64,000 nt of DNA. Origin: Melioribacteraceae bacterium 4301-Me. Lineage in GTDB: Bacteria > Bacteroidota > Ignavibacteria > Ignavibacteriales > Melioribacteraceae. The stretch is taken from assembly GCA_041538185.1 (NCBI GenBank), contig JBGORM010000005.1, positions 62,001 through 126,000 of the forward strand. The letters are read 5' to 3'. Below, one piece after another: positions 1 through 64,000 of this stretch. Both the position numbers and the translations under genes were made by a program. Numbering within the stretch: the stretch's first letter is position 1; the number at the start of each line of letters is the position of its first letter. The notes below the pieces were generated by a model. It made no database searches, had not been told where the DNA came from, and saw only the letters and a program-made list of their open reading frames with translations.

Positions 1-126
1 TACAAATCCCAAATTATAATCTGTATGTTCACCGATTAAATTTACGCGGCCGGGTGAACAAACAAGCACAGGTTTCTTTCCAAAAAGTTCTATAAATTTT
101 TTTTCTACTGATTGAATATAATCCAT
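1..126 (-). CDS. galK: Galactokinase, N-terminal part (cut by window start)
   Basis: Reading the complement from the ATG at 126 gives 42 codons that run off the window edge. Residues 25-38 are PGRVNLIGEHTDYN, the galactokinase signature of the GHMP kinase superfamily, at its usual place near the N-terminus. Known role of the family: ATP-dependent phosphorylation of galactose to galactose 1-phosphate in the cytoplasm, first step of the Leloir pathway. It lies 11 nt downstream of a small membrane-protein gene and behind a sodium:solute symporter in the same direction, so uptake and phosphorylation are probably co-transcribed. Only the start is visible, so the active-site aspartate and the C-terminal GHMP motif cannot be checked. 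Confidence 0.9.
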   Translation of the reverse strand, partial: MDYIQSVEKKFIELFGKKPVLVCSPGRVNLIGEHTDYNLGFV

Positions 127-137
127 ATTTGTATCAC

Positions 138-338
138 TTAGATTGTTTTGTTTCGTGTTTTTAAGTACATGAGTCCTCCAAATAAAATCATAATTGTTCC
201 CCACCATATATCAGGATGAATTTCATAGAGGACTGTTTTATGAACTGGGGGATAAATTAACTGATAGATACCGGTAATAGTTATAATTAGTCCCATTACC
301 AATAAAATTAATCCAACAAAAAACCATATAGGTTTCAT
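138..338 (-). CDS. Small two-helix membrane protein between symporter and galK
   Basis: A 66-aa protein with two hydrophobic segments (about residues 5-27 and 45-61) joined by a short polar loop; not recognised as a named family. An in-frame ATG exists six codons upstream (356), but an AGGAG ribosome-binding site at 346-350 sits 7 nt before the ATG at 338, so 338 is the preferred start. It is 64 nt downstream of the symporter and 11 nt upstream of galK, in the same direction. It could be a small accessory subunit of the symporter; that is inference from position only. Confidence 0.7.
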   Translation of the reverse strand: MKPIWFFVGLILLVMGLIITITGIYQLIYPPVHKTVLYEIHPDIWWGTIMILFGGLMYLKTRNKTI

Positions 339-402
339 ACCACTGCTCCTTATCACTTAAATTAATTTAGTTATTGAGCAAGAAAAAGAATTGAACATAA
401 TC

Positions 403-2073
403 TTACCAAAACAAGATGTTAAGAATTACAAGTACAATCAGTGAAATTATCGCAACAAACTCAGGACGTTTAACAAAAGGCAAATGTGAATCCAGTTTTT
501 CCTTGGTAAGGCCTTTAACCAAGCCAACTAATTCTTCTTTTGGTTTTTTCTTGGTAAAGGTGCTAACTAAAATTGTTACCAGAAAACAAATAAGCCAGGC
601 CCACCATGCCCGCCAGAAATTAGCTGCCATATCACTTTGAACGCTTGACATAGTTATAATACTTTCACTAAACCAGTGAAATTTAACACCCATCCACATA
701 AGAAATGAAGAAAGCATTCCGGTAACAAGTCCCCAAAAAGCACCGTCCGGAGTTATCCACCATACAAACATTCCAAGCAGCATTGTTGCAAACAAAGGTG
801 CATTAACCCACGAAAAGATTGCCTGCATGTAATCCATTATGCTAGGAAAACTTTTTGCCCAGTAAGCAGTACCTAAAGAAATTATCACACCAACAATTGT
901 TGAAGCTCTGCCCATCCAGAGTAAATGATTATCGGAAGCATTCTTGTTTAATACTGATTTATAAATATCGTATGTCCATACAGTATTAAAAGCACTAATA
1001 TTACCAGCTTGACCAGCCATAAAGCCTGCCAAAAGAGCAGTTACTCCTAAACCTACTAAACCCGAAGGATAATACCGTGCAATTAATAAAGGAAGCGCTG
1101 AATCATAGTTAACTTGCCCGCCATCTTGTAAAAGTTTAAACCCACTATTAGGGTCACCAGAAAGTGCAATAGCAATTAGGCCTGCAAGTATAACAATAAA
1201 AGGAAGAGCCATTTTAAAAAAAGATGCAAGTATAGGAGTCATTCTAGCAGAACGAAGGTCTTTTGCAGAAAAAGCACGTTGCACTACAAGAAAATCTGTT
1301 GTCCAATAACCGAAGGACAAAACAAAACCAAGACCTAAAACAATACCAGCCCAATGAATCATCATTCCATTTTTAGTGGGGTCAGCAGAAGTAGACCATA
1401 AAGTGTTCATAGTTTCAGGTAATCGATTTAAAATTTGGTCAAGACTTCCTATTTCAATAATTCCCAGAATTGAAACAAGGAACAGCCCAAACCAAATTAG
1501 AAAGAACTGAATAATTTCTGTAAAAATCGCCGACATTAATCCACTCAAACCAACGTATGCGGCAACAGTAATAGCCGAAACCCACATGCTAATATCCCAA
1601 TGCCAGCCCAAGAAAGTGTGAAGTACCAAAGCCATTGCATAAAGATTAATTCCAGATACAAGCAGAGTCATAATAGCAAAAGCTATTCCGTTTAGCACAC
1701 GAGTTTTTTCATCATATCTTAATTTAAGATAACCTGGAATTGATTTTATTTTACTGCTATAATAAAAAGGCATCATATAAATACCAAGGAAAAGCATGGC
1801 TGGTATTGCACCAATCCAATAAAAATGTGCTACATACATACCATACTTAAAAGTGTTGCCTGTCATTCCAAGTAATTCAAGTGCACCGAGATTAGCTGAA
1901 AGGAATGCAAGTCCAGCTACCCAAGATGAGTTTTTTCGACCGGCAAGAAAGAAATCTTCTTCGTTTGTTGTATACTTACGAAGGTAGAAACCAATTCCAA
2001 GAACAAAAGCGAAATAGATTGCAATTATAAGCCAGTCTATAAATGAAAGCCCAATGGCAATGTTGCTTTCCAT
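403..2073 (-). CDS. Sodium:solute symporter (SSS family), probably galactose/sugar uptake
   Basis: A 556-aa polytopic inner-membrane protein with about 14 hydrophobic segments, of the SSS family (vSGLT/PutP fold). Visible family features: the N-terminal DFFLAGRK stretch, NLGALELLGMTG in the first discontinuous helix region, and the FLVVQRAFSAKD segment near residue 265 that corresponds to the conserved VLQRxxAAK family signature. An AAGGA ribosome-binding site precedes the ATG at 2073. Family function: sodium-driven uptake of sugars, amino acids or related solutes. The substrate is inferred to be galactose or a galactoside because galK follows in the same direction. The C-terminus ends in an extra hydrophobic helix, as in SGLT-like members. 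Confidence 0.88.
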   Translation of the reverse strand: MESNIAIGLSFIDWLIIAIYFAFVLGIGFYLRKYTTNEEDFFLAGRKNSSWVAGLAFLSANLGALELLGMTGNTFKYGMYVAHFYWIGAIPAMLFLGIYMMPFYYSSKIKSIPGYLKLRYDEKTRVLNGIAFAIMTLLVSGINLYAMALVLHTFLGWHWDISMWVSAITVAAYVGLSGLMSAIFTEIIQFFLIWFGLFLVSILGIIEIGSLDQILNRLPETMNTLWSTSADPTKNGMMIHWAGIVLGLGFVLSFGYWTTDFLVVQRAFSAKDLRSARMTPILASFFKMALPFIVILAGLIAIALSGDPNSGFKLLQDGGQVNYDSALPLLIARYYPSGLVGLGVTALLAGFMAGQAGNISAFNTVWTYDIYKSVLNKNASDNHLLWMGRASTIVGVIISLGTAYWAKSFPSIMDYMQAIFSWVNAPLFATMLLGMFVWWITPDGAFWGLVTGMLSSFLMWMGVKFHWFSESIITMSSVQSDMAANFWRAWWAWLICFLVTILVSTFTKKKPKEELVGLVKGLTKEKLDSHLPFVKRPEFVAIISLIVLVILNILFW

Positions 2074-2115
2074 AATACTATCCTTAACTATTGAAAAATA
2101 ATTTGTAGTTCTGCA

Positions 2116-2138
2116 TTGTCTAATAATTTGATTGACAA
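2116..2138. promoter_or_regulatory. Imperfect dyad upstream of the symporter-galK operon
   Basis: The 272-nt gap 2074-2345 between the symporter and the M24-like gene contains an interrupted dyad, TTGTC-T-AAT then ATT-GACAA, at 2116-2138, about 45 nt before the symporter start. On the minus strand a loose -35/-10 pair (TAGACA, 16 nt, TATTTT) overlaps its downstream arm. This is a plausible operator/promoter, but the arms are short and AT-rich. Nothing else was recognised in the gap. Confidence 0.3.
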
Positions 2139-2345
2139 AACTAAAACTTTAACCTAAAAAAATCATAAAAATTACGATATTAATGCTGAACGGCATAAGC
2201 CAATTTGTTTATCAGAATAAGCATAAGCACAAACATCAACATTATTTGTTTGCCCAATCAGGCTTGTTAGGTCTTTTGTATGTTAATAGAAAACACTTGA
2301 ACATGATATTCAAAGTTTCATCACTTTATTTATTAGAAAAAAGAC

Positions 2346-3647
2346 TTATAGCTTAACTTTTTTAATTGGTTGACTAACAATTTCTCCTGTCTTAGGGTCT
2401 CTAATCAGAATATCTGGCTGAGGATAGACCTTACCATTTAATTCTACATTAATCATAGGCCAGTCTTTAGCTTTAGTTAAAACTTCCACACTGTCTTTGT
2501 GCACCAGAATAGTTTCTTCAACTTTAGCGCCTGTTATTGTTGGGTTCCAAGCAAAAGCTTGATTTTCGTGAACTACTTCTTTTATATCAGGATAAATAAT
2601 ATACTCTCTATCATTATAACCAATTGCTCCGCCTTGATGATGTTTTTTCCATTCATCTTTAAAACCGACTTCTTCGTACCACTTTTTCATTTCTTCAAAA
2701 ATAGAAGCGCATGAAACACCTGGCTTCGTAGCTTCTTCGTAATGAGCATGAACAATTGCAGTTTTTTCGATTTTATTTTGAAGATCAGCAGGCAATGGAC
2801 CAAAATGAACAAATCTTGTTACAGCAACCGGCATTCCCCATTTTTCGGCAACAACATTAATCATTGCATATTTTTTTAACTTAGCTCCATAAGGCAATGC
2901 ATGTCGATAGCCATAAATTCGCTGGTCCACTCCAATAAGAAGTACGGTTGGCATAATTCCTCTAGATCGAATTTCTGCTGCTGTCATTGCTTCAATTTCA
3001 TATTCATCCATACCAGGCATTAGACTTTTACAAACTTCAGCTACTGCTTCAGTAGTTTGCTCTGAAAGCCATCTATACCTTTTTATTTCTGTTGGGGTTA
3101 GTTCATATCTCAGCGGCTGAAATTTTTCATCCATTAAAATTGTATTAGGATAAGGTATGTCACTTCCAATTTTACGATTTCCAGCTATTTCAGCAATTAA
3201 TTTTCCTCTTACATCTTTAATTGGATTTGTTTCGTACCACGGATAAAATTTTAATTCATATCCAAGTCCTTTAAGTCCTTCATTCAATAATCTTGGTGCT
3301 TCGCTTCCATTAGCAATTAAATATTTGTTGCCGTTTTCCATAATTAACAAAGAGGCTGCACCCACATCTTTATTAAGTACAATTTGAGTATTAGCTTTTC
3401 CAGCAGTAATCCAATTCACATTTCTTACTTGAGTGAAAAGCATACCGGCCAAGTTATTTTCTTTCAGCCATTTTTTCAGTTTTACAATTTTAGCATTAAT
3501 TTCATCATTAATTTCTTTATCTGTTAAAAGTTGTGAAGGCAGTCCTTTCCAGATTGCCTTACTAATTTTTTCGTTATTTTTCTGGTTATTGCAAGCCATT
3601 AATAAGAAGACGAACAAACTAATCAACAATAAATTTAAATTTTTCAC
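2346..3647 (-). CDS. Lipoprotein of the M24 (Xaa-Pro peptidase/creatinase) family with degenerate metal site
   Basis: 433 aa. The start is GTG at 3647, fixed by a strong AAGGAGG ribosome-binding site 5 nt before it. A hydrophobic leader and lipobox LLMAC put the lipid-bearing cysteine at residue 19, so the protein is envelope-anchored. Residues ~45-175 match a creatinase-type N-terminal domain and ~180-390 the pita-bread catalytic fold. Aligning around TRF at 277-279, the two metal-binding aspartates fall on N264 and A275, the histidine on about H337 in HHQGGAIG, and the two glutamates on N368 and E377. Three of five ligands are thus replaced. It may be a non-metal enzyme like creatinase or a non-catalytic binding protein. 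Calling it an active aminopeptidase would be unsafe. Confidence 0.8.
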   Translation of the reverse strand: MKNLNLLLISLFVFLLMACNNQKNNEKISKAIWKGLPSQLLTDKEINDEINAKIVKLKKWLKENNLAGMLFTQVRNVNWITAGKANTQIVLNKDVGAASLLIMENGNKYLIANGSEAPRLLNEGLKGLGYELKFYPWYETNPIKDVRGKLIAEIAGNRKIGSDIPYPNTILMDEKFQPLRYELTPTEIKRYRWLSEQTTEAVAEVCKSLMPGMDEYEIEAMTAAEIRSRGIMPTVLLIGVDQRIYGYRHALPYGAKLKKYAMINVVAEKWGMPVAVTRFVHFGPLPADLQNKIEKTAIVHAHYEEATKPGVSCASIFEEMKKWYEEVGFKDEWKKHHQGGAIGYNDREYIIYPDIKEVVHENQAFAWNPTITGAKVEETILVHKDSVEVLTKAKDWPMINVELNGKVYPQPDILIRDPKTGEIVSQPIKKVKL

Positions 3648-3739
3648 TTTTACCTCCTTAGCTGTAAATAATTAATAAAATATTTAACATAAATTTTTCA
3701 CCAGCATTGTAACTAAAGTGGATTAAACAAGTCACATGA

Positions 3740-3807
3740 TGAGAATTCACCACTTCGTGGATTATAATATTAACCATGACGACATACCACAACGTGGTGA
3801 ATTCTCA
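3740..3807. repeat. Inverted pair of GAATTCACCAC-type short repeats
   Basis: A 14-nt arm TGAGAATTCACCAC (3740-3753) is exactly inverted at 3794-3807. Each arm runs into its own small hairpin (CCAC-TTC-GTGG and CCAC-AAC-GTGG). The same GAATTCACCAC-nnn-GTGG unit recurs in the repeat-rich gap near 51.0-51.5 kb. It lies between the LacI regulator and the M24-like gene and has no T-run suited to a terminator; it is best seen as a dispersed palindromic repeat. Confidence 0.75.
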
Positions 3808-3865
3808 TGAATTTTTTGGGTTTAATATTAATAGTTTAGAAACTGTTTTACAGCTCTTTCTAATA

Positions 3866-3911
3866 ACTCCTAATTTTTAATTCCTAATTCCCAATTCCTA
3901 ATTCCTAATTT
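3866..3911. repeat. ATTCCTA tandem repeat running into the 3' end of the LacI gene
   Basis: Degenerate tandem copies of a TAATTCC/ TTTTTAATTCC unit cover 3866-3911. On the minus strand they encode the last ~14 residues and the stop codon of the LacI-family regulator. A closely similar tract at 53518-53572 does the same to an APC permease gene. Confidence 0.75.
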
Positions 3912-4931
3912 ATATTTACATCCGCATGAATTTCGTATTACTAATTCAGTTTTAACCACTATATTTTCCACTTTTTCTTTTTTATTATGGATATGAGCTA
4001 TCAATTTTTGCGCAGCAAGTTTACCTACTTCATAAGCATTTTGTTTAACGGTAGTTAAGGGGCTCCACATCAGTTCGGCTCTAATATCATCAGAGAAGCC
4101 AACTATGGCAATATCTTGAGGGATATTCAATCCTTTTTCTTTAACAGCTTTCATTGCGCCAAAAGCTGCTGGGTCGTTTACAGCTACAACGGCTCGCGGC
4201 CAATTTTTTCTAGGTAATTCAAAAAGTTTATTCATGGCTTTATAGCCGCCGTCTTCATGGAATCCCGATTCAACAATCCAACTTTCGTTGTATTTTATTT
4301 TATATTTCTGCAAAGCTCTTTTAAATCCTTCCAGTCTTTCTCGTGCAATTGAAATTGATAATGGTCCGCGAAGGTGAGCAATTTTTTTATACTTATGTTT
4401 AATTAAATGTTCAGTTATTTTAAAGGCGCTTTCTTCATCGTTTACACTAACACAACTTGCACCAATATTATAAACGCAGCGGTCAAAGAAAACCACATGA
4501 AGTCCCATATCAATTATTTGTTTATATATTTGATATTCAGTATCAGATTCTGCAACTGAGGCAAGAATTCCATCAACTCTTCGAGATGCAAGTGTTTCAA
4601 TAGCTGAGATTTCCCGCTTTGTGTCTTCAGCTGAATGAGTAAGTATAATATTATAACCCGCTTTGTAAACTACCTCTTCAATTCCTTTAATTGCATCGGG
4701 GAAAAATGAGTGGGTTATCTCAGGCACTACCACACCAATCGTTTGTGTTTTTGCAATTACGAGACTTTTTGCTATTTGATTTGGGAAATACCCCAATTGA
4801 CGAGCTGTTTTAATTACTCTTTCTTTTGTTTCTTCGTCAACATTAGGCTGATTGTTTAATGCTCTTGAGACAGTCATCATTGAAATGTTCAATGTGTCTG
4901 CTATATTCTTTAGTGTTACTCTCTTTGCCAT
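3870..4931 (-). CDS. LacI-family transcriptional regulator of the glycan locus
   Basis: 353 aa. Residues ~4-50 are a LacI-type helix-turn-helix (TLKNIADTLNISMMTVSRAL followed by a hinge-helix region); ~60-340 are a periplasmic-binding-protein-like effector domain. The expected fold ends near the NSCGC motif. The last ~14 residues (LGIRNWELGIKN and flanks) come from a tandem DNA repeat and are probably not functional. It starts 2 nt after the stop of the preceding glycosidase gene and is the last gene of the 14-gene locus. A 20-bp palindrome of LacI-operator type sits at the promoter of that locus (31505-31524), so the simplest model is repression relieved by a sugar released from the glycan. 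Confidence is high for the family, moderate for the target. Confidence 0.92.
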   Translation of the reverse strand: MAKRVTLKNIADTLNISMMTVSRALNNQPNVDEETKERVIKTARQLGYFPNQIAKSLVIAKTQTIGVVVPEITHSFFPDAIKGIEEVVYKAGYNIILTHSAEDTKREISAIETLASRRVDGILASVAESDTEYQIYKQIIDMGLHVVFFDRCVYNIGASCVSVNDEESAFKITEHLIKHKYKKIAHLRGPLSISIARERLEGFKRALQKYKIKYNESWIVESGFHEDGGYKAMNKLFELPRKNWPRAVVAVNDPAAFGAMKAVKEKGLNIPQDIAIVGFSDDIRAELMWSPLTTVKQNAYEVGKLAAQKLIAHIHNKKEKVENIVVKTELVIRNSCGCKYKLGIRNWELGIKN

Positions 4932-4933
4932 TT

Positions 4934-7552
4934 TTATTTCTTAATTGTCAGAACAATTTTCTTTCTAATGAATTCATTCACATTCCCGTTCTTAAAACTA
5001 ACTCTAATAAAATCATTTTGTAATTCGCCGCCTATTACACTGTTCACAAGATTAGCGTTTTTCAAACCCAATAAATAATCGTTACCAGATTTGCCTTCTA
5101 CATAAGTAATTATGCTGTCAGCTTTCAATTCTTGATAAAGAATATTAAGTGAATTATTAGTCCCACCATAGTCAGTTTTCAAAGGAAGTAAATAAATTTC
5201 TGGGGAAGGATTTATAGTAATATCCAAGACAGAGGATTTTTCCAGTTCGAAAGCAGTTTTAACTAAAAATGCTTGCTCTGAAATAGGGAACTTATAATCA
5301 ATAGATTTACCATTTAGAGTAACAGATTTAACAATAGTCCCAAGTCCTAATGCTGGAGTGAAAACAAAGTTAATTTTATTATTGCCTTTATTTTCTAGAA
5401 ATAATTTTACGCTGTTCTTATTCTTCAGTAATTTAAGATTAATGACGTCGTTTCCAATTTTAACATTGTTTATCAAAAGGCTATCCCAGTCAGCAGGCAA
5501 ATTAGGTGAGAAATAAATTGTTTTCTTTGGTGCGTTTACATCTAAACCAATAAGTCCTCTAACAAAAGGCTCTGTAAATCCTGCTGCCGAAAAGCCTTGA
5601 TCGTGATAACCTTCTGCCAGTTTAGAATTAAAATTGCCGGAAAAGACTTCAGCAACCACACCCAATCCATTATCAAAAAAATGGTTTGCAATTGCCTGAA
5701 TTAATTTATAAGCAGAAAGACTAAAATTATAATTGTATAAAGCACGAGTCATTAATGTAGATATGAATGGCCAAACAGCTCCGTAATTGTAATTAGCAGG
5801 GTCATAAAGTTCGGACTTATTAGAGAGACTTCTAACGCCCCAATCTGTAATTAATTCAGAAGTAGTCATTTTTTTAAGAGCTTCAATTGAGTGTTTATCA
5901 TCCAGCACTTTAAATTTCATTCCAGTTGATGTCCATGGAGTATTCTCATCGACTTGCTCACCCTTTTCAGTTGCACCATAGCTATAGATTCCTTTTTTTG
6001 GCATCCAAAATTTTTCTTCCATTGCTTTTAGTGCTTTTTTCAATTCCAATTCTGCATCTGCCTTTAATTTTAAATCTCCAACTGCATCAGACATTTCAAT
6101 TACTGCTTCAATCCCTTTTGTCCAAATTGCAGAAGTGTAAAAGTCGGCATAAATATTTACATATTTTCCAAATTCAAGCACACCCAAGCCGGCGCCTTTC
6201 AAATCCATTAACCCATCGCCGTCGCTATCTTTTGATAAGCACCATTTATATGCCTGTTTTATTGAGTTCCAACTTTGTCTAATAAAATCGAGGTCACCAC
6301 TTTGATGGTAATAATCGCCTATAGCTACTAAGTACCATGGAGTTGTATCAGCGTGATTATAACCAAAATGGTAATCGTTCCACCAATCAATTAATCCTTC
6401 ACTTTGAGAAAGCTCATGTGCCATTTTACCAATATCTTTGTTTACTTCATTCGGCTTATTTTTTCTAATAGGAAAATTATCTTGCCGCTGCCATTTTTGT
6501 GTGAATTTTAACGCATCTCTAACTGTATTAAAATCTTGTATGCTGTTAAAAGATAAAGAATTAATAAAACAGTCACCGCCAAAGAACCATGCAAAACCAG
6601 GGCGGCCACCTCCTCCGGACAATCCATAACCTGCAACCATGCCATATCCAAGATTAGGATTATTTACCATTAAATTGTGAAGCGCAACTTTACTCCATTC
6701 GTATGCTAAATTTAATTTCTTTTTCGGCGTTATAATATTTACCGTGTTATCTCTTAGATTCTTATAATAATCGAAGTTAATTTGATAATACTTTTCTGCA
6801 TTTTGCCAAAGATTATCATATAGAGATTTAACTTCAGAATATTTGGCATTTATACCTCCGGCAATTATAATCGGAACAAAAAAATTCTTCACTTCATTTG
6901 GTTTAATCTCAATTTTAAATTGAAGTGGATTATCAGCAAACATATGTGCTGGTGGTGCAGTCATCTGTTTGCCAAGCGGTGAACCGCAAATGAACAAAGC
7001 TCTTTGCCGACCTTCCGAGATAATATAACCCTTTACATTATCATCCCAATAACTGTACTGACCACCGATACCTGCGGGCCACTGAGGTTGCATTACCGGC
7101 AAAAAGCCGGGAACAATAGTTAAAGGTACAGTTGTGTTAACATCGAGAAGAATAATTGCTCCTTTTTCATTAACAGGAACCATTATTATTTCTTTAATAG
7201 TAAACGACTCGTATGAAAATGTTAGAGTTGCTACTTCTGGAGTTACTGAAATTGTCTTCAAAATATCTTTCGGTTGAATTGGTGTAGTTGAAGATTCCAC
7301 AAAAAACTGAAGCTGAAAATTTCTGAGCGGTTTCCATGGCCATACCCACATTTCAAAAGTGCCGTCTTCATAACCCATTAAAGCGGCTTTCCTTCCAATT
7401 CTATCGAAATACTGAGTTGGCTGAGCAATTCTGCTTAACTCAATCTCATTTTTCTTTAATTCAAATTTTGGGACAAAGTCTTTTTGGTTTTCTTGAGCAG
7501 ACAAGTTCAAAATGAAAATAAATAAAAGAAAGATTGATAGTCTTGTTTTCAT
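4934..7552 (-). CDS. Secreted (alpha/alpha)6-barrel glycoside hydrolase, amylo-alpha-1,6-glucosidase-like
   Basis: 872 aa with an N-terminal signal peptide (cleavage after about LNLSAQ). A beta-sandwich-like N-terminal half (~40-280) is followed by a six-hairpin catalytic region (~285-700) and a C-terminal beta domain. HADTTPWYLVAIGDYYHQSGD resembles the debranching-enzyme/GH15-type motif holding the catalytic acid region, and VVAEVFSG could carry the base; these assignments are inference. The C-terminal third, including GLDVNAPKK and SPNLPADWD, matches the gene at 12094-15540 (GLNANALNN, SPKLPANWD), so the two are paralogs. No clear ribosome-binding site precedes the ATG. It probably cleaves alpha-linked oligosaccharides in the periplasm or at the surface. 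The exact GH family cannot be fixed by eye. Confidence 0.78.
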   Translation of the reverse strand: MKTRLSIFLLFIFILNLSAQENQKDFVPKFELKKNEIELSRIAQPTQYFDRIGRKAALMGYEDGTFEMWVWPWKPLRNFQLQFFVESSTTPIQPKDILKTISVTPEVATLTFSYESFTIKEIIMVPVNEKGAIILLDVNTTVPLTIVPGFLPVMQPQWPAGIGGQYSYWDDNVKGYIISEGRQRALFICGSPLGKQMTAPPAHMFADNPLQFKIEIKPNEVKNFFVPIIIAGGINAKYSEVKSLYDNLWQNAEKYYQINFDYYKNLRDNTVNIITPKKKLNLAYEWSKVALHNLMVNNPNLGYGMVAGYGLSGGGGRPGFAWFFGGDCFINSLSFNSIQDFNTVRDALKFTQKWQRQDNFPIRKNKPNEVNKDIGKMAHELSQSEGLIDWWNDYHFGYNHADTTPWYLVAIGDYYHQSGDLDFIRQSWNSIKQAYKWCLSKDSDGDGLMDLKGAGLGVLEFGKYVNIYADFYTSAIWTKGIEAVIEMSDAVGDLKLKADAELELKKALKAMEEKFWMPKKGIYSYGATEKGEQVDENTPWTSTGMKFKVLDDKHSIEALKKMTTSELITDWGVRSLSNKSELYDPANYNYGAVWPFISTLMTRALYNYNFSLSAYKLIQAIANHFFDNGLGVVAEVFSGNFNSKLAEGYHDQGFSAAGFTEPFVRGLIGLDVNAPKKTIYFSPNLPADWDSLLINNVKIGNDVINLKLLKNKNSVKLFLENKGNNKINFVFTPALGLGTIVKSVTLNGKSIDYKFPISEQAFLVKTAFELEKSSVLDITINPSPEIYLLPLKTDYGGTNNSLNILYQELKADSIITYVEGKSGNDYLLGLKNANLVNSVIGGELQNDFIRVSFKNGNVNEFIRKKIVLTIKK

Positions 7553-7615
7553 AATTTTATAATTGTTAGTTGTTGAAAAAATTATTTTAATGTGGTTATC
7601 TCAACTTAATGTTCT

Positions 7616-9781
7616 TCACTTAGCTTCTTTATTATATTTATCAATTAAAACTCTCGCTATAATTGAATCCCATATATAATTTGACGGACTGTTTAACACA
7701 TCATTATCTGCACTGTAAGATTCCCAAAAGTTGTGATTTTTTTTCAATTGGGTTATCACTGCCAATAACATTTTTTCTGATATTTCATCTGCAATTTTTT
7801 TGTAGCCGTATTTTTTTAATCCATCAATTACCATGTAGTCCCAGAGCAGCCAAACAGGTCCATTCCATTTACAGCAATAATCAACATAAGGACTGTAGAA
7901 TGGGTCATCTGCAGATAAAGTAGGAATGCCATACTTTCGCCAGAATTCATTTGGATTGGTTAAGTGCTGAACAAGTTTTTCTGCTCTACCTTTTGTCGCT
8001 GTACCAGACCAAAGTGCAAGGAAACCTATTATTTCCTTATGTTTTAAGTCACGTGTTAAATATTTAAAATAATGATTTTTCTTATCGACATGATAATAAA
8101 AACCGGTAGAGTCATCCCACATAAACTTATTAATCAAATTAGAAATATGATTAGCTTTTTCCATCCACTTTTCTTTTTCTTTTTGATAACCTAAAGCCTC
8201 AGCCATTTTTGCAAGCGATTTCATTTCATTTACTACCATTAAAGAAAGGTCAAGGTCTTCCAGTTCATCGGAAATGTCTTCCTTATCAACATCAAGGTGC
8301 CTTTCTTTAGAGACTTGAAATACCACATTATACCAGTCGCGCACATTTTCAATTATTCCATAGGGACCCCATTCAAATAAACCGTCGTGATCAGTATCTC
8401 TATTTTCTTCTAACCAATTGACATACTTTGAACCGGATTTATAAGCATCTTCCAAAAATTTTTTATCTTTGCTTACTTTGTAAACTTCCCAGTTGATCCA
8501 CGAAAAAAACGGAGCTGAGGTAGTAGACATTTCTTTTCCAAGTTCCTTACTATAATGTGGGTAATCTTGCAGACCTCGCGGTCCATGTCGATAAGCAATT
8601 AATCCATCCTTTCTTTGCTGGTCTATATAAATTCTTTGAGAGCCCTCTGCAGAAAGCGGGTCCATATACGCATAAGCTAACATACTTAATGATTCATGAA
8701 GAACTTGATGACCATGTCCCCATCCCCATAACGGCTGTCGCGAAAAAACATAAAAATTATGCTTAGCTGAATCTGTTGGAGGAAGCATACAGCCTCGTAC
8801 AAGATTAAAAGCACCAATGTAGACAAGCTTTTCATCCTCAGTTTTAAAATTTATTCTCGGAACCTTAGAAAAGAGTTCTACATTCTCATCAACATATTTT
8901 TGAAGAGGTTCAGTTTTTAATTTGTTTATTTGGCCAATAAGAGAATCGAGATTTTCCTTTTGATCTTGCCACCCTCTAAAGTATCTTATATTTTTTTGTT
9001 CACCAGACTTTAACGTAAACTTATTGTGCAGTGCGATAAAATTTACATATCCGTCGTTTTTAAGATTTAACGTATCACTTCTATTATTAGAATAGTAGTC
9101 CGTTTTTATTTTTATGTAAAATTCGTTTATACTTTCCGAATAACCCCCATAAGAATAAGGTTTAAAATTGCCACAGAAAAAATCTCTCGTTTGTGTTGGG
9201 TAAGGTGCATTTTTATATAAACTGCTAATTAACCTATATTTTGATTCGTAATGATTTGTCACATACCCAAAATTCTTATTATCGAAATACTTGATTAGCA
9301 AAGAATCGTTGCCAAGTTCAAGTATTGGATAAATTTCAATCTCATGGGGTACATTATCATAATTTTTAATTTGCATGCTTACCATTGCAATAGATGAGCT
9401 GTAAACAAAAAAAGTTTCCTGCACATGAATTCCCTTAAAAGGCTCGTATTCAAGAATTGCCATATCTGGGAAAGAAGCTGTAACGACAGGTTTTTTGTGG
9501 TAATCTTCAATATTCATTACTACTACTTGGTTTACTTTCCAAATACAATAAAACTTGCCTGCTTGGTCACCAGAATAATTAATTGGATAGCAGTCTGAAT
9601 AATAATCCATTTTATAACCTTTATCGCCGTACAAACGCGAACGTTGCATTGCTGCCGTGTAAGTTGTAAAAAGGGGATCATCTGCTGCAGCATTTATCAT
9701 TAAAAACTTATCGTTTACATGCAGAGTTTGTGAAGAAAGGTTCACTGTAAGTATAAGAATTATTATTGTTGTTAACTTCAT
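7616..9781 (-). CDS. Secreted GH63/clan GH-G-like glycosidase (paralog of next gene upstream)
   Basis: The start is placed at the ATG at 9781 (721 aa), 8 nt after an AAGGA ribosome-binding site; a start further upstream at 9838 would overlap the preceding gene and bury the signal peptide (MKLTTIIILILTVNLSSQ). After a ~300-aa N-terminal beta domain, the (alpha/alpha)6 region shows WGWGHG, DTDHDGLFEWG, a WNGPVWLLWDYM box and FWESYS near the end. This pattern is typical of GH63 glucosidases and related GH37/GH63-type enzymes; the glutamate of FWESYS is the likely general base (inference). It is clearly homologous to the gene at 9813-11933 across its length, a tandem duplication. The role is cleavage of alpha-glucosidic or similar links during uptake of the locus glycan. 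Confidence 0.8.
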   Translation of the reverse strand: MKLTTIIILILTVNLSSQTLHVNDKFLMINAAADDPLFTTYTAAMQRSRLYGDKGYKMDYYSDCYPINYSGDQAGKFYCIWKVNQVVVMNIEDYHKKPVVTASFPDMAILEYEPFKGIHVQETFFVYSSSIAMVSMQIKNYDNVPHEIEIYPILELGNDSLLIKYFDNKNFGYVTNHYESKYRLISSLYKNAPYPTQTRDFFCGNFKPYSYGGYSESINEFYIKIKTDYYSNNRSDTLNLKNDGYVNFIALHNKFTLKSGEQKNIRYFRGWQDQKENLDSLIGQINKLKTEPLQKYVDENVELFSKVPRINFKTEDEKLVYIGAFNLVRGCMLPPTDSAKHNFYVFSRQPLWGWGHGHQVLHESLSMLAYAYMDPLSAEGSQRIYIDQQRKDGLIAYRHGPRGLQDYPHYSKELGKEMSTTSAPFFSWINWEVYKVSKDKKFLEDAYKSGSKYVNWLEENRDTDHDGLFEWGPYGIIENVRDWYNVVFQVSKERHLDVDKEDISDELEDLDLSLMVVNEMKSLAKMAEALGYQKEKEKWMEKANHISNLINKFMWDDSTGFYYHVDKKNHYFKYLTRDLKHKEIIGFLALWSGTATKGRAEKLVQHLTNPNEFWRKYGIPTLSADDPFYSPYVDYCCKWNGPVWLLWDYMVIDGLKKYGYKKIADEISEKMLLAVITQLKKNHNFWESYSADNDVLNSPSNYIWDSIIARVLIDKYNKEAK

Positions 9782-9812
9782 ATCAAAATTCCTTTTTTCT
9801 ATTAAGCAAAAA

Positions 9813-11933
9813 TCATTTAGTGATATTTTGTAAGTCAATCATAAATCTAGAAATGATGCCTGCCCAGATATAAGTTTTGTTCCAACCTGCTTGGTGCTCG
9901 TCTGGACTATAGAATTCCCAGAACCAGTGATCAGTCTTCAATTGATGAATCATATTGGTCATTATTTTTTCAGCTAATTCTTTTGCTTCTTTTTTATATC
10001 CATAGTTAAGCAGCCCTCTAAAAATTAGGTAATCCCATTGAACCCACACTGGTCCATTCCAATAGCCAATTGGGTTGTAATATTTATCATCTGCCGATAA
10101 AGTAGGTACTCCGTATTTTCTCCAAAATTCCTTTGGATTTAGTAAGTGTTTCATTAACGCATTAGCTTGGTTTTTATTTGCAATCTCTGCCCAAAGTGCG
10201 AGAAATGCAATTATCTCTTTTCTTTTAAGATCATTTTTTGTTTTGAAGGTAAAGCTATGGTCTTTTTTATTGACATTATAATAAAATCCAGTTTCTGTGT
10301 CCCACATATATTTATTTATTAACTCTGTTCTGCGCTCTGCGTCTTTCGCCCAATTATCTGCTTCTTCTTTTAACCCAAGTTCATTTGCCATTGATGCAAG
10401 TGATTTGGCTTCTTTAACAAGCATAATATTGCAATCGACTGCCTCAAAATTTGAAGGGTCTCCTACTTCATCCCAAACTGCAACTCTTGCATCGCGGACA
10501 GACTCTAAAACTGCATTTGCACCCCACTCACACAAACCATCATTATCGGAATCGCGATTGTTGATATAATAATTATAGAATTTTTTCCCGGACTCGTACG
10601 CCTGCTTCAAAAAATTTTTATCTTTTGTAACCTTATAAATTTCCCAATTTTCCCAATTAAACCAAGGTGCGGAAGTTGTAAGCTGTCCATTTTCTGGAAT
10701 TGTCTCGTTCAAGTATGGACCCGTTCGATAATTTATATAACCATCAGGGTGTTGTCTTTCCATAAAAACTCTTTGAGAATTCATCGCACTCTCAGGGTCC
10801 ATAAAAACATAAGCAAGCATTGTAAGACTTTCATGGAAAACTTGTCCGCCATAACCCCATCCCCATTTAGGTTCACGCGAGAAAACATAATAATTATAAT
10901 GGCACTCTCCTTCAGGGGGAAGCATACACTGCCTAATTAAAGAAAACGCATTCCAATAAAGTAATTCTTTATCTTTGTCGTTAAATTTCAGAAGAGGTAT
11001 TTTTTTATAAATTTTTTCATTTTCAAGAACATATTTGTTCAAATCTTCTTTCATTAAAGATTTACCTTGTGTAATCAATTCATTAACATTTTTTTCTGGT
11101 TCAATTACACCACGAACAAGCTTAAGCTCTACTGTTTGCCCTGCAGAGATGTTTAATCTTTTTTTCAAAGAAATAATTTTAGCCTTGTCAATAGGTATAT
11201 TTTTATTAAGATAGTTTAGATTAACAGAATTCATAAAAATGGTCTTGCTAGTATCTCCTTTCTTTTCATATAGGAGATAAGACCCCATATCATCAGGCTT
11301 TAGATTAAGAAGTAAGATATTTTTCAAGTTTTTTTGGAATGGTATGTTGTGCTCTTTCATCCAGCCATCAGGGTATTCCTCATGATTAAATTCAATACCG
11401 GTACTGTCATTAATTAAATTTACGTTAGAATAAAATCTATTAATGTTTTGAATGAATGGATAAATATCTATTACTTTATCAAATGAACTTTCGTTTGTAA
11501 TTTTTATTTGTCTAACAGCAATTCTAGAACTATAGACTAAAAAACATTCCTCAACTTTTACATCTTTAAAGGGATAGTAATTAAACTTCACCAAATCGCT
11601 ATACGATGTAGTAATAACTGGCTTTTGATAGTATTGTTGAAGCTGTTCTTTTACAATTCCATCTTTCTTAAAAACTAATCCAATATTTCCAGCTTGATTT
11701 GTTTCGAAGTTCATACCTTTTTGAGGGTCGTACCAAACAAATTGATAGCCTTCATTCACGATGTATTCTGATCTACTTAAAGCGGAATTGTAAGTAGTGT
11801 AAATTGGATCGTTTTCAGTAGCTGAAAGATTACTTAAAAAACTTTGTGCAAATAAACTTGTCTCAAATAAAATTCCTTCTATAAAACAGAGAAGAAAAAT
11901 TATTTTCAATTTACTGAACTGAACAAGAATCAT
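9813..11933 (-). CDS. Secreted GH63/clan GH-G-like glycosidase
   Basis: 706 aa with a signal peptide ending near SLFAQS. GGAG lies 4 nt before the ATG at 11933. Motifs parallel its paralog at 7616-9781: CMLPP, WGWGYGGQVFHESL, DSDNDGLCEWG, WRKYGVPTLSADD, WNGPVWVQWDYL and FWEFYSPD. The shared WRKYG(V/I)PTLSADD and NGPVW boxes place both in one subfamily of (alpha/alpha)6 glycosidases near GH63. Substrate is unknown; GH63 enzymes release glucose or related sugars from alpha-linked oligosaccharides. It precedes its paralog by 31 nt in the same transcript. Retention of both copies suggests different linkage or chain-length preferences. Confidence 0.8.
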   Translation of the reverse strand: MILVQFSKLKIIFLLCFIEGILFETSLFAQSFLSNLSATENDPIYTTYNSALSRSEYIVNEGYQFVWYDPQKGMNFETNQAGNIGLVFKKDGIVKEQLQQYYQKPVITTSYSDLVKFNYYPFKDVKVEECFLVYSSRIAVRQIKITNESSFDKVIDIYPFIQNINRFYSNVNLINDSTGIEFNHEEYPDGWMKEHNIPFQKNLKNILLLNLKPDDMGSYLLYEKKGDTSKTIFMNSVNLNYLNKNIPIDKAKIISLKKRLNISAGQTVELKLVRGVIEPEKNVNELITQGKSLMKEDLNKYVLENEKIYKKIPLLKFNDKDKELLYWNAFSLIRQCMLPPEGECHYNYYVFSREPKWGWGYGGQVFHESLTMLAYVFMDPESAMNSQRVFMERQHPDGYINYRTGPYLNETIPENGQLTTSAPWFNWENWEIYKVTKDKNFLKQAYESGKKFYNYYINNRDSDNDGLCEWGANAVLESVRDARVAVWDEVGDPSNFEAVDCNIMLVKEAKSLASMANELGLKEEADNWAKDAERRTELINKYMWDTETGFYYNVNKKDHSFTFKTKNDLKRKEIIAFLALWAEIANKNQANALMKHLLNPKEFWRKYGVPTLSADDKYYNPIGYWNGPVWVQWDYLIFRGLLNYGYKKEAKELAEKIMTNMIHQLKTDHWFWEFYSPDEHQAGWNKTYIWAGIISRFMIDLQNITK

Positions 11934-11995
11934 ATAGCTCCATTAATTTTTAAAGACTTCATAAATATTCGTATTATTATTACCGTATAAATCTA

Positions 11996-12056
11996 CCTGT
12001 CGGCAGACAGGCGAGAATCTGTTAATTTTTTTTTAGATTCCCACTTTCGTGGGAAT
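11996..12056. repeat. Two palindromic repeats in the largest gap of the glycan locus
   Basis: The 160-nt gap 11934-12093 holds CCTGTCGGCAGACAGG (11996-12011) and a hairpin ATTCCCAC-TTTC-GTGGGAAT (12037-12056). A copy of the second, inverted and with one mismatch, occurs at 51712-51735. In the transcribed (minus) direction neither is followed by a T-run, so they look like dispersed palindromic repeats or mRNA-stabilising stem-loops rather than terminators. Confidence 0.7.
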
Positions 12057-12093
12057 GACTATAAATGTATAAATAATTTTTCAGTAATCACTT

Positions 12094-15000
12094 TTAGTGA
12101 ATAGTCACTGACTTTAATTTTATTTTTACTTCTTTATCGACATATCTGCTTTGTTTTTCGTCGAACACAACTTTTACGTTATAAATATTTTTTTTGACTG
12201 AAACTAAATTTCCGTTTATGATTGAACTAATATTATTAGCGGGACAAAATATTTCTAATGTCCCTTCACTTTTTGGTTTGCCTTCAACTTTTATTGAGTA
12301 ATAGTTGCCAGAATAATTAGTTGAAATAATTCTAAAGCCTTCTGAGTAGTCGCCAACTTTCGGATTAGTTATTATCGGCAGAGCGGAGATTCCCTCCGAA
12401 TAAAAAATTTCCACATACAAATTTTTATTGACATTCAAAAAAAGTTTTACAAAATCTTCTTGTCGTCCAAAGTATTTTTTAACTGAAATTTCCTTACCGC
12501 CAATTAAAATTTTTTCGATTTGAGTTCCTTTTGGCAAATATGGAATAAATTCTATCTCAAGGTTATTATTTCCAAAATGCTCGAAGGAATAAATAATTTT
12601 ATCTGAGGTTTTCTCCATTTTAAAGTTAAGTGAATGATTACCTAACTTAATATTTTTTACATTTATGAAATCCCAGTTGGCTGGGAGTTTTGGTGACAAA
12701 ATTAATTTATTGTTCAGAGCATTAGCATTTAGACCGAGCATTCCTTCAAGAATTGGTTGGAGCACCATTGTTTCGGACCAGCATTGATGAGAACAAACTC
12801 CAGAAGGAAGATACTGTTCACCATTTAGGACTTCTTCAACAAAACCGAGGTTCCAATTTTTATAAACATTTAGATTATTCATTATATGATTAAATCCTTG
12901 AAGAAAATTCCCATACTTATATTCTGCTAGAGAAGTCCATCCTGTAAACAATGGCCAAATGCTGCCATAATGATAACCACGCGGGTTGAATAATGGATTA
13001 TCTTGGCCAATTATGCGCACTCCCCAGTCGGCAGTAAAATTATTTCCAGCATAGGTATCAATAACTTTATAGGCTTTTGAGCTATCGATACCTTCAAAAT
13101 AAATTGGCACGGAAGGCATGGCAGTTTCTTGCGTGTTGTAAGTATTGTTTTGCAATAAGCCGTAATTGAAGAAATTTGTTTCTGTATTCCAAAAGCTATT
13201 ATTAATAATCTGTTGAACTATTTGATGCTCTTGTTCATACTTTTCAGCTTCTTCTGAGTATCCAAGAGTTGCGGCTATATATCGAGCAGCATCAAGAGCT
13301 GCTGACCAGCACCCGGCCAAATAGAAAGTGGTTTTAGCGCCGTAAAGTTCCCCGCCTTCAACCCATCCATGACCAACATTTGTATTTTCAATTAAATGAT
13401 CTCCATCGGTATCCGTAGAAAACATGAAGTCCATTGCGCTTTTTATATGAGTCCAACTAGATTTAATAAAATTCACATCGCCAGAGAATTTCAAATATTT
13501 TCCTGCAAGTATTACGTAAAGTGGAGTTGCATCGGCAGCGTCATAGTGAACAACACCGCTTGTTGTTAGTTCATGAAAAATTTTCCCATTTACATCTTGG
13601 TACTCTTGATAAGTATTCAACACATCTTTAACCTTTTGAAAATCACCATAATCTAAAATTGCCATACTGCTCCATTGCCCGTCGCGGCCAAAATACCAAG
13701 CGTATCCTGGTCGCCCGCTTACTTGTTGATTCCCGTTCCATCCGTGTGCTGTAGTTGAATAGCCAGCTACTAAAGATTTTCCAATTCCCGGTGTATTAAC
13801 AAAAAATCTTTCAGTACCAATTAATGCCCACTTGTAACCAGTGTTAAAATTGTCATCTGGAGTTGTAATCATAAGTGATTTGCTTAGAAAATCTTTATAG
13901 TATTTTGCTGCCTTTTCATAAATTAATTTTGCTGAAAAAGCATCTTTGTAATACCCTACAGCTTTTTCTAATCCTTCATTCGTGCCCGAAACAAAAACAT
14001 TTAAATTGTCATTCATCTTTAAGCTGAACTCCAATAAACATGCAGCTTGCAGCTTGTCTGTTAATTCTCCCTTAAATTCTTTTCCATCCTTATTGAATTT
14101 ATCGAATCTGCCATATAATTTTCTGTGAGGGACTCCACTACCACCCACAATAGAATAAAATTCATTCGTCTCATTTTTTACTACGAAAGCATTTAGACCT
14201 TCATCCCATGTATAATATATTGAACCTAATGCTTTATGAGAGTAAGGCCACATAAATCTCAAATTGCTTTTAAAAATGACAATCAACTTAGCCGGATAAA
14301 CACCACGATATTCATAATGAACAATTCCTATAGGATTATCAACATCGGATGTAATAATTTCTGTAATGTAAGCTCTTGGAAATTTATATATTCTAGTAAA
14401 TGATTCTGGTCTAACTTCAATTTGAGGCACTTGATCATTAAACCAATAAATTGAATCGCTGTAAGAAAATTGAACACCAACCGTATAATCTCTTAAAGCC
14501 ATAAAAGGATGAGTCCAAACTTCTTCTATACCACCCTTTTCTTTACCCATAATTAAAATCCGCTTTCCTCCTATATCCCACTGATTATCTGAAGCGAAAC
14601 GTGCAGTGAACATTAGTGAGATCTCGTTACGGCTCCAGTTTTCTGCGGGATTAATTTTAATTTTTGAAGATGTATGAGAGAATTGTTCAACGGTCAATGG
14701 TTTATAACTCCAATAGCGGACTCTCTCATTGTCTTTCATTCCTGATAAATAATTCAGGCAATTTTTTGTAAATAATTCGAGTTGTTTTCTGTTTTGGTTT
14801 TTGGGTTGGTAATAAGTGTACGCTCCGACAGCTAAAATTTTTCCTTTGCCAAGATTATATTCTAACATTAACTTAGATTCTTCTTTTAATGTTATATAAG
14901 CCCAATCCACTGCAACAACATTACCTTGTGGAATAATATTGTTAAAATAGCCCAGTTGTCTTACTATCATATCTTTTAGTGGTGCCCAGATATAAGCACC

Positions 15001-15540
15001 GCCATTTAATCCTTCAAAAACAGGATGGGAACGGAAGGAATGTAGTCCTAATTTTCTGCCGTAACCTTCATCAACAGCGTTTGCATATTTCACTTGAGGT
15101 TCTTGTTTTTCTAAGCCCAAAGGAATTAATAATTTTATTGCATCGAGAGTTAAAAATAAGCCGCCACCTTGACGAATATAATTTGTTAAATTAGTTATAA
15201 AGATTGAATCGGTTTCAATATTAGAGAGTGCTGAGGAATCAGGTCGATGATACCACAGCACATTAAATGTCTTTAAGATTTGCGGATTATCTTTTATTTG
15301 ATTGAACGTAATCTTAACAGCGCGGAAATTCTTCACATTTAAGAGGAAATTATAAGTCGCTTGTATTTCTTTGGAATCAATAGAATCACAAAGAAACCCA
15401 ACTCTTAAACTAACATTTAACGAGTCAATTCTTTTCTCTTGGATATGAAAAGATTGCTTTGCTAAAATTTGATTTTCGACAAAAAATCGAGCAAGAAAGA
15501 ATAAAATAATTAAGCCATTTAAACGAAGTATTAATTTCAT
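12094..15540 (-). CDS. Large secreted protein: GATase/ThuA-like N-domain plus six-hairpin glycosidase
   Basis: 1148 aa with an N-terminal signal peptide. Residues ~45-275 look like a class-I glutamine-amidotransferase/ThuA-type domain (VLWYHRPD, YIRQGGGLFLTLDA, SHPVFEGL), as found in trimerisation-type modules of some glycosidases. Residues ~285-560 form beta-rich segments. About 565-950 is a six-hairpin region with GRPGYAWYFGRDGQW, HYDAADATPLYVILAGKYL and VEEVLNGE, followed by a C-terminal beta domain with SPKLPANWD. The C-terminal half is paralogous to 4934-7552. The DAADATPLY motif and VEEV glutamate are candidate catalytic elements by analogy with debranching-type enzymes (inference). It is 30 nt downstream of the Big2 protein gene in the same operon. 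Confidence 0.77.
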   Translation of the reverse strand: MKLILRLNGLIILFFLARFFVENQILAKQSFHIQEKRIDSLNVSLRVGFLCDSIDSKEIQATYNFLLNVKNFRAVKITFNQIKDNPQILKTFNVLWYHRPDSSALSNIETDSIFITNLTNYIRQGGGLFLTLDAIKLLIPLGLEKQEPQVKYANAVDEGYGRKLGLHSFRSHPVFEGLNGGAYIWAPLKDMIVRQLGYFNNIIPQGNVVAVDWAYITLKEESKLMLEYNLGKGKILAVGAYTYYQPKNQNRKQLELFTKNCLNYLSGMKDNERVRYWSYKPLTVEQFSHTSSKIKINPAENWSRNEISLMFTARFASDNQWDIGGKRILIMGKEKGGIEEVWTHPFMALRDYTVGVQFSYSDSIYWFNDQVPQIEVRPESFTRIYKFPRAYITEIITSDVDNPIGIVHYEYRGVYPAKLIVIFKSNLRFMWPYSHKALGSIYYTWDEGLNAFVVKNETNEFYSIVGGSGVPHRKLYGRFDKFNKDGKEFKGELTDKLQAACLLEFSLKMNDNLNVFVSGTNEGLEKAVGYYKDAFSAKLIYEKAAKYYKDFLSKSLMITTPDDNFNTGYKWALIGTERFFVNTPGIGKSLVAGYSTTAHGWNGNQQVSGRPGYAWYFGRDGQWSSMAILDYGDFQKVKDVLNTYQEYQDVNGKIFHELTTSGVVHYDAADATPLYVILAGKYLKFSGDVNFIKSSWTHIKSAMDFMFSTDTDGDHLIENTNVGHGWVEGGELYGAKTTFYLAGCWSAALDAARYIAATLGYSEEAEKYEQEHQIVQQIINNSFWNTETNFFNYGLLQNNTYNTQETAMPSVPIYFEGIDSSKAYKVIDTYAGNNFTADWGVRIIGQDNPLFNPRGYHYGSIWPLFTGWTSLAEYKYGNFLQGFNHIMNNLNVYKNWNLGFVEEVLNGEQYLPSGVCSHQCWSETMVLQPILEGMLGLNANALNNKLILSPKLPANWDFINVKNIKLGNHSLNFKMEKTSDKIIYSFEHFGNNNLEIEFIPYLPKGTQIEKILIGGKEISVKKYFGRQEDFVKLFLNVNKNLYVEIFYSEGISALPIITNPKVGDYSEGFRIISTNYSGNYYSIKVEGKPKSEGTLEIFCPANNISSIINGNLVSVKKNIYNVKVVFDEKQSRYVDKEVKIKLKSVTIH

Positions 15541-15570
15541 TTATTTACAGTTCTTATTTGCCTCATAAAA

Positions 15571-17634
15571 TTATTTCAATAAAATTAACTTTTTAGTTTC
15601 GATGAAGCTTTTTGTAATTATACGATAGAGATAAACACCGCTTGCAACTTTGTGATTGTGAAAATTTGTTCCGTCCCAAGTTAAGTTATAAGTGCCTGGC
15701 ATTTTTTCTTCATCTAACAAAACTTTTACAATTCTTCCTAATGTATCGTAAATAACAATTTTAACTTTTGTTTGGACAGGTATGGTGAAACGAATAGTAG
15801 TAGTTGGGTTAAAAGGATTTGGATAATTTTGATACAACTCATAATTCATGGGAATCTCGCCAATATCATTTTTTCCAACATCAACAACTGGAGTATTTTG
15901 AGCAAGGTCAACTGCAGCATAATAATCAATTGCATAATACCACCAATCATTAAGAATACCATTTGTAACTCCAGCATATCTTGGCAGGTGACTGAACCAC
16001 CATCTCATATAACCTAGTTGTGAACAACCCCATTCACTGCAATCTACTTGTCGGGATTGGTTAAGTAAATATGGGTATCTTTTCCAATTATCAGCATATG
16101 TTATTACGACTTTATGATTTCCATAATCGTAATCCGACTGTCCATTTGGTGGAAAGTGTATATTACCAACATTAGCTTTGCCTGGAACATCCTTGTCAAT
16201 TCTAGTAAATAACTCCCACATATTAGGGTTAGCAGCCTTATTATCCCAGCGGCCAAATGCATGCCACATTGCACTTTCGACACGGTGGCCAACACTATGC
16301 ATAGCTTCTGCTACACCTCGTTCATAGTTCCAGCCCATAATAGATAATGTTTTTTGCAATCCAGGATGAGATAACGGAGGTGCGTTCCACCAAAAGGCGC
16401 CAGGTCCTGCCAATATTGATTCATACATCCCAGCAAAAGGAAAAGCATAAACCCAAACTTCATCAATCTCACCATTATTTCTTTTTGTATCTAGATTATA
16501 AAAGTCAATCATCCCATTATAATCGTAATGTATTCTTCCTTGTGTCTCGGCAATGTTTTTCAACTCTGTATATAAGTGATAGTTATCCTGGAAATAATAA
16601 GCTAAATCATTAATTGTCATGTAAGAGCTGTCAATTTTAGTAAATATATTTTGATCTTCATGCCTTTCTACAATTTGGAAAATAACCGTACTATCACTAG
16701 CTTTTTTAAACTCATCTAGAATCTGTTCAACCATAACATTTGGGTCTGTCCAATTCCACTTTTCGTGAAGTCTTTTATTCCCAAACTGAGGAATAATGGG
16801 ATCTTGAATTATTAAGGCAACTTTTACAATCTTAGTTTTAGCTCGTTGTGAAGTAAAATCTGATAAGACTTGAACATTAGCTTTACCGCTAAGAGTCCCG
16901 TCCTCTGTAGCTACTGTAACTACACAACTACCTAAAGATACACCTGTAATGTTACCACTAGCGTCTACAGTTGCTATTGATTCATCGCTAGAATGATACA
17001 CAACAGGATAATTCAAATTATAATCTGAAAAATTTCCCTCTTCATCTTTAACTTTTAGAGAAGTCTTTAATGTAGTTCCGGGAATTACCTTTGGTGGGGA
17101 GGGAGTAATTATCAAACTTGTTAATTTCAATTCTTTTTCTAATACTAATTCTCCTAAATGTATAGCAGTATCTGCTGGATTTTTAATGGAGAGTCGTAAA
17201 TACTTAACTGTTACAGGACTAAATTCTAATGAGTCCCACATAAAAGTATAAAAATGCTTTCCTGAAGTTAATGAAATATATGAACCAGTTTTGTTATTTA
17301 AGTCCACTAAACTGTTTGCTGATTCAAGCGACCATAAGCCGTCATTAAAAAAGAATACCTTGGCTTTTGAAAAAGTAATGGTATTCAAAAAATTTAATGT
17401 GATTGTTAATGTATCACTATTGGTAACTCCAGCCTCCGTAAAAGGATTGTCATCAAAAATTTTGTCGATTGAATTCCAATTAATTTCAGGATATGAATTC
17501 CATTCAATTGTGCTATCCTTAATACCACTCGCTATATCTATCTTTTGGTGAATTACAATTTGCGCTTTAGCAACAATGCTAAACAAAAAGAAATAAATAA
17601 AAACTTTTGTAATCCATTTTAAATATCGATTCAT
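15571..17634 (-). CDS. Secreted discoidin-like/Big2 protein with uncharacterised HxxxHxxE domain and T9SS sorting domain
   Basis: 687 aa; GAGGAG 8 nt before the ATG. Signal peptide ~1-24; a discoidin-like beta domain ~30-165 (KYLRLSIKNPADTAIHLGEL); a bacterial Ig-like group 2 domain ~172-255 (SSDESIATVDASGNITGVSLG); then ~268-590, a domain not recognised by name, with H446-x3-H450-x2-E453 (AMHSVGHRVE) and many conserved-looking W residues; finally a T9SS type A sorting domain (~603-687, YQNYPNPFNPTT to KKLILLK). Expected location: cell surface or released. The histidine motif may bind metal or act in sugar cleavage; function is unknown. Its place between the GH172 and GH genes argues for a part in glycan breakdown or binding. 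Confidence 0.75.
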   Translation of the reverse strand: MNRYLKWITKVFIYFFLFSIVAKAQIVIHQKIDIASGIKDSTIEWNSYPEINWNSIDKIFDDNPFTEAGVTNSDTLTITLNFLNTITFSKAKVFFFNDGLWSLESANSLVDLNNKTGSYISLTSGKHFYTFMWDSLEFSPVTVKYLRLSIKNPADTAIHLGELVLEKELKLTSLIITPSPPKVIPGTTLKTSLKVKDEEGNFSDYNLNYPVVYHSSDESIATVDASGNITGVSLGSCVVTVATEDGTLSGKANVQVLSDFTSQRAKTKIVKVALIIQDPIIPQFGNKRLHEKWNWTDPNVMVEQILDEFKKASDSTVIFQIVERHEDQNIFTKIDSSYMTINDLAYYFQDNYHLYTELKNIAETQGRIHYDYNGMIDFYNLDTKRNNGEIDEVWVYAFPFAGMYESILAGPGAFWWNAPPLSHPGLQKTLSIMGWNYERGVAEAMHSVGHRVESAMWHAFGRWDNKAANPNMWELFTRIDKDVPGKANVGNIHFPPNGQSDYDYGNHKVVITYADNWKRYPYLLNQSRQVDCSEWGCSQLGYMRWWFSHLPRYAGVTNGILNDWWYYAIDYYAAVDLAQNTPVVDVGKNDIGEIPMNYELYQNYPNPFNPTTTIRFTIPVQTKVKIVIYDTLGRIVKVLLDEEKMPGTYNLTWDGTNFHNHKVASGVYLYRIITKSFIETKKLILLK

Positions 17635-17721
17635 CTGAGAATCTCCTCTAATATTTAAGCTGTACGTGCTTATTTACATTTATTAAGATCTATTTTTGAT
17701 ACTTGTAATTACTGTTACACA

Positions 17722-19707
17722 TTATTCTTTTTTAAAAGGGCTAAAAACTAGAGTATTATCTAAATCTAAAATTCTAGCGTAAAAGCCATATCCACCCAAG
17801 TTATTTTCTATTTTTAATAATAGTTTATTCCATCCTTTTTTTAAGTGCAATGGGATTTTAAATTGGTCTGGTTGTGCAATGTTTATTTTAAGAAATCTAA
17901 AAATCATTTCATCGTTCAGAAAAACTTTACTACCATCATCACTACTAAATAATAAAGGTAGGGTTTGTTCATAAGGAGAATAAACATAAGTCAAGGCATA
18001 AGTAACCACTAACTCATTTGGATTAACTAAGCCATATAATGAAAAGTACCCATTTGGAAGAGTTTTAATAAGCCTCCAGCTTATCTGTTGATTGTTTTGC
18101 CCAAAGTAGGTTTTAGTAGTGTCAAATTCTTTTTCGGGCAAGAATATTTCATCAAGTCCTAATCTATTTCCTTTTGAATCTTGTTTATTTGGATAGGGTC
18201 CTATAATATACCATTCAGGAATATAAGTTCTATTTGGTTCCAGTTTAAACGCATCCAAACCAACAAAAGAGCCTTTTGAGTTGGTATCTCGACCAGTATT
18301 AACAAGTTCAAGAATAATTTTGTTATTTACAGACCTAATTCCTTTTATAGTAATCTTACCTGCTGGGTATACTTCTGAATCATAACCAAAGATTTCACCA
18401 ACCTTTTCTCTTCTATACAAGACGTCAACGTTGCAATAATCTGGAGCCTTTGTGTAGTAAATATCTATATTATACTTATCGTCAAGCGGAGTAGGAATTG
18501 TAATTGAACATCCATTTAATTTTTCTTTTAGGTTGATTTTTAGCTGTTTAAAATTACTCCAATCTGGTCCATAATTATCCATTTTCTCAACAATAGTTTC
18601 AATATCATTCCCAACAACACTTAATGTTTCAGCTTCTATTACGTCATTGGGCACAGCTATTCTAAGAGGAATTCTCAACGAAGGTTTTAGCATGGGTGAA
18701 AATTTTTCGTGCGGTTCTTTTTGATACCAATACGCGGTGCTGCTATAATCAGCTATTTCAGAATTTTCTGTACCGTGCTCAATAGTAAATTTGATGGATT
18801 TGGTAAAGGGGATTTGGTCTCCAACCATAAACCTATAAGCTGCTATTCTTGCAGCAGAATCATCTTTAATAATAAGTCCATGATAAGGTGCCGAAAATTC
18901 GCCATGATTAAAATACCAACCACTAGTAAAAAAATCCTCAGTACCTGTACCATTAAGAGAAGGTTTTTTTTCACCGTCAACATAAACCATTTCATCGCCT
19001 TCCAAATACCAAAGCTGACCATTATAACTCTGCATACTCATGTTTAAACCAACGAATTGACCCTTTCCCTTAGCACTAAGAATTAAGTAATTATCTTTAC
19101 TCTTAGTCTTTAACTCTCTATTCCACCATGCATGGAAATATGCAACGTTTTGCGGAAGCGGATATTTAAGTTTTTGATATTCTATCTGATAATAAAAGGC
19201 ATAAACTTCCATCCCAGTTTGATTTACCACTTCTATTTTAGCGGATTTTTGAAATGGCATTGGAAAGTAGCAATAATATCCTCCGCTAGTCATTCCTGTA
19301 AACTCAGAGACATACTGCTTGTATTTAAATCCAGTACCAAAGAAATCCCCAATGGGCACTTCAACTGATGGATTTTTTTCACCGTCCCAATACATTTTTA
19401 TTAATAATCTTCTTAAAAAGTATGGGTCACGTGAATCAATTGTTACCCATATTCTGGTAATTAGACCTGGTCCTTTAATATTCGCAATAGTAGCTGTCTC
19501 CCCCTCTTTTATAGAAATTCTATCATTATTACCTCCGGTTGTATCGAAACTTGAAATCTCTACCAACTTACTATCTTTTAAGAATGGTAAACTTGATGGT
19601 GATAAAAGTTTTTCTATTTGAGACTGTGCTTTATAAGGCAGATTTAATAAAAGCATGACAGTAATTAAGGCAAAAAAATTCCAACCTGGTTTTTTATTAA
19701 AAATCAT
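17722..19707 (-). CDS. GH172 family (DUF2961) glycoside hydrolase
   Basis: 661 aa with a signal peptide (to about residue 29). Residues ~50-350 carry the DUF2961/GH172 core: GPGLITRIWVTIDS, GDFFGTGF, LWYLEGDE and GTGTEDFF. E236 and E257, 21 residues apart, fit the spacing of the two catalytic glutamates described for the alpha-fructofuranosidase/difructose dianhydride synthase founding member. The C-terminal ~350-660 holds beta domains, including a PA14-like or discoidin-like segment (FSSDDGSKVFLNDEMIF). Known members act on difructose dianhydride I or D-arabinofuranosides, forming oligomers. The actual substrate here is unknown. It follows the PorV-like gene by 30 nt in the same direction. 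Confidence 0.87.
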   Translation of the reverse strand: MIFNKKPGWNFFALITVMLLLNLPYKAQSQIEKLLSPSSLPFLKDSKLVEISSFDTTGGNNDRISIKEGETATIANIKGPGLITRIWVTIDSRDPYFLRRLLIKMYWDGEKNPSVEVPIGDFFGTGFKYKQYVSEFTGMTSGGYYCYFPMPFQKSAKIEVVNQTGMEVYAFYYQIEYQKLKYPLPQNVAYFHAWWNRELKTKSKDNYLILSAKGKGQFVGLNMSMQSYNGQLWYLEGDEMVYVDGEKKPSLNGTGTEDFFTSGWYFNHGEFSAPYHGLIIKDDSAARIAAYRFMVGDQIPFTKSIKFTIEHGTENSEIADYSSTAYWYQKEPHEKFSPMLKPSLRIPLRIAVPNDVIEAETLSVVGNDIETIVEKMDNYGPDWSNFKQLKINLKEKLNGCSITIPTPLDDKYNIDIYYTKAPDYCNVDVLYRREKVGEIFGYDSEVYPAGKITIKGIRSVNNKIILELVNTGRDTNSKGSFVGLDAFKLEPNRTYIPEWYIIGPYPNKQDSKGNRLGLDEIFLPEKEFDTTKTYFGQNNQQISWRLIKTLPNGYFSLYGLVNPNELVVTYALTYVYSPYEQTLPLLFSSDDGSKVFLNDEMIFRFLKINIAQPDQFKIPLHLKKGWNKLLLKIENNLGGYGFYARILDLDNTLVFSPFKKE

Positions 19708-19737
19708 ATATTACCAAAAAATATTTCTTTATAGATT

Positions 19738-20661
19738 TTATTCAAGATTTATCCCAATCCCAATTCTGTGTGCAACACCAAGTAGTCCAAAGCTGCTATA
19801 AGAATAATCAAATCGCGTATTAATATTAGATATGCTAAACTTTACACCCCCTCCAAAAGTAAAAGTTGCCACATCATAGTTAATTTTATACCCACCTCTT
19901 GCAAAAAATTGATTATGAAAATTCCATTCAATTCCTACTTGAGAGAGGGGTTTTCCATCGTTCGGTTTCAAGGCAGAAAAGCTAAGTATAACCTTCTGAT
20001 TTTCGTTTTCAATAGCATTAATTGACGCACCAAAAGTAAAAGCCGTTGGAAGTGGGTAGGATTCGTTTACAAATTTCACATTCGAACCAAAATTAGTGAT
20101 TGCCATAGCGAATTTAAACCCACGAAAGTCTGATGTATACATAGTTGCAATATCAACTGAAACAGCATCAGCTTTAAAATCTTTATATAAAGAGAGATTT
20201 ATATAACTAATTGTTGCACCAATGGTAACACGGTCAGTAAAAAATCTTGCATAACTTAATCCAAATCTATAATTCCCAGCATAAAAAGTTTCTCCAGTTC
20301 CATCAGGTTGAAGCGGGGTTCTTACTTTCATTTCATCTGTATACAAAGCAGTTACAGACAACCCAAAAGTTCCAAGTTCTTCAAATGAATGTGTAGCAGC
20401 AACAAAATCGTGATTAATACCAGCAAACCAAAAATTATGATTAAAGACAATATCAGTGCCCTTTATCCAAGGCAATTCTGCTGCATTATAATAAGTTGCT
20501 TCAGCTCCTTCCACTACAGAAATATAAGCATCTCCCATAGCTGTACCACGAGGACTTACGCCAATCTTTAAAAATTGGGCATCAGTGCTGCCTGGACGCT
20601 GATATTGTGCATAAGTAAGTAGAGGAATCATTATAAATATTATTATACCTCTGTGAATCAT
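19738..20661 (-). CDS. PorV/PorQ-family outer-membrane protein
   Basis: 307 aa; AAGGTGG ribosome-binding site; short signal peptide to about residue 19 (PLLTYAQ). The mature start QYQRPGSTDAQFLKIGVSPRGTAMGDAYISV and the following EATYYNAAELPWI are characteristic of the PorV/PorQ (UPF0164, FadL-like barrel) family. The remainder alternates beta strands and ends in GIGINLE. Family role: PorV shuttles and helps attach T9SS cargo at the cell surface. Placement within the glycan locus, beside two paralogous proteins with sorting-type C-termini, suggests a dedicated copy for these cargoes; this is inference, since generic PorV-like paralogs are common in this group. Confidence 0.85.
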   Translation of the reverse strand: MIHRGIIIFIMIPLLTYAQYQRPGSTDAQFLKIGVSPRGTAMGDAYISVVEGAEATYYNAAELPWIKGTDIVFNHNFWFAGINHDFVAATHSFEELGTFGLSVTALYTDEMKVRTPLQPDGTGETFYAGNYRFGLSYARFFTDRVTIGATISYINLSLYKDFKADAVSVDIATMYTSDFRGFKFAMAITNFGSNVKFVNESYPLPTAFTFGASINAIENENQKVILSFSALKPNDGKPLSQVGIEWNFHNQFFARGGYKINYDVATFTFGGGVKFSISNINTRFDYSYSSFGLLGVAHRIGIGINLE

Positions 20662-20693
20662 ATGTAAAACCCACCTTATTTTATTACAAACAC

Positions 20694-22481
20694 TTATTTT
20701 ATTATTACAAATTTTCCTACCTGCACTTGTTTAGTACTAAGGTCCTCAACAGTAAATAAATATATACCGCTAGAAACAGCTTGTCCAACATAGGAAGTTA
20801 AGTTCCAATCTTCGTAGCCTTTATTGGGATTATTATGATTAATAGTAAAGATATAGTCGCCAGCTAAAGAATAAATTTTAATTACGCAATTAGCCGGCAG
20901 ATTGATGAATTGAATTCTTCTATCCTGTTCCATCCATGTTGATCTTGTAATTTGAGGCTTTTCCCAAGGGGGATTGTATGAATAATAAGCAATATCACCC
21001 CGATAAGGATTAGGAACAACAGCTACCTCTCCAACTGTTTGTGGTGGTTCTGTGCCAGGCACTACAGTTTTAGCATTTGCAAAAATGCTCGATTCTTGTG
21101 AAGGAAAATTTATAGATTTATCTTCTTTTGAAAAGGCTGTTACAGAATAATAGTATTCAAAATTGTTTAACAATCCTTTATCTACGTATTCATGTTGGAG
21201 TCCAGTTTCATTGCCGTAGCCATCGTTAGCAATATCATACTCCCCTAATAAGGTCCAAGGACCTGAGATACTTTGTGTGCTTTTGTACAACCTATAACCT
21301 TCAAATGGTTGACTTACGCTATCACCTCTATTTGGGTCAAAATATGTTTCCGGATTAACATCGCCATCTTGAGGCTTCCAGCTTAAAATTACTTGGTGAT
21401 TCATTGTTTGAACTCTAAGCGGGGGAACAGGCGGAGGTGAGGGAACTTTAAAGTTTTTTTGAACAAGCCAATCCAATATCTTTAAATTTGCTAAAACACC
21501 ATTTACACCATGCCCAAGTATTTCTCCCACTTGAAAATGTAAAGTATCTCCTACATTTATATTAAAAGGCCCGAACGCAATAATAAACTGAGAACCTATA
21601 GGATCTTGCTGGTCTTCCATTATTACACCAGCAGCCATTTGCTTATAGCGCAATACATCATCCGACGGTGGCGCACCCATACCTTGTCCAGGATACCAGT
21701 TAAATGTCCATCTTATTGAATCAGCTAAAATGTTTTTAGGAGGGAATATTTTCATAGCTATAGGACTAACTGCATTACCATCCGCACCTCCTGGATTGTC
21801 AATGCCCATACCCATGTGTTTATCTTTGTAATAAACAGAGTAATCATCTAAAGCAAAATCCCAACTAGTTCCTCGATAACCAACGTTAGCATCTAACCAG
21901 TAAGCGATATATGCTTTTCTAAGGTTTACTTTTTTAGGTATGATATAGAAATTGTAAACTATCATTTGGTCTAAAGGAGGAGAAGCCCATGCATAGCTTG
22001 TTTGTATTACTTCTACATGTAAAGGCTTATGAGATGGTATGTTTGACAGGTTATCATCACTATATCTGCAAACAAAATCTTGATCTGAAATTCCCACATA
22101 CTTATGCCAATATGGTATATCAACTGTATCGTTCTTGTGAACGACCCATATAGAATCCCAAGGTTCTGCAGTAGGATAAAACTCAAAATTAGAATTCCAG
22201 CTTGTGGTAACAGAAACGGTAGTGTCACCTGTACTTTCATTAATAGCCCCAATCCAAATACCACCCTCACCTATATGCTCTTCAAAGCTTCCTCTAGGAA
22301 ATTCTGAGTATATAAGTCCTGGATAATCTGTCCCTGCACGCCATAGTGTTCCCATGTTTGTTACTAATTGTCTTACCTGGCCTACATCATGAACCTTGTA
22401 ATCTAGATGTGTTTTTTGTGCATATATATTCATAGTAAATATCACAGTAAACATTATTAGTATTCTTTTTTTCATAAGCAT
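20694..22481 (-). CDS. Surface protein, FN3-like domain and PNPYRG-type T9SS C-terminus (paralog A)
   Basis: 595 aa with a signal peptide (to about ...NIYAQ). The first ~340 residues are a beta-rich domain not recognised by name (DFVCRYSDDN, VIQTSYAWASPPLDQMIVYNFYII). A proline-rich hinge PSPPPVPPLRV leads into a fibronectin type III-like domain (~355-475). The last ~95 residues (VAVVPNPYRGDIAYYSYNPP, IKIYSLAGDY, GIYLFTVED, VGKFVIIK) are a variant T9SS sorting domain. The gene is co-directional with its paralog, starting 4 nt after that gene's stop. No SusD is present, so this pair may bind glycan at the surface for the adjacent TonB receptor (inference). Confidence 0.75.
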   Translation of the reverse strand: MLMKKRILIMFTVIFTMNIYAQKTHLDYKVHDVGQVRQLVTNMGTLWRAGTDYPGLIYSEFPRGSFEEHIGEGGIWIGAINESTGDTTVSVTTSWNSNFEFYPTAEPWDSIWVVHKNDTVDIPYWHKYVGISDQDFVCRYSDDNLSNIPSHKPLHVEVIQTSYAWASPPLDQMIVYNFYIIPKKVNLRKAYIAYWLDANVGYRGTSWDFALDDYSVYYKDKHMGMGIDNPGGADGNAVSPIAMKIFPPKNILADSIRWTFNWYPGQGMGAPPSDDVLRYKQMAAGVIMEDQQDPIGSQFIIAFGPFNINVGDTLHFQVGEILGHGVNGVLANLKILDWLVQKNFKVPSPPPVPPLRVQTMNHQVILSWKPQDGDVNPETYFDPNRGDSVSQPFEGYRLYKSTQSISGPWTLLGEYDIANDGYGNETGLQHEYVDKGLLNNFEYYYSVTAFSKEDKSINFPSQESSIFANAKTVVPGTEPPQTVGEVAVVPNPYRGDIAYYSYNPPWEKPQITRSTWMEQDRRIQFINLPANCVIKIYSLAGDYIFTINHNNPNKGYEDWNLTSYVGQAVSSGIYLFTVEDLSTKQVQVGKFVIIK

Positions 22482-22485
22482 ATTT

Positions 22486-24282
22486 CTACTTTATGATAAC
22501 AAATTTTCCGACCTGTACATTTCCAGTTGTTTTATCTTCTACAGTAAATAAATAAAGTCCACTAGAAATTGCCTGTCCAACACTCGAAGTTAAATTCCAG
22601 TCCTCATATCCTTTCTGAATGTCATTATGTTGCAAAGTAGTTATTAAATCACCTGCCAGTGTATATATCTTAATCTCACAATTAACTGGCAGATTAATAA
22701 ATTGTATTCTTCTATCTTGTTCCATCCACTGGTGACGAGAGCCTGTTGGCTTTTCCCAGGGTGGGTTGTAGGAATAGTAAGGCAAATCACCTCTATAAGG
22801 ATTAGGAACAACTGCTACAGCTCCAACATCATTCGGAGGCGAGGTGCCAGGAACTGCCGTTTTAGCATTTGCTGAAAGACTTGATTCTTGTTCTGGAAAA
22901 TTAATAGTAGCATCTGGTTTCGATAATGAAGTAACTGTATAATAATACTCGACATTGTTAAGCAAGCCAACATCTGTATATTGATATGCTAAACCTGTAT
23001 TGGGTCCAACATTATCATCGGCAATATCGTATTCACCCAGTAGCGTCCATGGACCTGAAGAGCTAATAGTGCTCTTATATACCCTATAACCCTCAAAAGG
23101 TTTTGTTATGCCATCAGTTCTATTAACATCAATAAACTCTTCAGGATTAATATCACCTGGTCGAGGTTTCCAGTCTAAAATAACTTTTTTGTCGTCGGTT
23201 TTAATACGTAAGGGTGGAGGCGGTGGAGGCGATGGAATCTTAAAATTTCTTTCTACGAGCCATTGTACAAATTTTGCATTAGCCTGAAGACCTTCTATGC
23301 CTTTTCCACAAATAAATGCAATTGTAAAATGAAGTGTGTCACCAACGTTCATTTTATAAGGACCGACAGAAACAAAGCCCTTAGTACCATCTCCTGTGCT
23401 TATTTGATCTTCCATAATTTTACCAGAGGAAATTTGGCTGTATCTTTGATTATCCAAACTAGGCAACCCTTGTTGCCTACCATTATACCACGTAAATGTT
23501 GTTGATAAGTCACCTTCTAAATTATTATTTGGCGGGAATATTTTATTTCCGATAGGACTAATAGCCTGTCCATCAACACCACCAGGTAAATCCAAACATA
23601 TTTGCATCATTTCATTTTTTTGAAAATAGGTTATATCATCTAAAGCATAGTCCGTATACGTATTGTTGCCAACATTACCATTCATCCAGCTAGTTAAAAA
23701 AACATGTTTCAAGTTGTATTTTCTTGATATAATAAAATATTCAACCACAATAAAATCGCTCAAAGGTTCAGATGCCCATGCGTGACTAATTTGAATTACC
23801 TCTAAGCCAAGTGGATGATGATTAGGTACTCTAAGACTAACAGGTCCATAGTCAGTATATCTACAAACAAAGTCTTGATCGGATTTACCCACATACTTAT
23901 TCCAATATGGAATATCCACAGTGTCATTTTTCGATACAACCCAAATAGTATCCCACATTGCATCCGAAGGGTAAAATTCTTTAGGTGAACCTTCACCCTC
24001 TGCTACTGATACATAGTTTACAGAATCTAAAGTTGCTCCGACCCACAACCCAGCATCAGCAATGTGTTCTTCTGAGCTGTTAGGGGGATATTCACAATTT
24101 ATTAAGCCGGGGTAATTAAATAGACCATCACCAACTGCATTAAACTCGCCAGTGTTGGTTACTACAAGACGTATTTTACCAATGTTGTGCAGTTTCCAAT
24201 CAAGCGTTACATTTTGTGAATATATATATTTAGAAAACAAGGTCGCGATCATAAACGAGAGAAAAAAAATTCTTTTTATCAT
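22486..24282 (-). CDS. Surface protein, FN3-like domain and PNPYRG-type T9SS C-terminus (paralog B)
   Basis: 598 aa, same architecture as the next gene and alignable throughout: N-terminal signal peptide, domain of ~340 residues with DFVCRYTDYG and VIQISHAWASEPLSDFIVVEYFII, hinge PSPPPPPPLRI, FN3-like domain, and the sorting-type end VAVVPNPYRGDLPYYSYNPP to VGKFVIIK. Shared near-identical blocks (WMEQDRRIQFINLP, SSGLYLFTVED) indicate a duplication within the locus. It starts 40 nt after the TonB receptor stop. Probable role: cell-surface glycan capture or structural partner of the receptor; unproven. Confidence 0.75.
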   Translation of the reverse strand: MIKRIFFLSFMIATLFSKYIYSQNVTLDWKLHNIGKIRLVVTNTGEFNAVGDGLFNYPGLINCEYPPNSSEEHIADAGLWVGATLDSVNYVSVAEGEGSPKEFYPSDAMWDTIWVVSKNDTVDIPYWNKYVGKSDQDFVCRYTDYGPVSLRVPNHHPLGLEVIQISHAWASEPLSDFIVVEYFIISRKYNLKHVFLTSWMNGNVGNNTYTDYALDDITYFQKNEMMQICLDLPGGVDGQAISPIGNKIFPPNNNLEGDLSTTFTWYNGRQQGLPSLDNQRYSQISSGKIMEDQISTGDGTKGFVSVGPYKMNVGDTLHFTIAFICGKGIEGLQANAKFVQWLVERNFKIPSPPPPPPLRIKTDDKKVILDWKPRPGDINPEEFIDVNRTDGITKPFEGYRVYKSTISSSGPWTLLGEYDIADDNVGPNTGLAYQYTDVGLLNNVEYYYTVTSLSKPDATINFPEQESSLSANAKTAVPGTSPPNDVGAVAVVPNPYRGDLPYYSYNPPWEKPTGSRHQWMEQDRRIQFINLPVNCEIKIYTLAGDLITTLQHNDIQKGYEDWNLTSSVGQAISSGLYLFTVEDKTTGNVQVGKFVIIK

Positions 24283-24322
24283 AAATGTGGCGTAATGTTA
24301 ATAATAATGATGCCTAAATGAA

Positions 24323-27097
24323 TTACCAATCAACTCTTATCCCAAGTTGCGCATATCTTCCAGTAGAAAACTGCCTTGGGTCCATTAGCCTGTACATCGT
24401 ATACCAGTCATAATATACATTTGTACCTGGTTGAACATCACCATACTTATATGGTTTACCTGTCCAATTATTAAATCCGTAAGCAATTTGAACATTTTTT
24501 TGATCAAAAATATTGAATACATCTAGTTCTAAACTAAGTGAAATCCCACCTATTATATCGAAACTCTTTGTAAATCTAACGTCTGTTTGTGTTGTTATTG
24601 GTCCAGTTGCAGAATTTGCTAATTTTTGTGCATCGGCTTGACTAAAAGTACCTGGTGTATAAGGCTGTCCAGATGAAAAATTAGAAAGCACCGTCAAGGA
24701 CCAATTATCAGGTAGTTGAACACCAAATAAATTTATTTGCTTTCCTTTGGGGGAGCTAATCGTACCTTGGAAAACAATCTGATGTCTAATGTCCCAATCA
24801 AGTCTAGTTTCACGAATTGGATTTGGAAAATCTGTTAAAGAACGAATGTAATCTGCAAAGGCAGATGAAGAATAACCATTAGCCCATTGCACTGTATAGG
24901 TTAGTTTTCCCGAAATAAAATTTGAGTAAAGTTTGTTAAGGGTAAATTCAAGACCCCTTGCCCTTGAGTAGCCAATATTATCATACAAATCAACTGGTAT
25001 TCCTAATGCAGCTTTTAAGTGTGTAGTACCAACTTGTTTTGATATATCCTTTGCATAGCTTTTAATATCTAGACCCCAATCCTGACCAATCTGATAAGTC
25101 AAGCCGAATTCATACTGAATTGTTCGCTCGAAGTCCAGTTTTGGATTACCCGTAAAGGAACCACTATAAGGGTCACGATAATAGAACTGTAACTCAGGTA
25201 ATTGGATAAAATGCCCATAGGAAAAATAAGTGACCATTTTTTCTGATATTGGGAACGAAATTCCGAATCTAGGGCTAAATTGATATTTGAAGAGACTCCA
25301 ATCGGCTTTAAAACCCGTTGCATCTTCCCATTGTTGCTTCCAACCTGGGTCGTCAACTGTCTTCCCTAAATAAAACCAATCCCAACGAATTCCAGCATTT
25401 ATTATTAAGAATTCTTTTTCAAATTTATCTTGGATGTAAGCGCTGCCAATCCAAGGGTAAGTGTGAAACACCCATCTATATTGTCCAAACTCAGGAAATG
25501 GTCCTGGAGGAGGCGGTACTTTTGGTCCATTATTATACAGATATTCACCATAATTTGATAATTTAGTACCTCCATCTTCTATATCGACATAACTCAAGTC
25601 ATTGTATTTTATTGTAGCACCAATTTTAATAAGATGATCGGGGAGTATTTGCGAGGTTAAATCGGTAATAAAAGAAAAGGTAGAGGTGTTATCATCTCTC
25701 CAAATTGCCTGAAAGCTATCGCCAGCATAAAATCCTGTTAATGGGTCATAATAAGGAGCTTTAATTATAGACGAGTCAATCCAGCCATTTGGAGTTTGTC
25801 TTATTACCCAGTAGTCTGCCGGGGTACGCTTGTCTAGGTCCTCATGGTACTTAACTCCCAAATAACCAAATCTAACATTCATAAATGTAGATTGAGAAAA
25901 AATGTGTTTGTACTGGATGTTTAATTCATTGTTAAACCTAAGATAGCCAGGGGTATTGTCAGGGTAATATTTCCATAGCCAATCAAATTGACTCCAGTAA
26001 TTCCATGAGCCGTTATAATTTATTATCAATTGGGAATTTTTTGATATATCCCAATTAATTTTGGCAGTAAGTGTAGCTGTATTGCTCTGTTTTTCGGTGA
26101 ATTCGATACCAAATAAGTTTATTTTATTTCGTATGCGGTTATTATTATATGGTGTATTAGTCATATTAATTGTTGCATTTAGAAAGTAATAAAGTTGACC
26201 AGGCACATTAATTCCTAGCGCTGGTAATAAATTTCGTGTAATTGGTTCTGGTCCTCCAAAGAAAATTGTAGCATATTGTGTTTTATAATTCTCTCCCAAG
26301 AATTTGAAGCTATCATTTCTATATTCAACACCTCCGGTAAATTTTTCACTACCCGTTCTTGTAGTTATATTTACCACTCCAGACTGAGCTTCCCCATATT
26401 CGGCATTAAATGCACCTGTTAACAGTTGTACTTGTTGAACAGAGTTAACATCAAGATCAAGCACACTTCTGCCCCCATAAAGCGGGTGTGTAACTGGCAT
26501 TCCATCTACAAGGAATAAAATCTCTCCACCGCGCCCTCCTCTAATATGGATATCTTTTACACTTTGGTCTCTAACCTGCAATTGTGTATCACCAAGAGGC
26601 ACAAGCTGTGGTGCAGTGCCTATTACGGTTCCGCCTTGTAGCTTAAAAATATCGGAAGTAGTCTGTAAGCCTGGTACATTTTTTATATCTTCTCTCGTAA
26701 CAGTTCTTTCGGTATTAGTAACATCTTTTTGAATTATTTTTTGTTGTGCTGTTACCACAACAGTCGGGGTCTGAATTGTAGTAGGCTCTAACTGCACATC
26801 AATTTGAGAAGTAAGGTCAGCTCTCACTAAAACATTTTCGACCGTAATTGTATGATAACCTATCATAGAAATTTTTAGAGTGTAAGTATCAGGCGGAACC
26901 CCAATTATATAGTATTGTCCATCTTCGCCGCTTGCAGCCCCCATTGTAGTGCCAACCAAAACAACATTAGCACCCAAAAGTGGTTCTCCCGTTTCTTTGT
27001 CTGTGATTTTACCTGCTATTTTGCCAGAACCAGAAGCAAATACTTTAACAGCAAGTAAACTAATTAGCATCAAAATTTTAATTTTGTTGCTTTTCAA
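24323..27097 (-). CDS. TonB-dependent receptor with carboxypeptidase-regulatory N-domain
   Basis: 924 aa. The start is TTG at 27097, set by AAGGAG 8 nt upstream that lies right after the stop of the preceding gene. Signal peptide ~1-22; carboxypeptidase-D regulatory-like beta domain ~24-110 (GKIAGKITDKETGEPLLGANV); TonB-box-like TVVVTAQ ~113-119; plug ~125-250 (IHIRGGRGGEILFLVDGMPV, GAFNAEYGEAQSGVVNI); then a 22-strand-type barrel ending in a terminal aromatic (LGIRVDW). It is an outer-membrane importer energised by TonB-ExbBD. This is the SusC-like component of the glycan locus, although no SusD gene accompanies it. Confidence 0.92.
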   Translation of the reverse strand: MKSNKIKILMLISLLAVKVFASGSGKIAGKITDKETGEPLLGANVVLVGTTMGAASGEDGQYYIIGVPPDTYTLKISMIGYHTITVENVLVRADLTSQIDVQLEPTTIQTPTVVVTAQQKIIQKDVTNTERTVTREDIKNVPGLQTTSDIFKLQGGTVIGTAPQLVPLGDTQLQVRDQSVKDIHIRGGRGGEILFLVDGMPVTHPLYGGRSVLDLDVNSVQQVQLLTGAFNAEYGEAQSGVVNITTRTGSEKFTGGVEYRNDSFKFLGENYKTQYATIFFGGPEPITRNLLPALGINVPGQLYYFLNATINMTNTPYNNNRIRNKINLFGIEFTEKQSNTATLTAKINWDISKNSQLIINYNGSWNYWSQFDWLWKYYPDNTPGYLRFNNELNIQYKHIFSQSTFMNVRFGYLGVKYHEDLDKRTPADYWVIRQTPNGWIDSSIIKAPYYDPLTGFYAGDSFQAIWRDDNTSTFSFITDLTSQILPDHLIKIGATIKYNDLSYVDIEDGGTKLSNYGEYLYNNGPKVPPPPGPFPEFGQYRWVFHTYPWIGSAYIQDKFEKEFLIINAGIRWDWFYLGKTVDDPGWKQQWEDATGFKADWSLFKYQFSPRFGISFPISEKMVTYFSYGHFIQLPELQFYYRDPYSGSFTGNPKLDFERTIQYEFGLTYQIGQDWGLDIKSYAKDISKQVGTTHLKAALGIPVDLYDNIGYSRARGLEFTLNKLYSNFISGKLTYTVQWANGYSSSAFADYIRSLTDFPNPIRETRLDWDIRHQIVFQGTISSPKGKQINLFGVQLPDNWSLTVLSNFSSGQPYTPGTFSQADAQKLANSATGPITTQTDVRFTKSFDIIGGISLSLELDVFNIFDQKNVQIAYGFNNWTGKPYKYGDVQPGTNVYYDWYTMYRLMDPRQFSTGRYAQLGIRVDW

Positions 27098-27112
27098 AAC
27101 TAATTCTCCTTT

Positions 27113-28576
27113 TTACTGTATATGTAAATTCTGAAGAATATCTTTTACCATTTGTTTAGCGTCGTCTTTTTTAATAAAGTAAATAGGGAATCCAAGTATA
27201 ACTGCATCGAAAACGGTACCATAATATCGTAGGCCAACTGCACGACCTCTATATTGAAAGTACGGACTATCATTAGCATTATCATAAGAATATATTATAT
27301 CTGTAAACCCAGCACGCTGTGTAACAAGATTAATTTGGCCTAATTTACCATAGTAAGGGAATGCTTCTGCAAGCTTTGCTGAGTCAACACGAATATCAGA
27401 GTAACCTTTTGCAGCTATCGCGCCTGTAAAATCTGCATCCAATACGGTTTCATCAACTGAAATAATATGTAAATAATCATGCACAAATGATCCTTTAGGG
27501 AATGAAACAGGAAAATTTTGATTCCATGCAAAAGACTTTAAGATTCTCCAACCACTCATAATAAACTTACCGCCGACATTTAAATAATCAGAAATAGCCT
27601 GCTGATTGGAAATTAAGGCCAAAGAGTGTGGTTGCGCACTTGGTCTATCATCTGCCACCCAAACAATTAATTTATATTGACCTAAAGTATCTTTAGGGGG
27701 CATACCTTTAGACAAATAGTTCCACCAGTCGCTACCCGGAAACAAATCAGAGTAAAAATCTTTAACATCTTGATTACTACTTTGTACTCCAGGTGGAAAG
27801 TTATTTACATTCGTTTCATTAATTACTAAAATCTTTTTGGTAAAAGTTGCAACGAGCAGTCTTATTGTTACGGAATCTCCAACAGGGTCAATAAGATTTG
27901 TATTATTTTTTGAAGTTACTCTTAAAACATGATTCCCAGCTAAAGGGGGTTTTAACAAATTTGGAGTAATATAAACTGATGTGTCTTGTGTCCAATTCCA
28001 ATTACCATCATCAACGGACCAAGCATAAGAAACAACTTGTCCCCCATCCTCTGCATCCTTAGCTGTGTATGTTAACTGGATTCCCTGCCACCAATCTGTT
28101 GTTTGGCTTATAGCAAAAAAAGCCTGCTTGTTAGTTGGCGATAAAATTTTAGTTGTAGGTGGACTTGCTTTTGGAGTATAGAAAATTTTTGTTGCTGGCG
28201 TTGGATCAGGTGTACCATTATTATCAACTGCCCTAACTTCAAAGAGTTGTTTGTTTAATATATCATCAGAAACGAAAGCGATAGTTAGACTCGTTTCTTT
28301 GGTGTCTTTCCATGGCTGTACTACTGAATCTTTCATTGTGAGATGATAAGTAGTATATCTATATTGATAATATGAAACATAGCCATCGTTATCATTACCA
28401 TCCCAATGTAAAGTTACAAGTGCAAATAATGTATCGCCCTCTTTAGGAATATTTGCAATAACAGTATTAGGCGGTTCATTTGGATTAGGTGGCGCTGTTG
28501 GCCTCTCACACGAACTGTCAATCAGAATAGAAATTATAAATAAAAGTAGTAAACTAATTTTAAGCAAAATTTTCAT
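27113..28576 (-). CDS. Lipoprotein with Ig/FN3-like domains and a GATase-like C-terminal domain
   Basis: The ATG at 28576 (487 aa) is preferred: GGAG lies 9 nt upstream, while an in-frame TTG at 28594 has none. A hydrophobic leader ends in a lipobox-like DSSC. About 30-130 and 140-250 are Ig/FN3-like (TLHWDGNDNDGYVSYYQYRY, AKDAEDGGQVVSYAWSVDDG). The C-terminal ~250-487 resembles a Rossmann/GATase-like module (KKILVINETN, YKLIVWVADD, ISDYLNVGGKFIMSGW). The name of this last domain is uncertain. It is probably an outer-membrane-anchored glycan-binding or scaffold component. Confidence 0.68.
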   Translation of the reverse strand: MKILLKISLLLLFIISILIDSSCERPTAPPNPNEPPNTVIANIPKEGDTLFALVTLHWDGNDNDGYVSYYQYRYTTYHLTMKDSVVQPWKDTKETSLTIAFVSDDILNKQLFEVRAVDNNGTPDPTPATKIFYTPKASPPTTKILSPTNKQAFFAISQTTDWWQGIQLTYTAKDAEDGGQVVSYAWSVDDGNWNWTQDTSVYITPNLLKPPLAGNHVLRVTSKNNTNLIDPVGDSVTIRLLVATFTKKILVINETNVNNFPPGVQSSNQDVKDFYSDLFPGSDWWNYLSKGMPPKDTLGQYKLIVWVADDRPSAQPHSLALISNQQAISDYLNVGGKFIMSGWRILKSFAWNQNFPVSFPKGSFVHDYLHIISVDETVLDADFTGAIAAKGYSDIRVDSAKLAEAFPYYGKLGQINLVTQRAGFTDIIYSYDNANDSPYFQYRGRAVGLRYYGTVFDAVILGFPIYFIKKDDAKQMVKDILQNLHIQ

Positions 28577-28599
28577 TTTAAAACTCTCCAGCAAGTCTT

Positions 28600-29208
28600 C
28601 TAAAAATATTTTACCTCTACAACTTCTAATTGACGATTGAAGTAATACGAATCTCTAAAACGCTGAACAGATTTAAAAGGATTTAGTTGAACTTTAATTT
28701 CTGTAGTCTTGTTTTCTGCCACTTCAAAATTAACAGGTAAAGCAACTAATTTAGATTCATTTGGAGGCAATTCAACCGGGATATCAAAAATTCCTATATG
28801 TAACAAGTCAGCTGTTAATCCAAAAACAATTGAAGTATAATTTCCTGGTGGCACGTACGATTCAAAAATAATATGCGGCTTATATGTATTATTTTCTCTT
28901 TCAATTACATTTATAACTTTATCTTCCTGTCTATAGCTATTAATTGAAGGATATAGTATAGCGAAAACTGAATCGGAGTAGGCCTTTCCTTGAAAGACAG
29001 TTGTTCTAAAGTTGTCACCATCGGAGACAGTTAGAGTATCGTTAATAATAATAATTGAAGTATCCGTAGGATTTGATTGCAAAACTATTCTTAATATTCC
29101 AGGTTTCGGCGAACTTTGCACGCCTGTATCACAACTTACTATAAAAGCAACTAATGACAAGGCCAAAACTATAATGTAAAATATGTGTTGATAATTTTTA
29201 TTTGTCAT
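28600..29208 (-). CDS. Small lipoprotein of the glycan locus
   Basis: 202 aa. Hydrophobic leader with lipobox AFIVSC (cysteine about residue 26). The rest is beta-rich: GILRIVLQSNPTDTSIIIINDTLTVSD and GNYTSIVFGLTADLL resemble the DUF4382-like or carbohydrate-binding lipoprotein folds seen in Bacteroidetes surface lipoproteins, but no firm family assignment is possible. It lies second in the locus, 23 nt before the larger lipoprotein. A long inverted repeat just upstream (29241-29268) separates it from the first gene. Confidence 0.65.
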   Translation of the reverse strand: MTNKNYQHIFYIIVLALSLVAFIVSCDTGVQSSPKPGILRIVLQSNPTDTSIIIINDTLTVSDGDNFRTTVFQGKAYSDSVFAILYPSINSYRQEDKVINVIERENNTYKPHIIFESYVPPGNYTSIVFGLTADLLHIGIFDIPVELPPNESKLVALPVNFEVAENKTTEIKVQLNPFKSVQRFRDSYYFNRQLEVVEVKYF

Positions 29209-29240
29209 TTTAGTGTAATTTTTAACCGTGTTTAATACAT

Positions 29241-29268
29241 GGGGAATTGCTTACAACAACAATTCCCC
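29241..29268. other. Intergenic stem-loop after the first gene of the locus
   Basis: GGGGAATTG (29241-29249) and CAATTCCCC (29260-29268) form a 9-bp perfect stem with a 10-nt loop, directly downstream of the LamG gene stop. In the transcribed minus direction there is no T-run after it; the T-run lies on the other side (29272-29278). It may adjust mRNA stability between the first gene and the rest of the operon, or terminate antisense transcription. Confidence 0.6.
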
Positions 29269-29276
29269 AAGTTTTT

Positions 29277-31376
29277 TTAACGTAATAACATCATCTTCTT
29301 TGCTTGAATAAACTCATTAGTTATTAATCTATATATGTATACTCCGCTCGCTACCTCAGCACCTTCATTATTAGTTCCATCCCAGACCACAGTATATTTC
29401 CCAGGCTGTCGAAAATCATTTACTAATGTTTTAATTTTTCTACCTAGTATATCATAAACAGACAATGTTACTTTCTGTGCACTTGGGATTACAAACCTAA
29501 TTAGTGTTGTAGGGTTAAATGGATTTGGGTAATTTTGAGATAATTCATAATAGTGAGGAATAGATGCATCTTTTTGATTAACACCCGTTACAGTATTTTT
29601 TGCTTGTCCATTATTATAAATTTGGACATCATCAATTAGGCCTCTAAATCCCCTTATACCGTTTAAATTTCCACCATTTCCTATTCTTAAAGGCGCATTA
29701 GCTATAGTAGGAGGATTTACAGCAACCGAAGAATCGTAACCTACACTTAGCAATGTATTTGTCGAATCAAACAACATAAACACCGCGGCAGTATCTGTTC
29801 TTCTATAAACAACACGATACCACTTATGCAGTTTTATAGAGTCAGGTAATGTTATTTCACTATAATCTTCGGTTCTATTTTGTGCATTCGGATCAACATA
29901 GTACCGAGCTCTTATTCTAGCATTAGGCTCAAATCTTATTTCGTAATTATTTTGGTACCAATTCCCTCTTACTATTGGTCTATTTAACAACCTGGTATAC
30001 TCCAAAGTAGAATCTGCATTAAACCAGAAGGAAACATAAAAATCTTTCATAGTAAGAAATGGAGAAGGAACTTCCAAAAAGGCAGAATCTGCATCATCAG
30101 GCATCAAAAAGGAATACTTACCCTCAGCAGCGTTAGTGGAATATGAAGGAGTTCTATTACCAAAAGTCAACACTTGATTTGAAAGTGGGGATAAATCAAC
30201 AGGCGTTCCTGAACCATTTTCGAAATTAAGATGAAGAACTAAAATATTGGGCTTGTAAACAACAAATGAATAGTATGGATAATCTTGACCACCAATGCCA
30301 GCAATTGGCTGTTGAGCTGTCAATCCTTGATTATCGGTAGCAGTGACGTAATAGCGAACCTCAGTACCAAAATTTTGCTTTGGAATTAACCCTGTGTAAT
30401 GGTCCGTAGAGTCCATAACCATTGGTGCTGTAAACCATGTATTTCCTCCATCAACAGAAAAATGTATTTCAGCACTTTGAATTGAGCCTGTAGATGCAAA
30501 AGCCATTATATTTGCCCCTACTTCATAGCCATCTACACTGTCGGCTTGATTAGGAATTTGTGTTAAGTTTGTTATTATCGGTGGGACAGCAAAATTTCTT
30601 ACAACATTGCTTATACGTATTTCATCTACAAACCCATCTAACCATCCATCTGTACTTCCTTGTCCCGCAAAGCCAATTGTTACAGGCTGCTTTGTTTGTA
30701 TTGGCGGGACGTCTAAAACAGGATCATAGCTAGCAGTGTTAAATGAAATTAATTGCCTTTTGTCATCATGTATCATTTGAATGAGAATATGGCGAGATGT
30801 ATCACGAATAAAGGTTAAATGAAACCACTTACCGGGCACTAAAGTATTATTTGGAGAGTTAACTTGAGGCCATCTGTCTTGACCTTCTACATTGTACCCT
30901 GTTGAAAAAAATCTATTATCTCCCCAATTTTCTACAAAATAGTTGGGTCGCCAAAAAACTTCGTCACCTGCTTTAATTATTAGGCGTGGTACCCATCTCC
31001 AATCAGATGAACTAGTCCCATATGTAAAAACATTCATCCAGCCCTCAATTGTCCAGTCACCTTTTAAGTTCAACGCAGGTGTATCTGGTACACTCACATA
31101 AGAGGAGTCAGTAACTGCATCGTTATTTATCCTTAAGCATTGACCTAATCCAAGTGCTGCATTTGACAAAAAGGTCAGCTTACCGTGCCCAATTCCATCA
31201 GCAGAAAATTGTGACTCATTCTTTAAATTGCCATCAAAATGTAACAGCAGTACTGTGTTACTATCTGGTGTATAAGGACCTCCTATTTGTTCTTGGGCAT
31301 AAAATATACTAACTGCGCCCAGCAAAAATGTAAAAATAAAATACCTAAAAAATGTTACAGGTAGTGTTTTTATCAT
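29277..31376 (-). CDS. Secreted double-LamG protein with T9SS sorting domain (first gene of glycan locus)
   Basis: The ATG at 31376 (699 aa) is chosen: GGAGG lies 6 nt upstream, whereas the in-frame TTG at 31382 lacks spacing. Signal peptide ends near IFYAQE. Two concanavalin A/LamG-like jelly-roll domains (~20-250 with VLLLHFDGNLKNES and GFVDEIRISNVVR; ~385-600 with GLIDDVQIYN) flank an FN3-like linker. The end (YELSQNYPNPFNPTT to KKMMLLR) is a T9SS type A sorting domain. It is a likely surface glycan-binding protein. It directly follows the LacI-type operator and promoter with a ~150-nt leader. Confidence 0.85.
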   Translation of the reverse strand: MIKTLPVTFFRYFIFTFLLGAVSIFYAQEQIGGPYTPDSNTVLLLHFDGNLKNESQFSADGIGHGKLTFLSNAALGLGQCLRINNDAVTDSSYVSVPDTPALNLKGDWTIEGWMNVFTYGTSSSDWRWVPRLIIKAGDEVFWRPNYFVENWGDNRFFSTGYNVEGQDRWPQVNSPNNTLVPGKWFHLTFIRDTSRHILIQMIHDDKRQLISFNTASYDPVLDVPPIQTKQPVTIGFAGQGSTDGWLDGFVDEIRISNVVRNFAVPPIITNLTQIPNQADSVDGYEVGANIMAFASTGSIQSAEIHFSVDGGNTWFTAPMVMDSTDHYTGLIPKQNFGTEVRYYVTATDNQGLTAQQPIAGIGGQDYPYYSFVVYKPNILVLHLNFENGSGTPVDLSPLSNQVLTFGNRTPSYSTNAAEGKYSFLMPDDADSAFLEVPSPFLTMKDFYVSFWFNADSTLEYTRLLNRPIVRGNWYQNNYEIRFEPNARIRARYYVDPNAQNRTEDYSEITLPDSIKLHKWYRVVYRRTDTAAVFMLFDSTNTLLSVGYDSSVAVNPPTIANAPLRIGNGGNLNGIRGFRGLIDDVQIYNNGQAKNTVTGVNQKDASIPHYYELSQNYPNPFNPTTLIRFVIPSAQKVTLSVYDILGRKIKTLVNDFRQPGKYTVVWDGTNNEGAEVASGVYIYRLITNEFIQAKKMMLLR

Positions 31377-31504
31377 TGGCAACCTCCATTGTTATTTATA
31401 AGATAATTTAACTATGACAATAAGTAACAAAAAATCACTTTTTGAATAGAATATTTTTAAAAATGCTTTTAAAAAACTTTACAACATTAGGTAAATTTGA
31501 TTAA

Positions 31505-31524
31505 AAATGTTAGCGCTAACATTT
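31505..31524. promoter_or_regulatory. LacI-type operator palindrome
   Basis: AAATGTTAGCGCTAACATTT is a perfect 20-bp palindrome with the central CG step typical of LacI-family operators. It starts where the transcription start of the adjacent minus-strand promoter is expected (about 7-8 nt beyond the -10 box), a classic repression position. The only LacI-family gene in the window is the last gene of the operon driven from here. No second copy was found in other intergenic DNA of the window. Confidence 0.85.
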
Positions 31525-31531
31525 CTTATGC

Positions 31532-31560
31532 AACATAGCATATACAATTCTGAAAGTCAA
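31532..31560 (-). promoter_or_regulatory. Sigma70-type promoter of the glycan locus
   Basis: On the minus strand, TTGACT (31560-31555), a 17-nt spacer and TATGTT (31537-31532) form a near-consensus promoter, followed at once by the operator palindrome. The expected start is near 31525, giving a leader of about 150 nt to the LamG gene. The rest of the 527-nt gap 31377-31903 holds only a 9-nt inverted repeat CTAATCCCA/TGGGATTAG (31598-31606, 31654-31662). Confidence 0.75.
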
Positions 31561-31903
31561 GGATTTTTTTAAAGTGATTTTTTTTTACAGTAAGAAGCTA
31601 ATCCCAGCTATTAAAAAGAACCATTACTGTTAATCAATGGGCATAGTTTTCATTGGGATTAGGCAGTTAAGTAATTTTAAAAGCTGTATAGGACATTCGT
31701 ACTCTCAAGTATGTAATTATAGATGTTATAAACATGTTATCTTCAACAGGTTTTAGAAAATAATTTCCCTCTAATAGGATTATTTTACTTTATTAATGTC
31801 ACCAACCAGACCCACCCTACTTTTAATTAATTCTTAAGGTTGACTTTACTTTTATTTTAGAATCCATTTTTATCTTTTGACAAAAAATTTAAGGAGAAAA
31901 GTA

Positions 31904-32413
31904 ATGTTTGACACAGCACATCTTCACCCGATGATTGTACATTTTCCTATCGCTTTGTTAATTATTGGATTTCTTTTTGATGTATTAAGTCTTTTTGTAA
32001 AAAAAGATTTTTTTAGCAACGCAGGCTTCTATTTATTAATATTAGGTACTGTGGGAGTAATTGCTGCTTATTTTTCTGGGGATTATGCCGGAGATGGGAT
32101 AACAGAAACCGGAACACTAAAACAAGCTTTAGAAATTCATGAGGAAGCTGCAAAATTGACTCTTTGGATAGTAATAACTGCAGCTGTATTTAGAATATTT
32201 CTTGTCTCATTAAAAAAATATCACAAGATTTACAAAGGCATATTTTTAATATTATTTTTATTTGGAGTTCTTTCTATTTTCAGAACCGGGTTTTATGGCG
32301 GTCAACTTGTTTATAAACATGCTGCTGGTGTCCAGTTAAATTTAGGGTTTGATGCTCAATCGAACGGAAATACAGAATATGAGAACAATGCTATTGAGAA
32401 AGATGATGATTAA
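31904..32413 (+). CDS. DUF2231 integral membrane protein
   Basis: 169 aa. The ATG at 31904 is used because AAGGAG sits 7 nt before it; a TTG at 31877 in frame has no ribosome-binding site. The start FDTAHLHPMIVHFPIALLIIG is the DUF2231 hallmark (HPxxVHFPIAL). Four hydrophobic segments follow (about 12-30, 38-58, 80-100, 108-125), then a short acidic tail. The inner-membrane function is unknown; some DUF2231 proteins sit beside haem or redox genes. Nineteen nt downstream is an OmpR-type response regulator, so the three genes probably form an operon; a sensory or metal/redox link is a guess. Confidence 0.85.
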   Translation: MFDTAHLHPMIVHFPIALLIIGFLFDVLSLFVKKDFFSNAGFYLLILGTVGVIAAYFSGDYAGDGITETGTLKQALEIHEEAAKLTLWIVITAAVFRIFLVSLKKYHKIYKGIFLILFLFGVLSIFRTGFYGGQLVYKHAAGVQLNLGFDAQSNGNTEYENNAIEKDDD

Positions 32414-32432
32414 TTGGGAATTAATATAAACA

Positions 32433-33101
32433 ATGAGAATTCTAATTTTAGAAGACGAGCCTGGAATAGCTAACTTTATTCGTGATGGCCTTACAGAGGA
32501 AGGTTTTGCCGTAGATGTTGCCGATAACGGGAAAAGCGGACTTGAGACTTTTTTAGCTAATGAATACGACTTGGTCTTAATAGATTGGATGATCCCAGGC
32601 CTAAGTGGCATTGAAGTTTGTAGAACAATTCGTAATCACAATTACTCCACACCGATAATTTTTATTACTGCAAAAAATACTGTAGATGATACAATATTTG
32701 GTTTAGAAGCGGGCGCAAACGATTACATTAAAAAACCTTTTGCATTTGAAGAGTTATTGGCAAGAATTAGAGTTCAATTAAGAAACAATCCAAATGAATT
32801 AAAAACTTTATCATTTCAGGACCTTCTGTTAAACTTAGATACTCATAGTGTCTTTATAGGAAATAAGGAAATTCATCTTACTCAAAAAGAATTTACATTA
32901 CTCGAGTACCTTATGCGAAATAAAGGCAAAGTTTGTACTCGCACACGAATCATTGAACATGTCTGGGATATACACTTTAAATATGACACTTCAGTAATTG
33001 ATGTCTATATTAATTCTTTAAGAAAAAAATTAGCAGGCGATACAGGCAAAAATTATATTCATACTATAAGAGGAGTTGGATACATTTTACGTGAAGAATG
33101 A
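32433..33101 (+). CDS. OmpR-family response regulator
   Basis: 222 aa. Receiver domain ~1-115 with acidic pocket E7/D8, phospho-acceptor D51 (LIDWMIPGLSG) and ITAKN lysine; winged-helix DNA-binding domain ~125-222 (TQKEFTLLEYLMRNKGKVCTR, VYINSLRKKL, TIRGVGY). It resembles CusR/CopR/ArlR-type regulators. The stop overlaps the start of the histidine kinase by 4 nt (ATGA), implying translational coupling. Confidence 0.95.
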   Translation: MRILILEDEPGIANFIRDGLTEEGFAVDVADNGKSGLETFLANEYDLVLIDWMIPGLSGIEVCRTIRNHNYSTPIIFITAKNTVDDTIFGLEAGANDYIKKPFAFEELLARIRVQLRNNPNELKTLSFQDLLLNLDTHSVFIGNKEIHLTQKEFTLLEYLMRNKGKVCTRTRIIEHVWDIHFKYDTSVIDVYINSLRKKLAGDTGKNYIHTIRGVGYILREE

Positions 33102-34477
33102 AACAGTTTAGTTTTAGAAACAGAATAGCAGTATATTTTATTTTAGTAACCGCAATATTAATAGCAATACTCTTTTCACTTATATATCTCATTGTTTTAG
33201 ACACTGTTTATACGCACTTAAACAATGATTTAGATGCAGAAGCAAAAGAAGTATATTCTAGTTTCGTTATTATAAATGATAATTTAATTTTTGCTAATCC
33301 TTACGAGTGGGTCGAAAAGGAACACAACCAAATTGAAGTTAATCCAACTTTCATTGAAATAATTGACAACAACGGGAAAATAATTAGGAAAACATCTAAT
33401 CTAAAGGACGATAAACTTTGGTATGACTTAACAATAAAGGAAGAACGATACTTTAATACAACTCTTTCAGGCTCGCCGGTAAGACAATTACAAAAAGCTG
33501 TAACAAATCCCAAAGGAAAAGTACTTGCTTACATTTTAATTGCTATACCTCTTGAGGAATCAGAGTTAGTATTGGAAAATTTAAAGTCTACATTACTGGT
33601 TGGCTATCCAATAGTCCTCATTATTCTTTTCTTTATCTCTCGTCTTATCGCTGGAAAGTTCATTGAGCCTATCGACAAAGTAATTAAAACTGCACAAAGA
33701 ATAACACGTGAAAACTTGAGCGAGAGAATTGAACTTCCATCCCATCAAGATGAAATTTATACTTTGACGTTAACAATAAATAACCTTTTAGAAAGGATTG
33801 AAGATACTGTTCAAAGAGAAAAGCAGTTTACAGCAGATGCATCTCATGAATTGAGGACACCGCTTTCAATTATTAAAGGGACTTTAGAGGTATTAACAAG
33901 AAAACCAAGAGAGGTCAATCAATACATTGAAAAAATAAATTTAGTAGTAAAAGAGATTGACAGAATGTCCTTGCTAATAGACCAATTATTGGAACTAGCA
34001 AAGTTTGAAAGCGGAAATATACATCCTAAATTAGAAAAAGTTGACTTAATAGAAATCATTAATAATGTTTACTTAAGATTAAAACCCTTCTTCGAAGAAA
34101 AAAACAGTAAAATTTATTTTAACATAAGTAGCAGCGGAATTGTGTCGGCAGATAGTTCAATGTTGAACATAATTTTTGAGAATATCATTTCGAATTCATT
34201 AAAATATTCTCCACCAAACAAACCAATAATAGTTGAAGTATCCCAAAAGGATAACACACAAATTTGTTCAGTAATAGACCAAGGAGTTGGAATACCAAAA
34301 GAAGAAATCTCCAAAATATTCGATCGTTTTTATCGTGTTGATAAATCAAGAACTTCACGTTCATCAGGTTTAGGTTTAGCAATTGTAAAAAGGCTTGCTG
34401 ATATTCAAAACCTCAAATTATCACTTCAAAGCAACACAAACGAAGGAACAATTTTCACAATCACTTTTCCTAATTAA
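33098..34477 (+). CDS. Sensor histidine kinase with HAMP domain
   Basis: 459 aa. Transmembrane helix ~10-33, periplasmic sensor region ~34-165, second helix ~167-185, HAMP ~186-238, HisKA with phospho-acceptor about H250 (ADASHELRTPL), and a C-terminal HATPase with N box (NIIFENIISNSLKYS), G1 (DQGVGI) and G2 (SSGLGLAI). It phosphorylates the adjacent response regulator. The signal is unknown; a copper/heavy-metal or envelope-stress role would fit the CusS-like layout but is not shown by the sequence. Confidence 0.95.
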   Translation: MKQFSFRNRIAVYFILVTAILIAILFSLIYLIVLDTVYTHLNNDLDAEAKEVYSSFVIINDNLIFANPYEWVEKEHNQIEVNPTFIEIIDNNGKIIRKTSNLKDDKLWYDLTIKEERYFNTTLSGSPVRQLQKAVTNPKGKVLAYILIAIPLEESELVLENLKSTLLVGYPIVLIILFFISRLIAGKFIEPIDKVIKTAQRITRENLSERIELPSHQDEIYTLTLTINNLLERIEDTVQREKQFTADASHELRTPLSIIKGTLEVLTRKPREVNQYIEKINLVVKEIDRMSLLIDQLLELAKFESGNIHPKLEKVDLIEIINNVYLRLKPFFEEKNSKIYFNISSSGIVSADSSMLNIIFENIISNSLKYSPPNKPIIVEVSQKDNTQICSVIDQGVGIPKEEISKIFDRFYRVDKSRTSRSSGLGLAIVKRLADIQNLKLSLQSNTNEGTIFTITFPN

Positions 34478-34591
34478 TTTCTTCCGATAAAAATTTAAGG
34501 ATTTTTTAAGAATTCATTAATTCTTCCCTTAGAATAAAGACCTAATTTTCTATAACATTTATACAAAAATTATTTAACAGGAGGTATAAAA

Positions 34592-35209
34592 ATGAAAGTC
34601 AAATCAATCTTTTTAATTGTTTCCTTTTTAATAGCTATAAGCAATAATTCTTTTTCAAAAAGCATTGACAACACAGTCAAAAATATAAAAAATGCTATTA
34701 TTGGTGAGACAACAGCCAGCGCAAAATATGCGGCGTACGCAAAGAAAGCAAAAGAAGAAGGTTTTCCTAAGATTGCTCTCTTATTTGAAGCTGCCTCTAA
34801 AGCTGAATCTATACATGCAAATAATCATAGAGCTGTGTTAGAGGAGCTAGGAATTAAAATGGATAGTTTCAAACCTGAATTTACAGTTAAAACTACAAAA
34901 GAAAACTTAGAAGATGCAATCAAAGGCGAGACGTACGAAGTAACTACTATGTACCCGAATTTTATAAAAGAAGCACAAAACGATAGTGTTAGTCTTGCAT
35001 TAATTTCTTTTAATTATGCATATCAAACCGAGAAAAAACATCAAGCCTTATATAAAAAGGCACTCGAGCAATTAATTGCAGGCAAAGAAAATACACTGCC
35101 GACAAAATACATGGTATGCACTACATGCGGGAATACTTATGACGGTGAAGCGCCGGCACGCTGTGGAATCTCAATGACACCAAGAGAAAGATTCATTACA
35201 ATACAATAA
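34592..35209 (+). CDS. Exported rubrerythrin-family protein with incomplete rubredoxin-like tail
   Basis: 205 aa; AGGAGG ribosome-binding site 7 nt before ATG. Residues 1-22 are a signal peptide, unusual for rubrerythrin. The ferritin-like four-helix domain (~25-165) keeps diiron-type ligands: E39, E66/E72 with H75, E113, and E147-x2-H150 (EKKH). The C-terminal rubredoxin-like segment has C176-x2-C179 and C191-G but no fourth cysteine. Rubrerythrins reduce peroxide; an envelope location would point to peroxide defence outside the cytoplasm. It may be controlled by the two-component system 114 nt upstream, but no binding site was identified. Confidence 0.88.
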   Translation: MKVKSIFLIVSFLIAISNNSFSKSIDNTVKNIKNAIIGETTASAKYAAYAKKAKEEGFPKIALLFEAASKAESIHANNHRAVLEELGIKMDSFKPEFTVKTTKENLEDAIKGETYEVTTMYPNFIKEAQNDSVSLALISFNYAYQTEKKHQALYKKALEQLIAGKENTLPTKYMVCTTCGNTYDGEAPARCGISMTPRERFITIQ

Positions 35210-35225
35210 ATAAACGACAAAAATA

Positions 35226-35375
35226 GAGGCTATCTCAAAAGTAATGATTCAAATGATAATTAGTAAAAAGCTGCTCTCCATATAAATACTTTGGCTAACT
35301 GGTCTGTTAAATCCATTTGCCATTAGTACTGCATTTCAGCAGGCAAATAAAAATTTTTACTTTTGAGACAGCCTC
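35226..35375. repeat. MITE-like element A (150 bp, 19-bp terminal inverted repeats)
   Basis: Left end GAGGCTATCTCAAAAGTAA (35226-35244) is matched by the inverted right end 35357-35375 with one mismatch. The ends resemble those of the elements at 38811 and 43361 (GGCTGnCTAAAAAGTA). The interior is unrelated to them and noncoding. It lies between the rubrerythrin and the protease genes, which converge here, and could fold as a long hairpin acting as terminator for both. Confidence 0.78.
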
Positions 35376-35390
35376 AAGTTTCAAAACAAT

Positions 35391-37643
35391 TTACTTAGCC
35401 CCTGCTTGTAAATTCTTTTCAAGATAATTCGTTAAAAGAGTATATAAATGAAGTCTTGTACCTGGACCCTCGTAAATTCCATGAGTTCTATTTGGATAAA
35501 CCATTAATGAAAACTGCTTGTTATATTTGACAAGTTCATTTACTAATCGTTCTGTATTTTGATAGTGCACGTTATCATCCCCGCTGCCGTGAACTATTAG
35601 CAAATTACCTTTTAAGTTCTTTGCAAAATGAATAGCCGAACCTTGTTCATAAGCATCATTTTCGCCTTCGGGCAGACCCATATATCTTTCTTCATAAATT
35701 GTATCATATAGTTTTTCGTCTGTGACTGGTGCAACAGACATTCCAGTTTTATAAATCTCAGGATATCTAAACATTAACTGAAGAGTAGCAGAGCCACCGC
35801 CGCTCCATCCCCAAACACCAATTCTTTCTGAATCAATAAAACTCCATTTTTTAATCAATGCTTTTGCAGCTTCTGCTTGGTCATGTGAATTAAGCACACC
35901 AATTTTTTTATAAATTGACTTTCTCCATTCTCTTCCTCTCGGTGCAGGTGTACCTCTATTATCAACACTTATAACAATGTATCCTTTTTGTGCAAGCATT
36001 TGAAACCATAAATATTGAGTTCCCGACCATCTATCTAAAACCGTTTGTGCAGCCGGTTCAGTATAAACATAAAACAATACAGGATATTTTTTTGAAGAAT
36101 CAAAATCCGGAGGTTTTATTATCCATCCATCTAAAATTACATTATCGCCAATATCTACTTTAAAAAATTCCATCGGCGAAATATTTAATACGCCAACTTT
36201 TTCTTTTAGCTTTTCATTATTTACTAATGTTCTAATTACTTTGTGACTAGGAAGTTCAATTAAATCTGTAATTGGAGGCGTATTAGCGGTTGAATAATTG
36301 TGGATAGCAAATCTAGCACCATCAGCTATTTGATAACTATGGGTGCCTTTTTCATTCGAAGGAGTAAGCATTTCAATTTTTCCGCTGCCATCAAGTGAAA
36401 CTCTATACAAATAACGTTGTGTGGCATTATCGGGCGAGGCAATGTAATATATCCATCCATTACTAAAATCAACAGAGACAATTTCAATCACATCAAAATT
36501 ACCCGGAGTTAATAATTTTACATTTGCACCATCACGCGAAACAGAGTAAATATGTCTCCAGCCGTCTCTTTCACTTACCCATGTAAATTCTTTACCTTTA
36601 TTAAACCAATGCATATCATCATTAACATCTACCCAAGCTTTATCAGTTTCTGTAAGAATTGTTCTAACATCACCAGTATGAATATTACATAACATCACTT
36701 CAAGTTTGTTTTGAAGCCTGTTTAATTGTTGAACATAAATTTCGTCTGAAGATTCAGTCCAATCCATTCGAGCAATATAATTATTACGCGGGTCGCCTGG
36801 CACTTTCATCCAAACTGTTTCTCCACCTTCTGCGCTAACAACACCTACTTTACATGCAGAATTTGTCGTTCCAACCTTTGGATATTGGACAGACTTCACA
36901 AAAGAGTAAAGTGAATCTGTATCGTTAATCAAAAGAAAATCTTTTACTCCGGAAGCATCTAACTGCCAATAAGCAATAGATTTACTATCGGGACTCCACC
37001 GGAAACCGTCACGGTCATCTAGTTCCTCTTCATAAACCCAATCGAACGTTCCATTAATTATTGTTTTAGAGCCATCAAAAGTTAATTGAGTTATTTTTCC
37101 ATCAGACAAATCTTGAACAAAAATATTATGCTCGCTTACATAAGCAACTTTTTTATTATCGGGTGAAAATTTTGCAAACATCAACGAAGATTCTGGAGCA
37201 TTACCGCCAAGCTTCATTAGCTTATTTGTTTTTAGATTCAACACCCAATAATCACCTCGTGTATTATAGCGCCACACACGAGCCGTATTAGTAAAAATGA
37301 GTAGCATTTCATGATTTGGGGACCACTCATAGTTAGAAATTGAAAGTGCTGTTGTGTCGCCTTCCGGAATTAATAATTTAGCCGACACTAAAACTTCTCT
37401 TTTACCAGTCTTAGTATCATACTTAACAATATCTTGTGAATTTTTAACTTCTTCGGAAGGTTCTAAAGTTGTATAACTACTCCCGTTATCTATAAATCGA
37501 GCTGGACCAAATCTTTCGCCAAAAAACTCGGGACTTTTAAACAGTCTATCTAATGAAAGTTTAGTTGAATCTTGTGTTTGGGCAAGAGATTGAATATAAA
37601 GTAAAGTAATTAACAGTAATAAAAAATTTCTAAAGATTTTCAT
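35391..37643 (-). CDS. Dipeptidyl peptidase IV-like S9 serine protease
   Basis: 750 aa; AAGGAG 7 nt before ATG; signal peptide to about residue 21. Residues ~50-500 form the DPP4 beta-propeller, with DWVYEEELDDRDGFRWSPD carrying the double glutamate that binds the substrate N-terminus. The alpha/beta-hydrolase domain follows with nucleophile about S614 (GWSGGG), D689/D690 (GSGDD) and H721 (NRTHG). The nucleophile motif is GWSGGG rather than the common GWSYGG. It cleaves X-Pro or X-Ala dipeptides from peptides in the periplasm. Convergent with the rubrerythrin gene across MITE element A. Confidence 0.93.
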   Translation of the reverse strand: MKIFRNFLLLLITLLYIQSLAQTQDSTKLSLDRLFKSPEFFGERFGPARFIDNGSSYTTLEPSEEVKNSQDIVKYDTKTGKREVLVSAKLLIPEGDTTALSISNYEWSPNHEMLLIFTNTARVWRYNTRGDYWVLNLKTNKLMKLGGNAPESSLMFAKFSPDNKKVAYVSEHNIFVQDLSDGKITQLTFDGSKTIINGTFDWVYEEELDDRDGFRWSPDSKSIAYWQLDASGVKDFLLINDTDSLYSFVKSVQYPKVGTTNSACKVGVVSAEGGETVWMKVPGDPRNNYIARMDWTESSDEIYVQQLNRLQNKLEVMLCNIHTGDVRTILTETDKAWVDVNDDMHWFNKGKEFTWVSERDGWRHIYSVSRDGANVKLLTPGNFDVIEIVSVDFSNGWIYYIASPDNATQRYLYRVSLDGSGKIEMLTPSNEKGTHSYQIADGARFAIHNYSTANTPPITDLIELPSHKVIRTLVNNEKLKEKVGVLNISPMEFFKVDIGDNVILDGWIIKPPDFDSSKKYPVLFYVYTEPAAQTVLDRWSGTQYLWFQMLAQKGYIVISVDNRGTPAPRGREWRKSIYKKIGVLNSHDQAEAAKALIKKWSFIDSERIGVWGWSGGGSATLQLMFRYPEIYKTGMSVAPVTDEKLYDTIYEERYMGLPEGENDAYEQGSAIHFAKNLKGNLLIVHGSGDDNVHYQNTERLVNELVKYNKQFSLMVYPNRTHGIYEGPGTRLHLYTLLTNYLEKNLQAGAK

Positions 37644-38209
37644 TTTTATTCTCCTTATAGAAATTGTATCTACTGGACCCTAAAAATTGAGCTTATGAAA
37701 AGAAATGTCAAGTGAAAATAATATTGTTATACAGAAAAATATCTTTTAACCACTGCTGTCCAAAATAATTTTGAAATCAAATTCCGAAGGGATGAATTAC
37801 CAAATAAATTTAGAAAACTTTATGATTTTGGACTATTCTACTTGTCTTGTAAATCAATCCCTATCTCGTCCCTATGGGACTTTTAACTTCAGTTTGATAT
37901 TTATTTATTGTTCTATAACTATATAATCCCTAAAGGGATTACATTGGTTTAAGGATAATCAAAGCTTTATTGTCTCCTCAGAACAAAATATTTATAGGAT
38001 AAAGAACAAAGAAATAGATTAAGTCCCTTTTGGAATAAAATAAAAAATATATTGGACAGATATGCTTTTAACAGTAGAGTACAAAATTATACTTGCCTTC
38101 TGCAAGCAAGCTTGCCTACAGTAAGCAGGTTTGAGACAATAGTTTTGGCTTTGATTATATTTAATTATATTCTATGTAAAAATTTATTAACAAAAACACG
38201 GAGGGAAAA
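37644..38209. other. Noncoding gap with small palindromes
   Basis: This 566-nt stretch between divergent genes has no convincing gene. It contains palindromes GTCCCTATGGGAC (37868-37880) and AATCCC-TAAA-GGGATT (37925-37940), plus related half-copies (GAAGGGATGAAT near 37787, AAGTCCCTTTTGGAAT near 38022), and a CTTGC-CTTCT-GCAAG hairpin near 38096 running into GCAAGCTTGC. They look like remnants of dispersed palindromic repeats. Confidence 0.6.
38145..38173 (+). promoter_or_regulatory. Possible promoter of the DUF1579 gene
   Basis: TTGGCT (38145-38150), a 17-nt spacer and TATTCT (38168-38173) lie about 37 nt before the start codon of the DUF1579 gene. The match is moderate and AT-rich DNA gives such pairs by chance. 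Confidence 0.35.
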
Positions 38210-38794
38210 ATGAAACTAATAAAGTCAATTTTAGTTGTTACTATAGTATCTTTTACGATTCCAATATTTGCTCAGGAAAATCAACAAGAATATAATGAAC
38301 AAATGAAGTTGTGGACGGAATATATGTCGCCTGGCAACATGCACAAGCAAATGGCGAAATTAGCAGGCAACTGGAAAACCACAAATAAAATGTGGATGAA
38401 TCCTAATTCTGAACCGTCTATAACAGAAGGTAATGCTGTTATAGAAACGCTATTAGGAGGTAGATATTTTAAGACAACGCATACTGGTAATTTTATGGGA
38501 ATGCCATTTGAAGGCTTCAGTATTGAAGCTTACGATAATGCTCTGCAAGAATTTTCTTCAATTTGGATAGATAATTTTGGCACTGGGATGATGTATTTAA
38601 GAGGCAAATATGACGAACCAACAAAAACAATAACATATGTTGGCGCTTCTGTGGACCCAATTCAAAAAAAGGAAATGAAAGTAAAAGAAGTATTCAAATT
38701 CGTTGATGACAATAATTTTTCTATGGAAATGTATATGCTTAATGGAGACAAAGAAGTCAAAACAATGGAAATTAATTATACAAGAAGTATGTGA
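38210..38794 (+). CDS. DUF1579 secreted protein
   Basis: 194 aa; GGAGG ribosome-binding site before ATG; signal peptide 1-21 (ending IFAQE). The mature region has the DUF1579 pattern: LAGNWKTTNKMWMNP, GRYFKTTHTGNFMGMPFEGFSIEAYDN, FSSIWIDNFGTGMM and a C-terminal lipocalin-like set of strands. The function of the family is unknown. It stands alone on the plus strand and is followed by MITE-like element B, whose long inverted repeat could end the transcript. Confidence 0.85.
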   Translation: MKLIKSILVVTIVSFTIPIFAQENQQEYNEQMKLWTEYMSPGNMHKQMAKLAGNWKTTNKMWMNPNSEPSITEGNAVIETLLGGRYFKTTHTGNFMGMPFEGFSIEAYDNALQEFSSIWIDNFGTGMMYLRGKYDEPTKTITYVGASVDPIQKKEMKVKEVFKFVDDNNFSMEMYMLNGDKEVKTMEINYTRSM

Positions 38795-38810
38795 ACAAAA
38801 AATTACTTTG

Positions 38811-38928
38811 TGGCTGTTTAAAAAGTAGCTCTTCAATTATAAAATTTGTTTGCAACAGCAAGTCTGTGAAAATCTGTCAAAATCCGTGCTGTCAGCGTTC
38901 TATTTAAAATTTACTTTTTAGACAGCCC
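38811..38928. repeat. MITE-like element B (118 bp)
   Basis: GGCTGTTTAAAAAGTA (38812-38827) is inverted at 38912-38927 with one mismatch. CTTTG flanks both sides (38806-38810 and 38929-38933), a possible 5-bp target duplication. Its interior, read on the complement, resembles the interior of element C (ACGGATTTT...ATTTTCACAGA), so B and C are inverted copies of one family. Confidence 0.78.
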
Positions 38929-39015
38929 CTTTGAATTAAGCATTCCCTTGCGCTAATGAATAATTCTAAAAAAATTTTTTCTGAGAGAATTAACTTATAG
39001 TTTCAGACGAAAAAG

Positions 39016-39528
39016 TTAATATCTATCCTCTTCGTCATCTAAAAGGTCGTCATCGTCGTTAAAAATATCATCGTCGAATTTAATATCGTCATCAAACTCA
39101 TCAGGTTCTTCCAATTCAAACTCATCTTCTTCTTCATCATGTTTTTCTTCTGCAAAAGGCTGTTCATCTTCATCGAAATAGTTACTGCGTGAATAATTAC
39201 TATCAAGCCTATCCATTACTTTATCAACCAACTCCTTTACTAAATCTTCTTTAATTTCTTTAGTACTCAACAAAGAAGATTCTTTACCACTGTCTAATGC
39301 CACATCAGAATCTTCCCACATGGCAATTAATGTTTTCTTATCAAACTTACTCAAGTATTTATCAGCTTCCTGTTCAATTGCTTTTATTAATTTTTGGTCC
39401 CATTCTCCTTCATCAGCAAGTTGGCTTTGGAGTGTTTCCCAAATTGATTTTTTCTTTTGACCAGGTGCGGTTTGCTTTTTAAGTATTGTCACAAGATCAT
39501 TAATCGATTTTCTCAATGATTGAGCCAT
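39016..39528 (-). CDS. Small protein with highly acidic C-terminal tail
   Basis: 170 aa, not recognised. Residues 1-85 are predicted helical with a WETLQSQLADEGEWDQ core and mixed charge; from ~115 to the end more than half of the residues are D or E (short runs such as DDEEDRY). AAGGAT lies ~7 nt before ATG. No signal peptide or membrane segment, so cytoplasmic. The acidic tail suggests binding to a basic partner such as a nucleic-acid-binding protein or divalent ions (inference). It is 62 nt upstream of the GH47 gene in the same direction, but a functional link is doubtful. Confidence 0.8.
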   Translation of the reverse strand: MAQSLRKSINDLVTILKKQTAPGQKKKSIWETLQSQLADEGEWDQKLIKAIEQEADKYLSKFDKKTLIAMWEDSDVALDSGKESSLLSTKEIKEDLVKELVDKVMDRLDSNYSRSNYFDEDEQPFAEEKHDEEEDEFELEEPDEFDDDIKFDDDIFNDDDDLLDDEEDRY

Positions 39529-39590
39529 TGGTTAATCCTTTTCATTATTCCATATATCAAAATTAATAAATTGTTAAAAAAAATTATGCT

Positions 39591-41021
39591 TTATTTTGTT
39601 TCATGAATTTTTTTTAATGGATGTGCTTCGGTATTAAAAATTACTTTATCAAAATTTGTTTCATCTTCATCGGTAAAAAGAAGATAAAGATATTTTAGTG
39701 TCTCAGCTAAAAAGAAACTTGGCATTATATCTTGCTTTTCTTTTGTGGTAACATTTTTAAGTGCCGCAAAAGCATCTTTTGTTTTACAGTATTTGACAAT
39801 GCTTTCAAAGTAATATTTGCCTATGTTAATATATTTTTCATTTTTTGTGAAATGATACAAGTAATAAGCAGATTCAACATTTTCTGGTCTTAACAGGTAT
39901 TGTGGATTAATTATGTTCATATTTTCATAATCAAATTTTTCTGGTTCAATTCCAAAATCTTTCCACATTTTAAAACACGATTCCATCAAGCTTTCTGCTC
40001 TTTTAACATCGCCACTTAAACAAAATACAGCGGGCAAAAATGCATCCAATGCCCCAAATGTTGTTAATATTTTTTCACCTGTTTTCATATCCACCGTTGC
40101 ATACCAAAGATTTGCATTTGCACTATCTGCTAAATATTTATTAACCGCATTCATACTTGAATCAAACATTACCTTAAAATCTTTATCGCCAAACAAAAGG
40201 TAGCTTTTCAAAAGGTACTCGTAGTAAGAATCAATCATGCCGCTGATATGACTTTTTGTATTTACCCATTCACCTGTATTCACATTAATTTCTGACCCGA
40301 TAAGGCCGATTTTTGATCTTCTTTTAAATAATTCTACAACAGCCCGTTTAGCTTTATGATAATAAATTGGGTTCCTTGTTAAAGCACTTAGTGTTCCAAA
40401 TTCAAGCATCAGTGTCCCGATTTCAGCTGGATTGTTAATTTCATTTTTTGTCTCACCAGTTTTTAAATTTACATAAACATAGGGCATACCAGTCTTAGAA
40501 TTAAAAACCGGCAGCAGTCTTTTGCCTAAATCTTCAGCTAGGGTCAAAAATCTTCTATCCCCATCTAATTCAAAAGCAGAAAGAAGTCCCCCCAACAAAC
40601 GAATTGTAATCTCAAAATTTTGCACAAAAATATTTTTATCAAATGAAAGGTTTTGTAAAATTAATTCCTTTGCATCTGCAGCCTCTTTTTTTAATCCCAT
40701 TAGAATCATTGTATCAAAAGCATCTACTGGTGTTATAAATAGGGATTGACCATACCAGTCATTATAAGATTTGCTAAGTGGTTTTAACTCGTCATGAGCC
40801 CAGGCAAATTTTCTATAACCCTGCCAAGCATGCAAAAATTCTTTTTTGATTAGCTCAGCATAATGTACTTTGTCCACTTTATTATTTGTTTTAAAGCTGT
40901 CGGCCAAATTAACAGTCACCAAATCCTTTTCTGTAAAACTTCTATTATTAGTACAGAAAGTTTGTATTGAAATACCAAATTGTAAAAAAATATAAAACAA
41001 CAGTAACAACTTTGCTTTCAT
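39591..41021 (-). CDS. GH47 family alpha-1,2-mannosidase-like protein
   Basis: 476 aa; AGGGA before ATG; signal peptide to about residue 24. The GH47 (alpha/alpha)7 pattern is clear: HAWQGYRKFAWAHDELKP, TPVDAFDTMILMGL, FEITIRLLGGLLSAF, AEIGTLMLEFGTLS, LRPENVESAYYLYHFT, FFLAETLKYLYLLF and the terminal FNTEAHPL, whose threonine binds the catalytic calcium in known enzymes. Length (~450 without leader) is normal for the family. GH47 enzymes trim alpha-1,2-mannose and are mostly eukaryotic, with few bacterial ones. An exported copy suggests use of mannose-rich glycans. It is not part of the large glycan locus. Confidence 0.9.
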   Translation of the reverse strand: MKAKLLLLFYIFLQFGISIQTFCTNNRSFTEKDLVTVNLADSFKTNNKVDKVHYAELIKKEFLHAWQGYRKFAWAHDELKPLSKSYNDWYGQSLFITPVDAFDTMILMGLKKEAADAKELILQNLSFDKNIFVQNFEITIRLLGGLLSAFELDGDRRFLTLAEDLGKRLLPVFNSKTGMPYVYVNLKTGETKNEINNPAEIGTLMLEFGTLSALTRNPIYYHKAKRAVVELFKRRSKIGLIGSEINVNTGEWVNTKSHISGMIDSYYEYLLKSYLLFGDKDFKVMFDSSMNAVNKYLADSANANLWYATVDMKTGEKILTTFGALDAFLPAVFCLSGDVKRAESLMESCFKMWKDFGIEPEKFDYENMNIINPQYLLRPENVESAYYLYHFTKNEKYINIGKYYFESIVKYCKTKDAFAALKNVTTKEKQDIMPSFFLAETLKYLYLLFTDEDETNFDKVIFNTEAHPLKKIHETK

Positions 41022-41222
41022 TTTGATTCCCTAATTATGACTGTAAAAAACTTTTAATATTAACTTGAGCAACAAATTTTTAAATCATACTCTTTATTGA
41101 AAAAACTGCACCTTCAAAAGTTTTTATTTATTTAGGACTTCTAAAAATTTTGCAACAATTTGATGTTATATAAGAAAACTGATTCCAATTAATACGCAAT
41201 TTATGAAAATCTTTAGAGAGTT

Positions 41223-41254
41223 AGTGAGGCTTTGCTGCATACCTCACTTTTTTT
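41223..41254 (+). terminator. Terminator-like hairpin in 41022-41327 gap
   Basis: AGTGAGG (41223-41229) and CCTCACT (41242-41248) form a 7-bp stem followed by seven T on the plus strand. Both flanking genes are on the minus strand, so it would stop an antisense or unannotated plus-strand transcript. No other signal was found in this 306-nt gap. Confidence 0.45.
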
Positions 41255-41327
41255 ACTTCAGTAAGAATTTTTTTGAGTGGAAAGCTTTACTTAATTTAGA
41301 AAATCTTCATAAGCAAGTTAACCTCTA

Positions 41328-42440
41328 TTAATACCAAAAATGAAATTGTAGCAAGAAAGAATTATTATCAATAGATGGATGTTCAGTATAAATCCGATAC
41401 TGAGGAATTAGCTCAATAAAACTATATGGGTAAAAATCAAACCCAAGTATAATATGCGAAAACTCATCATTTGAAAAATTTATGTTGGGGTCAAACTTAT
41501 CATAACGAACTACTGCTTCTAATCCAACCATAATTTTATATGATGCTTCAATCATAATTGCGCTTGTAGTTACGTCAGAAGCCTGATAATCTTCAGCCAA
41601 ATCAAATTCGCCTAAAATAGAAAATCTTTCATACCCAGCACCTGCAAAACCGCCATACATTAAACTGCGTAGCTTTGTACCTGTTGGTTTAGAGGTAAAA
41701 GAAGTTAGCGATCCGCCAAACATAATACCCAATTTGCTATCAAAATTTGGGGTAATCTGAAGTTTAGTGGTTATTACAGGGTCGTTCAAGAACATAGGAT
41801 ATTGTTTATTTCGACCCACACTTGCAGTTAAAGAAACAGCGTTGGAAAAATTTGCACCAATTTCAATACCTGTTTCTGTGTAATAAGGTGAATATATAAG
41901 TCCATTAGGGGCCCTGCCTGGAGTAATTAAAGCAAAGTCACCTCCGCGTGTGTAAGCAGTATGATCATCTAATCTAATTCCATAATCAGGCGTAAAAGTG
42001 CCGGCTTTAATGTAACTTTTATTTGGAAGCACAAATGCTGTTACATATGCTTCCCAAATTGCCTGTACAAAATCGTAACGAGTGGTAACGTTAATCTTAT
42101 CCGATAATCCTACGTTTACATAAAAATTACCACTCATATCTTGGAAATCAGCTTTCTTAAGCGAGTATGTATACAGCAATTGAGTTCTATAATCCAAACC
42201 TATTTGAATATTTTCTGTTAATTTAGGGTTTAGCGTAAAATCTTTATCACGCGGGGAAATCATACTAATTACATTTTTGCCAAAAAAGAAACCATCTTCA
42301 TTTCTAATTAAGCCGCCTGTGGGATTATAGTGACAGCTAACACAATTATCTTTTTGTCTAAGCGCAAATCTTGGCAATGCATTTATTTCATTTGTTACAA
42401 ATAAAACTATCAAAAAGTAAACTGCGGTCAAATACTTCAT
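41328..42440 (-). CDS. Outer-membrane barrel-like protein with one N-terminal CxxCH haem motif
   Basis: The ATG at 42440 (370 aa) is used, with GAGGT 5 nt upstream; an in-frame TTG at 42452 is less likely. A signal peptide ends near NALP. About residue 33 carries CVSCHYNPTGG, a single c-type haem motif followed by the NPxGGxxRN sequence. The remaining ~300 residues alternate beta strands ending in an aromatic residue (FHFWY), as in porin-like barrels. A haem at the mouth of a barrel could serve electron transfer across the outer membrane, but only one haem is visible. The neighbouring gene repeats the same CxxCHxNPxGG motif. Confidence 0.75.
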   Translation of the reverse strand: MKYLTAVYFLIVLFVTNEINALPRFALRQKDNCVSCHYNPTGGLIRNEDGFFFGKNVISMISPRDKDFTLNPKLTENIQIGLDYRTQLLYTYSLKKADFQDMSGNFYVNVGLSDKINVTTRYDFVQAIWEAYVTAFVLPNKSYIKAGTFTPDYGIRLDDHTAYTRGGDFALITPGRAPNGLIYSPYYTETGIEIGANFSNAVSLTASVGRNKQYPMFLNDPVITTKLQITPNFDSKLGIMFGGSLTSFTSKPTGTKLRSLMYGGFAGAGYERFSILGEFDLAEDYQASDVTTSAIMIEASYKIMVGLEAVVRYDKFDPNINFSNDEFSHIILGFDFYPYSFIELIPQYRIYTEHPSIDNNSFLLQFHFWY

Positions 42441-42598
42441 AAAACACCTCAAAGTTATTACAGAAGTTTTTACTTTTATACTTATTGAATAAAATAAAAA
42501 AAATTATCTCCCTATAAAAACTATTTTATTTATTAATCTTGTTAAAACACCTCTGTCATTCGCAAGATGCTATAATTAGCATGTATTTAGGTTTGTCG

Positions 42599-43261
42599 TC
42601 ATTTCAGCAGCAACATTTTTTTGCTGTCTATATAATTATTAGCTTTAATTCTATAAATGTAAATTCCGTTAGCAAGTCCATTTGCATCGAATTTCACTGT
42701 ATAGCTGCCAGCTGCTTTTTCTTCATTTACTAAAGTAGTGACATATCTGCCAAGAATGTCAAATACATCCAGTTTAACATGAGAACTTACTGGCAAGTTA
42801 AAATTAATAGTAGTGGTGGGATTAAAAGGATTAGGGTAATTTTGAGAAAGTAAGAATTTAGATGGAATGATATTATTATTAGCCACATCGGAAATATTAG
42901 GTTTGCTAAAAGGGTCGCCGGGGTTTGTAACTTTAGATGGGTCACCAGGATTAGGCTGACCAGGTCGCCACAGTCCATTAGGATCTTGCAATTCCTGTCC
43001 ATTACTAAAGCCATCGCCATCAGAATCCATTGCTGCTAATGACGAATCCCAAAAATCTTCAAAGCCGCCTGGAGTTACTCTTGTTTCTACTGCTTGTCCA
43101 AAAGGATTTCTAGGACCGCCGCCGGAAGGGTTAAAATGACAATTAGAGCATGAATTAATACTTCCATTGGGAATTTTATTTACTCTAAATTCGCGACCCA
43201 CTAAAAATGTTATCGCAGCAATAAATAACGTTAAAAAAAGTATTAATCTATTTTTATTCAT
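42599..43261 (-). CDS. Single-haem CxxCH protein with T9SS sorting domain
   Basis: 220 aa; AGGA ribosome-binding site. N-terminal membrane/signal segment to about residue 22; CSNCHFNPSGGGPRNPFGQ at about 38-56; a Ca-binding-like DSDGDGFSNGQELQDPNG (thrombospondin-type-3/dockerin-like); a P/N/G-rich linker; and a T9SS sorting domain (~140-220, SQNYPNPFNPTT to KKMLLLK). It is expected at the cell surface. Together with the barrel-like haem protein downstream (158-nt gap) it may form a surface redox pair (inference from the shared CxxCHxNPxGG motif and adjacency). Confidence 0.82.
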   Translation of the reverse strand: MNKNRLILFLTLFIAAITFLVGREFRVNKIPNGSINSCSNCHFNPSGGGPRNPFGQAVETRVTPGGFEDFWDSSLAAMDSDGDGFSNGQELQDPNGLWRPGQPNPGDPSKVTNPGDPFSKPNISDVANNNIIPSKFLLSQNYPNPFNPTTTINFNLPVSSHVKLDVFDILGRYVTTLVNEEKAAGSYTVKFDANGLANGIYIYRIKANNYIDSKKMLLLK

Positions 43262-43360
43262 ATTTTATCCTATATTTAATTATGATTGTTATAAATTTTA
43301 GGGAAAATATAGTCAACAAAAGACTTATTGTCTATGAATAAATCTTATCATAGTTATTAG

Positions 43361-43466
43361 GGGCTGACTAAAAAGTAAGATTTTTTAGAAAATAGAACAC
43401 GGACAACACAGATTTTAACGGATTTTCACAGATTATATAATTGAAAAATTACTTTTTAGTCAGCCC
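43361..43466. repeat. MITE-like element C (106 bp, perfect 18-bp inverted ends)
   Basis: GGGCTGACTAAAAAGTAA (43361-43378) is exactly inverted at 43449-43466. The interior matches element B in inverted orientation. The right end lies 14 nt before the next start codon, so the element forms the immediate upstream region of the gene at 43481. Confidence 0.85.
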
Positions 43467-43480
43467 AGAAAGGAATCCAC

Positions 43481-43972
43481 ATGGAATTTTATATCACAAT
43501 AAAAACTATACACATAATTTTTGCAGGCATTTGGCTGGTAAATTTTATAATGGATAGCTATTTCCAAAATTTAATTGCAGCCAATAAAGGTAAAAAGGGA
43601 GAAAAAAAATTGATTATTCTTTACATAAGCATCATAAATATGATAGGAATAGTTGGTGCCACAGGAATATTAATTACCGGCATTTTTATGGTAATGGCTA
43701 ATCCAGCCTATTCTTTTTTCCAGTTGACTGCAAATCATTGGCTTACAACAAAACAAATAGTTATGGTAGTTATTTTATTGATGATTTTCCTTAAAATTAT
43801 TCCGCAGGCAAAAAAATTAAGAACTGCTATTGGGGATGATTTGGAGTCTTCTGAAACAATTTCCGAAGGAGGATATAAAAATCTTAACAGTATCTACAAA
43901 ATTAACTTAATGATAAATATATTAATAATTATAAACTTTATTTTAGCAATAACCCATTACTACCTAAGCTAA
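43481..43972 (+). CDS. Four-helix integral membrane protein, DUF2269-like
   Basis: 163 aa; AAGGA 7 nt before ATG. Four hydrophobic segments (~7-24, 46-72, 88-107, 143-161) with an N-terminal H (IKTIHIIFAGIWLVNF) like the haem- or copper-associated DUF2269/CopD-type membrane proteins, but the assignment is tentative. It is 19 nt upstream of dxr in the same direction, so it may share a transcript with dxr and rseP; no functional link is evident. Its upstream region is MITE-like element C. Confidence 0.75.
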   Translation: MEFYITIKTIHIIFAGIWLVNFIMDSYFQNLIAANKGKKGEKKLIILYISIINMIGIVGATGILITGIFMVMANPAYSFFQLTANHWLTTKQIVMVVILLMIFLKIIPQAKKLRTAIGDDLESSETISEGGYKNLNSIYKINLMINILIIINFILAITHYYLS

Positions 43973-43991
43973 TATTTTATTTATTGGTTAT

Positions 43992-45137
43992 ATGAAAAAA
44001 ATTTTAATACTTGGTTCTACGGGTTCAATTGGAACAAGCGCACTTGAAGTAATTAGTGAATTCAGAGATGAATTCAAGGTAGTGGGTCTAACTGTAAATA
44101 AAAATATCGATTTAATAGAAAAGCAAATTAATGAATTTGGACCCGAGGCTGTTTGTGTAAAAGATGAATTAAAAGCTAAGGACCTAAAAAAGAGAATTGG
44201 TAGTAAGTGCAAAATTTTTGAGGGTGCTAACGGCTTAATAGAATTAAGCTCGACTATAGACTACGATATTTTGCTTTCGTCCCTTGTAGGATTTGCTGGC
44301 TTAGCTCCAACCTTAGAGGCAATAAAAAGAGGGAAGAGAATTGCACTTGCAAACAAAGAAACATTAGTTGCAGCTGGAGAATTAGTAATTGAAATGTGCA
44401 AAAAATACGGTTCCCAAATAATACCAGTAGATTCAGAACATAGTGCGGTATTTCAATGTTTATCTGGTGAAAACAAACAGCATGTTAAAAAATTAATTCT
44501 AACTGCATCGGGTGGTCCATTCTTAAATAAAAATATAAATGAATTATCTTCGGTTACAATTGATGCAGCTCTTAATCACCCCAACTGGAAAATGGGAAAT
44601 AAAATCACAATTGACTCAGCAACCATGATGAATAAAGGACTTGAAGTTATAGAAGCTCATTGGCTTTTTAATTTAGAAAAGGGAAAAATAGAAGTACTTA
44701 TTCATCCTCAATCAATAATACATTCTATGGTAGAATTTGTTGATGGATCAATTAAAGCTCAATTAAGCAAACCTGATATGAGAATTCCTATTCTATATGC
44801 TTTAACTTATCCGGAAAGATATACTTTTAATCAAATAAATACGGATTTAAAAAAAATTCATGAACTTACATTTTTCGAGCCAGATTTTAATAAATTTGAA
44901 TGCCTGAAATTAGCTTACGATGTAATGGACGAAGGTGGAACTAAGCCTTGCATTATGAATGCCGCTAACGAGGTGGCTGTCCATAATTTCCTTTCAGGTA
45001 AAATGAATTTTTTGCAAATTCCAGTGTTAATTAAAGATGCCTTAAACAAAATTGAAGCTAAAAAAATAACTGACCTTGAAACAATATTTGAATGTGATAT
45101 TAAAACAAGAGAATATTTACAAAAAAAGTATAACTAA
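43992..45137 (+). CDS. dxr: 1-deoxy-D-xylulose 5-phosphate reductoisomerase
   Basis: 381 aa, normal length. NADPH-binding GSTGSIG at 8-14, LANKETLVAAGE, catalytic/metal VDSEHSAVFQ, the flexible-loop region SGGPF, and NHPNWKMGNKITIDSATMMNKGLE including metal-binding residues. It catalyses the second step of the MEP isoprenoid pathway in the cytoplasm, converting DXP to MEP with NADPH and Mn/Mg. No strong ribosome-binding site; coupled expression from the gene upstream is possible. It is followed by rseP, a common pairing in bacteria. Confidence 0.97.
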   Translation: MKKILILGSTGSIGTSALEVISEFRDEFKVVGLTVNKNIDLIEKQINEFGPEAVCVKDELKAKDLKKRIGSKCKIFEGANGLIELSSTIDYDILLSSLVGFAGLAPTLEAIKRGKRIALANKETLVAAGELVIEMCKKYGSQIIPVDSEHSAVFQCLSGENKQHVKKLILTASGGPFLNKNINELSSVTIDAALNHPNWKMGNKITIDSATMMNKGLEVIEAHWLFNLEKGKIEVLIHPQSIIHSMVEFVDGSIKAQLSKPDMRIPILYALTYPERYTFNQINTDLKKIHELTFFEPDFNKFECLKLAYDVMDEGGTKPCIMNAANEVAVHNFLSGKMNFLQIPVLIKDALNKIEAKKITDLETIFECDIKTREYLQKKYN

Positions 45138-45150
45138 CAGGAAACAATAA

Positions 45151-46506
45151 ATGGAATACATAATTTATTTTGTAATCACAATTGGGATATTAGTTTTTGT
45201 GCATGAGTTCGGGCATTTTGCAGCTGCAAAAATTACAAAAATGAGAGTTGATGTTTTCGCTATAGGATTCGGCAAAAGATTATTTGGATGGAACAAATTA
45301 ACTGGCTTTACATTTGGCGATTTGCCTAAAGATTTCGATGGACAAGGAAATACAGATTACAGACTTAGTTTGCTTCCTTTAGGCGGCTATGTAAAAATTG
45401 CCGGCATGGTCGATGAAAGCTTTGACACACAATTTGCCGATAAAGAACCTCAACCCTATGAATTCAGATCAAAACCTACGATTCAAAAATTATTTGTAAT
45501 TACTGCCGGCGTAATGATGAACTTGACACTTACGCTCGGCGTTTTCTGGGGAATTAATTTCTTTCAAGGCAAACAAATTTTTAAGTCTACTACAATAAGT
45601 AGAATTGAAAAGGACAGCTTCGCTGAAAAAGCCGGTTTTAATTCTTATGACAAGATTTTATCTGTTAATGATAAACCTGTCAAAAATTGGGAGGATATTT
45701 TCAACTACCTGCTTGTAAGTGATATATCGGCAAATGCTACCGTCTTGGTTGAACGCAATGGCAAAAAGGTTGAGTTGAACATCCCGCGATCATTAATTAC
45801 TAAATATTCCCATGAGGGATTTTTACTTTTCCCTTACCCGACTCAACCAATTATTCAAGAGGTAATGAACAACTCCCCTGCAGATTCTGCAGGCATCAAA
45901 ATTGGTGACATATTCCTATCATTAAATGGAATTGCTGTTACTGATAAACAACAAGTTGTAGATATTATTTCTTCCAATAAAGGCAAAAAAATTTCATTAA
46001 CTTATTTACGCGGTCAAGATACTCTGCATACCTTAGTAAGACCAAGCTCAGAAGGTAAAATTGGAATTGCAGTAACTAACACTTATACAGGAGATTACGA
46101 GTATACTACCTATGGAGTTATTGGTTCTTTAACTCAAGCAGTTAAAAATATTGGGCAATACACCTATTTAACACTTAGTATGCTAAAAAATGTTATAGTT
46201 GGCAAAGTTGCATTCAATCAAGCTTTTGGAGGACCAGTTAAAATTGCTCAATATGCAGCACGCTCAGCTGATACAGGCGCAATTTCTTTTCTTTATTTTC
46301 TTGCTATGCTAAGTCTAAGTTTAGCAATTATAAACATTTTGCCTTTCCCTGTTTTAGACGGCGGGCACTTCGTAATTATTTTACTTGAAGGAATTTTTAG
46401 AAAAGAACTGCCGCTTAAAGTAAAAGTTGCTATTCAAAACACGGGTTTTATTATCTTGCTTTTGTTGATGGCATTTATAATTTACAGCGATATTATTAGT
46501 CTATAA
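45151..46506 (+). CDS. rseP: RIP site-2 metalloprotease RseP
   Basis: 451 aa inner-membrane protease; AGGAAA before ATG. HEFGH at the end of the first helix (about residues 19-23) binds zinc; a second motif NILPFPVLDGGH near ~395 supplies the aspartate. Two PDZ domains are visible (~140-210, KAGFNSYDKILSVNDKPV; ~230-300, SAGIKIGDIFLSLNGIAV). It cleaves anti-sigma factors and leftover signal peptides within the membrane. An ECF sigma/anti-sigma pair lies 3 kb downstream; that it is a target is only a possibility. A good terminator follows. Confidence 0.96.
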   Translation: MEYIIYFVITIGILVFVHEFGHFAAAKITKMRVDVFAIGFGKRLFGWNKLTGFTFGDLPKDFDGQGNTDYRLSLLPLGGYVKIAGMVDESFDTQFADKEPQPYEFRSKPTIQKLFVITAGVMMNLTLTLGVFWGINFFQGKQIFKSTTISRIEKDSFAEKAGFNSYDKILSVNDKPVKNWEDIFNYLLVSDISANATVLVERNGKKVELNIPRSLITKYSHEGFLLFPYPTQPIIQEVMNNSPADSAGIKIGDIFLSLNGIAVTDKQQVVDIISSNKGKKISLTYLRGQDTLHTLVRPSSEGKIGIAVTNTYTGDYEYTTYGVIGSLTQAVKNIGQYTYLTLSMLKNVIVGKVAFNQAFGGPVKIAQYAARSADTGAISFLYFLAMLSLSLAIINILPFPVLDGGHFVIILLEGIFRKELPLKVKVAIQNTGFIILLLLMAFIIYSDIISL

Positions 46507-46519
46507 CCCAATCATTTTA

Positions 46520-46548
46520 GGGTAAGTAGGCCGCTTGCTTACCCTTTT
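46520..46548 (+). terminator. Rho-independent terminator after rseP
   Basis: GGGTAAG (46520-46526) pairs with CTTACCC (46538-46544), with possible extra AG/CT pairing in the loop, followed by TTTT. It closes the dxr-rseP transcript 14 nt after the stop. Confidence 0.75.
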
Positions 46549-46579
46549 ATATTTATTAATAAAAATTAAGAGGTCATAC

Positions 46580-48397
46580 ATGTATAGATTAATATATATT
46601 CTTCTGATTCTTTGTTTCTCCGTTAATTTGATCAATGCTCAAGAAAAAGAATACACACTTAATGAAATTGTAGTTACAGCGGAACGAATACCCGTAACAT
46701 TTGAAAATCTTGCAAGAACTGTAACAATTCTTTCAGCTGAAGAAATAAAAAGTCTCCCTGTTGATAACGTAACTGATTTGCTAAAGTATATTAATGGTGT
46801 TGATTTAAAGACAAGAGGTTTTGAAGGTGTGCAATCAGATGCTGGCATACGCGGAGGCACTTTTGAACAAACACTAATTTTAATTGACGGCGTTAAAATT
46901 ATAGATCCTCAAACAGGCCATCATAACCTTAATATTCCGCTTTCCTTAAATGATATCGAGAGAATTGAAGTATTGAAGGGACAAGGCTCTAAAGTCTTTG
47001 GGGCCAATGCTTTCGGCGGCGTAATAAATATTATTACAAAAAATTATGATACTAATACTTTTGCCATTTCTACTCTCGGGGGTGAGCACAATTTGTATAA
47101 CATTGATTTGTCTTCATCTTTTCCATTATCTTTTGTAAATAGTAATTTTTCATTCGAGAAAAAGAAATCAAGCGGTTACACTTATAATACAGATTTTGAA
47201 ATTACCAACTTCTCACTAAACCAGAATTATTCTATTCTCAGTAGCAAAACAAAATTGTTTGCTGGTTATATCGATAAAAAATTTGGTGCGAATAATTTCT
47301 ATTCAGACCTTTTTCCAAATCAATGGGAACACACTAAAACAGCCATCATTAATTTATCTTCAGAAATAAACTCAAAAGGTTTTTCTATAACTCCAAAATT
47401 CTACTGGAGAAGAAACGATGACGATTTTATATTGGATAAATTACGTCCCGAATATTACAGAAACAGACATAAGACATTTTCTTATGGCGGTGAAGTTCAG
47501 GCCTCCGTTAAAAATGAATTAGGAGTTACCACGTTCGGTGGTGAATTGAACGAGCAGAAAATATCGAGTACGAATTTGGGTAGCCACAGTAGATTTAATT
47601 CGGGAGTTTTTATTGAACAGTACTTTGATAGCATTGAACGTTTAACTTTTTCAGTAGGACTTTGGGGTTATAATTATTCACAGATTGGATGGAAATTTTG
47701 GCCTGGTTTTGACGTAGCATATCGAATCTCATCAAATTCAAAAATTTACGTCTCATTTGGGGAAGCCTTTAGAATCCCTACTTTTACTGAATTGTATTAT
47801 GTTAGTCCAGCTAATATTGGCAATCCGAACTTAACTTACGAAAAAGTAACTAACTATGAATTGGGATTTACCTTCAATCAAAATTATTACACTACTTCGC
47901 TGAGTATATTTTACAAAGACGGCAACAACATAATTGATTGGGCAAGAGCTTCTAAAAATTCACCATGGCGAGTTGAAAATATATCAAACGTTAAAACGAG
48001 CGGATTAGAATTATCCTTAATTATTTTCCCTTTTCAATTATTCTCTTCGTTCCCTATAACAAAGCTTAATATTAACTATACATATTTATCTACTAATCGG
48101 TCAACAGGAGTTTATGAATCTAAATACCTCATCGATTATTTAAGACATCAGCTCATAGTAAATATAGATAACAATTTATTTTGGGGATTAACTCAAAATT
48201 GGGTTCTTACTTTTAGAGATAGAATAAATTTTAATTCTCAATTTATTGTAGATACACAAATCAGCAAGAGCTTTAGAAATTTTAATTCTTCCATAAGAAT
48301 AACAAATCTTTTTAACAAAAAGTATTCTGATTATTCTGGAGTTATTTTACCAGGTAGATGGATAACTGCGGGGTTAAGTTTTTCACTTAAATATTGA
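46580..48397 (+). CDS. BtuB-like TonB-dependent receptor
   Basis: The ATG at 46580 (605 aa) is preferred to 46535: GAGGT is 5 nt upstream and it begins a proper signal peptide (MYRLIYILLILCFSVNLINA). TonB box EIVVTAE at about 31-37, plug ~45-160 (GVQSDAGIRGGTFEQTLILIDG, VLKGQGSKVFGANAFGGVINII), then a barrel ending GLSFSLKY. Size and plug resemble BtuB/FepA-type receptors for cobalamin or siderophores. No cobalamin riboswitch fits in the short upstream gap, so the substrate is open. Confidence 0.9.
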   Translation: MYRLIYILLILCFSVNLINAQEKEYTLNEIVVTAERIPVTFENLARTVTILSAEEIKSLPVDNVTDLLKYINGVDLKTRGFEGVQSDAGIRGGTFEQTLILIDGVKIIDPQTGHHNLNIPLSLNDIERIEVLKGQGSKVFGANAFGGVINIITKNYDTNTFAISTLGGEHNLYNIDLSSSFPLSFVNSNFSFEKKKSSGYTYNTDFEITNFSLNQNYSILSSKTKLFAGYIDKKFGANNFYSDLFPNQWEHTKTAIINLSSEINSKGFSITPKFYWRRNDDDFILDKLRPEYYRNRHKTFSYGGEVQASVKNELGVTTFGGELNEQKISSTNLGSHSRFNSGVFIEQYFDSIERLTFSVGLWGYNYSQIGWKFWPGFDVAYRISSNSKIYVSFGEAFRIPTFTELYYVSPANIGNPNLTYEKVTNYELGFTFNQNYYTTSLSIFYKDGNNIIDWARASKNSPWRVENISNVKTSGLELSLIIFPFQLFSSFPITKLNINYTYLSTNRSTGVYESKYLIDYLRHQLIVNIDNNLFWGLTQNWVLTFRDRINFNSQFIVDTQISKSFRNFNSSIRITNLFNKKYSDYSGVILPGRWITAGLSFSLKY

Positions 48398-48398
48398 A

Positions 48399-48423
48399 GA
48401 TACACTACCGTATCACTTTTTTT
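48399..48423 (+). terminator. Weak terminator-like hairpin between convergent genes
   Basis: GATAC (48399-48403) and GTATC (48410-48414) are followed by ACTTTTTTT. The stem is only 5 bp. Nested dyads (TCAGCG/CGCTGA at 48434-48469, AGCGA/TCGCT inside) lie next to it. Confidence 0.35.
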
Positions 48424-48497
48424 GCTAATAACGTCAGCGAAACTTTTATCGCTAATAAAAATACGCTGATGAATTATAATGTGATATTGTAATCTCC

Positions 48498-49328
48498 TCA
48501 CTTTATTTTAAACAATATTGGTACTGCAACTTGAGTTTTAACAGGTTTGCCATCTTTAACACCTGGAGTAAATTTTGTATTATTTACTGCATTAATTGCC
48601 GCCTCATCACATCCGTAGCCGATGCCTTTAATAATTTCTGCTTTAACAACATTTCCTTTTTCATCTACATAAGCCTTTACAAACACCTTCCCTTCTATGC
48701 CAGCCTGTTTTGCGGCTTCTGGATAAACGATTTTTTTTGCTATCTCTGCAATACCTCCAATTGGTGAAGGCATTTGTTCAGCTGCAAAAAGATAATCTTT
48801 CTCATTATATTGAGCAGCTAAGTCAGGAAAGTATTCTTTTACACTTCCATCAGTAAATAGCTTAACAACAAATACAAGGTCTTTAGAAAATTTAACATTA
48901 ACTCCGCTCTTAACTGCCGGTTTAAATCGATAATTTTCTAAAACAGACAATATTTTTTGACGAACATCGTTATCGCTTTTAAAGATAACAGAATTGGAAG
49001 TGTCAATCGTAAAATCGAATTTGGATGGATTATCAAATCTCACCTTATCGATTTTCCCATCTTCATTTAAATAAAGTTTTATTGCAAATTTGTAAACAGC
49101 AGCTTTAGTAATTTTAGCACCCACTCTTTCTTTAAGTGAAGCACCTATTTTTTTAATCATTTCATTAACTTCATTATCTTTTATTTCTTTAGCTGGAATA
49201 TCTACTCTCTCTGCATCAAAGTAAATTTCATCATAGTTGGGTACTATTTCAATACTTGATTTCTCTGATTTACAATGTGCAAGAAGAAATGATACTGCTA
49301 TTATTGGCATTATAATTTTTGTTTTCAT
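48498..49328 (-). CDS. Lipoprotein with C-terminal TonB-type domain(s)
   Basis: 276 aa; GAGGT before ATG. Lipobox LLAHC (cysteine ~19). The C-terminal ~190-276 is a TonB_C domain (IVYPEAAKQAGIEGKVFVKAYVDEKGNVVKAEIIKG split by family-typical turns, FTPGVKDGKPV). Residues ~75-160 (FAIKLYLNEDGKIDKVRF, VLENYRFKPAVKSG) look like a second, diverged copy. Unlike true TonB it lacks an N-terminal membrane anchor and proline-rich span, so it probably does not transduce energy from ExbBD. It is the last gene of the ECF sigma operon, 7 nt after the anti-sigma stop. Function unknown; a target or sensor for the sigma system is plausible. Confidence 0.8.
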   Translation of the reverse strand: MKTKIIMPIIAVSFLLAHCKSEKSSIEIVPNYDEIYFDAERVDIPAKEIKDNEVNEMIKKIGASLKERVGAKITKAAVYKFAIKLYLNEDGKIDKVRFDNPSKFDFTIDTSNSVIFKSDNDVRQKILSVLENYRFKPAVKSGVNVKFSKDLVFVVKLFTDGSVKEYFPDLAAQYNEKDYLFAAEQMPSPIGGIAEIAKKIVYPEAAKQAGIEGKVFVKAYVDEKGNVVKAEIIKGIGYGCDEAAINAVNNTKFTPGVKDGKPVKTQVAVPILFKIK

Positions 49329-49335
49329 AATTACC

Positions 49336-49803
49336 TCACATTTTAGCTTTTACTATAACTGGATTTTGAATTTTATAGTCTACTTCCACAGCCGGTAGAC
49401 TGTTGATTAATAATTGTATAGTTTTATTTTGAGCATTTACTTGCTGCAAAGTTGATTGATATAAATCTCTATAATTTTGTGTTTGGTTGTAAAATATTAA
49501 GCAAAGGAATAGGAGAATAACTGCAAATGAATAAGCCAATAAAGATAAAATGTTCCTTTTCGTTGAAGTATTGATTTCCTTGAGAGTATAATTTTCGAGT
49601 GAATGGAAGATTCTTTCCTCAAGATGCGGGGAAAATTCTTCGGCTGTATCTTCTATAATATTTTTAATATTGTTTAATTGCTTAAAATATTCTCTTGATT
49701 CCTCGTCGCTGGCAAGCAGGTTAAAAAGTAGAGGTTCCTTTGCTTTATCTAATTCTTTGTCAAAGAATTCATTTACCATTTTTTTTATTTCTTCGGTTTT
49801 CAT
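49336..49803 (-). CDS. Anti-sigma-factor-like single-pass membrane protein
   Basis: 155 aa. Cytoplasmic helical N-terminal region ~1-85 (EEIKKMVNEFFDKELDKAKEPLLFNLLASDEESREYFKQL, split here as in anti-sigma domains but without zinc-binding HxxxCxxC), one membrane helix ~87-104, and a short periplasmic tail with coiled-coil-like QQVNAQNKTIQLL. It begins 3 nt after the sigma-factor stop. Expected to hold the ECF sigma factor at the membrane until a signal triggers its release. Confidence 0.8.
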   Translation of the reverse strand: MKTEEIKKMVNEFFDKELDKAKEPLLFNLLASDEESREYFKQLNNIKNIIEDTAEEFSPHLEERIFHSLENYTLKEINTSTKRNILSLLAYSFAVILLFLCLIFYNQTQNYRDLYQSTLQQVNAQNKTIQLLINSLPAVEVDYKIQNPVIVKAKM

Positions 49804-49806
49804 TTT

Positions 49807-50340
49807 TTACCTTTGTTCATTTAATATTTTTGTAAGTCGTTTAATTAACTTCTGTCTTGTTTTAAACAATCTGCTTTTAACAAGGTCTTCTGTAATATCC
49901 ATTACCGCTGCAATTTCTTTATAACTTAATTCACCATATTCTTTTAAATAAAAAACCTCGCTTTGTTCAAAAGGTATTTTTTGCAGTTCGCTCAGAATTA
50001 ATTGCTTGAGTTCTTTACTTTCATACTCATCGTGTAATTTTTCTTCAGATGGCGCTTCAAGTTCGTCTGTATCCTCAACATTAAATTGATCTACTCTTAT
50101 CTTTTTGGTTCTGAAATAATTATAAATTTCATTTCGCACTGTTTTAAAGAGCCAAAATTGAATACTGTTTTTATTCCTTATGTTATCCATATTTTCAAAC
50201 AGTCTCATAAAAACATCTTGAACTATATCTTCGCATACCATTCTGTTATTGAGCATCCTCAGAGAAAAATTGAAGATATTTTTTTTGTACTTGTTATAAA
50301 TAAGAGTAAACTCAATAATATTTTTGGTGGTGTTACTCAA
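49807..50340 (-). CDS. ECF-type RNA polymerase sigma factor
   Basis: 177 aa. The start is TTG at 50340; a stop codon lies seven codons upstream and no ATG is available before region 2. Sigma region 2 ~10-80 (NIFNFSLRMLNNRMVCEDIVQDVFMRLF, FWLFKTVRNEIYNYFR) and region 4 ~115-172 (EQSEVFYLKEYGELSYKEIAAVMDITEDLVKSRLFKTRQKL). Followed by an anti-sigma and a TonB-domain lipoprotein. A GCAAC-N16-CATC promoter-like sequence just upstream suggests autoregulation. Confidence 0.92.
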   Translation of the reverse strand: MSNTTKNIIEFTLIYNKYKKNIFNFSLRMLNNRMVCEDIVQDVFMRLFENMDNIRNKNSIQFWLFKTVRNEIYNYFRTKKIRVDQFNVEDTDELEAPSEEKLHDEYESKELKQLILSELQKIPFEQSEVFYLKEYGELSYKEIAAVMDITEDLVKSRLFKTRQKLIKRLTKILNEQR

Positions 50341-50361
50341 GAAATTAATTTTCTTTATTTA

Positions 50362-50391
50362 GAAAGATGTTTTAGTCGTAAAAATGTTGCC
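50362..50391 (-). promoter_or_regulatory. Possible autoregulated ECF promoter
   Basis: On the minus strand GGCAAC (50391-50386) is followed after 16 nt by CATCTTTC (50369-50362), a -35/-10 arrangement of ECF type, about 22 nt before the TTG start of the sigma gene. Assignment rests on pattern only. Confidence 0.45.
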
Positions 50392-50544
50392 TAAAAAATA
50401 AATTAAAACTGCTCAAACAACTACAAGGATTCCATCTATTTTTAATTGATAGGAACTGTTTTCATAAGTAAAACTTTTTTAAATAACAGCTCACAGAACA
50501 TTTTAGAATTTCTTAAGAATACATAACAATTAGAAATTTTTAAT

Positions 50545-51157
50545 AAGCTAATAAGGTTAACCTACTTAGGCAATACTCTGTTTCTAAGGTCAGTCCACTA
50601 TTAACTTAACCTTTTACTAAGGTTATTCGGTGTTTTTTACTTGCTTAATCATCTTTTTAAATTGTCTCTTTGTCAAAAACCTTATCCCTTCTTTCCTGAA
50701 CCTTAGTAACATGTCGTATTCTACATAGATACATAACCTTATTAGCTTATCCCTCACATTTCTTTCTTTAAACTAATAAGGTTAATTTCTTCGTTATATC
50801 GTTTTGTTACTAAGGTTACTCTGCTATTAGCATATTTCTCTGTCTAAGGTTATACAATATTTTTTCACCTTATCCATCTTGTAAAACTGTCGGTTCAGCG
50901 AACCGACTTACTATAGCGTAATCCCTCTTGTTAATCCTTGTGGTCGGTTCAGCGAACCGACTTACAGTATTTTTCCTTTAATCTTAGCAACATATTCCCC
51001 TCTCAAAAAACTCAACTATTGACTTGTTAAACTCTAGTTTGAGAGTTCACCACATTGTGGAGTGGTGGATTCCATTTGTGGACTACCCTATTTTTTTAAT
51101 TTTTTTTATAAGCTAATAAGGTTACTGATTTTAATGTTTTGTTTTGTTACTAAGGTT
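50545..51157. repeat. Cluster of AAGCTAATAAGGTTA / GTTACTAAGGTT repeats
   Basis: Four copies of a two-part element: AAGCTAATAAGGTTA followed 35-38 nt later by GTTACTAAGGTT. Direct copies start at 50545 (B part diverged), 50770 and 51110; an inverted copy covers 50699-50748. Extra single B-like motifs at 50613 and 50841 continue the ~35-nt spacing, and diverged inverted B motifs occur at 50980 and 51305. The 1.5-kb gap 50341-51858 has no gene of note. Confidence 0.8.
50889..50961. repeat. Two identical hairpins 54 bp apart
   Basis: GTCGGTTCAGCGAACCGAC occurs at 50889-50907 and 50943-50961; each has an 8-bp perfect stem with an AGC loop and the same 3' TTAC. GC content is well above the surrounding DNA. 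Confidence 0.85.
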
Positions 51158-51486
51158 TTCTACCCTGCTAAGGGTACTTCCTTTCTAATCATTCCTTAGT
51201 AATGATTATAAGATAAGTACTTATCACGAAGTGATGGATTCCCATTATTTTTATCCGATAATTACTGCAAAAAACTTAATTTAATTCCTTGTTTATCTTA
51301 CTTTAATCTTAGTAATACCAATTACAATATAGAACACTTAACCTTTGATAATTCACCGCGTTGTGGACTATCTAATTTCTTTAGATAACCTTTTAGAACG
51401 CAAAGAACAAATTAGCTAATTCAAAATCTATCGTATATAATTCCTACGAAATAACCCTTTGACAATTCACCTTCTTAAGTCTTAGG
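51043..51486. repeat. Scattered GAATTCACCAC-type palindromic repeats
   Basis: GAGTTCACCACATTGTGG at 51043-51060 with an inverted partner GTGGTGGATTCC just after it (51062-51073), TCACGAAGTGATGGATTCCC at 51224-51243, AATTCACCGCGTTGTGGAC at 51350-51368, and a half copy ACAATTCACC at 51472. They match the inverted pair at 3740-3807. Confidence 0.65.
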
Positions 51487-51610
51487 AAGCCCTCCTAAGA
51501 ACTCAGAAATCAGAATGTGATAACATCAAATCTGTAAGACCGTCTAAAAGTATTAAAACTGACTTTGCAATGAAGTTAACTTTTCGAATCTAGCCCTTAC
51601 AATAGAAATT

Positions 51611-51735
51611 AGTGATAATTCGTGAAATTCGTGTCTGCTACGAAGTTTTATACATTGTGATAACAATTTATTAAAGAGACTTAAGAAAAATTATTTACAC
51701 ATTTATAGTTTTTCCCACGAAAGTAGGAATCTAAA
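51611..51735. repeat. Two more dispersed repeat copies before the permease gene
   Basis: 51617-51632 (AATTCGTGAAATTCGTGT) is an inverted relative of the ACACGAATTCTCACGAATT repeat at 53410-53428. 51712-51735 (TTCCCACGAAAGTAGGAATC and following TAAA) is an inverted copy, one mismatch in the core, of the hairpin at 12037-12056. Confidence 0.7.
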
Positions 51736-51858
51736 GCAAAATGTCAATGTGAATATTTAAGAGGTCCCTATAAGAAATAATGAACTTTTATTTTGAAGAA
51801 AGTGAAGCTAATTGGTATATTCTAATTTAAAATTCAAAATCAAAATAAATACGTAATT

Positions 51859-53259
51859 ATGGAAAATAAAAATAATGCAAATCATTTAATTAGGGGATTA
51901 GGATTAACTGCTTGCACAATGATTGTAGCCGGCTCAATGATTGGTTCAGGAATTTTTCGTAAGCCATCATCAATGGCAGCGCAGTTAATGTCGCCCGAAT
52001 TGTTAATTATAGTCTGGGTGGTTGCGGGTTTTATTACTTTAATTGGAGCAGCAGTAAATTCAGAAATAGCGGGAATGATTTCTGAAACTGGTGGACAGTT
52101 TATTTACTTCAAAGAAATGTACGGTGATTTTACAGCTTACCTTTATGGTTGGTCAGTTTTATCAGTAATACAAACTGGAAGTCAGGCTGCTATTGCTTAT
52201 GCTTTCGCAGAATATGTTGGCTACTTTTTTAAATTTCCAGACTTACCAAAAGCATTTCAAAATTTTTCATTATATATGCCTCTTGTTGGTAACATACACC
52301 CTTTTGTTGATTTCGGTACAAAATCAATCGCAATTTTATGTATTATTTTTTTAACAGGAATAAACTATGTGGGCGTAGTTTTTGGAGGCGCCGTTCAAAC
52401 TGTTGTTACATACATAAAAATTGGAACTATGATTATACTTTCTGCAGTGCTATTAATATTTGGTAGAGGGAATGTATCTAATATCTATACTGGTTTTAGT
52501 ATGCCTCAAGAATCATTTCCCACAATTTTTGCTGCAGTGGGACTTGCACTTTCAGGTGCGTTCTGGGCTTACGATGGCTGGAACAATTTAACTTTCGTAT
52601 CTGGTGAAGTAAAAAACCCTCAAAGAAATGTTTCACTTGGTTTATTGTTTGGAACTTTAATTGTTATTGCCGTTTATGTATTAATTAATCTTGCTTATCT
52701 ATATGTGCTCCCGATAGATGAAATGGCAAAATCGCCGCTTGTAGCTGCAAGTGCAACGGAGAAAATTTTTGGAAATTTAGGCGGCTCAATAATTTCTATT
52801 GCTGTTATAATTTCAACATTTGGTGCTCTTAATGGAAGCATACTTTCAACTGCTCGAGTACAATTTGCAATGGCAGAAAAGAATTTATTTTTTACTACCC
52901 TAGGAAAGGTTCATCCAAAATTTAAAACACCGCATGTTTCACTTGTAGTACAAGGTATTTGGTCAGCTGTATTAGTCTTATCAGGTTCATTTGATACAAT
53001 TACTGATTACGTAATGTTTGCAGCATGGATGTTTTACATGTTGGGAGCCGCTGGAGTATTTATTTTGCGAAAAAGAATGCCGGAAAAACACAGACCATTC
53101 AAAGTTTGGGGTTATCCATATCTACCAATTCTTTTTGTAATATTTGCTTTTGTGTTCTTAGTTAATACTGTTATCTCTGATACATCCAATGCAATGATGG
53201 GATTAATACTTGTCCTTTCAGGCTCGCCGTTTTACTTTTATTGGAAATATAAAAAGTAA
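51859..53259 (+). CDS. APC-superfamily amino acid permease
   Basis: 466 aa, about 12 membrane helices. The first helix contains VAGSMIGSGIF, the broken-helix GSGIF signature of LAT/APC transporters; SEIAGMISETGGQFIYFKEMYG and FWAYDGWNNLTFVSGEVKNPQRN are typical of L-type permeases. It imports or exchanges amino acids at the inner membrane. No clear ribosome-binding site before ATG. It lies downstream of the repeat-packed gap, so its promoter must lie in or next to those repeats. Confidence 0.92.
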   Translation: MENKNNANHLIRGLGLTACTMIVAGSMIGSGIFRKPSSMAAQLMSPELLIIVWVVAGFITLIGAAVNSEIAGMISETGGQFIYFKEMYGDFTAYLYGWSVLSVIQTGSQAAIAYAFAEYVGYFFKFPDLPKAFQNFSLYMPLVGNIHPFVDFGTKSIAILCIIFLTGINYVGVVFGGAVQTVVTYIKIGTMIILSAVLLIFGRGNVSNIYTGFSMPQESFPTIFAAVGLALSGAFWAYDGWNNLTFVSGEVKNPQRNVSLGLLFGTLIVIAVYVLINLAYLYVLPIDEMAKSPLVAASATEKIFGNLGGSIISIAVIISTFGALNGSILSTARVQFAMAEKNLFFTTLGKVHPKFKTPHVSLVVQGIWSAVLVLSGSFDTITDYVMFAAWMFYMLGAAGVFILRKRMPEKHRPFKVWGYPYLPILFVIFAFVFLVNTVISDTSNAMMGLILVLSGSPFYFYWKYKK

Positions 53260-53409
53260 GGCTTAACCTTAATTTTATTTTTGAGTAAATATTAATTTTA
53301 GTTATTTTACAGTTAAAACTTGGAGTAATGATAATTGCGGTTGGTTATCAAACTCTTAGCAGAGAACTCACCTTCAATTTCCATACATAGTTGAATGAAG
53401 ACACTAATT

Positions 53410-53572
53410 ACACGAATTCTCACGAATTGTATTTAATCTCTCTTGTGTAGTAGAAAATTAATTTTTGAAATTAATATCTTTAGCCGAATCAAACTTCAAT
53501 AAAATTGAATCTTAAAACCATTCCTAATTTTTAATTCCTAATTCCTAACTTTTAATTCCTGATTCCTAATTT
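53410..53572. repeat. ACACGAATT repeat and ATTCCTA tandem tract
   Basis: ACACGAATTCTCACGAATT lies at 53410-53428; degenerate ATTCCTAA/TTTTTAATTCC units fill 53518-53572 and supply the last ~12 codons and the stop of the minus-strand permease gene. No gene was seen in 53260-53537. Confidence 0.7.
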
Positions 53573-55412
53573 TCATCATTTCTTTCAACTTCGGTTCATA
53601 ATCCATATGAAAATGAAACGAGGGAAATTTTTTAGGAAGGTGGGTGATTTGATAAACAAGTACACTAATTGAAATCCTATCAAGCCACGAGGAAAGTGGC
53701 CATCCAAAATGTACGTGTATTTCTTTCTCTGACGATACTTCATATTCAATTGTTTTTAATAGGCCATGTATCATATCAAACAAACCAACGCCTCTTTGTC
53801 TTGAAAGCCAAAAGTGATTCGTATGTTTCGATTCAGGCATTTCAGTTCTTGGTAAGTAAAAACTTACGTAAACAGAATTATCTTCGTTGAGTCCTTTTTC
53901 TTCTTCGCGCGGCCTCCTAAAATAAATATTAACGACTTTTGATTTAATTTCGATTATCTTAAAAATTATTTCCATTGGTGAGTTTGAAAGCTTCCGTACT
54001 GCTATTTCTGGCGACCTTGTCTTAGCAATTCTAATTCCTGCTATCAATACTAAAGTTGAAATGAAAAGCCATAATAAAGTGCCATAAGGTCTATGTATAA
54101 TTATATAAATGAATGTGCTCAATAGAATAATAAACAACACTAAGGTTCCTACTCTTGAGGTCGGCTCTGTAATTTCTTTCCTACCCATTGAATATCTGTA
54201 TTTCAAAAGAGAAGCAGTGTTTATAACAAAACTTGCAACTAAACCCACAGCATACATTTCAGCTAAAATTGCTTGACTGCCACTTGTAATAAAAATTATA
54301 AATGAATAAAAAGAGGCATTAATTAAATGAATCTTATAAAAAGATTGTCTCTTATTTGTACTAATAAGCCAATGGAAAGAATATTTTTCTGCTATTTTTT
54401 CAATTAACTCTGCTGAAGCAACCATTGCAGTGTTTACTGCCATTATTAAAGTAATAGAAGCAGTAGCACTTACCAATAAAGCAAAAAATTCTCCGTTTAC
54501 TGACTTTGCGAAAAAAGGAATTAAATCGGTTTCGTGCTGATCAACAGCAATATTTGCAGTTAACGAAAGAAGCGCTATTAAAGGAGTTAGTATTCCTACT
54601 GTAAATGCTAAGAATATGTAGGCTTTTTTTATATCCTTCCAGCTGTTTACTAACGAGGCTGTTTGAAGAACAGATTCTATACCAGAGTAAGCAAGGATGC
54701 AGCTGCCAATCCCTATTATAATAAACTCATAAGATTGAAAAGGATTACCAGCCGATAAATCAGCTAAAAAACCATTGAATCCTTTTCCTAAAATTACAAG
54801 TGAGTTGTGGTTGAAGTTTAATATTCCACCAAGTATTAAGTTCAATAAAATAAAAGAAGCCAGCACAAAAATTCCGAAAGTAAATTTGGCATTTTCCTTA
54901 ATACCGATAATATTTAGTAGAGCTATAAACCAAACAACAGCAAAGTTAGTTATAAACTTTATGTTTGATCCGAAACCTAAGAATGTTGTTCCATTTTGAA
55001 CTGCACTGACTGTTGAAATTGTAGCTGTCAAAACATAATCTACAAGTATCGATGAGATTGCAATAAAAGAAACGGTAGGACCCCAAACCAAATAAGAAAA
55101 CGAAAATACACCACCGCCTTTCAGACCATTAACTTCTAGGATTTCAGAAATTTCTACCATTTTAGTAGATAAATATCTAATCAAAAGGGAAGTAAGTGCT
55201 ATATAAATTATAGCTTTAAAGCCAATGAACCTATATGCTTCGAAAGGCGCATAATAAATTGATGTAAGTTCATCCATTAAGGTGATGATGCCTATTGCAA
55301 ACCACGTAAGCCACCATTTGCTTCCATGAAAGTATGTTAAAAAATTGCTTTTCTTTATTATTAAAATAAATACAGCAACAAGGACAGTATTTAAAATTAT
55401 AAACCAGTGCAT
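53538..55412 (-). CDS. APC-family permease with cytoplasmic C-terminal domain
   Basis: 624 aa. About 12 membrane helices over residues ~1-455, followed by a ~165-residue soluble region (FYLPRTEMPESKHTNHFWLSR split around a basic patch, IHVHFGWPLSSWLDRISIS) of unknown function. The broken first-helix GSGIF motif of classical permeases is not evident (FSYLVWGPTVSFIAISSILVDYVLT instead), so substrate and even transport direction are uncertain. The last ~12 residues (MKIRNQELKVRN) are encoded by the ATTCCTA tandem repeat and are probably an added tail. It is convergent with the other permease. Confidence 0.78.
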   Translation of the reverse strand: MHWFIILNTVLVAVFILIIKKSNFLTYFHGSKWWLTWFAIGIITLMDELTSIYYAPFEAYRFIGFKAIIYIALTSLLIRYLSTKMVEISEILEVNGLKGGGVFSFSYLVWGPTVSFIAISSILVDYVLTATISTVSAVQNGTTFLGFGSNIKFITNFAVVWFIALLNIIGIKENAKFTFGIFVLASFILLNLILGGILNFNHNSLVILGKGFNGFLADLSAGNPFQSYEFIIIGIGSCILAYSGIESVLQTASLVNSWKDIKKAYIFLAFTVGILTPLIALLSLTANIAVDQHETDLIPFFAKSVNGEFFALLVSATASITLIMAVNTAMVASAELIEKIAEKYSFHWLISTNKRQSFYKIHLINASFYSFIIFITSGSQAILAEMYAVGLVASFVINTASLLKYRYSMGRKEITEPTSRVGTLVLFIILLSTFIYIIIHRPYGTLLWLFISTLVLIAGIRIAKTRSPEIAVRKLSNSPMEIIFKIIEIKSKVVNIYFRRPREEEKGLNEDNSVYVSFYLPRTEMPESKHTNHFWLSRQRGVGLFDMIHGLLKTIEYEVSSEKEIHVHFGWPLSSWLDRISISVLVYQITHLPKKFPSFHFHMDYEPKLKEMMKIRNQELKVRN

Positions 55413-55478
55413 AGTGTTATGAGTTGCCGATTAAATAGAATGAATAAAAAACTTGGTCTTCATTAATTAACTGGCTGG

Positions 55479-56015
55479 CTAGTGAGGAAATTTATCTTTG
55501 TATAATTTTATACTGTTGTTTATAACTTTATAAGCCTCGTCTTTTCCAAAGAACTGCTCTACAATTACATTCTTATGCTCTAATTTCTTGTAATCTTCAA
55601 AAAATCTTTTTAGTTGGATTGTTGTATGCGGGGGTAATTGTTCGAGATTATCGATATAATTTACTGACATGTCATTTTTAGCGACAGAAATGATTTTATC
55701 GTCGTACTCTTCGCCGTCAATCATTCGCATTAAGCCAAGCACTTTTGCCTCAATAATACATAAGGGGTCAACAGTTGCAGAGCAAATTACCAAAATATCG
55801 AGCGGGTCACCATCGTCACAAAAAGTTTGTGGAATAAATCCATAGTTAGCTGGATAATAAACAGCAGAGAACAAAATTCTGTCTACCCGTATCATTCCGC
55901 TTTTTTTATCGAGTTCATATTTAATTTGTGAGCCTTCTGGAATTTCTATAACTGCATTAACAATTTCAGGCGCTTTATCTCCAATATCAACTTCATGCCA
56001 GGGATGTAAAGTCAT
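55479..56015 (-). CDS. ppa: Inorganic pyrophosphatase (family I)
   Basis: 178 aa, standard length for soluble family I enzymes. IEIPEGSQIKYELDK near the start, VDRILFSAVYYPANYGFIPQTFCDDGDPLDILV with the DGDPLD metal-binding signature, and AKNDMSVNYIDNLEQLP, KRFFEDYKKLEHK. It hydrolyses pyrophosphate in the cytoplasm and pulls biosynthetic reactions forward. A micro-protein gene ends 36 nt upstream in the same direction. Confidence 0.96.
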   Translation of the reverse strand: MTLHPWHEVDIGDKAPEIVNAVIEIPEGSQIKYELDKKSGMIRVDRILFSAVYYPANYGFIPQTFCDDGDPLDILVICSATVDPLCIIEAKVLGLMRMIDGEEYDDKIISVAKNDMSVNYIDNLEQLPPHTTIQLKRFFEDYKKLEHKNVIVEQFFGKDEAYKVINNSIKLYKDKFPH

Positions 56016-56051
56016 AGTTTATTTCTTAAAAAGTGAATTACTTATCCAAAT

Positions 56052-56171
56052 TTAAACTATAAAAAGCCCATAAACAATATAACCTATTAGTGCTAATACG
56101 CTAACGAGTATAAGAAACATTAAGAAGTAAAACGAAAAATCTAAACCCCTATCTTTTTTTGAATCACTCAC
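56052..56171 (-). CDS. 39-aa single-helix membrane micro-protein
   Basis: From the GTG at 56171 a 39-codon frame reads MSDSKKDRGLDFSFYF, then a strongly hydrophobic stretch of about 23 residues (LMFLILVSVLALIGYIVYGL), ending IV-stop at 56052. Charged N-terminus followed by one helix is a coherent small membrane protein. A weak AGAGA precedes the GTG. It lies between the TPR gene and ppa, all minus strand. Not recognised; coding status is probable, not proven. Confidence 0.55.
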   Translation of the reverse strand: MSDSKKDRGLDFSFYFLMFLILVSVLALIGYIVYGLFIV

Positions 56172-56278
56172 TTTTAATCTCTGTAAGTCTAATTTTTATA
56201 AATCGTTATTTATAACAAGTTTTTTATTGTTTTCATTTCATTATTTTATTTTATGCCAAGCTACGATATTAATTAAGT

Positions 56279-57664
56279 TTAATCGGCACTTAACATTCTT
56301 AATCCTTTTTTTGCAATTACATTTTTAGGGTCAAGAACCAAGACTCTTTTATATAGTTTAATTGCCTCACTATAATTTCCTAATTGATGTTCTGATGAAG
56401 CCAGCATAATTAAAAATGGAAGAACGTCGGCTTTCAGCTGCAAAGCTTTTTTTAAGTAATTAGATGCTAACGAGTAATTTTTTCTTTCGAAAGCACGTTG
56501 ACCTAAATAGCCATAAGCATCAGCGCCTTCATTTCTGTAATTACTCTCTTTTCCTTCAATTAATTTCAACACAATCTGAAACTCATCTTCTACTTTAGAG
56601 AGTGAATCTAAAGCTTTATATACTTGTGCAAGCCAGAAGTGCGTGGAAACTTGGTTTTCGTTCAATCTAATAGCTTTAAGTAGGGCTTTTCTACTCTCGT
56701 CATATTTTTGTTCTTGAAAATATGCAAATCCAATATACCTATAAGCTGGTTCATTATTTGAGTCAACCTCGATTTGCTTTTTATAGAATTTTATAGCTTT
56801 GTCGTAATCTTTTTTAAGATAATTTAAATTTGCTAAGTCGATAAATATTTCTTTTAAGGTGCTGTCCTTTTGATATGCCTTGCTAAAAGATTGTAAAGCC
56901 AGGGAATCTTTATTAATAATTTCGGCTGCTCTACCTATTTTAATTAAATCCATAATATTGAGAAGTGAATCTGGAAGAGAAGTATATAAATTTACGGATT
57001 CATCGAGTTTAGTAAGGTAATATGCTGTAATTGCTTGTATTTTTTTTAGAGTATTATTGTTAGGATATAATTGTAAGCCACTCTTAGAATAATTATATGC
57101 TTCATTATATTTCCCTACTTCAAGAAACGAATTAGCAGCTTCTACATAAGCATCTTCACTTTTTTCTATATTTAAGTATTTAGTTAAATAAAAGGCAGCA
57201 TTTTGATAAAGCTTAGCTAAATAAAATATTTTTGAAATATTTTTTATTGCCTGTACATTTGTTGAATCAACATGTAGAATTCTTAAGTAAGCGTTAACCG
57301 CATCTGTATATTTCTTTTGTTTATAATAAACCTCTGCTAATTTAAACTTTAGCGGGATATTTAATGAATCTCTTTTTTCGACTTCCAAATAATTACTTGC
57401 AGCAAGTTCTAAGACGCCTAATTTATTGTATACATCCCCAATCATTTCCTGTACTTTAATATTACCAGGCTCTTTTTCTCTAAGTATTATTAAAACTTTT
57501 AAGGCGGTGTCGGTCGAATCGACAGTTAACAAATCTTTGGCTAAGGTCAGGGCTTTTTCAAAATTACTGTTCTGAATAGCTTTATATGCCTCTTCAGATT
57601 TAGATTGTGCAAATAGAAGAGACACACTCAAAATAAAAAATAAAATAATGCTAATCTTTTTCAT
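56279..57664 (-). CDS. Secreted TPR-repeat protein
   Basis: 461 aa with a signal peptide (1-19, ending LLFAQS). At least ten tetratricopeptide-like repeats cover residues ~25-455 (for example AVNAYLRILHVDSTNVQA, DKAIKFYKKQIEVDSNNEPAYRYIG, EAIKLYKRVLVLDPKNVIA). It probably acts as a periplasmic scaffold. It is the last clear member of the ExbB-ExbD-ExbD-TonB-PstS-like cluster, 13 nt after the PstS-like gene, so it may organise that TonB complex. Confidence 0.9.
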   Translation of the reverse strand: MKKISIILFFILSVSLLFAQSKSEEAYKAIQNSNFEKALTLAKDLLTVDSTDTALKVLIILREKEPGNIKVQEMIGDVYNKLGVLELAASNYLEVEKRDSLNIPLKFKLAEVYYKQKKYTDAVNAYLRILHVDSTNVQAIKNISKIFYLAKLYQNAAFYLTKYLNIEKSEDAYVEAANSFLEVGKYNEAYNYSKSGLQLYPNNNTLKKIQAITAYYLTKLDESVNLYTSLPDSLLNIMDLIKIGRAAEIINKDSLALQSFSKAYQKDSTLKEIFIDLANLNYLKKDYDKAIKFYKKQIEVDSNNEPAYRYIGFAYFQEQKYDESRKALLKAIRLNENQVSTHFWLAQVYKALDSLSKVEDEFQIVLKLIEGKESNYRNEGADAYGYLGQRAFERKNYSLASNYLKKALQLKADVLPFLIMLASSEHQLGNYSEAIKLYKRVLVLDPKNVIAKKGLRMLSAD

Positions 57665-57677
57665 CGCGTTGTTCCAA

Positions 57678-58553
57678 TTAATATAATTGTATTAGCTTTA
57701 CAGGTACAGTAGCTGGACCAAGTTTATTATCTGCTACTATTTTTTGCCCCTCGTTACTAGTTAAAAAAGTGGTAAAGCCGGAAGCTAAACCAAGTCCTAC
57801 CTCGTTCAATAAAATAATGGTTGTTCTAGTTAGCGGATAAGTTTCATTAACAAAATATCCTTGGGAGGGGCTATAATAAGTTGTTTCGTTCGCGTTATTC
57901 ATACCAAGTTTAAGAGCTTTAATTTTGGTGTTTGAGCCTATCAAATCAATGCCTACAAATCCCATAGCATTTTTCACTTTTAAGATTTTATCGATGACAT
58001 CTTTTTCGTTGTAAACAATATTTACATATTTAGGTTCGTTCCCATTAAGTAATTTTTGGGTTATAAATTCGTAAACGCCCGAATTTTTTTGCGGTAAATA
58101 GATTTTATAAGAAAAATCTTTTCCTGTAAGAAGATTTATTAATGTTGGAATTTTTATTCTATCAACGGCGCTTACAGAAGGAACAATTACAGCCACTCCA
58201 TCGTAACAGAATTTAAATACCTTAGTGTCAGGTCTTTTTTTAGATATAAATTCTTTTTCTTCATTATTTAGTTCTCGTGAACAAACAAAAAATTTTGCTT
58301 CATTGTTTAACACTTTTGCTATTCCTTCTCTTGCAGTTATAAATTCAAGATCAATAACTGCATTATTATAAAGTGAAACGAACTTGTCTCTTTCGGCAAT
58401 CATTACTTTTTTTAGAGATTCATCAACATAAGCCTTTAAGTAACCTTTTGTGGGAGTTTCTTTAGGTTCACTGCATCCTAAAAAAAGTGGAATGAAAAGA
58501 GTAAAACTAAACCACAAACAAAACATGCTAACACTATTCCTTTTCATTTGCAT
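57678..58553 (-). CDS. PstS-like substrate-binding lipoprotein
   Basis: 291 aa. Lipobox LFLGC (cysteine ~27) after a leader with several possible starts (ATG at 58553 or 58547). The mature domain is a type-2 periplasmic binding fold of PstS type: GYLKAYVDESLKKVM, AREGIAKVLNNEAKFFVCSREL, FCYDGVAVIVP, LLTGKDF, NSGVYEFITQKLL, NAMGFVGI, YPLTRTTIIL. The usual phosphate-contact TGSG motif is not obvious. No ABC-transporter genes are nearby; instead it follows tonB. It overlaps the small membrane gene upstream by 20 nt. Its ligand could be phosphate or something else. Confidence 0.82.
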   Translation of the reverse strand: MQMKRNSVSMFCLWFSFTLFIPLFLGCSEPKETPTKGYLKAYVDESLKKVMIAERDKFVSLYNNAVIDLEFITAREGIAKVLNNEAKFFVCSRELNNEEKEFISKKRPDTKVFKFCYDGVAVIVPSVSAVDRIKIPTLINLLTGKDFSYKIYLPQKNSGVYEFITQKLLNGNEPKYVNIVYNEKDVIDKILKVKNAMGFVGIDLIGSNTKIKALKLGMNNANETTYYSPSQGYFVNETYPLTRTTIILLNEVGLGLASGFTTFLTSNEGQKIVADNKLGPATVPVKLIQLY

Positions 58554-58743
58554 TATTTCTTTTAACTTTATACTTAGTTATTACTATTCTATAGGTTCCA
58601 TAAAGAACAAATACAATGCCCATTATTTCTTTTAGTTGAGAAGGCAAATTTGTCGTGGAAATATTAGTAAAAAGAAATGCAAGACCAAACAAGATAAACA
58701 AGCTACCGGCACTGTAAGCAATATAACGTAAAAGCTTTTGCAT
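58534..58743 (-). CDS. Small two-helix membrane protein of the TonB cluster
   Basis: 69 aa: two hydrophobic segments (~10-28 and ~40-55) with a basic C-terminal tail (KYKVKRNNANEKE). It starts 4 nt after tonB and its end overlaps the PstS-like gene by 20 nt, which suggests translational coupling in one transcript. Family not recognised; probably an inner-membrane accessory of the complex. Confidence 0.78.
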   Translation of the reverse strand: MQKLLRYIAYSAGSLFILFGLAFLFTNISTTNLPSQLKEIMGIVFVLYGTYRIVITKYKVKRNNANEKE

Positions 58744-58747
58744 TTTA

Positions 58748-59521
58748 TTATTTATTCAACTCGAACTTAAAAGGAATAACAACCCAAACAGTAATAGGGT
58801 GTTGATTTTGAAGAGCAGGGGTAAAAACACTTTTCATTGCAGCGTCTATTGCTGCTTGGTTAAAAATTTCAGCATCAGTTTTAATAACAACGGCTTTTTT
58901 GGGTTTGCCTTCTTTATCCACCAATACTTTCACATATACTTTTCCACTTATACCTGCTCTTTGAGCAATTTCGGGGTAAACTGGTTTAGCAGCTACTACT
59001 ATTTCTGGACCTTTTTCATAAGGAACGAATGCATTTATATCGGGCTCTTTATCTTCATCTTTCTCAATTTTAATATCTTGTGTTATTTGTGTGGTAACAT
59101 TGCCAGTGCCGTTACCAATTGTAGGAGAAGACATTTGACTCATTTCCTCCTGAGTAGCTATCGTTTGTTCTGCAGGTGCTTTTTCGTCTGGTACTGGAAC
59201 AGGAACCCCAACGGTTGGCTTAGCTACAGGTCCTGATACTGCAATTTGCGGTGGCACTTCATTTGCAATAGAAGGTGGTGGACCCAACTCACTGTACTTC
59301 ATTATTCTAACTACGGGTGCTGATTCCTCTTCGTTTTTATTAATTGATTGGATAAAATAATATAAGCCAACACCCAAAATATGGAGCAACACAGCAACCA
59401 CTAAACCAATAGTATAATTTCTCGTATAGAATTTTTTTAATTCGAAGGCACCAAAGAAATTTTCTGGGAATCCATCACTTTGTGGTTTGTTTATAACTAT
59501 TGTATTCATTTTAGATTCCAT
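58748..59521 (-). CDS. tonB: TonB energy transducer
   Basis: 257 aa. Short cytoplasmic N-terminus (with an ELKKFYTRNYTIG box), one membrane helix ~36-55, a proline-rich periplasmic span (PVAKPTVGVPVPVPDEKAPA), and a C-terminal TonB domain ~170-257 (VYPEIAQRAGISGKVYVKVLVD, FTPALQNQHPITVWVVIPF). Starts are possible at 59521 or the ATG at 59509; the second has a GGA-type site. It transfers proton-motive energy from ExbBD to outer-membrane receptors, two of which occur in this window. Confidence 0.92.
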   Translation of the reverse strand: MESKMNTIVINKPQSDGFPENFFGAFELKKFYTRNYTIGLVVAVLLHILGVGLYYFIQSINKNEEESAPVVRIMKYSELGPPPSIANEVPPQIAVSGPVAKPTVGVPVPVPDEKAPAEQTIATQEEMSQMSSPTIGNGTGNVTTQITQDIKIEKDEDKEPDINAFVPYEKGPEIVVAAKPVYPEIAQRAGISGKVYVKVLVDKEGKPKKAVVIKTDAEIFNQAAIDAAMKSVFTPALQNQHPITVWVVIPFKFELNK

Positions 59522-59523
59522 AA

Positions 59524-60018
59524 TTAAATTGCTTTAGACATTTCTTTTTGATCTATCTCATTCATGGGTGCTAAAGAAAACCTTGTAATTGAATCGAGAT
59601 TTAATTCGTCTAAAACATCAATCATTACATGGTATTTGCTTTTTCTATCTATCTTTACTAAAACAACAAGTTTTGGATTTTTTTGAGCTTCACCAATCAA
59701 GAATTTGTGTAAATTATCCATCGACATTTTCTTAGGTATATCAATTCCATAATTCCAATACACAGTATTTTTTTCATCTATTCTAAGAGTGAGTAAATTT
59801 GATTCTGCCATTTCTACTTTAGCATCCTTAGGTGGAAGATTAATTTCCATTGTTTGTGGTTTTCTGAAAACTGTTGTAAGCATAAAAAATGTTAACAACA
59901 AAAAAGCCACATCCACCATAGGGGTCATATCAATCCTTATTGCTACTCTTCTTTTTTTCTTTTTACTTCCTTTTTTTCTTCTACTGCTTGCACCACCGCC
60001 AACATCCACTCCAGCCAT
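59524..60018 (-). CDS. exbD: ExbD/TolR-family protein (second copy)
   Basis: 164 aa; AAGGAG before ATG. A very basic N-terminus (SSRRKKGSKKKKRRVAIR), then the ExbD signature RIDMTPMVDVAFLLLTFFMLTT with the membrane aspartate, and a periplasmic domain (~65-164). Part of the proton channel motor with ExbB. The tandem exbD pair is typical of Bacteroidetes-type TonB systems. Confidence 0.93.
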   Translation of the reverse strand: MAGVDVGGGASSRRKKGSKKKKRRVAIRIDMTPMVDVAFLLLTFFMLTTVFRKPQTMEINLPPKDAKVEMAESNLLTLRIDEKNTVYWNYGIDIPKKMSMDNLHKFLIGEAQKNPKLVVLVKIDRKSKYHVMIDVLDELNLDSITRFSLAPMNEIDQKEMSKAI

Positions 60019-60030
60019 TTTTTCTCCTTA

Positions 60031-60501
60031 TTAACTTTTTTCTGTTTTAAGATTAGTTACCATTGCAAAACGTGTTATTTGCGTTTTCTGCAGTATATCC
60101 ATTATGTCTGATATTATTCCGTAATCAACATTGGCATCGGCATTAATAATAGTTCTAAGTTTAGGATTGCTTATTCTTGCCTTTATTAATAAATCTGGTA
60201 GTTGGTCTAATGTTACAGGAACAGATTCCTTTAATCTGTTTTCCTGTCCAAACATCGATTGCATCATGTAAAAAGAGTCGAAGCCAAGATATACTTTACC
60301 GCTATCTGAGACAGTAATTTTCATAATATTAGATTCTGGTAGCTTCACGTCTGCGTGAGACAAAGGAAGAATAATCTGAACTTCTTCTGGCGGCCTGAAT
60401 TGAGTAGTAAGCATAAAAAAAGTCAACAGTAAAAATGCCACATCAACCATTGGGGTCATATCTATTCTAATAGGGACTCTTGCTTTTTTAATGTGGGGCA
60501 T
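60031..60501 (-). CDS. exbD: ExbD/TolR-family protein (first copy)
   Basis: 156 aa from the ATG at 60501, chosen because GAGGTG is 5 nt upstream; the in-frame GTG at 60507 overlaps that site. RIDMTPMVDVAFLLLTFFMLTT is shared exactly with the second copy; the periplasmic domain is different and carries an extra insertion (YMMQSMFGQENRLKES). It starts 12 nt after the exbB stop. Confidence 0.93.
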   Translation of the reverse strand: MPHIKKARVPIRIDMTPMVDVAFLLLTFFMLTTQFRPPEEVQIILPLSHADVKLPESNIMKITVSDSGKVYLGFDSFYMMQSMFGQENRLKESVPVTLDQLPDLLIKARISNPKLRTIINADANVDYGIISDIMDILQKTQITRFAMVTNLKTEKS

Positions 60502-60513
60502 ATTCACCTCATT

Positions 60514-61287
60514 TCACTTTGTTTTCAAAAGTTGGATTACATTGTAAGATGCTTCATCAACTTGATATGTGAAATTATCGACTTTATTAACGAAGAAGTT
60601 ATAAGCTACAATACCCAGAATAGCTACAAAAAGTCCGCCGGCAGTATTTACCAATGCTTCGGAAATACCAGTTGCAAGTTGAATTGCATCGGGTGCGCCT
60701 GCTTGCGCTAAGGCTCTAAAGGCTCTAATCATTCCAAGTACAGTACCAAGCAAACCTACCATTGTAGCTATTGATGCAATTGTAGATAATGCAATTAAAT
60801 TTTTCTCTAAAAGGGGAGTTTCAAGCATCATTGCTTCTTCAATAGAACGCTGTACTTCAGCAAGCTGTTTATCTGCGTCAACAAGGTTGTGCTCACTAAC
60901 AAGTTCTTTATACCTCTGAAGAGCGGCGCGTATAACATTTGCTACAGAACCTCTTTGCTCTTCACATAATTGTATCGATTCATCAATTTGTCCACTTCTA
61001 ATTTTATCTAGAATCGAGGAAAAAAATTTATTTACCGATTTTTTACCAGAAGCTTTTCTTAGAGAAAGAGACCTTTCAATTATTATTGCAAAGTCCATTA
61101 TAGACAATGCAATAAGCAGTGATACCAGTGGGCCACCAGTATAAACTTGTCCAATTATATTTAATGGCACTGACCGACCTTCGCCATCTTTAAAATTAAC
61201 TGGATTACCCAAACCGTACTGGTAAATACTTATTGAAATTGCCAAAGCTAAAATGAAAAGAATTACAATAAAAGCAGATTGTTTCAT
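60514..61287 (-). CDS. exbB: MotA/TolQ/ExbB-family proton channel
   Basis: 257 aa from the ATG at 61287, with AGGAG 8 nt upstream; a longer frame to 61329 would begin within the promoter. Three membrane segments, with the second and third (STIASIATMVGLLGTVLGMIRAF and GISEALVNTAGGLFVAILGIVAYNFFV, each split at family-conserved glycines) forming the proton path. It is first in the operon behind a sigma54-type promoter (61326-61341). Confidence 0.93.
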   Translation of the reverse strand: MKQSAFIVILFILALAISISIYQYGLGNPVNFKDGEGRSVPLNIIGQVYTGGPLVSLLIALSIMDFAIIIERSLSLRKASGKKSVNKFFSSILDKIRSGQIDESIQLCEEQRGSVANVIRAALQRYKELVSEHNLVDADKQLAEVQRSIEEAMMLETPLLEKNLIALSTIASIATMVGLLGTVLGMIRAFRALAQAGAPDAIQLATGISEALVNTAGGLFVAILGIVAYNFFVNKVDNFTYQVDEASYNVIQLLKTK

Positions 61288-61325
61288 TTCTGATTCTCCT
61301 ATTAAAAAATGTTCTTTAATTTTAA

Positions 61326-61341
61326 GCAAGACTAATGCCGG
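61326..61341 (-). promoter_or_regulatory. Sigma54 (-24/-12) promoter of the exbB operon
   Basis: The minus strand reads CCGGCATTAGTCTTGCTT from 61341 to 61324. GG (-24) at 61339-61338 and GC (-12) at 61327-61326 are exactly 12 nt apart, matching the GGCA-N7-TTGC layout. Expected start is near 61314, leaving a ~27-nt leader with AGGAG. The gene directly upstream encodes a sigma54 activator. Upstream 61342-61520 has an AATCC/GGATT dyad (61425-61439) and a TTGTT...AACAA dyad near 61480 that might bind it. Confidence 0.75.
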
Positions 61342-61520
61342 ATTATTTGTTTTAGCAAAACTTGTTTTTTACTCAAGAAAATGGCGATTCGTTGATTGGA
61401 TTATCTTTGAAAGTATTTAAGGAAGGTGAATCCTACTTCTTTCGGATTTCAATTTGAAAATGTTTTTTTACAACTTGTTATTATTCAACAACTTAATCAA
61501 ATTTCAAAATGAAATAATAA

Positions 61521-62849
61521 TTAGATATTATATTCATTCCGTTTGCGCCACAGTGTTGTTTCTGAGATACCTAATATTTTAGCGGCTTCTTTAGAGTTCG
61601 AGGCAATTTTTATTACTTCCATTATATGTTTTTTTTCAAGTTCTTTTAGTGAAGGGATGACACTTAAAAATTGTTTTTGCTGTTGATTAAAAATTTCCTC
61701 AGGTAAAGATGACGGCTTAATTATTTTATCTTTCGAAAGCGCTACAGCTCTTTTAACAACGTTTTCAAATTCTCTAATATTTCCAGGCCAATTATAATCG
61801 GTAAGAATTTTTAAGGTCTCTGGTAAAACATAAAATTTAGTTTCTGGAGCAATTTTATCAAGAAAATGTTCAAGCAGAAGAGGAATATCGTCTTTTCTCT
61901 TTCTAAGAGGTGGAATTGAAAGTTTAAAGCCACTTATTCTATAGTAAAAATCATCTCTTATGTTACCGCTGTTCAAATCAAGCTTTACGTCTTTATTAGT
62001 AGCACTAATAATTCTCACATTTATTTTTCTTGTAATTCCTTCTCCCACCCTTTCAAATTCCATATTTTGTAGAAACCTCAACAACTTTACCTGCATTGGT
62101 TTTGGGATTTCAGTTACTTCGTCAAGAAATAATGTTCCACTGTTAGCAAGTTCTACTCTGCCAATTTTGTCTTTGAATGCACCTGTAAAAGCTCCTTTTA
62201 CATGCCCAAATAATTCGCTTTCAAAAAGATTTTCGGGAACGGCTGCGCAATTTATTGGAATAAAAGGTCTATCGCTTCGGAGACTATTTTGGTGAATAAA
62301 TCTTGCAAGTAGTTCTTTACCAGTTCCGCTTTCCCCTTCAATTAAAATAGATATTTCACTATTTGAAATATCTTTGGAAATTCTTAACAGTTCTAACATT
62401 TCGGCGTTTCTTGTAACAATATTTCCTGTATTAATTAGGTCTTCTATTTGTGTTTTTAGCCCAAGAACTTCTTTTGTTAACTTATGATATTCGTAGACAC
62501 GTTCAGCAATAAGTATAAACTCTTTATGAGTAAACGGTTTTGTAATATAGTCATACGCACCTTTTTTAATTGCCTCTACTGCAGTATCAATTGATCCATA
62601 AGCAGTCATTATAATTGCTGTAGTATCGGGAGAACTTTTTTTTAATTTTTCAAGAAATTGAAGACCGTTTAATGGATGCATTTTGAGGTCGATAAATGCC
62701 AAGTCAAAATAAACTTCTCTAATTCGTTTTAGAGCTTCTTCAGCGTTTTGATAAACTTCAACCTCAAAATTTTGTGAGGTAAGTGAAAGTTCTATAGTTT
62801 TTAAGATGTTTACCTCATCGTCAACTACTATTACTTTGCACTTATTCAT
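61521..62849 (-). CDS. NtrC-family sigma54-dependent response regulator
   Basis: 442 aa. Receiver ~1-120 with D10/D11 and phospho-acceptor D54 (FIDLKMHPLNG); AAA+ sigma54-interaction domain ~140-370 with Walker A GESGTGKE, ESELFGHVKGAFTGA (the GAFTGA loop that contacts sigma54), Walker B GTLFLDEV; Fis-type helix-turn-helix at the end (SKEAAKILGISETTLWRK). It begins 2 nt after the kinase stop. A sigma54 promoter directly downstream makes the exbB operon its likely target. Confidence 0.95.
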   Translation of the reverse strand: MNKCKVIVVDDEVNILKTIELSLTSQNFEVEVYQNAEEALKRIREVYFDLAFIDLKMHPLNGLQFLEKLKKSSPDTTAIIMTAYGSIDTAVEAIKKGAYDYITKPFTHKEFILIAERVYEYHKLTKEVLGLKTQIEDLINTGNIVTRNAEMLELLRISKDISNSEISILIEGESGTGKELLARFIHQNSLRSDRPFIPINCAAVPENLFESELFGHVKGAFTGAFKDKIGRVELANSGTLFLDEVTEIPKPMQVKLLRFLQNMEFERVGEGITRKINVRIISATNKDVKLDLNSGNIRDDFYYRISGFKLSIPPLRKRKDDIPLLLEHFLDKIAPETKFYVLPETLKILTDYNWPGNIREFENVVKRAVALSKDKIIKPSSLPEEIFNQQQKQFLSVIPSLKELEKKHIMEVIKIASNSKEAAKILGISETTLWRKRNEYNI

Positions 62850-62851
62850 GT

Positions 62852-64000
62852 TTATGCTATAGGCAATTTAATTTGAAAAGTACTCCCACTCTTTGGTTCA
62901 CTCCAGGCTTTTACAGTTCCTTTGTGTATTTCGACAATCTCTTTAACAATTGATAAACCAATTCCAATGCTGCCTGGAACGTTGCTATCTACTTGGTAAA
63001 ATTTATCGAATATTTTTCCAATCTGGTCTTCTTCAATTCCAATTCCATTGTCTTGCACTTCGAAAAAGGCAAATCCTTCTTTACTGTAAAGCGAGACATT
63101 AATTGTACCACTATTGCCTGTAAACTTATATGAATTCGATATTAGGTTTTCAAATGCGCTTATTAAGTAATCTGAATTGCCATTAACAAACAGTGATTTT
63201 TCAGATACAAAAAAATTAAGTGCTATGTTTGTAGTCTTATCATATTGTCTTCTGAATTTCTGTATCAAATCATCAGTCAATTTTATTAAATCAATTTTAT
63301 TGAATTCAATTTTTATGCTGCCCGACTGAAGTTTAGTTAACTGAAGTATTTCGTATACAAGTTTATTTAATCTATTATAATCCTGTTTCATTGAATTGTA
63401 TAAATCCTTTTGTTTTTCGTTAATATTGCCTACTATTCCTTCGCCTAAAATTTCAAGAGCCATACCTAAAGAAGTCAATGGCGTTTTAAGTTCGTGTGAT
63501 ACCTTTCCAATAAATTCTGATTTCATCCTATCCAACTCTTGAAATTTTGTTACATCGTTAAATACAATTACTGTTCCAGTCATTTCACTGGCAAAACGTT
63601 CAAGCTTAGAGCGGTTTATCTTAAAGTACTTTAGATTTCCATTTTTATCTTTAACGGTAAGAAACTTTTCTTTTCCCGATTTTTCTTCTGAATTTATATC
63701 GTCGAGATACTCTTTCAGATCTATTAATTTTTCTATTTGTAAACTTTTTTCTTCTTTAATGTCAAATAATTCTTTAAATGAATTATTGGCAAGCAGAATT
63801 TTGTTAGAATTATCAATCATTGCAACAGGTTCGTACATACTTTCAATAATCAACTCAGATTTTTTCTTCTCGTACAAAAGCTTATCAACATTTAACTTTT
63901 CATATCTTCTAAGTTGCTCACTCATTTTATTGAATTCGACAGCCAAATTATTAATTTCGTCATTATTTTCGCTTACATCAATTTTCTCGTCAAAATTTCC
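62852..64000 (-). CDS. Sensor histidine kinase (HAMP-PAS-HisKA-HATPase), cut by window end
   Basis: The frame stays open to the window edge, 18 codons beyond the TTG at 63946: GNFDEKIDVSENNDEINNLA completes a HAMP domain, so the true start and membrane segments lie outside the window. Then a PAS domain (MIDNSNKILLANNSFKELF), HisKA with VSHELKTPLTS, and HATPase with N box (AFENLISNSYKFT) and G boxes (DNGIGIEE, SIGIGLSI). Partner of the adjacent NtrC-type regulator. Confidence 0.93.
   Translation of the reverse strand, partial: GNFDEKIDVSENNDEINNLAVEFNKMSEQLRRYEKLNVDKLLYEKKKSELIIESMYEPVAMIDNSNKILLANNSFKELFDIKEEKSLQIEKLIDLKEYLDDINSEEKSGKEKFLTVKDKNGNLKYFKINRSKLERFASEMTGTVIVFNDVTKFQELDRMKSEFIGKVSHELKTPLTSLGMALEILGEGIVGNINEKQKDLYNSMKQDYNRLNKLVYEILQLTKLQSGSIKIEFNKIDLIKLTDDLIQKFRRQYDKTTNIALNFFVSEKSLFVNGNSDYLISAFENLISNSYKFTGNSGTINVSLYSKEGFAFFEVQDNGIGIEEDQIGKIFDKFYQVDSNVPGSIGIGLSIVKEIVEIHKGTVKAWSEPKSGSTFQIKLPIA

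Follow-up and report, generated by a model that had tools for sequence, protein, structure and literature searches.

A TonB-dependent receptor, a surface protein in two copies that is probably exported by the type IX secretion system (T9SS), and a barrel of the PorV family are encoded next to one another in Melioribacteraceae bacterium 4301-Me and probably make up an undescribed counterpart of the SusC/SusD importers. The genes lie in a stretch of 64,000 nucleotides, called here the window (contig JBGORM010000005.1, positions 62,001 to 126,000 of the forward strand). On balance, we favor the interpretation that a T9SS-exported glycan-binding protein, anchored by a PorV-type barrel of its own, serves the TonB receptor as SusD serves SusC.

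The module and its recurrence

The four genes are all on the minus strand and follow each other in the order TonB receptor (24323..27097, 924 aa), middle protein a (22486..24282, 598 aa), middle protein b (20694..22481, 595 aa) and PorV/PorQ-family barrel (19738..20661, 307 aa), with gaps of 40, 4 and 32 bp. An earlier note on this DNA had listed a receptor, two paralogs of about 600 residues and a PorV/PorQ-family gene, and all four were found where it had placed them. A promoter scan around the module gave nothing informative, and the one terminator-like site found on the minus strand between 12000 and 31990, at 15175, lies within a downstream gene. The receptor exceeded the Pfam cut-offs for CarbopepD_reg_2 (PF13715), Plug (PF07715) and the TonB barrel (PF00593), and remained under the SusC/RagA family cut-off (TIGR04056; 90 bits versus 368, best stretch residues 26-259). 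It carries a TonB-box-like VVVTA at residue 113, a pattern present in 17/46 receptors versus 349/9200 shuffles.

The association of receptor and barrel was found repeatedly. In four genomes, 49 of 67 PorV-family genes had a same-strand Plug domain no more than 9 kb upstream of them, as compared with an expected 2.7-3.9% per gene; this count used the 67 of 88 PorV-family matches that exceeded the cut-off of 90 bits (weaker rows and fragments being dropped) and all 124 Plug rows. Chance adjacency of the triad was set aside on account of this excess over the approximately 3% expected. The four genomes contain 13-20 PorV-family genes and 9, 10, 15 and 15 modules; in the window's genome, 9 of the 13 PorV-family genes are just downstream of a TonB receptor, and the module described here is one of these nine. 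One further barrel, L101, was not counted among the 49 modules, its receptor lying downstream. Once the window's own module and L049 (contig 3 of genome G263, where the receptor adjoins the barrel and the middle protein is two genes upstream) were set aside, 47 modules were left. In 45 of them, receptor and barrel flank a relative of the middle protein; this includes all 8 modules located elsewhere in the window's genome. A profile of the T9SS-type domain matched 46 of the 47 in-between genes.

With the middle protein as the starting point, 76 loci were counted (a 77th, L133, is without a called middle-protein ORF). Both receptor and barrel were present within five same-strand genes, in varying order, in 50 of them, and in 21 of the 23 loci with flanks of 8.5 kb or more on both sides. 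Related loci, with altered gene order, were found in Ignavibacteria, Calditrichota, KSB1, Marinimicrobia, WOR-3, Krumholzibacteriota and Rhodothermales. The two locus surveys, one on contigs of chosen genomes and the other a wider genome search, overlap in genomes and are not independent. The earlier note had made its proposal depend on the conservation of the triad across genomes, and this conservation is borne out by these neighborhood surveys.

The three proteins have also been inherited together. Inter-module distances correlated across them (0.71-0.89), while two parts of the receptor, used as a yardstick, gave 0.86. For the middle protein and the receptor barrel the correlation amounted to 0.89, and to 0.60 when the PorV-family barrel was controlled for. 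Specific coevolution of the PorV-family barrel with the C-terminal domain (CTD) of the middle protein was not seen, as the correlation dropped to 0.09 with the receptor barrel held fixed.

These results bear on the possibility that the middle protein is a surface glycan binder of the T9SS, held by the barrel, that sits beside the receptor and outside its gate in the manner of SusE/SusF. Such a protein could account for the variable gene order, in which middle protein and receptor are sometimes apart, and for the two or three middle-protein copies found beside one receptor (in the window and in L103). Yet, the correlation with the receptor barrel that persists with the PorV-family barrel held fixed, and the position between receptor and barrel in 45 of the 47 modules, argue for a closer tie to the receptor, and we consider this possibility unlikely.

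The genes upstream of the receptor, which did not figure in the module of the earlier note, encode a putative surface lipoprotein directly next to it (27113..28594, minus strand; weak PKD-like match to PF00801, 0.011, below cut-off), a putative DUF4382 lipoprotein (28600..29208, minus strand; PF14321, 2.8e-5, 24.8 bits, just under the cut-off of 25) and a LamG protein with a type A T9SS tail (29277..31382, minus strand; PF13385 and TIGR04183 over cut-off). The first two were judged to be lipoproteins by eye, and the LamG gene opens a conserved cassette; the genes of this cassette (27113-31382) recur in loci L038-L041 and in the wider survey. A MAG labeled Melioribacter roseus also has the cassette, with a middle protein 87% identical. 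The two lipoprotein-like proteins (27113-29208) might be the true SusD-like partners, the middle protein having another surface role. Both have relatives in 19 of 77 loci, for the most part immediately upstream of the receptor, and 8 of these 19 loci have a LacI relative, as counted on fetched stretches of which many are cut by contig ends. However, no relative was labeled at the modules of four genomes outside window-type cassettes (L054-L057, L062-L101), in a scan giving the best label only and on stretches that in many cases end 1-2 kb upstream of the receptor. It is improbable that the lipoproteins are the actual partners.

Folds of the middle proteins and the barrel

Middle proteins a and b are 57% identical over their full length and share the same architecture. 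The structure prediction suggested by the earlier note for the paralogs was run on b and yielded an AlphaFold2 model (pLDDT 92.8, pTM 0.87) in which an N-domain of the beta-supersandwich type (residues 22-345; 21447..22418, minus strand) is followed by an FN3-like domain and a T9SS-type CTD (last 115 residues; 20697..21041, minus strand), which starts near the PNPYRG motif. In protein a, the N-domain was assigned as supersandwich-type by homology with b, and the signal peptide was judged by eye. The alignments of middle proteins comprised 79 sequences (2 from the window and 77 of 81 candidates) and 53 sequences (1 from the window and 52 of 58). Middle proteins of other modules can be larger, about 900-1270 aa.

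The N-domain of b matched 9ju0, 1ug9, 1lf6 and 5bvu with Z scores of 18.6-20.2 over 233-270 residues (VIA-align), and its structural matches overall ranged over Z 17-20, 3.0-4.0 Å and 226-272 residues, a likeness in fold only. The fold is that of the beta-supersandwich found at the N-terminus of GH15, GH94, GH116 and GH65 enzymes, ahead of their catalytic barrel. Unlike in these families, the supersandwich is not followed by a catalytic six-hairpin domain but by the FN3-like domain and the CTD. The catalytic (alpha/alpha)6 barrel of GH15/GH94/GH116-type enzymes is absent, as no domain of the 595-residue model of b is helical; the longest helices span 2-19 and 325-341, the latter within the N-domain. 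No Pfam model was matched over cut-off by either paralog or by the scanned members of the family. Both observations argue against the middle proteins being enzymes. The earlier note had reckoned with an N-domain that turns out to be an enzyme unrelated to uptake; what we found is the N-domain fold of sugar enzymes devoid of their catalytic barrel. Comparison of profiles of the N-domain and of the window's glycosidases disclosed no significant sequence similarity, and when the middle-protein profile was searched against PDB sequences, the best hit was the end of PorU (E 0.5). SusD was not among the 50 structural matches listed for b, which excludes nothing.

The CTD of a (22489..22833, minus strand), when searched alone, matched NF052228, the PorZ model, at its end (1.5e-6), the PorU model (7.7e-4) and the type A model TIGR04183 (9.8e-4; 19.1 bits versus 23). 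With the full-length paralogs a and b, TIGR04183 gave 15.9 and 14.8 bits, its cut-off of 23 not being reached, and NF052228 gave 22.6 and 22.8 bits against 260, a cut-off for the whole protein, whereas only the last ~70 positions of the model were matched. The end of NF052228 was the model most often matched by the CTDs of the modules (46 of 48 at E<=0.01), and no NCBIfam type B model was among the matches of these 48. Because the Pfam models CHU_C (weakly), FlgD_ig and Por_Secre_tail matched 16, 9 and 6 of them, the libraries leave the kind of CTD unsettled. A profile of module tails scored better than a type A-like profile in 84/84 middle-protein tails from other loci, and the PorU tails of the group scored about equally with both. 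This preference, together with the missed TIGR04183 cut-off, led us to reject the middle proteins as ordinary type A cargo.

The machinery for type IX secretion is present. The window's genome encodes SprA (1030 bits), PorU (996 bits) and, adjoining PorU on contig 3, a PorV above its equivalog cut-off (261.7 bits versus 250). SprA was also found in 19 of the 20 genomes with a middle-protein relative, and one had no match.

The barrel of the module, which we propose to be a dedicated shuttle and anchor, matched the PorV_fam model NF033709 (3.3e-51; 174.8 bits versus a cut-off of 90) and was below the equivalog cut-offs for PorV (63.8 versus 250 bits) and PorQ (75.8 versus 220 bits). It is not the canonical PorV of the genome, which is the one beside PorU on contig 3. 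Its model (pLDDT 92.7) has 14 long strands and matched PorV best (Z 34.7 for 8gl6_F and 34.4 for 6h3i_F), and in a PDB profile search PorV alone was retrieved at E<=0.01 (9.9e-32). FadL entries matched the model less well (Z about 28-31). They would fit a channel of the FadL type through which small products diffuse, the CTD of the middle protein being merely structural, but this is very improbable in view of the superior match to PorV, in fold and as the sole hit by sequence, and of the T9SS-type domain in nearly all in-between genes.

Sugar-use context and distribution of SusD

Downstream of the barrel, the next gene encodes a DUF2961 protein (17722..19707, minus strand; PF11175, 1.3e-84) of family GH172, with relatives in loci L038 and L039. 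It is followed on the same strand (403..17634) by genes for a T9SS-tailed protein, four glycosidase-type proteins, a LacI-family regulator, an M24 peptidase and a sodium:solute symporter, and TonB/ExbBD are also encoded in the window. Glucoamylase-type or starch-binding genes are found beside 3 of 6 other modules, for each of which one flanking gene was scanned. The least probable of the alternatives is that the receptor acts in biogenesis or signaling, sensing or aiding the display of the exported protein rather than performing uptake: for a widespread form of the module, the single locus scanned (L193) has as neighbors the genes for an NHL protein, a phosphoesterase-type protein with a T9SS tail and a lamin-tail protein, and no sugar genes, but the sugar-use genes and TonB/ExbBD of the window speak against it.

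Three SusD models (PF07980, PF14322 and PF12771) had no match in the window's genome, and PF14322 and PF12771 were also without match in genomes G263, G113 and G089. The term SusD-less used in the earlier note is thus appropriate for this genome, but not for the class as a whole, since PF07980 is present in 25 of 119 genomes. Nor is SusD foreign to the group, as Melioribacter roseus is reported to have one SusCDE starch operon (PMC3534657). In a sample of 49 genomes of the class, 42 had no SusD match and 32 had at least seven PorV-family genes, indicating that known SusCD importers do not explain the uptake of large sugars.

Across the phylum, the numbers of PorV-family and SusD genes were anticorrelated among the 155 genomes with either family (rho -0.62), these numbers being lower bounds from about 10-11 up and the genomes being related to each other; addition of 43 genomes with neither family brought the rank correlation to about zero. 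Most of the SusD-rich genomes of the phylum contained 1-3 PorV-family genes. The suggestion that T9SS-exported proteins replace SusD, capturing glycans and docking on the receptor in its stead, is consistent with the presence of the T9SS, with the lack of a SusD match in the genome and with the anticorrelation. The word "replace" is nevertheless too strict, as 36 of 73 genomes with at least seven PorV-family genes also have 1-6 SusD genes. More tentatively, and somewhat short of what we would call likely, the module may represent a second general architecture of partnered importers, parallel to SusCD, that is distributed over several phyla within the Fibrobacterota-Chlorobiota-Bacteroidota group and stands in for SusCD in lineages where SusD is scarce.

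Proposed mechanism and relation to known systems

In the mechanism that we propose, the middle proteins would be made with a signal peptide and would cross the outer membrane through the T9SS (SprA). Their own PorV-family barrel would receive them and hold the CTD bound and uncleaved, by analogy with PorQ and PorZ and with PorP/SprF and type B cargo. The supersandwich domain, in a complex with the TonB receptor or beside it, would bind oligosaccharides freed by the glycosidases of the cluster, and the receptor would import them with power from TonB/ExbBD. The task of SusD would thereby fall to a protein of unrelated fold, exported by a different route and anchored by a barrel rather than by a lipid. 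PorQ is reported to anchor PorZ (PMC5562754), and protection of a CTD by its cognate PorV-like barrel has been proposed (PMC10202324).

Like SusC/SusD (RagA/RagB), the module combines a CarbopepD_reg_2 TonB receptor with a surface partner, in many copies per genome and here in a sugar-use cluster. Unlike SusD, a surface lipoprotein, the partner is mostly beta (supersandwich, FN3-like domain and CTD), has no SusD family match and would be exported by the T9SS; furthermore, a PorV-family barrel belongs to the module and the receptor is under the SusC/RagA cut-off. In BtuB-BtuG of Bacteroides, too, a TonB receptor is paired with a surface protein other than SusD. BtuG is a lipoprotein, unlike the middle protein, and that system is not known to include a PorV-family barrel.

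The pairing of a CTD-bearing surface protein with a PorV-family barrel recalls the PorZ-PorQ and PorU-PorV pairs in the T9SS attachment complex, but the module shows no sortase domain or A-LPS role, is tied to a TonB receptor and is present in many copies per genome. As in the type B systems (SprB-SprF, PG1035-PorP), in which the cargo is anchored by a PorP/SprF barrel (PMC9143113; PMC12618676), the genes for cargo and cognate barrel adjoin. Unlike these systems, the module has no NCBIfam type B model among the matches of its 48 CTDs, although CHU_C of Pfam matched 16 of them weakly, its barrel is of the PorV/PorQ family and the receptor is a third partner. BamG, another FadL-type barrel, binds a surface lipoprotein, according to PMC12578637. 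We found no description of a module in which a receptor is combined with a CTD protein and a PorV-family barrel in the portions retrieved from the open-licence PMC literature searched, those of PMC8754138, PMC5317091, PMC12611786, PMC12578637 and PMC11285876 included.

The module is a testable candidate for the uptake of large sugars in the window's class, and it offers a likely role for a protein family without Pfam match in its scanned members. It would account for the 13-20 PorV-family genes of the four genomes, as compared with 1-3 in most SusD-rich genomes, and would connect type IX secretion with nutrient uptake. If the module is indeed a second general architecture of importers, nutrient importers would be assembled by way of the T9SS, and expansion of the PorV family would be a marker of diet.

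Gene content and recurrence of the module

Seven minus-strand genes, separated by gaps of 4-68 bp, run from 31382 to 19738. In transcription order, they encode a T9SS-tailed LamG protein, two lipoprotein-like proteins (DUF4382 at 28600-29208, then PKD-like), a TonB-dependent receptor of 924 aa, two paralogs of 598 aa (a, 22486-24282) and 595 aa (b, 20694-22481) with 57% mutual identity, and a PorV/PorQ-family protein (307 aa). Gene calls and domain matches bore out the set of receptor, paralogs and PorV-like gene picked out in the earlier note, whose list was right in the genes that it named but omitted the three conserved genes upstream of the receptor. In window-type cassettes from different phyla, the DUF4382 gene retains its position upstream of the receptor. 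Beyond the PorV/PorQ-family gene, the same strand carries genes for DUF2961, a T9SS-tailed protein and four glycosidase-type proteins; the latter (4934-15540; MGH1-like, GH116-like and trehalase-like matches) form one same-strand cluster with DUF2961. Further same-strand genes of the cluster encode a LacI regulator, an M24 peptidase and a sodium:solute symporter. TonB, two ExbD and ExbB are encoded at 58748-61329.

This genome and three relatives contain 67 PorV-family genes over a 90-bit cut-off and 124 Plug domains. Forty-nine of the 67 lie at most 9 kb downstream of a same-strand Plug domain, every one with a different receptor (9/13 in this genome; 10/14, 15/20 and 15/20 in the relatives), the chance expectation being 0.027-0.039 per gene. 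The in-between genes were examined jointly in 47 of these 49 modules, the window's own and locus L049 being inspected separately. One or two relatives of the paralogs, hereafter middle proteins, lay between receptor and barrel in 45 of the 47. At locus L084, only a 124-aa ORF separates the two and a middle-protein relative is found upstream (L193); at L093, one of the 47, no such relative lies between them. Of 47 in-between genes, 46 matched the profile of the C-terminal T9SS-type domain (CTD), 43 that of FN3 and 43 that of the N-terminal domain (E<1e-3). The relatives range from about 590 to 1270 aa and vary in their N-terminal part and in the stretch between FN3 and CTD; nine in-between relatives were scanned, and none reached a Pfam cut-off. 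In genome G251 (contig 16, L043), three tandem relatives stand some 20 kb away from a complete module (L044), and neither a receptor nor a barrel is labelled next to them. At L062, L074, L078, L080 and L092, the CTD carries a short extra EQQ/ETQ-type tail past its usual end.

Scanning GTDB contigs with the middle protein yielded 77 loci, drawn from the top 80 among over 500 confirmed matches, in Ignavibacteria, Calditrichota, KSB1, Marinimicrobia, WOR-3, Krumholzibacteriota, Rhodothermales and others. Within five same-strand genes, the 76 loci with a called middle protein had a receptor in 60 cases, a PorV-family barrel in 52 and both in 50; both were present in 21 of the 23 loci with at least 8.5 kb on either side. 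Several gene orders were seen: receptor-middle-barrel; middle-T9SS protein-lipoprotein-like-receptor-barrel; and receptor-barrel-x-middle-lipoprotein-like. As linkage is retained despite changed gene order, joint function appears likely, and more strongly so than a frozen operon would indicate. One widespread form (many of L138-L178, and L193 on contig 59 of G113) consists, in this order, of a middle protein of about 690 aa, a T9SS protein, a lipoprotein-like protein, receptor and barrel.

Receptor, middle protein and PorV-family barrel are inherited together. Over 46 modules, their distance matrices showed correlations of 0.71-0.89, values attained in none of 2000 permutations, and that between receptor barrel and middle N-part (0.89) compares with 0.86 for two parts of one receptor. 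With the receptor barrel held fixed, the correlation between PorV-family barrel and CTD dropped to 0.09, which counts against a tight pairing of these two.

The middle protein and the PorV-family barrel

The structure of paralog b was predicted confidently (pLDDT 92.8, pTM 0.87). In the model, residues 22-345 fold into a beta-supersandwich that includes a helix (325-341). Structural matches with Z 17-20, spanning 226-272 residues, were to the N-terminal portions of dextran dextrinase, glucodextranase, bacterial glucoamylase, GH116 beta-glucosidase and cellobiose or cellodextrin phosphorylases. In such enzymes, the supersandwich is followed by a catalytic six-hairpin barrel; in paralog b, it is followed by a proline-rich linker, the FN3-like domain and the CTD. 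No significant sequence similarity to the glycosidases of the window emerged, so it is the fold that ties the domain to sugar enzymes. Among the well conserved N-domain residues, E100 and D142 are kept in 79/79 sequences and H151, W76, W165, W262 and Y279 in 70-77 of the 79; these residues would suit a candidate ligand site.

Among 48 CTDs (E<=0.01), 46 matched the end of the PorZ model, 34 that of PorU and 28 type A; Pfam matches were CHU_C (16), FlgD_ig (9) and Por_Secre_tail (6). When module-tail and type A-like-tail profiles were compared, all 84 middle-protein tails from other loci favoured the former, whereas 58 of 59 held-out tails picked by a K[MLI] ending favoured the latter; PorU tails were intermediate.

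The barrel model has 14 long strands and resembles PorV (Z 34.4-34.7) more than FadL (about 28-31). Against solved structures, its sequence matched PorV alone at E<=0.01. It falls within the PorV/PorQ family but under both the PorV and PorQ cut-offs.

T9SS machinery and SusD distribution

T9SS components encoded in the genome include SprA/Sov at 1030 bits, PorU at 996 bits and canonical PorV, the last with 261.7 bits against a cut-off of 250. On contig 3 (L182), PorU and canonical PorV adjoin a T9SS-dependent M6-like inactivated metalloprotease (NF052323, 1141 bits). SprA was found in 19 of 20 genomes holding a middle-protein relative. The exception, G370 (WOR-3, locus L125), has no SprA match; its SprA may have diverged or be absent from the assembly.

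SusD (PF07980) had no match in this genome and matched in 25 of 119 genomes of its class; PF14322 and PF12771 had none in this genome, G263, G113 or G089. In a phylum sample of 198 genomes, 155 had PorV-family or SusD matches, and the numbers of the two were anticorrelated (rank correlation -0.62; -0.68 in the 106 outside the class), a correlation of about zero once the 43 genomes with neither family are included. None of the 73 genomes with at least seven PorV-family genes had at least seven SusD, though 36 still had 1-6; of 42 with at least seven SusD, 37 had 1-3 PorV-family genes. This anticorrelation is a pattern and not a test, because the genomes are related and the per-genome counts are "at least" values.

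Proposed working of the module

PorQ anchors PorZ, and PorV keeps PorU at the surface (PMC5562754). CTDs are retained by PorU and PorZ; in a review, cognate PorV-like barrels are proposed to shield CTDs from cleavage (PMC10202324). Type B cargo is bound and anchored by PorP/SprF barrels (PMC9143113), and particular cargo proteins have specialised shuttles (PMC12618676). We propose that the middle protein would be exported through SprA and retained, CTD still attached, by its own barrel; it would be held next to the receptor, where its supersandwich domain could bind sugars.

Sugar import is supported by the cluster's glycosidase-type genes, LacI regulator and symporter, and by the glucoamylase-type or starch-binding genes adjoining three of six other modules (L064, L065 and L069; one flanking gene scanned each). 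Sugars need not be the target of every module, since L193, the one case scanned of the widespread form, is followed by genes for an NHL protein, a phosphoesterase-type protein with a T9SS tail and a lamin-tail protein; such a module perhaps serves the use of DNA or nucleotides.

The module would work much as SusCD does. Yet it is not a SusCD member, as it lacks a SusD match and its receptor falls under the SusC/RagA cut-off. In the open-licence literature searched, we found no description of a triad of receptor, CTD protein and PorV-family barrel. Partnered TonB-dependent uptake is a known kind of system; what would be new here is the partner, its export route and its anchor.
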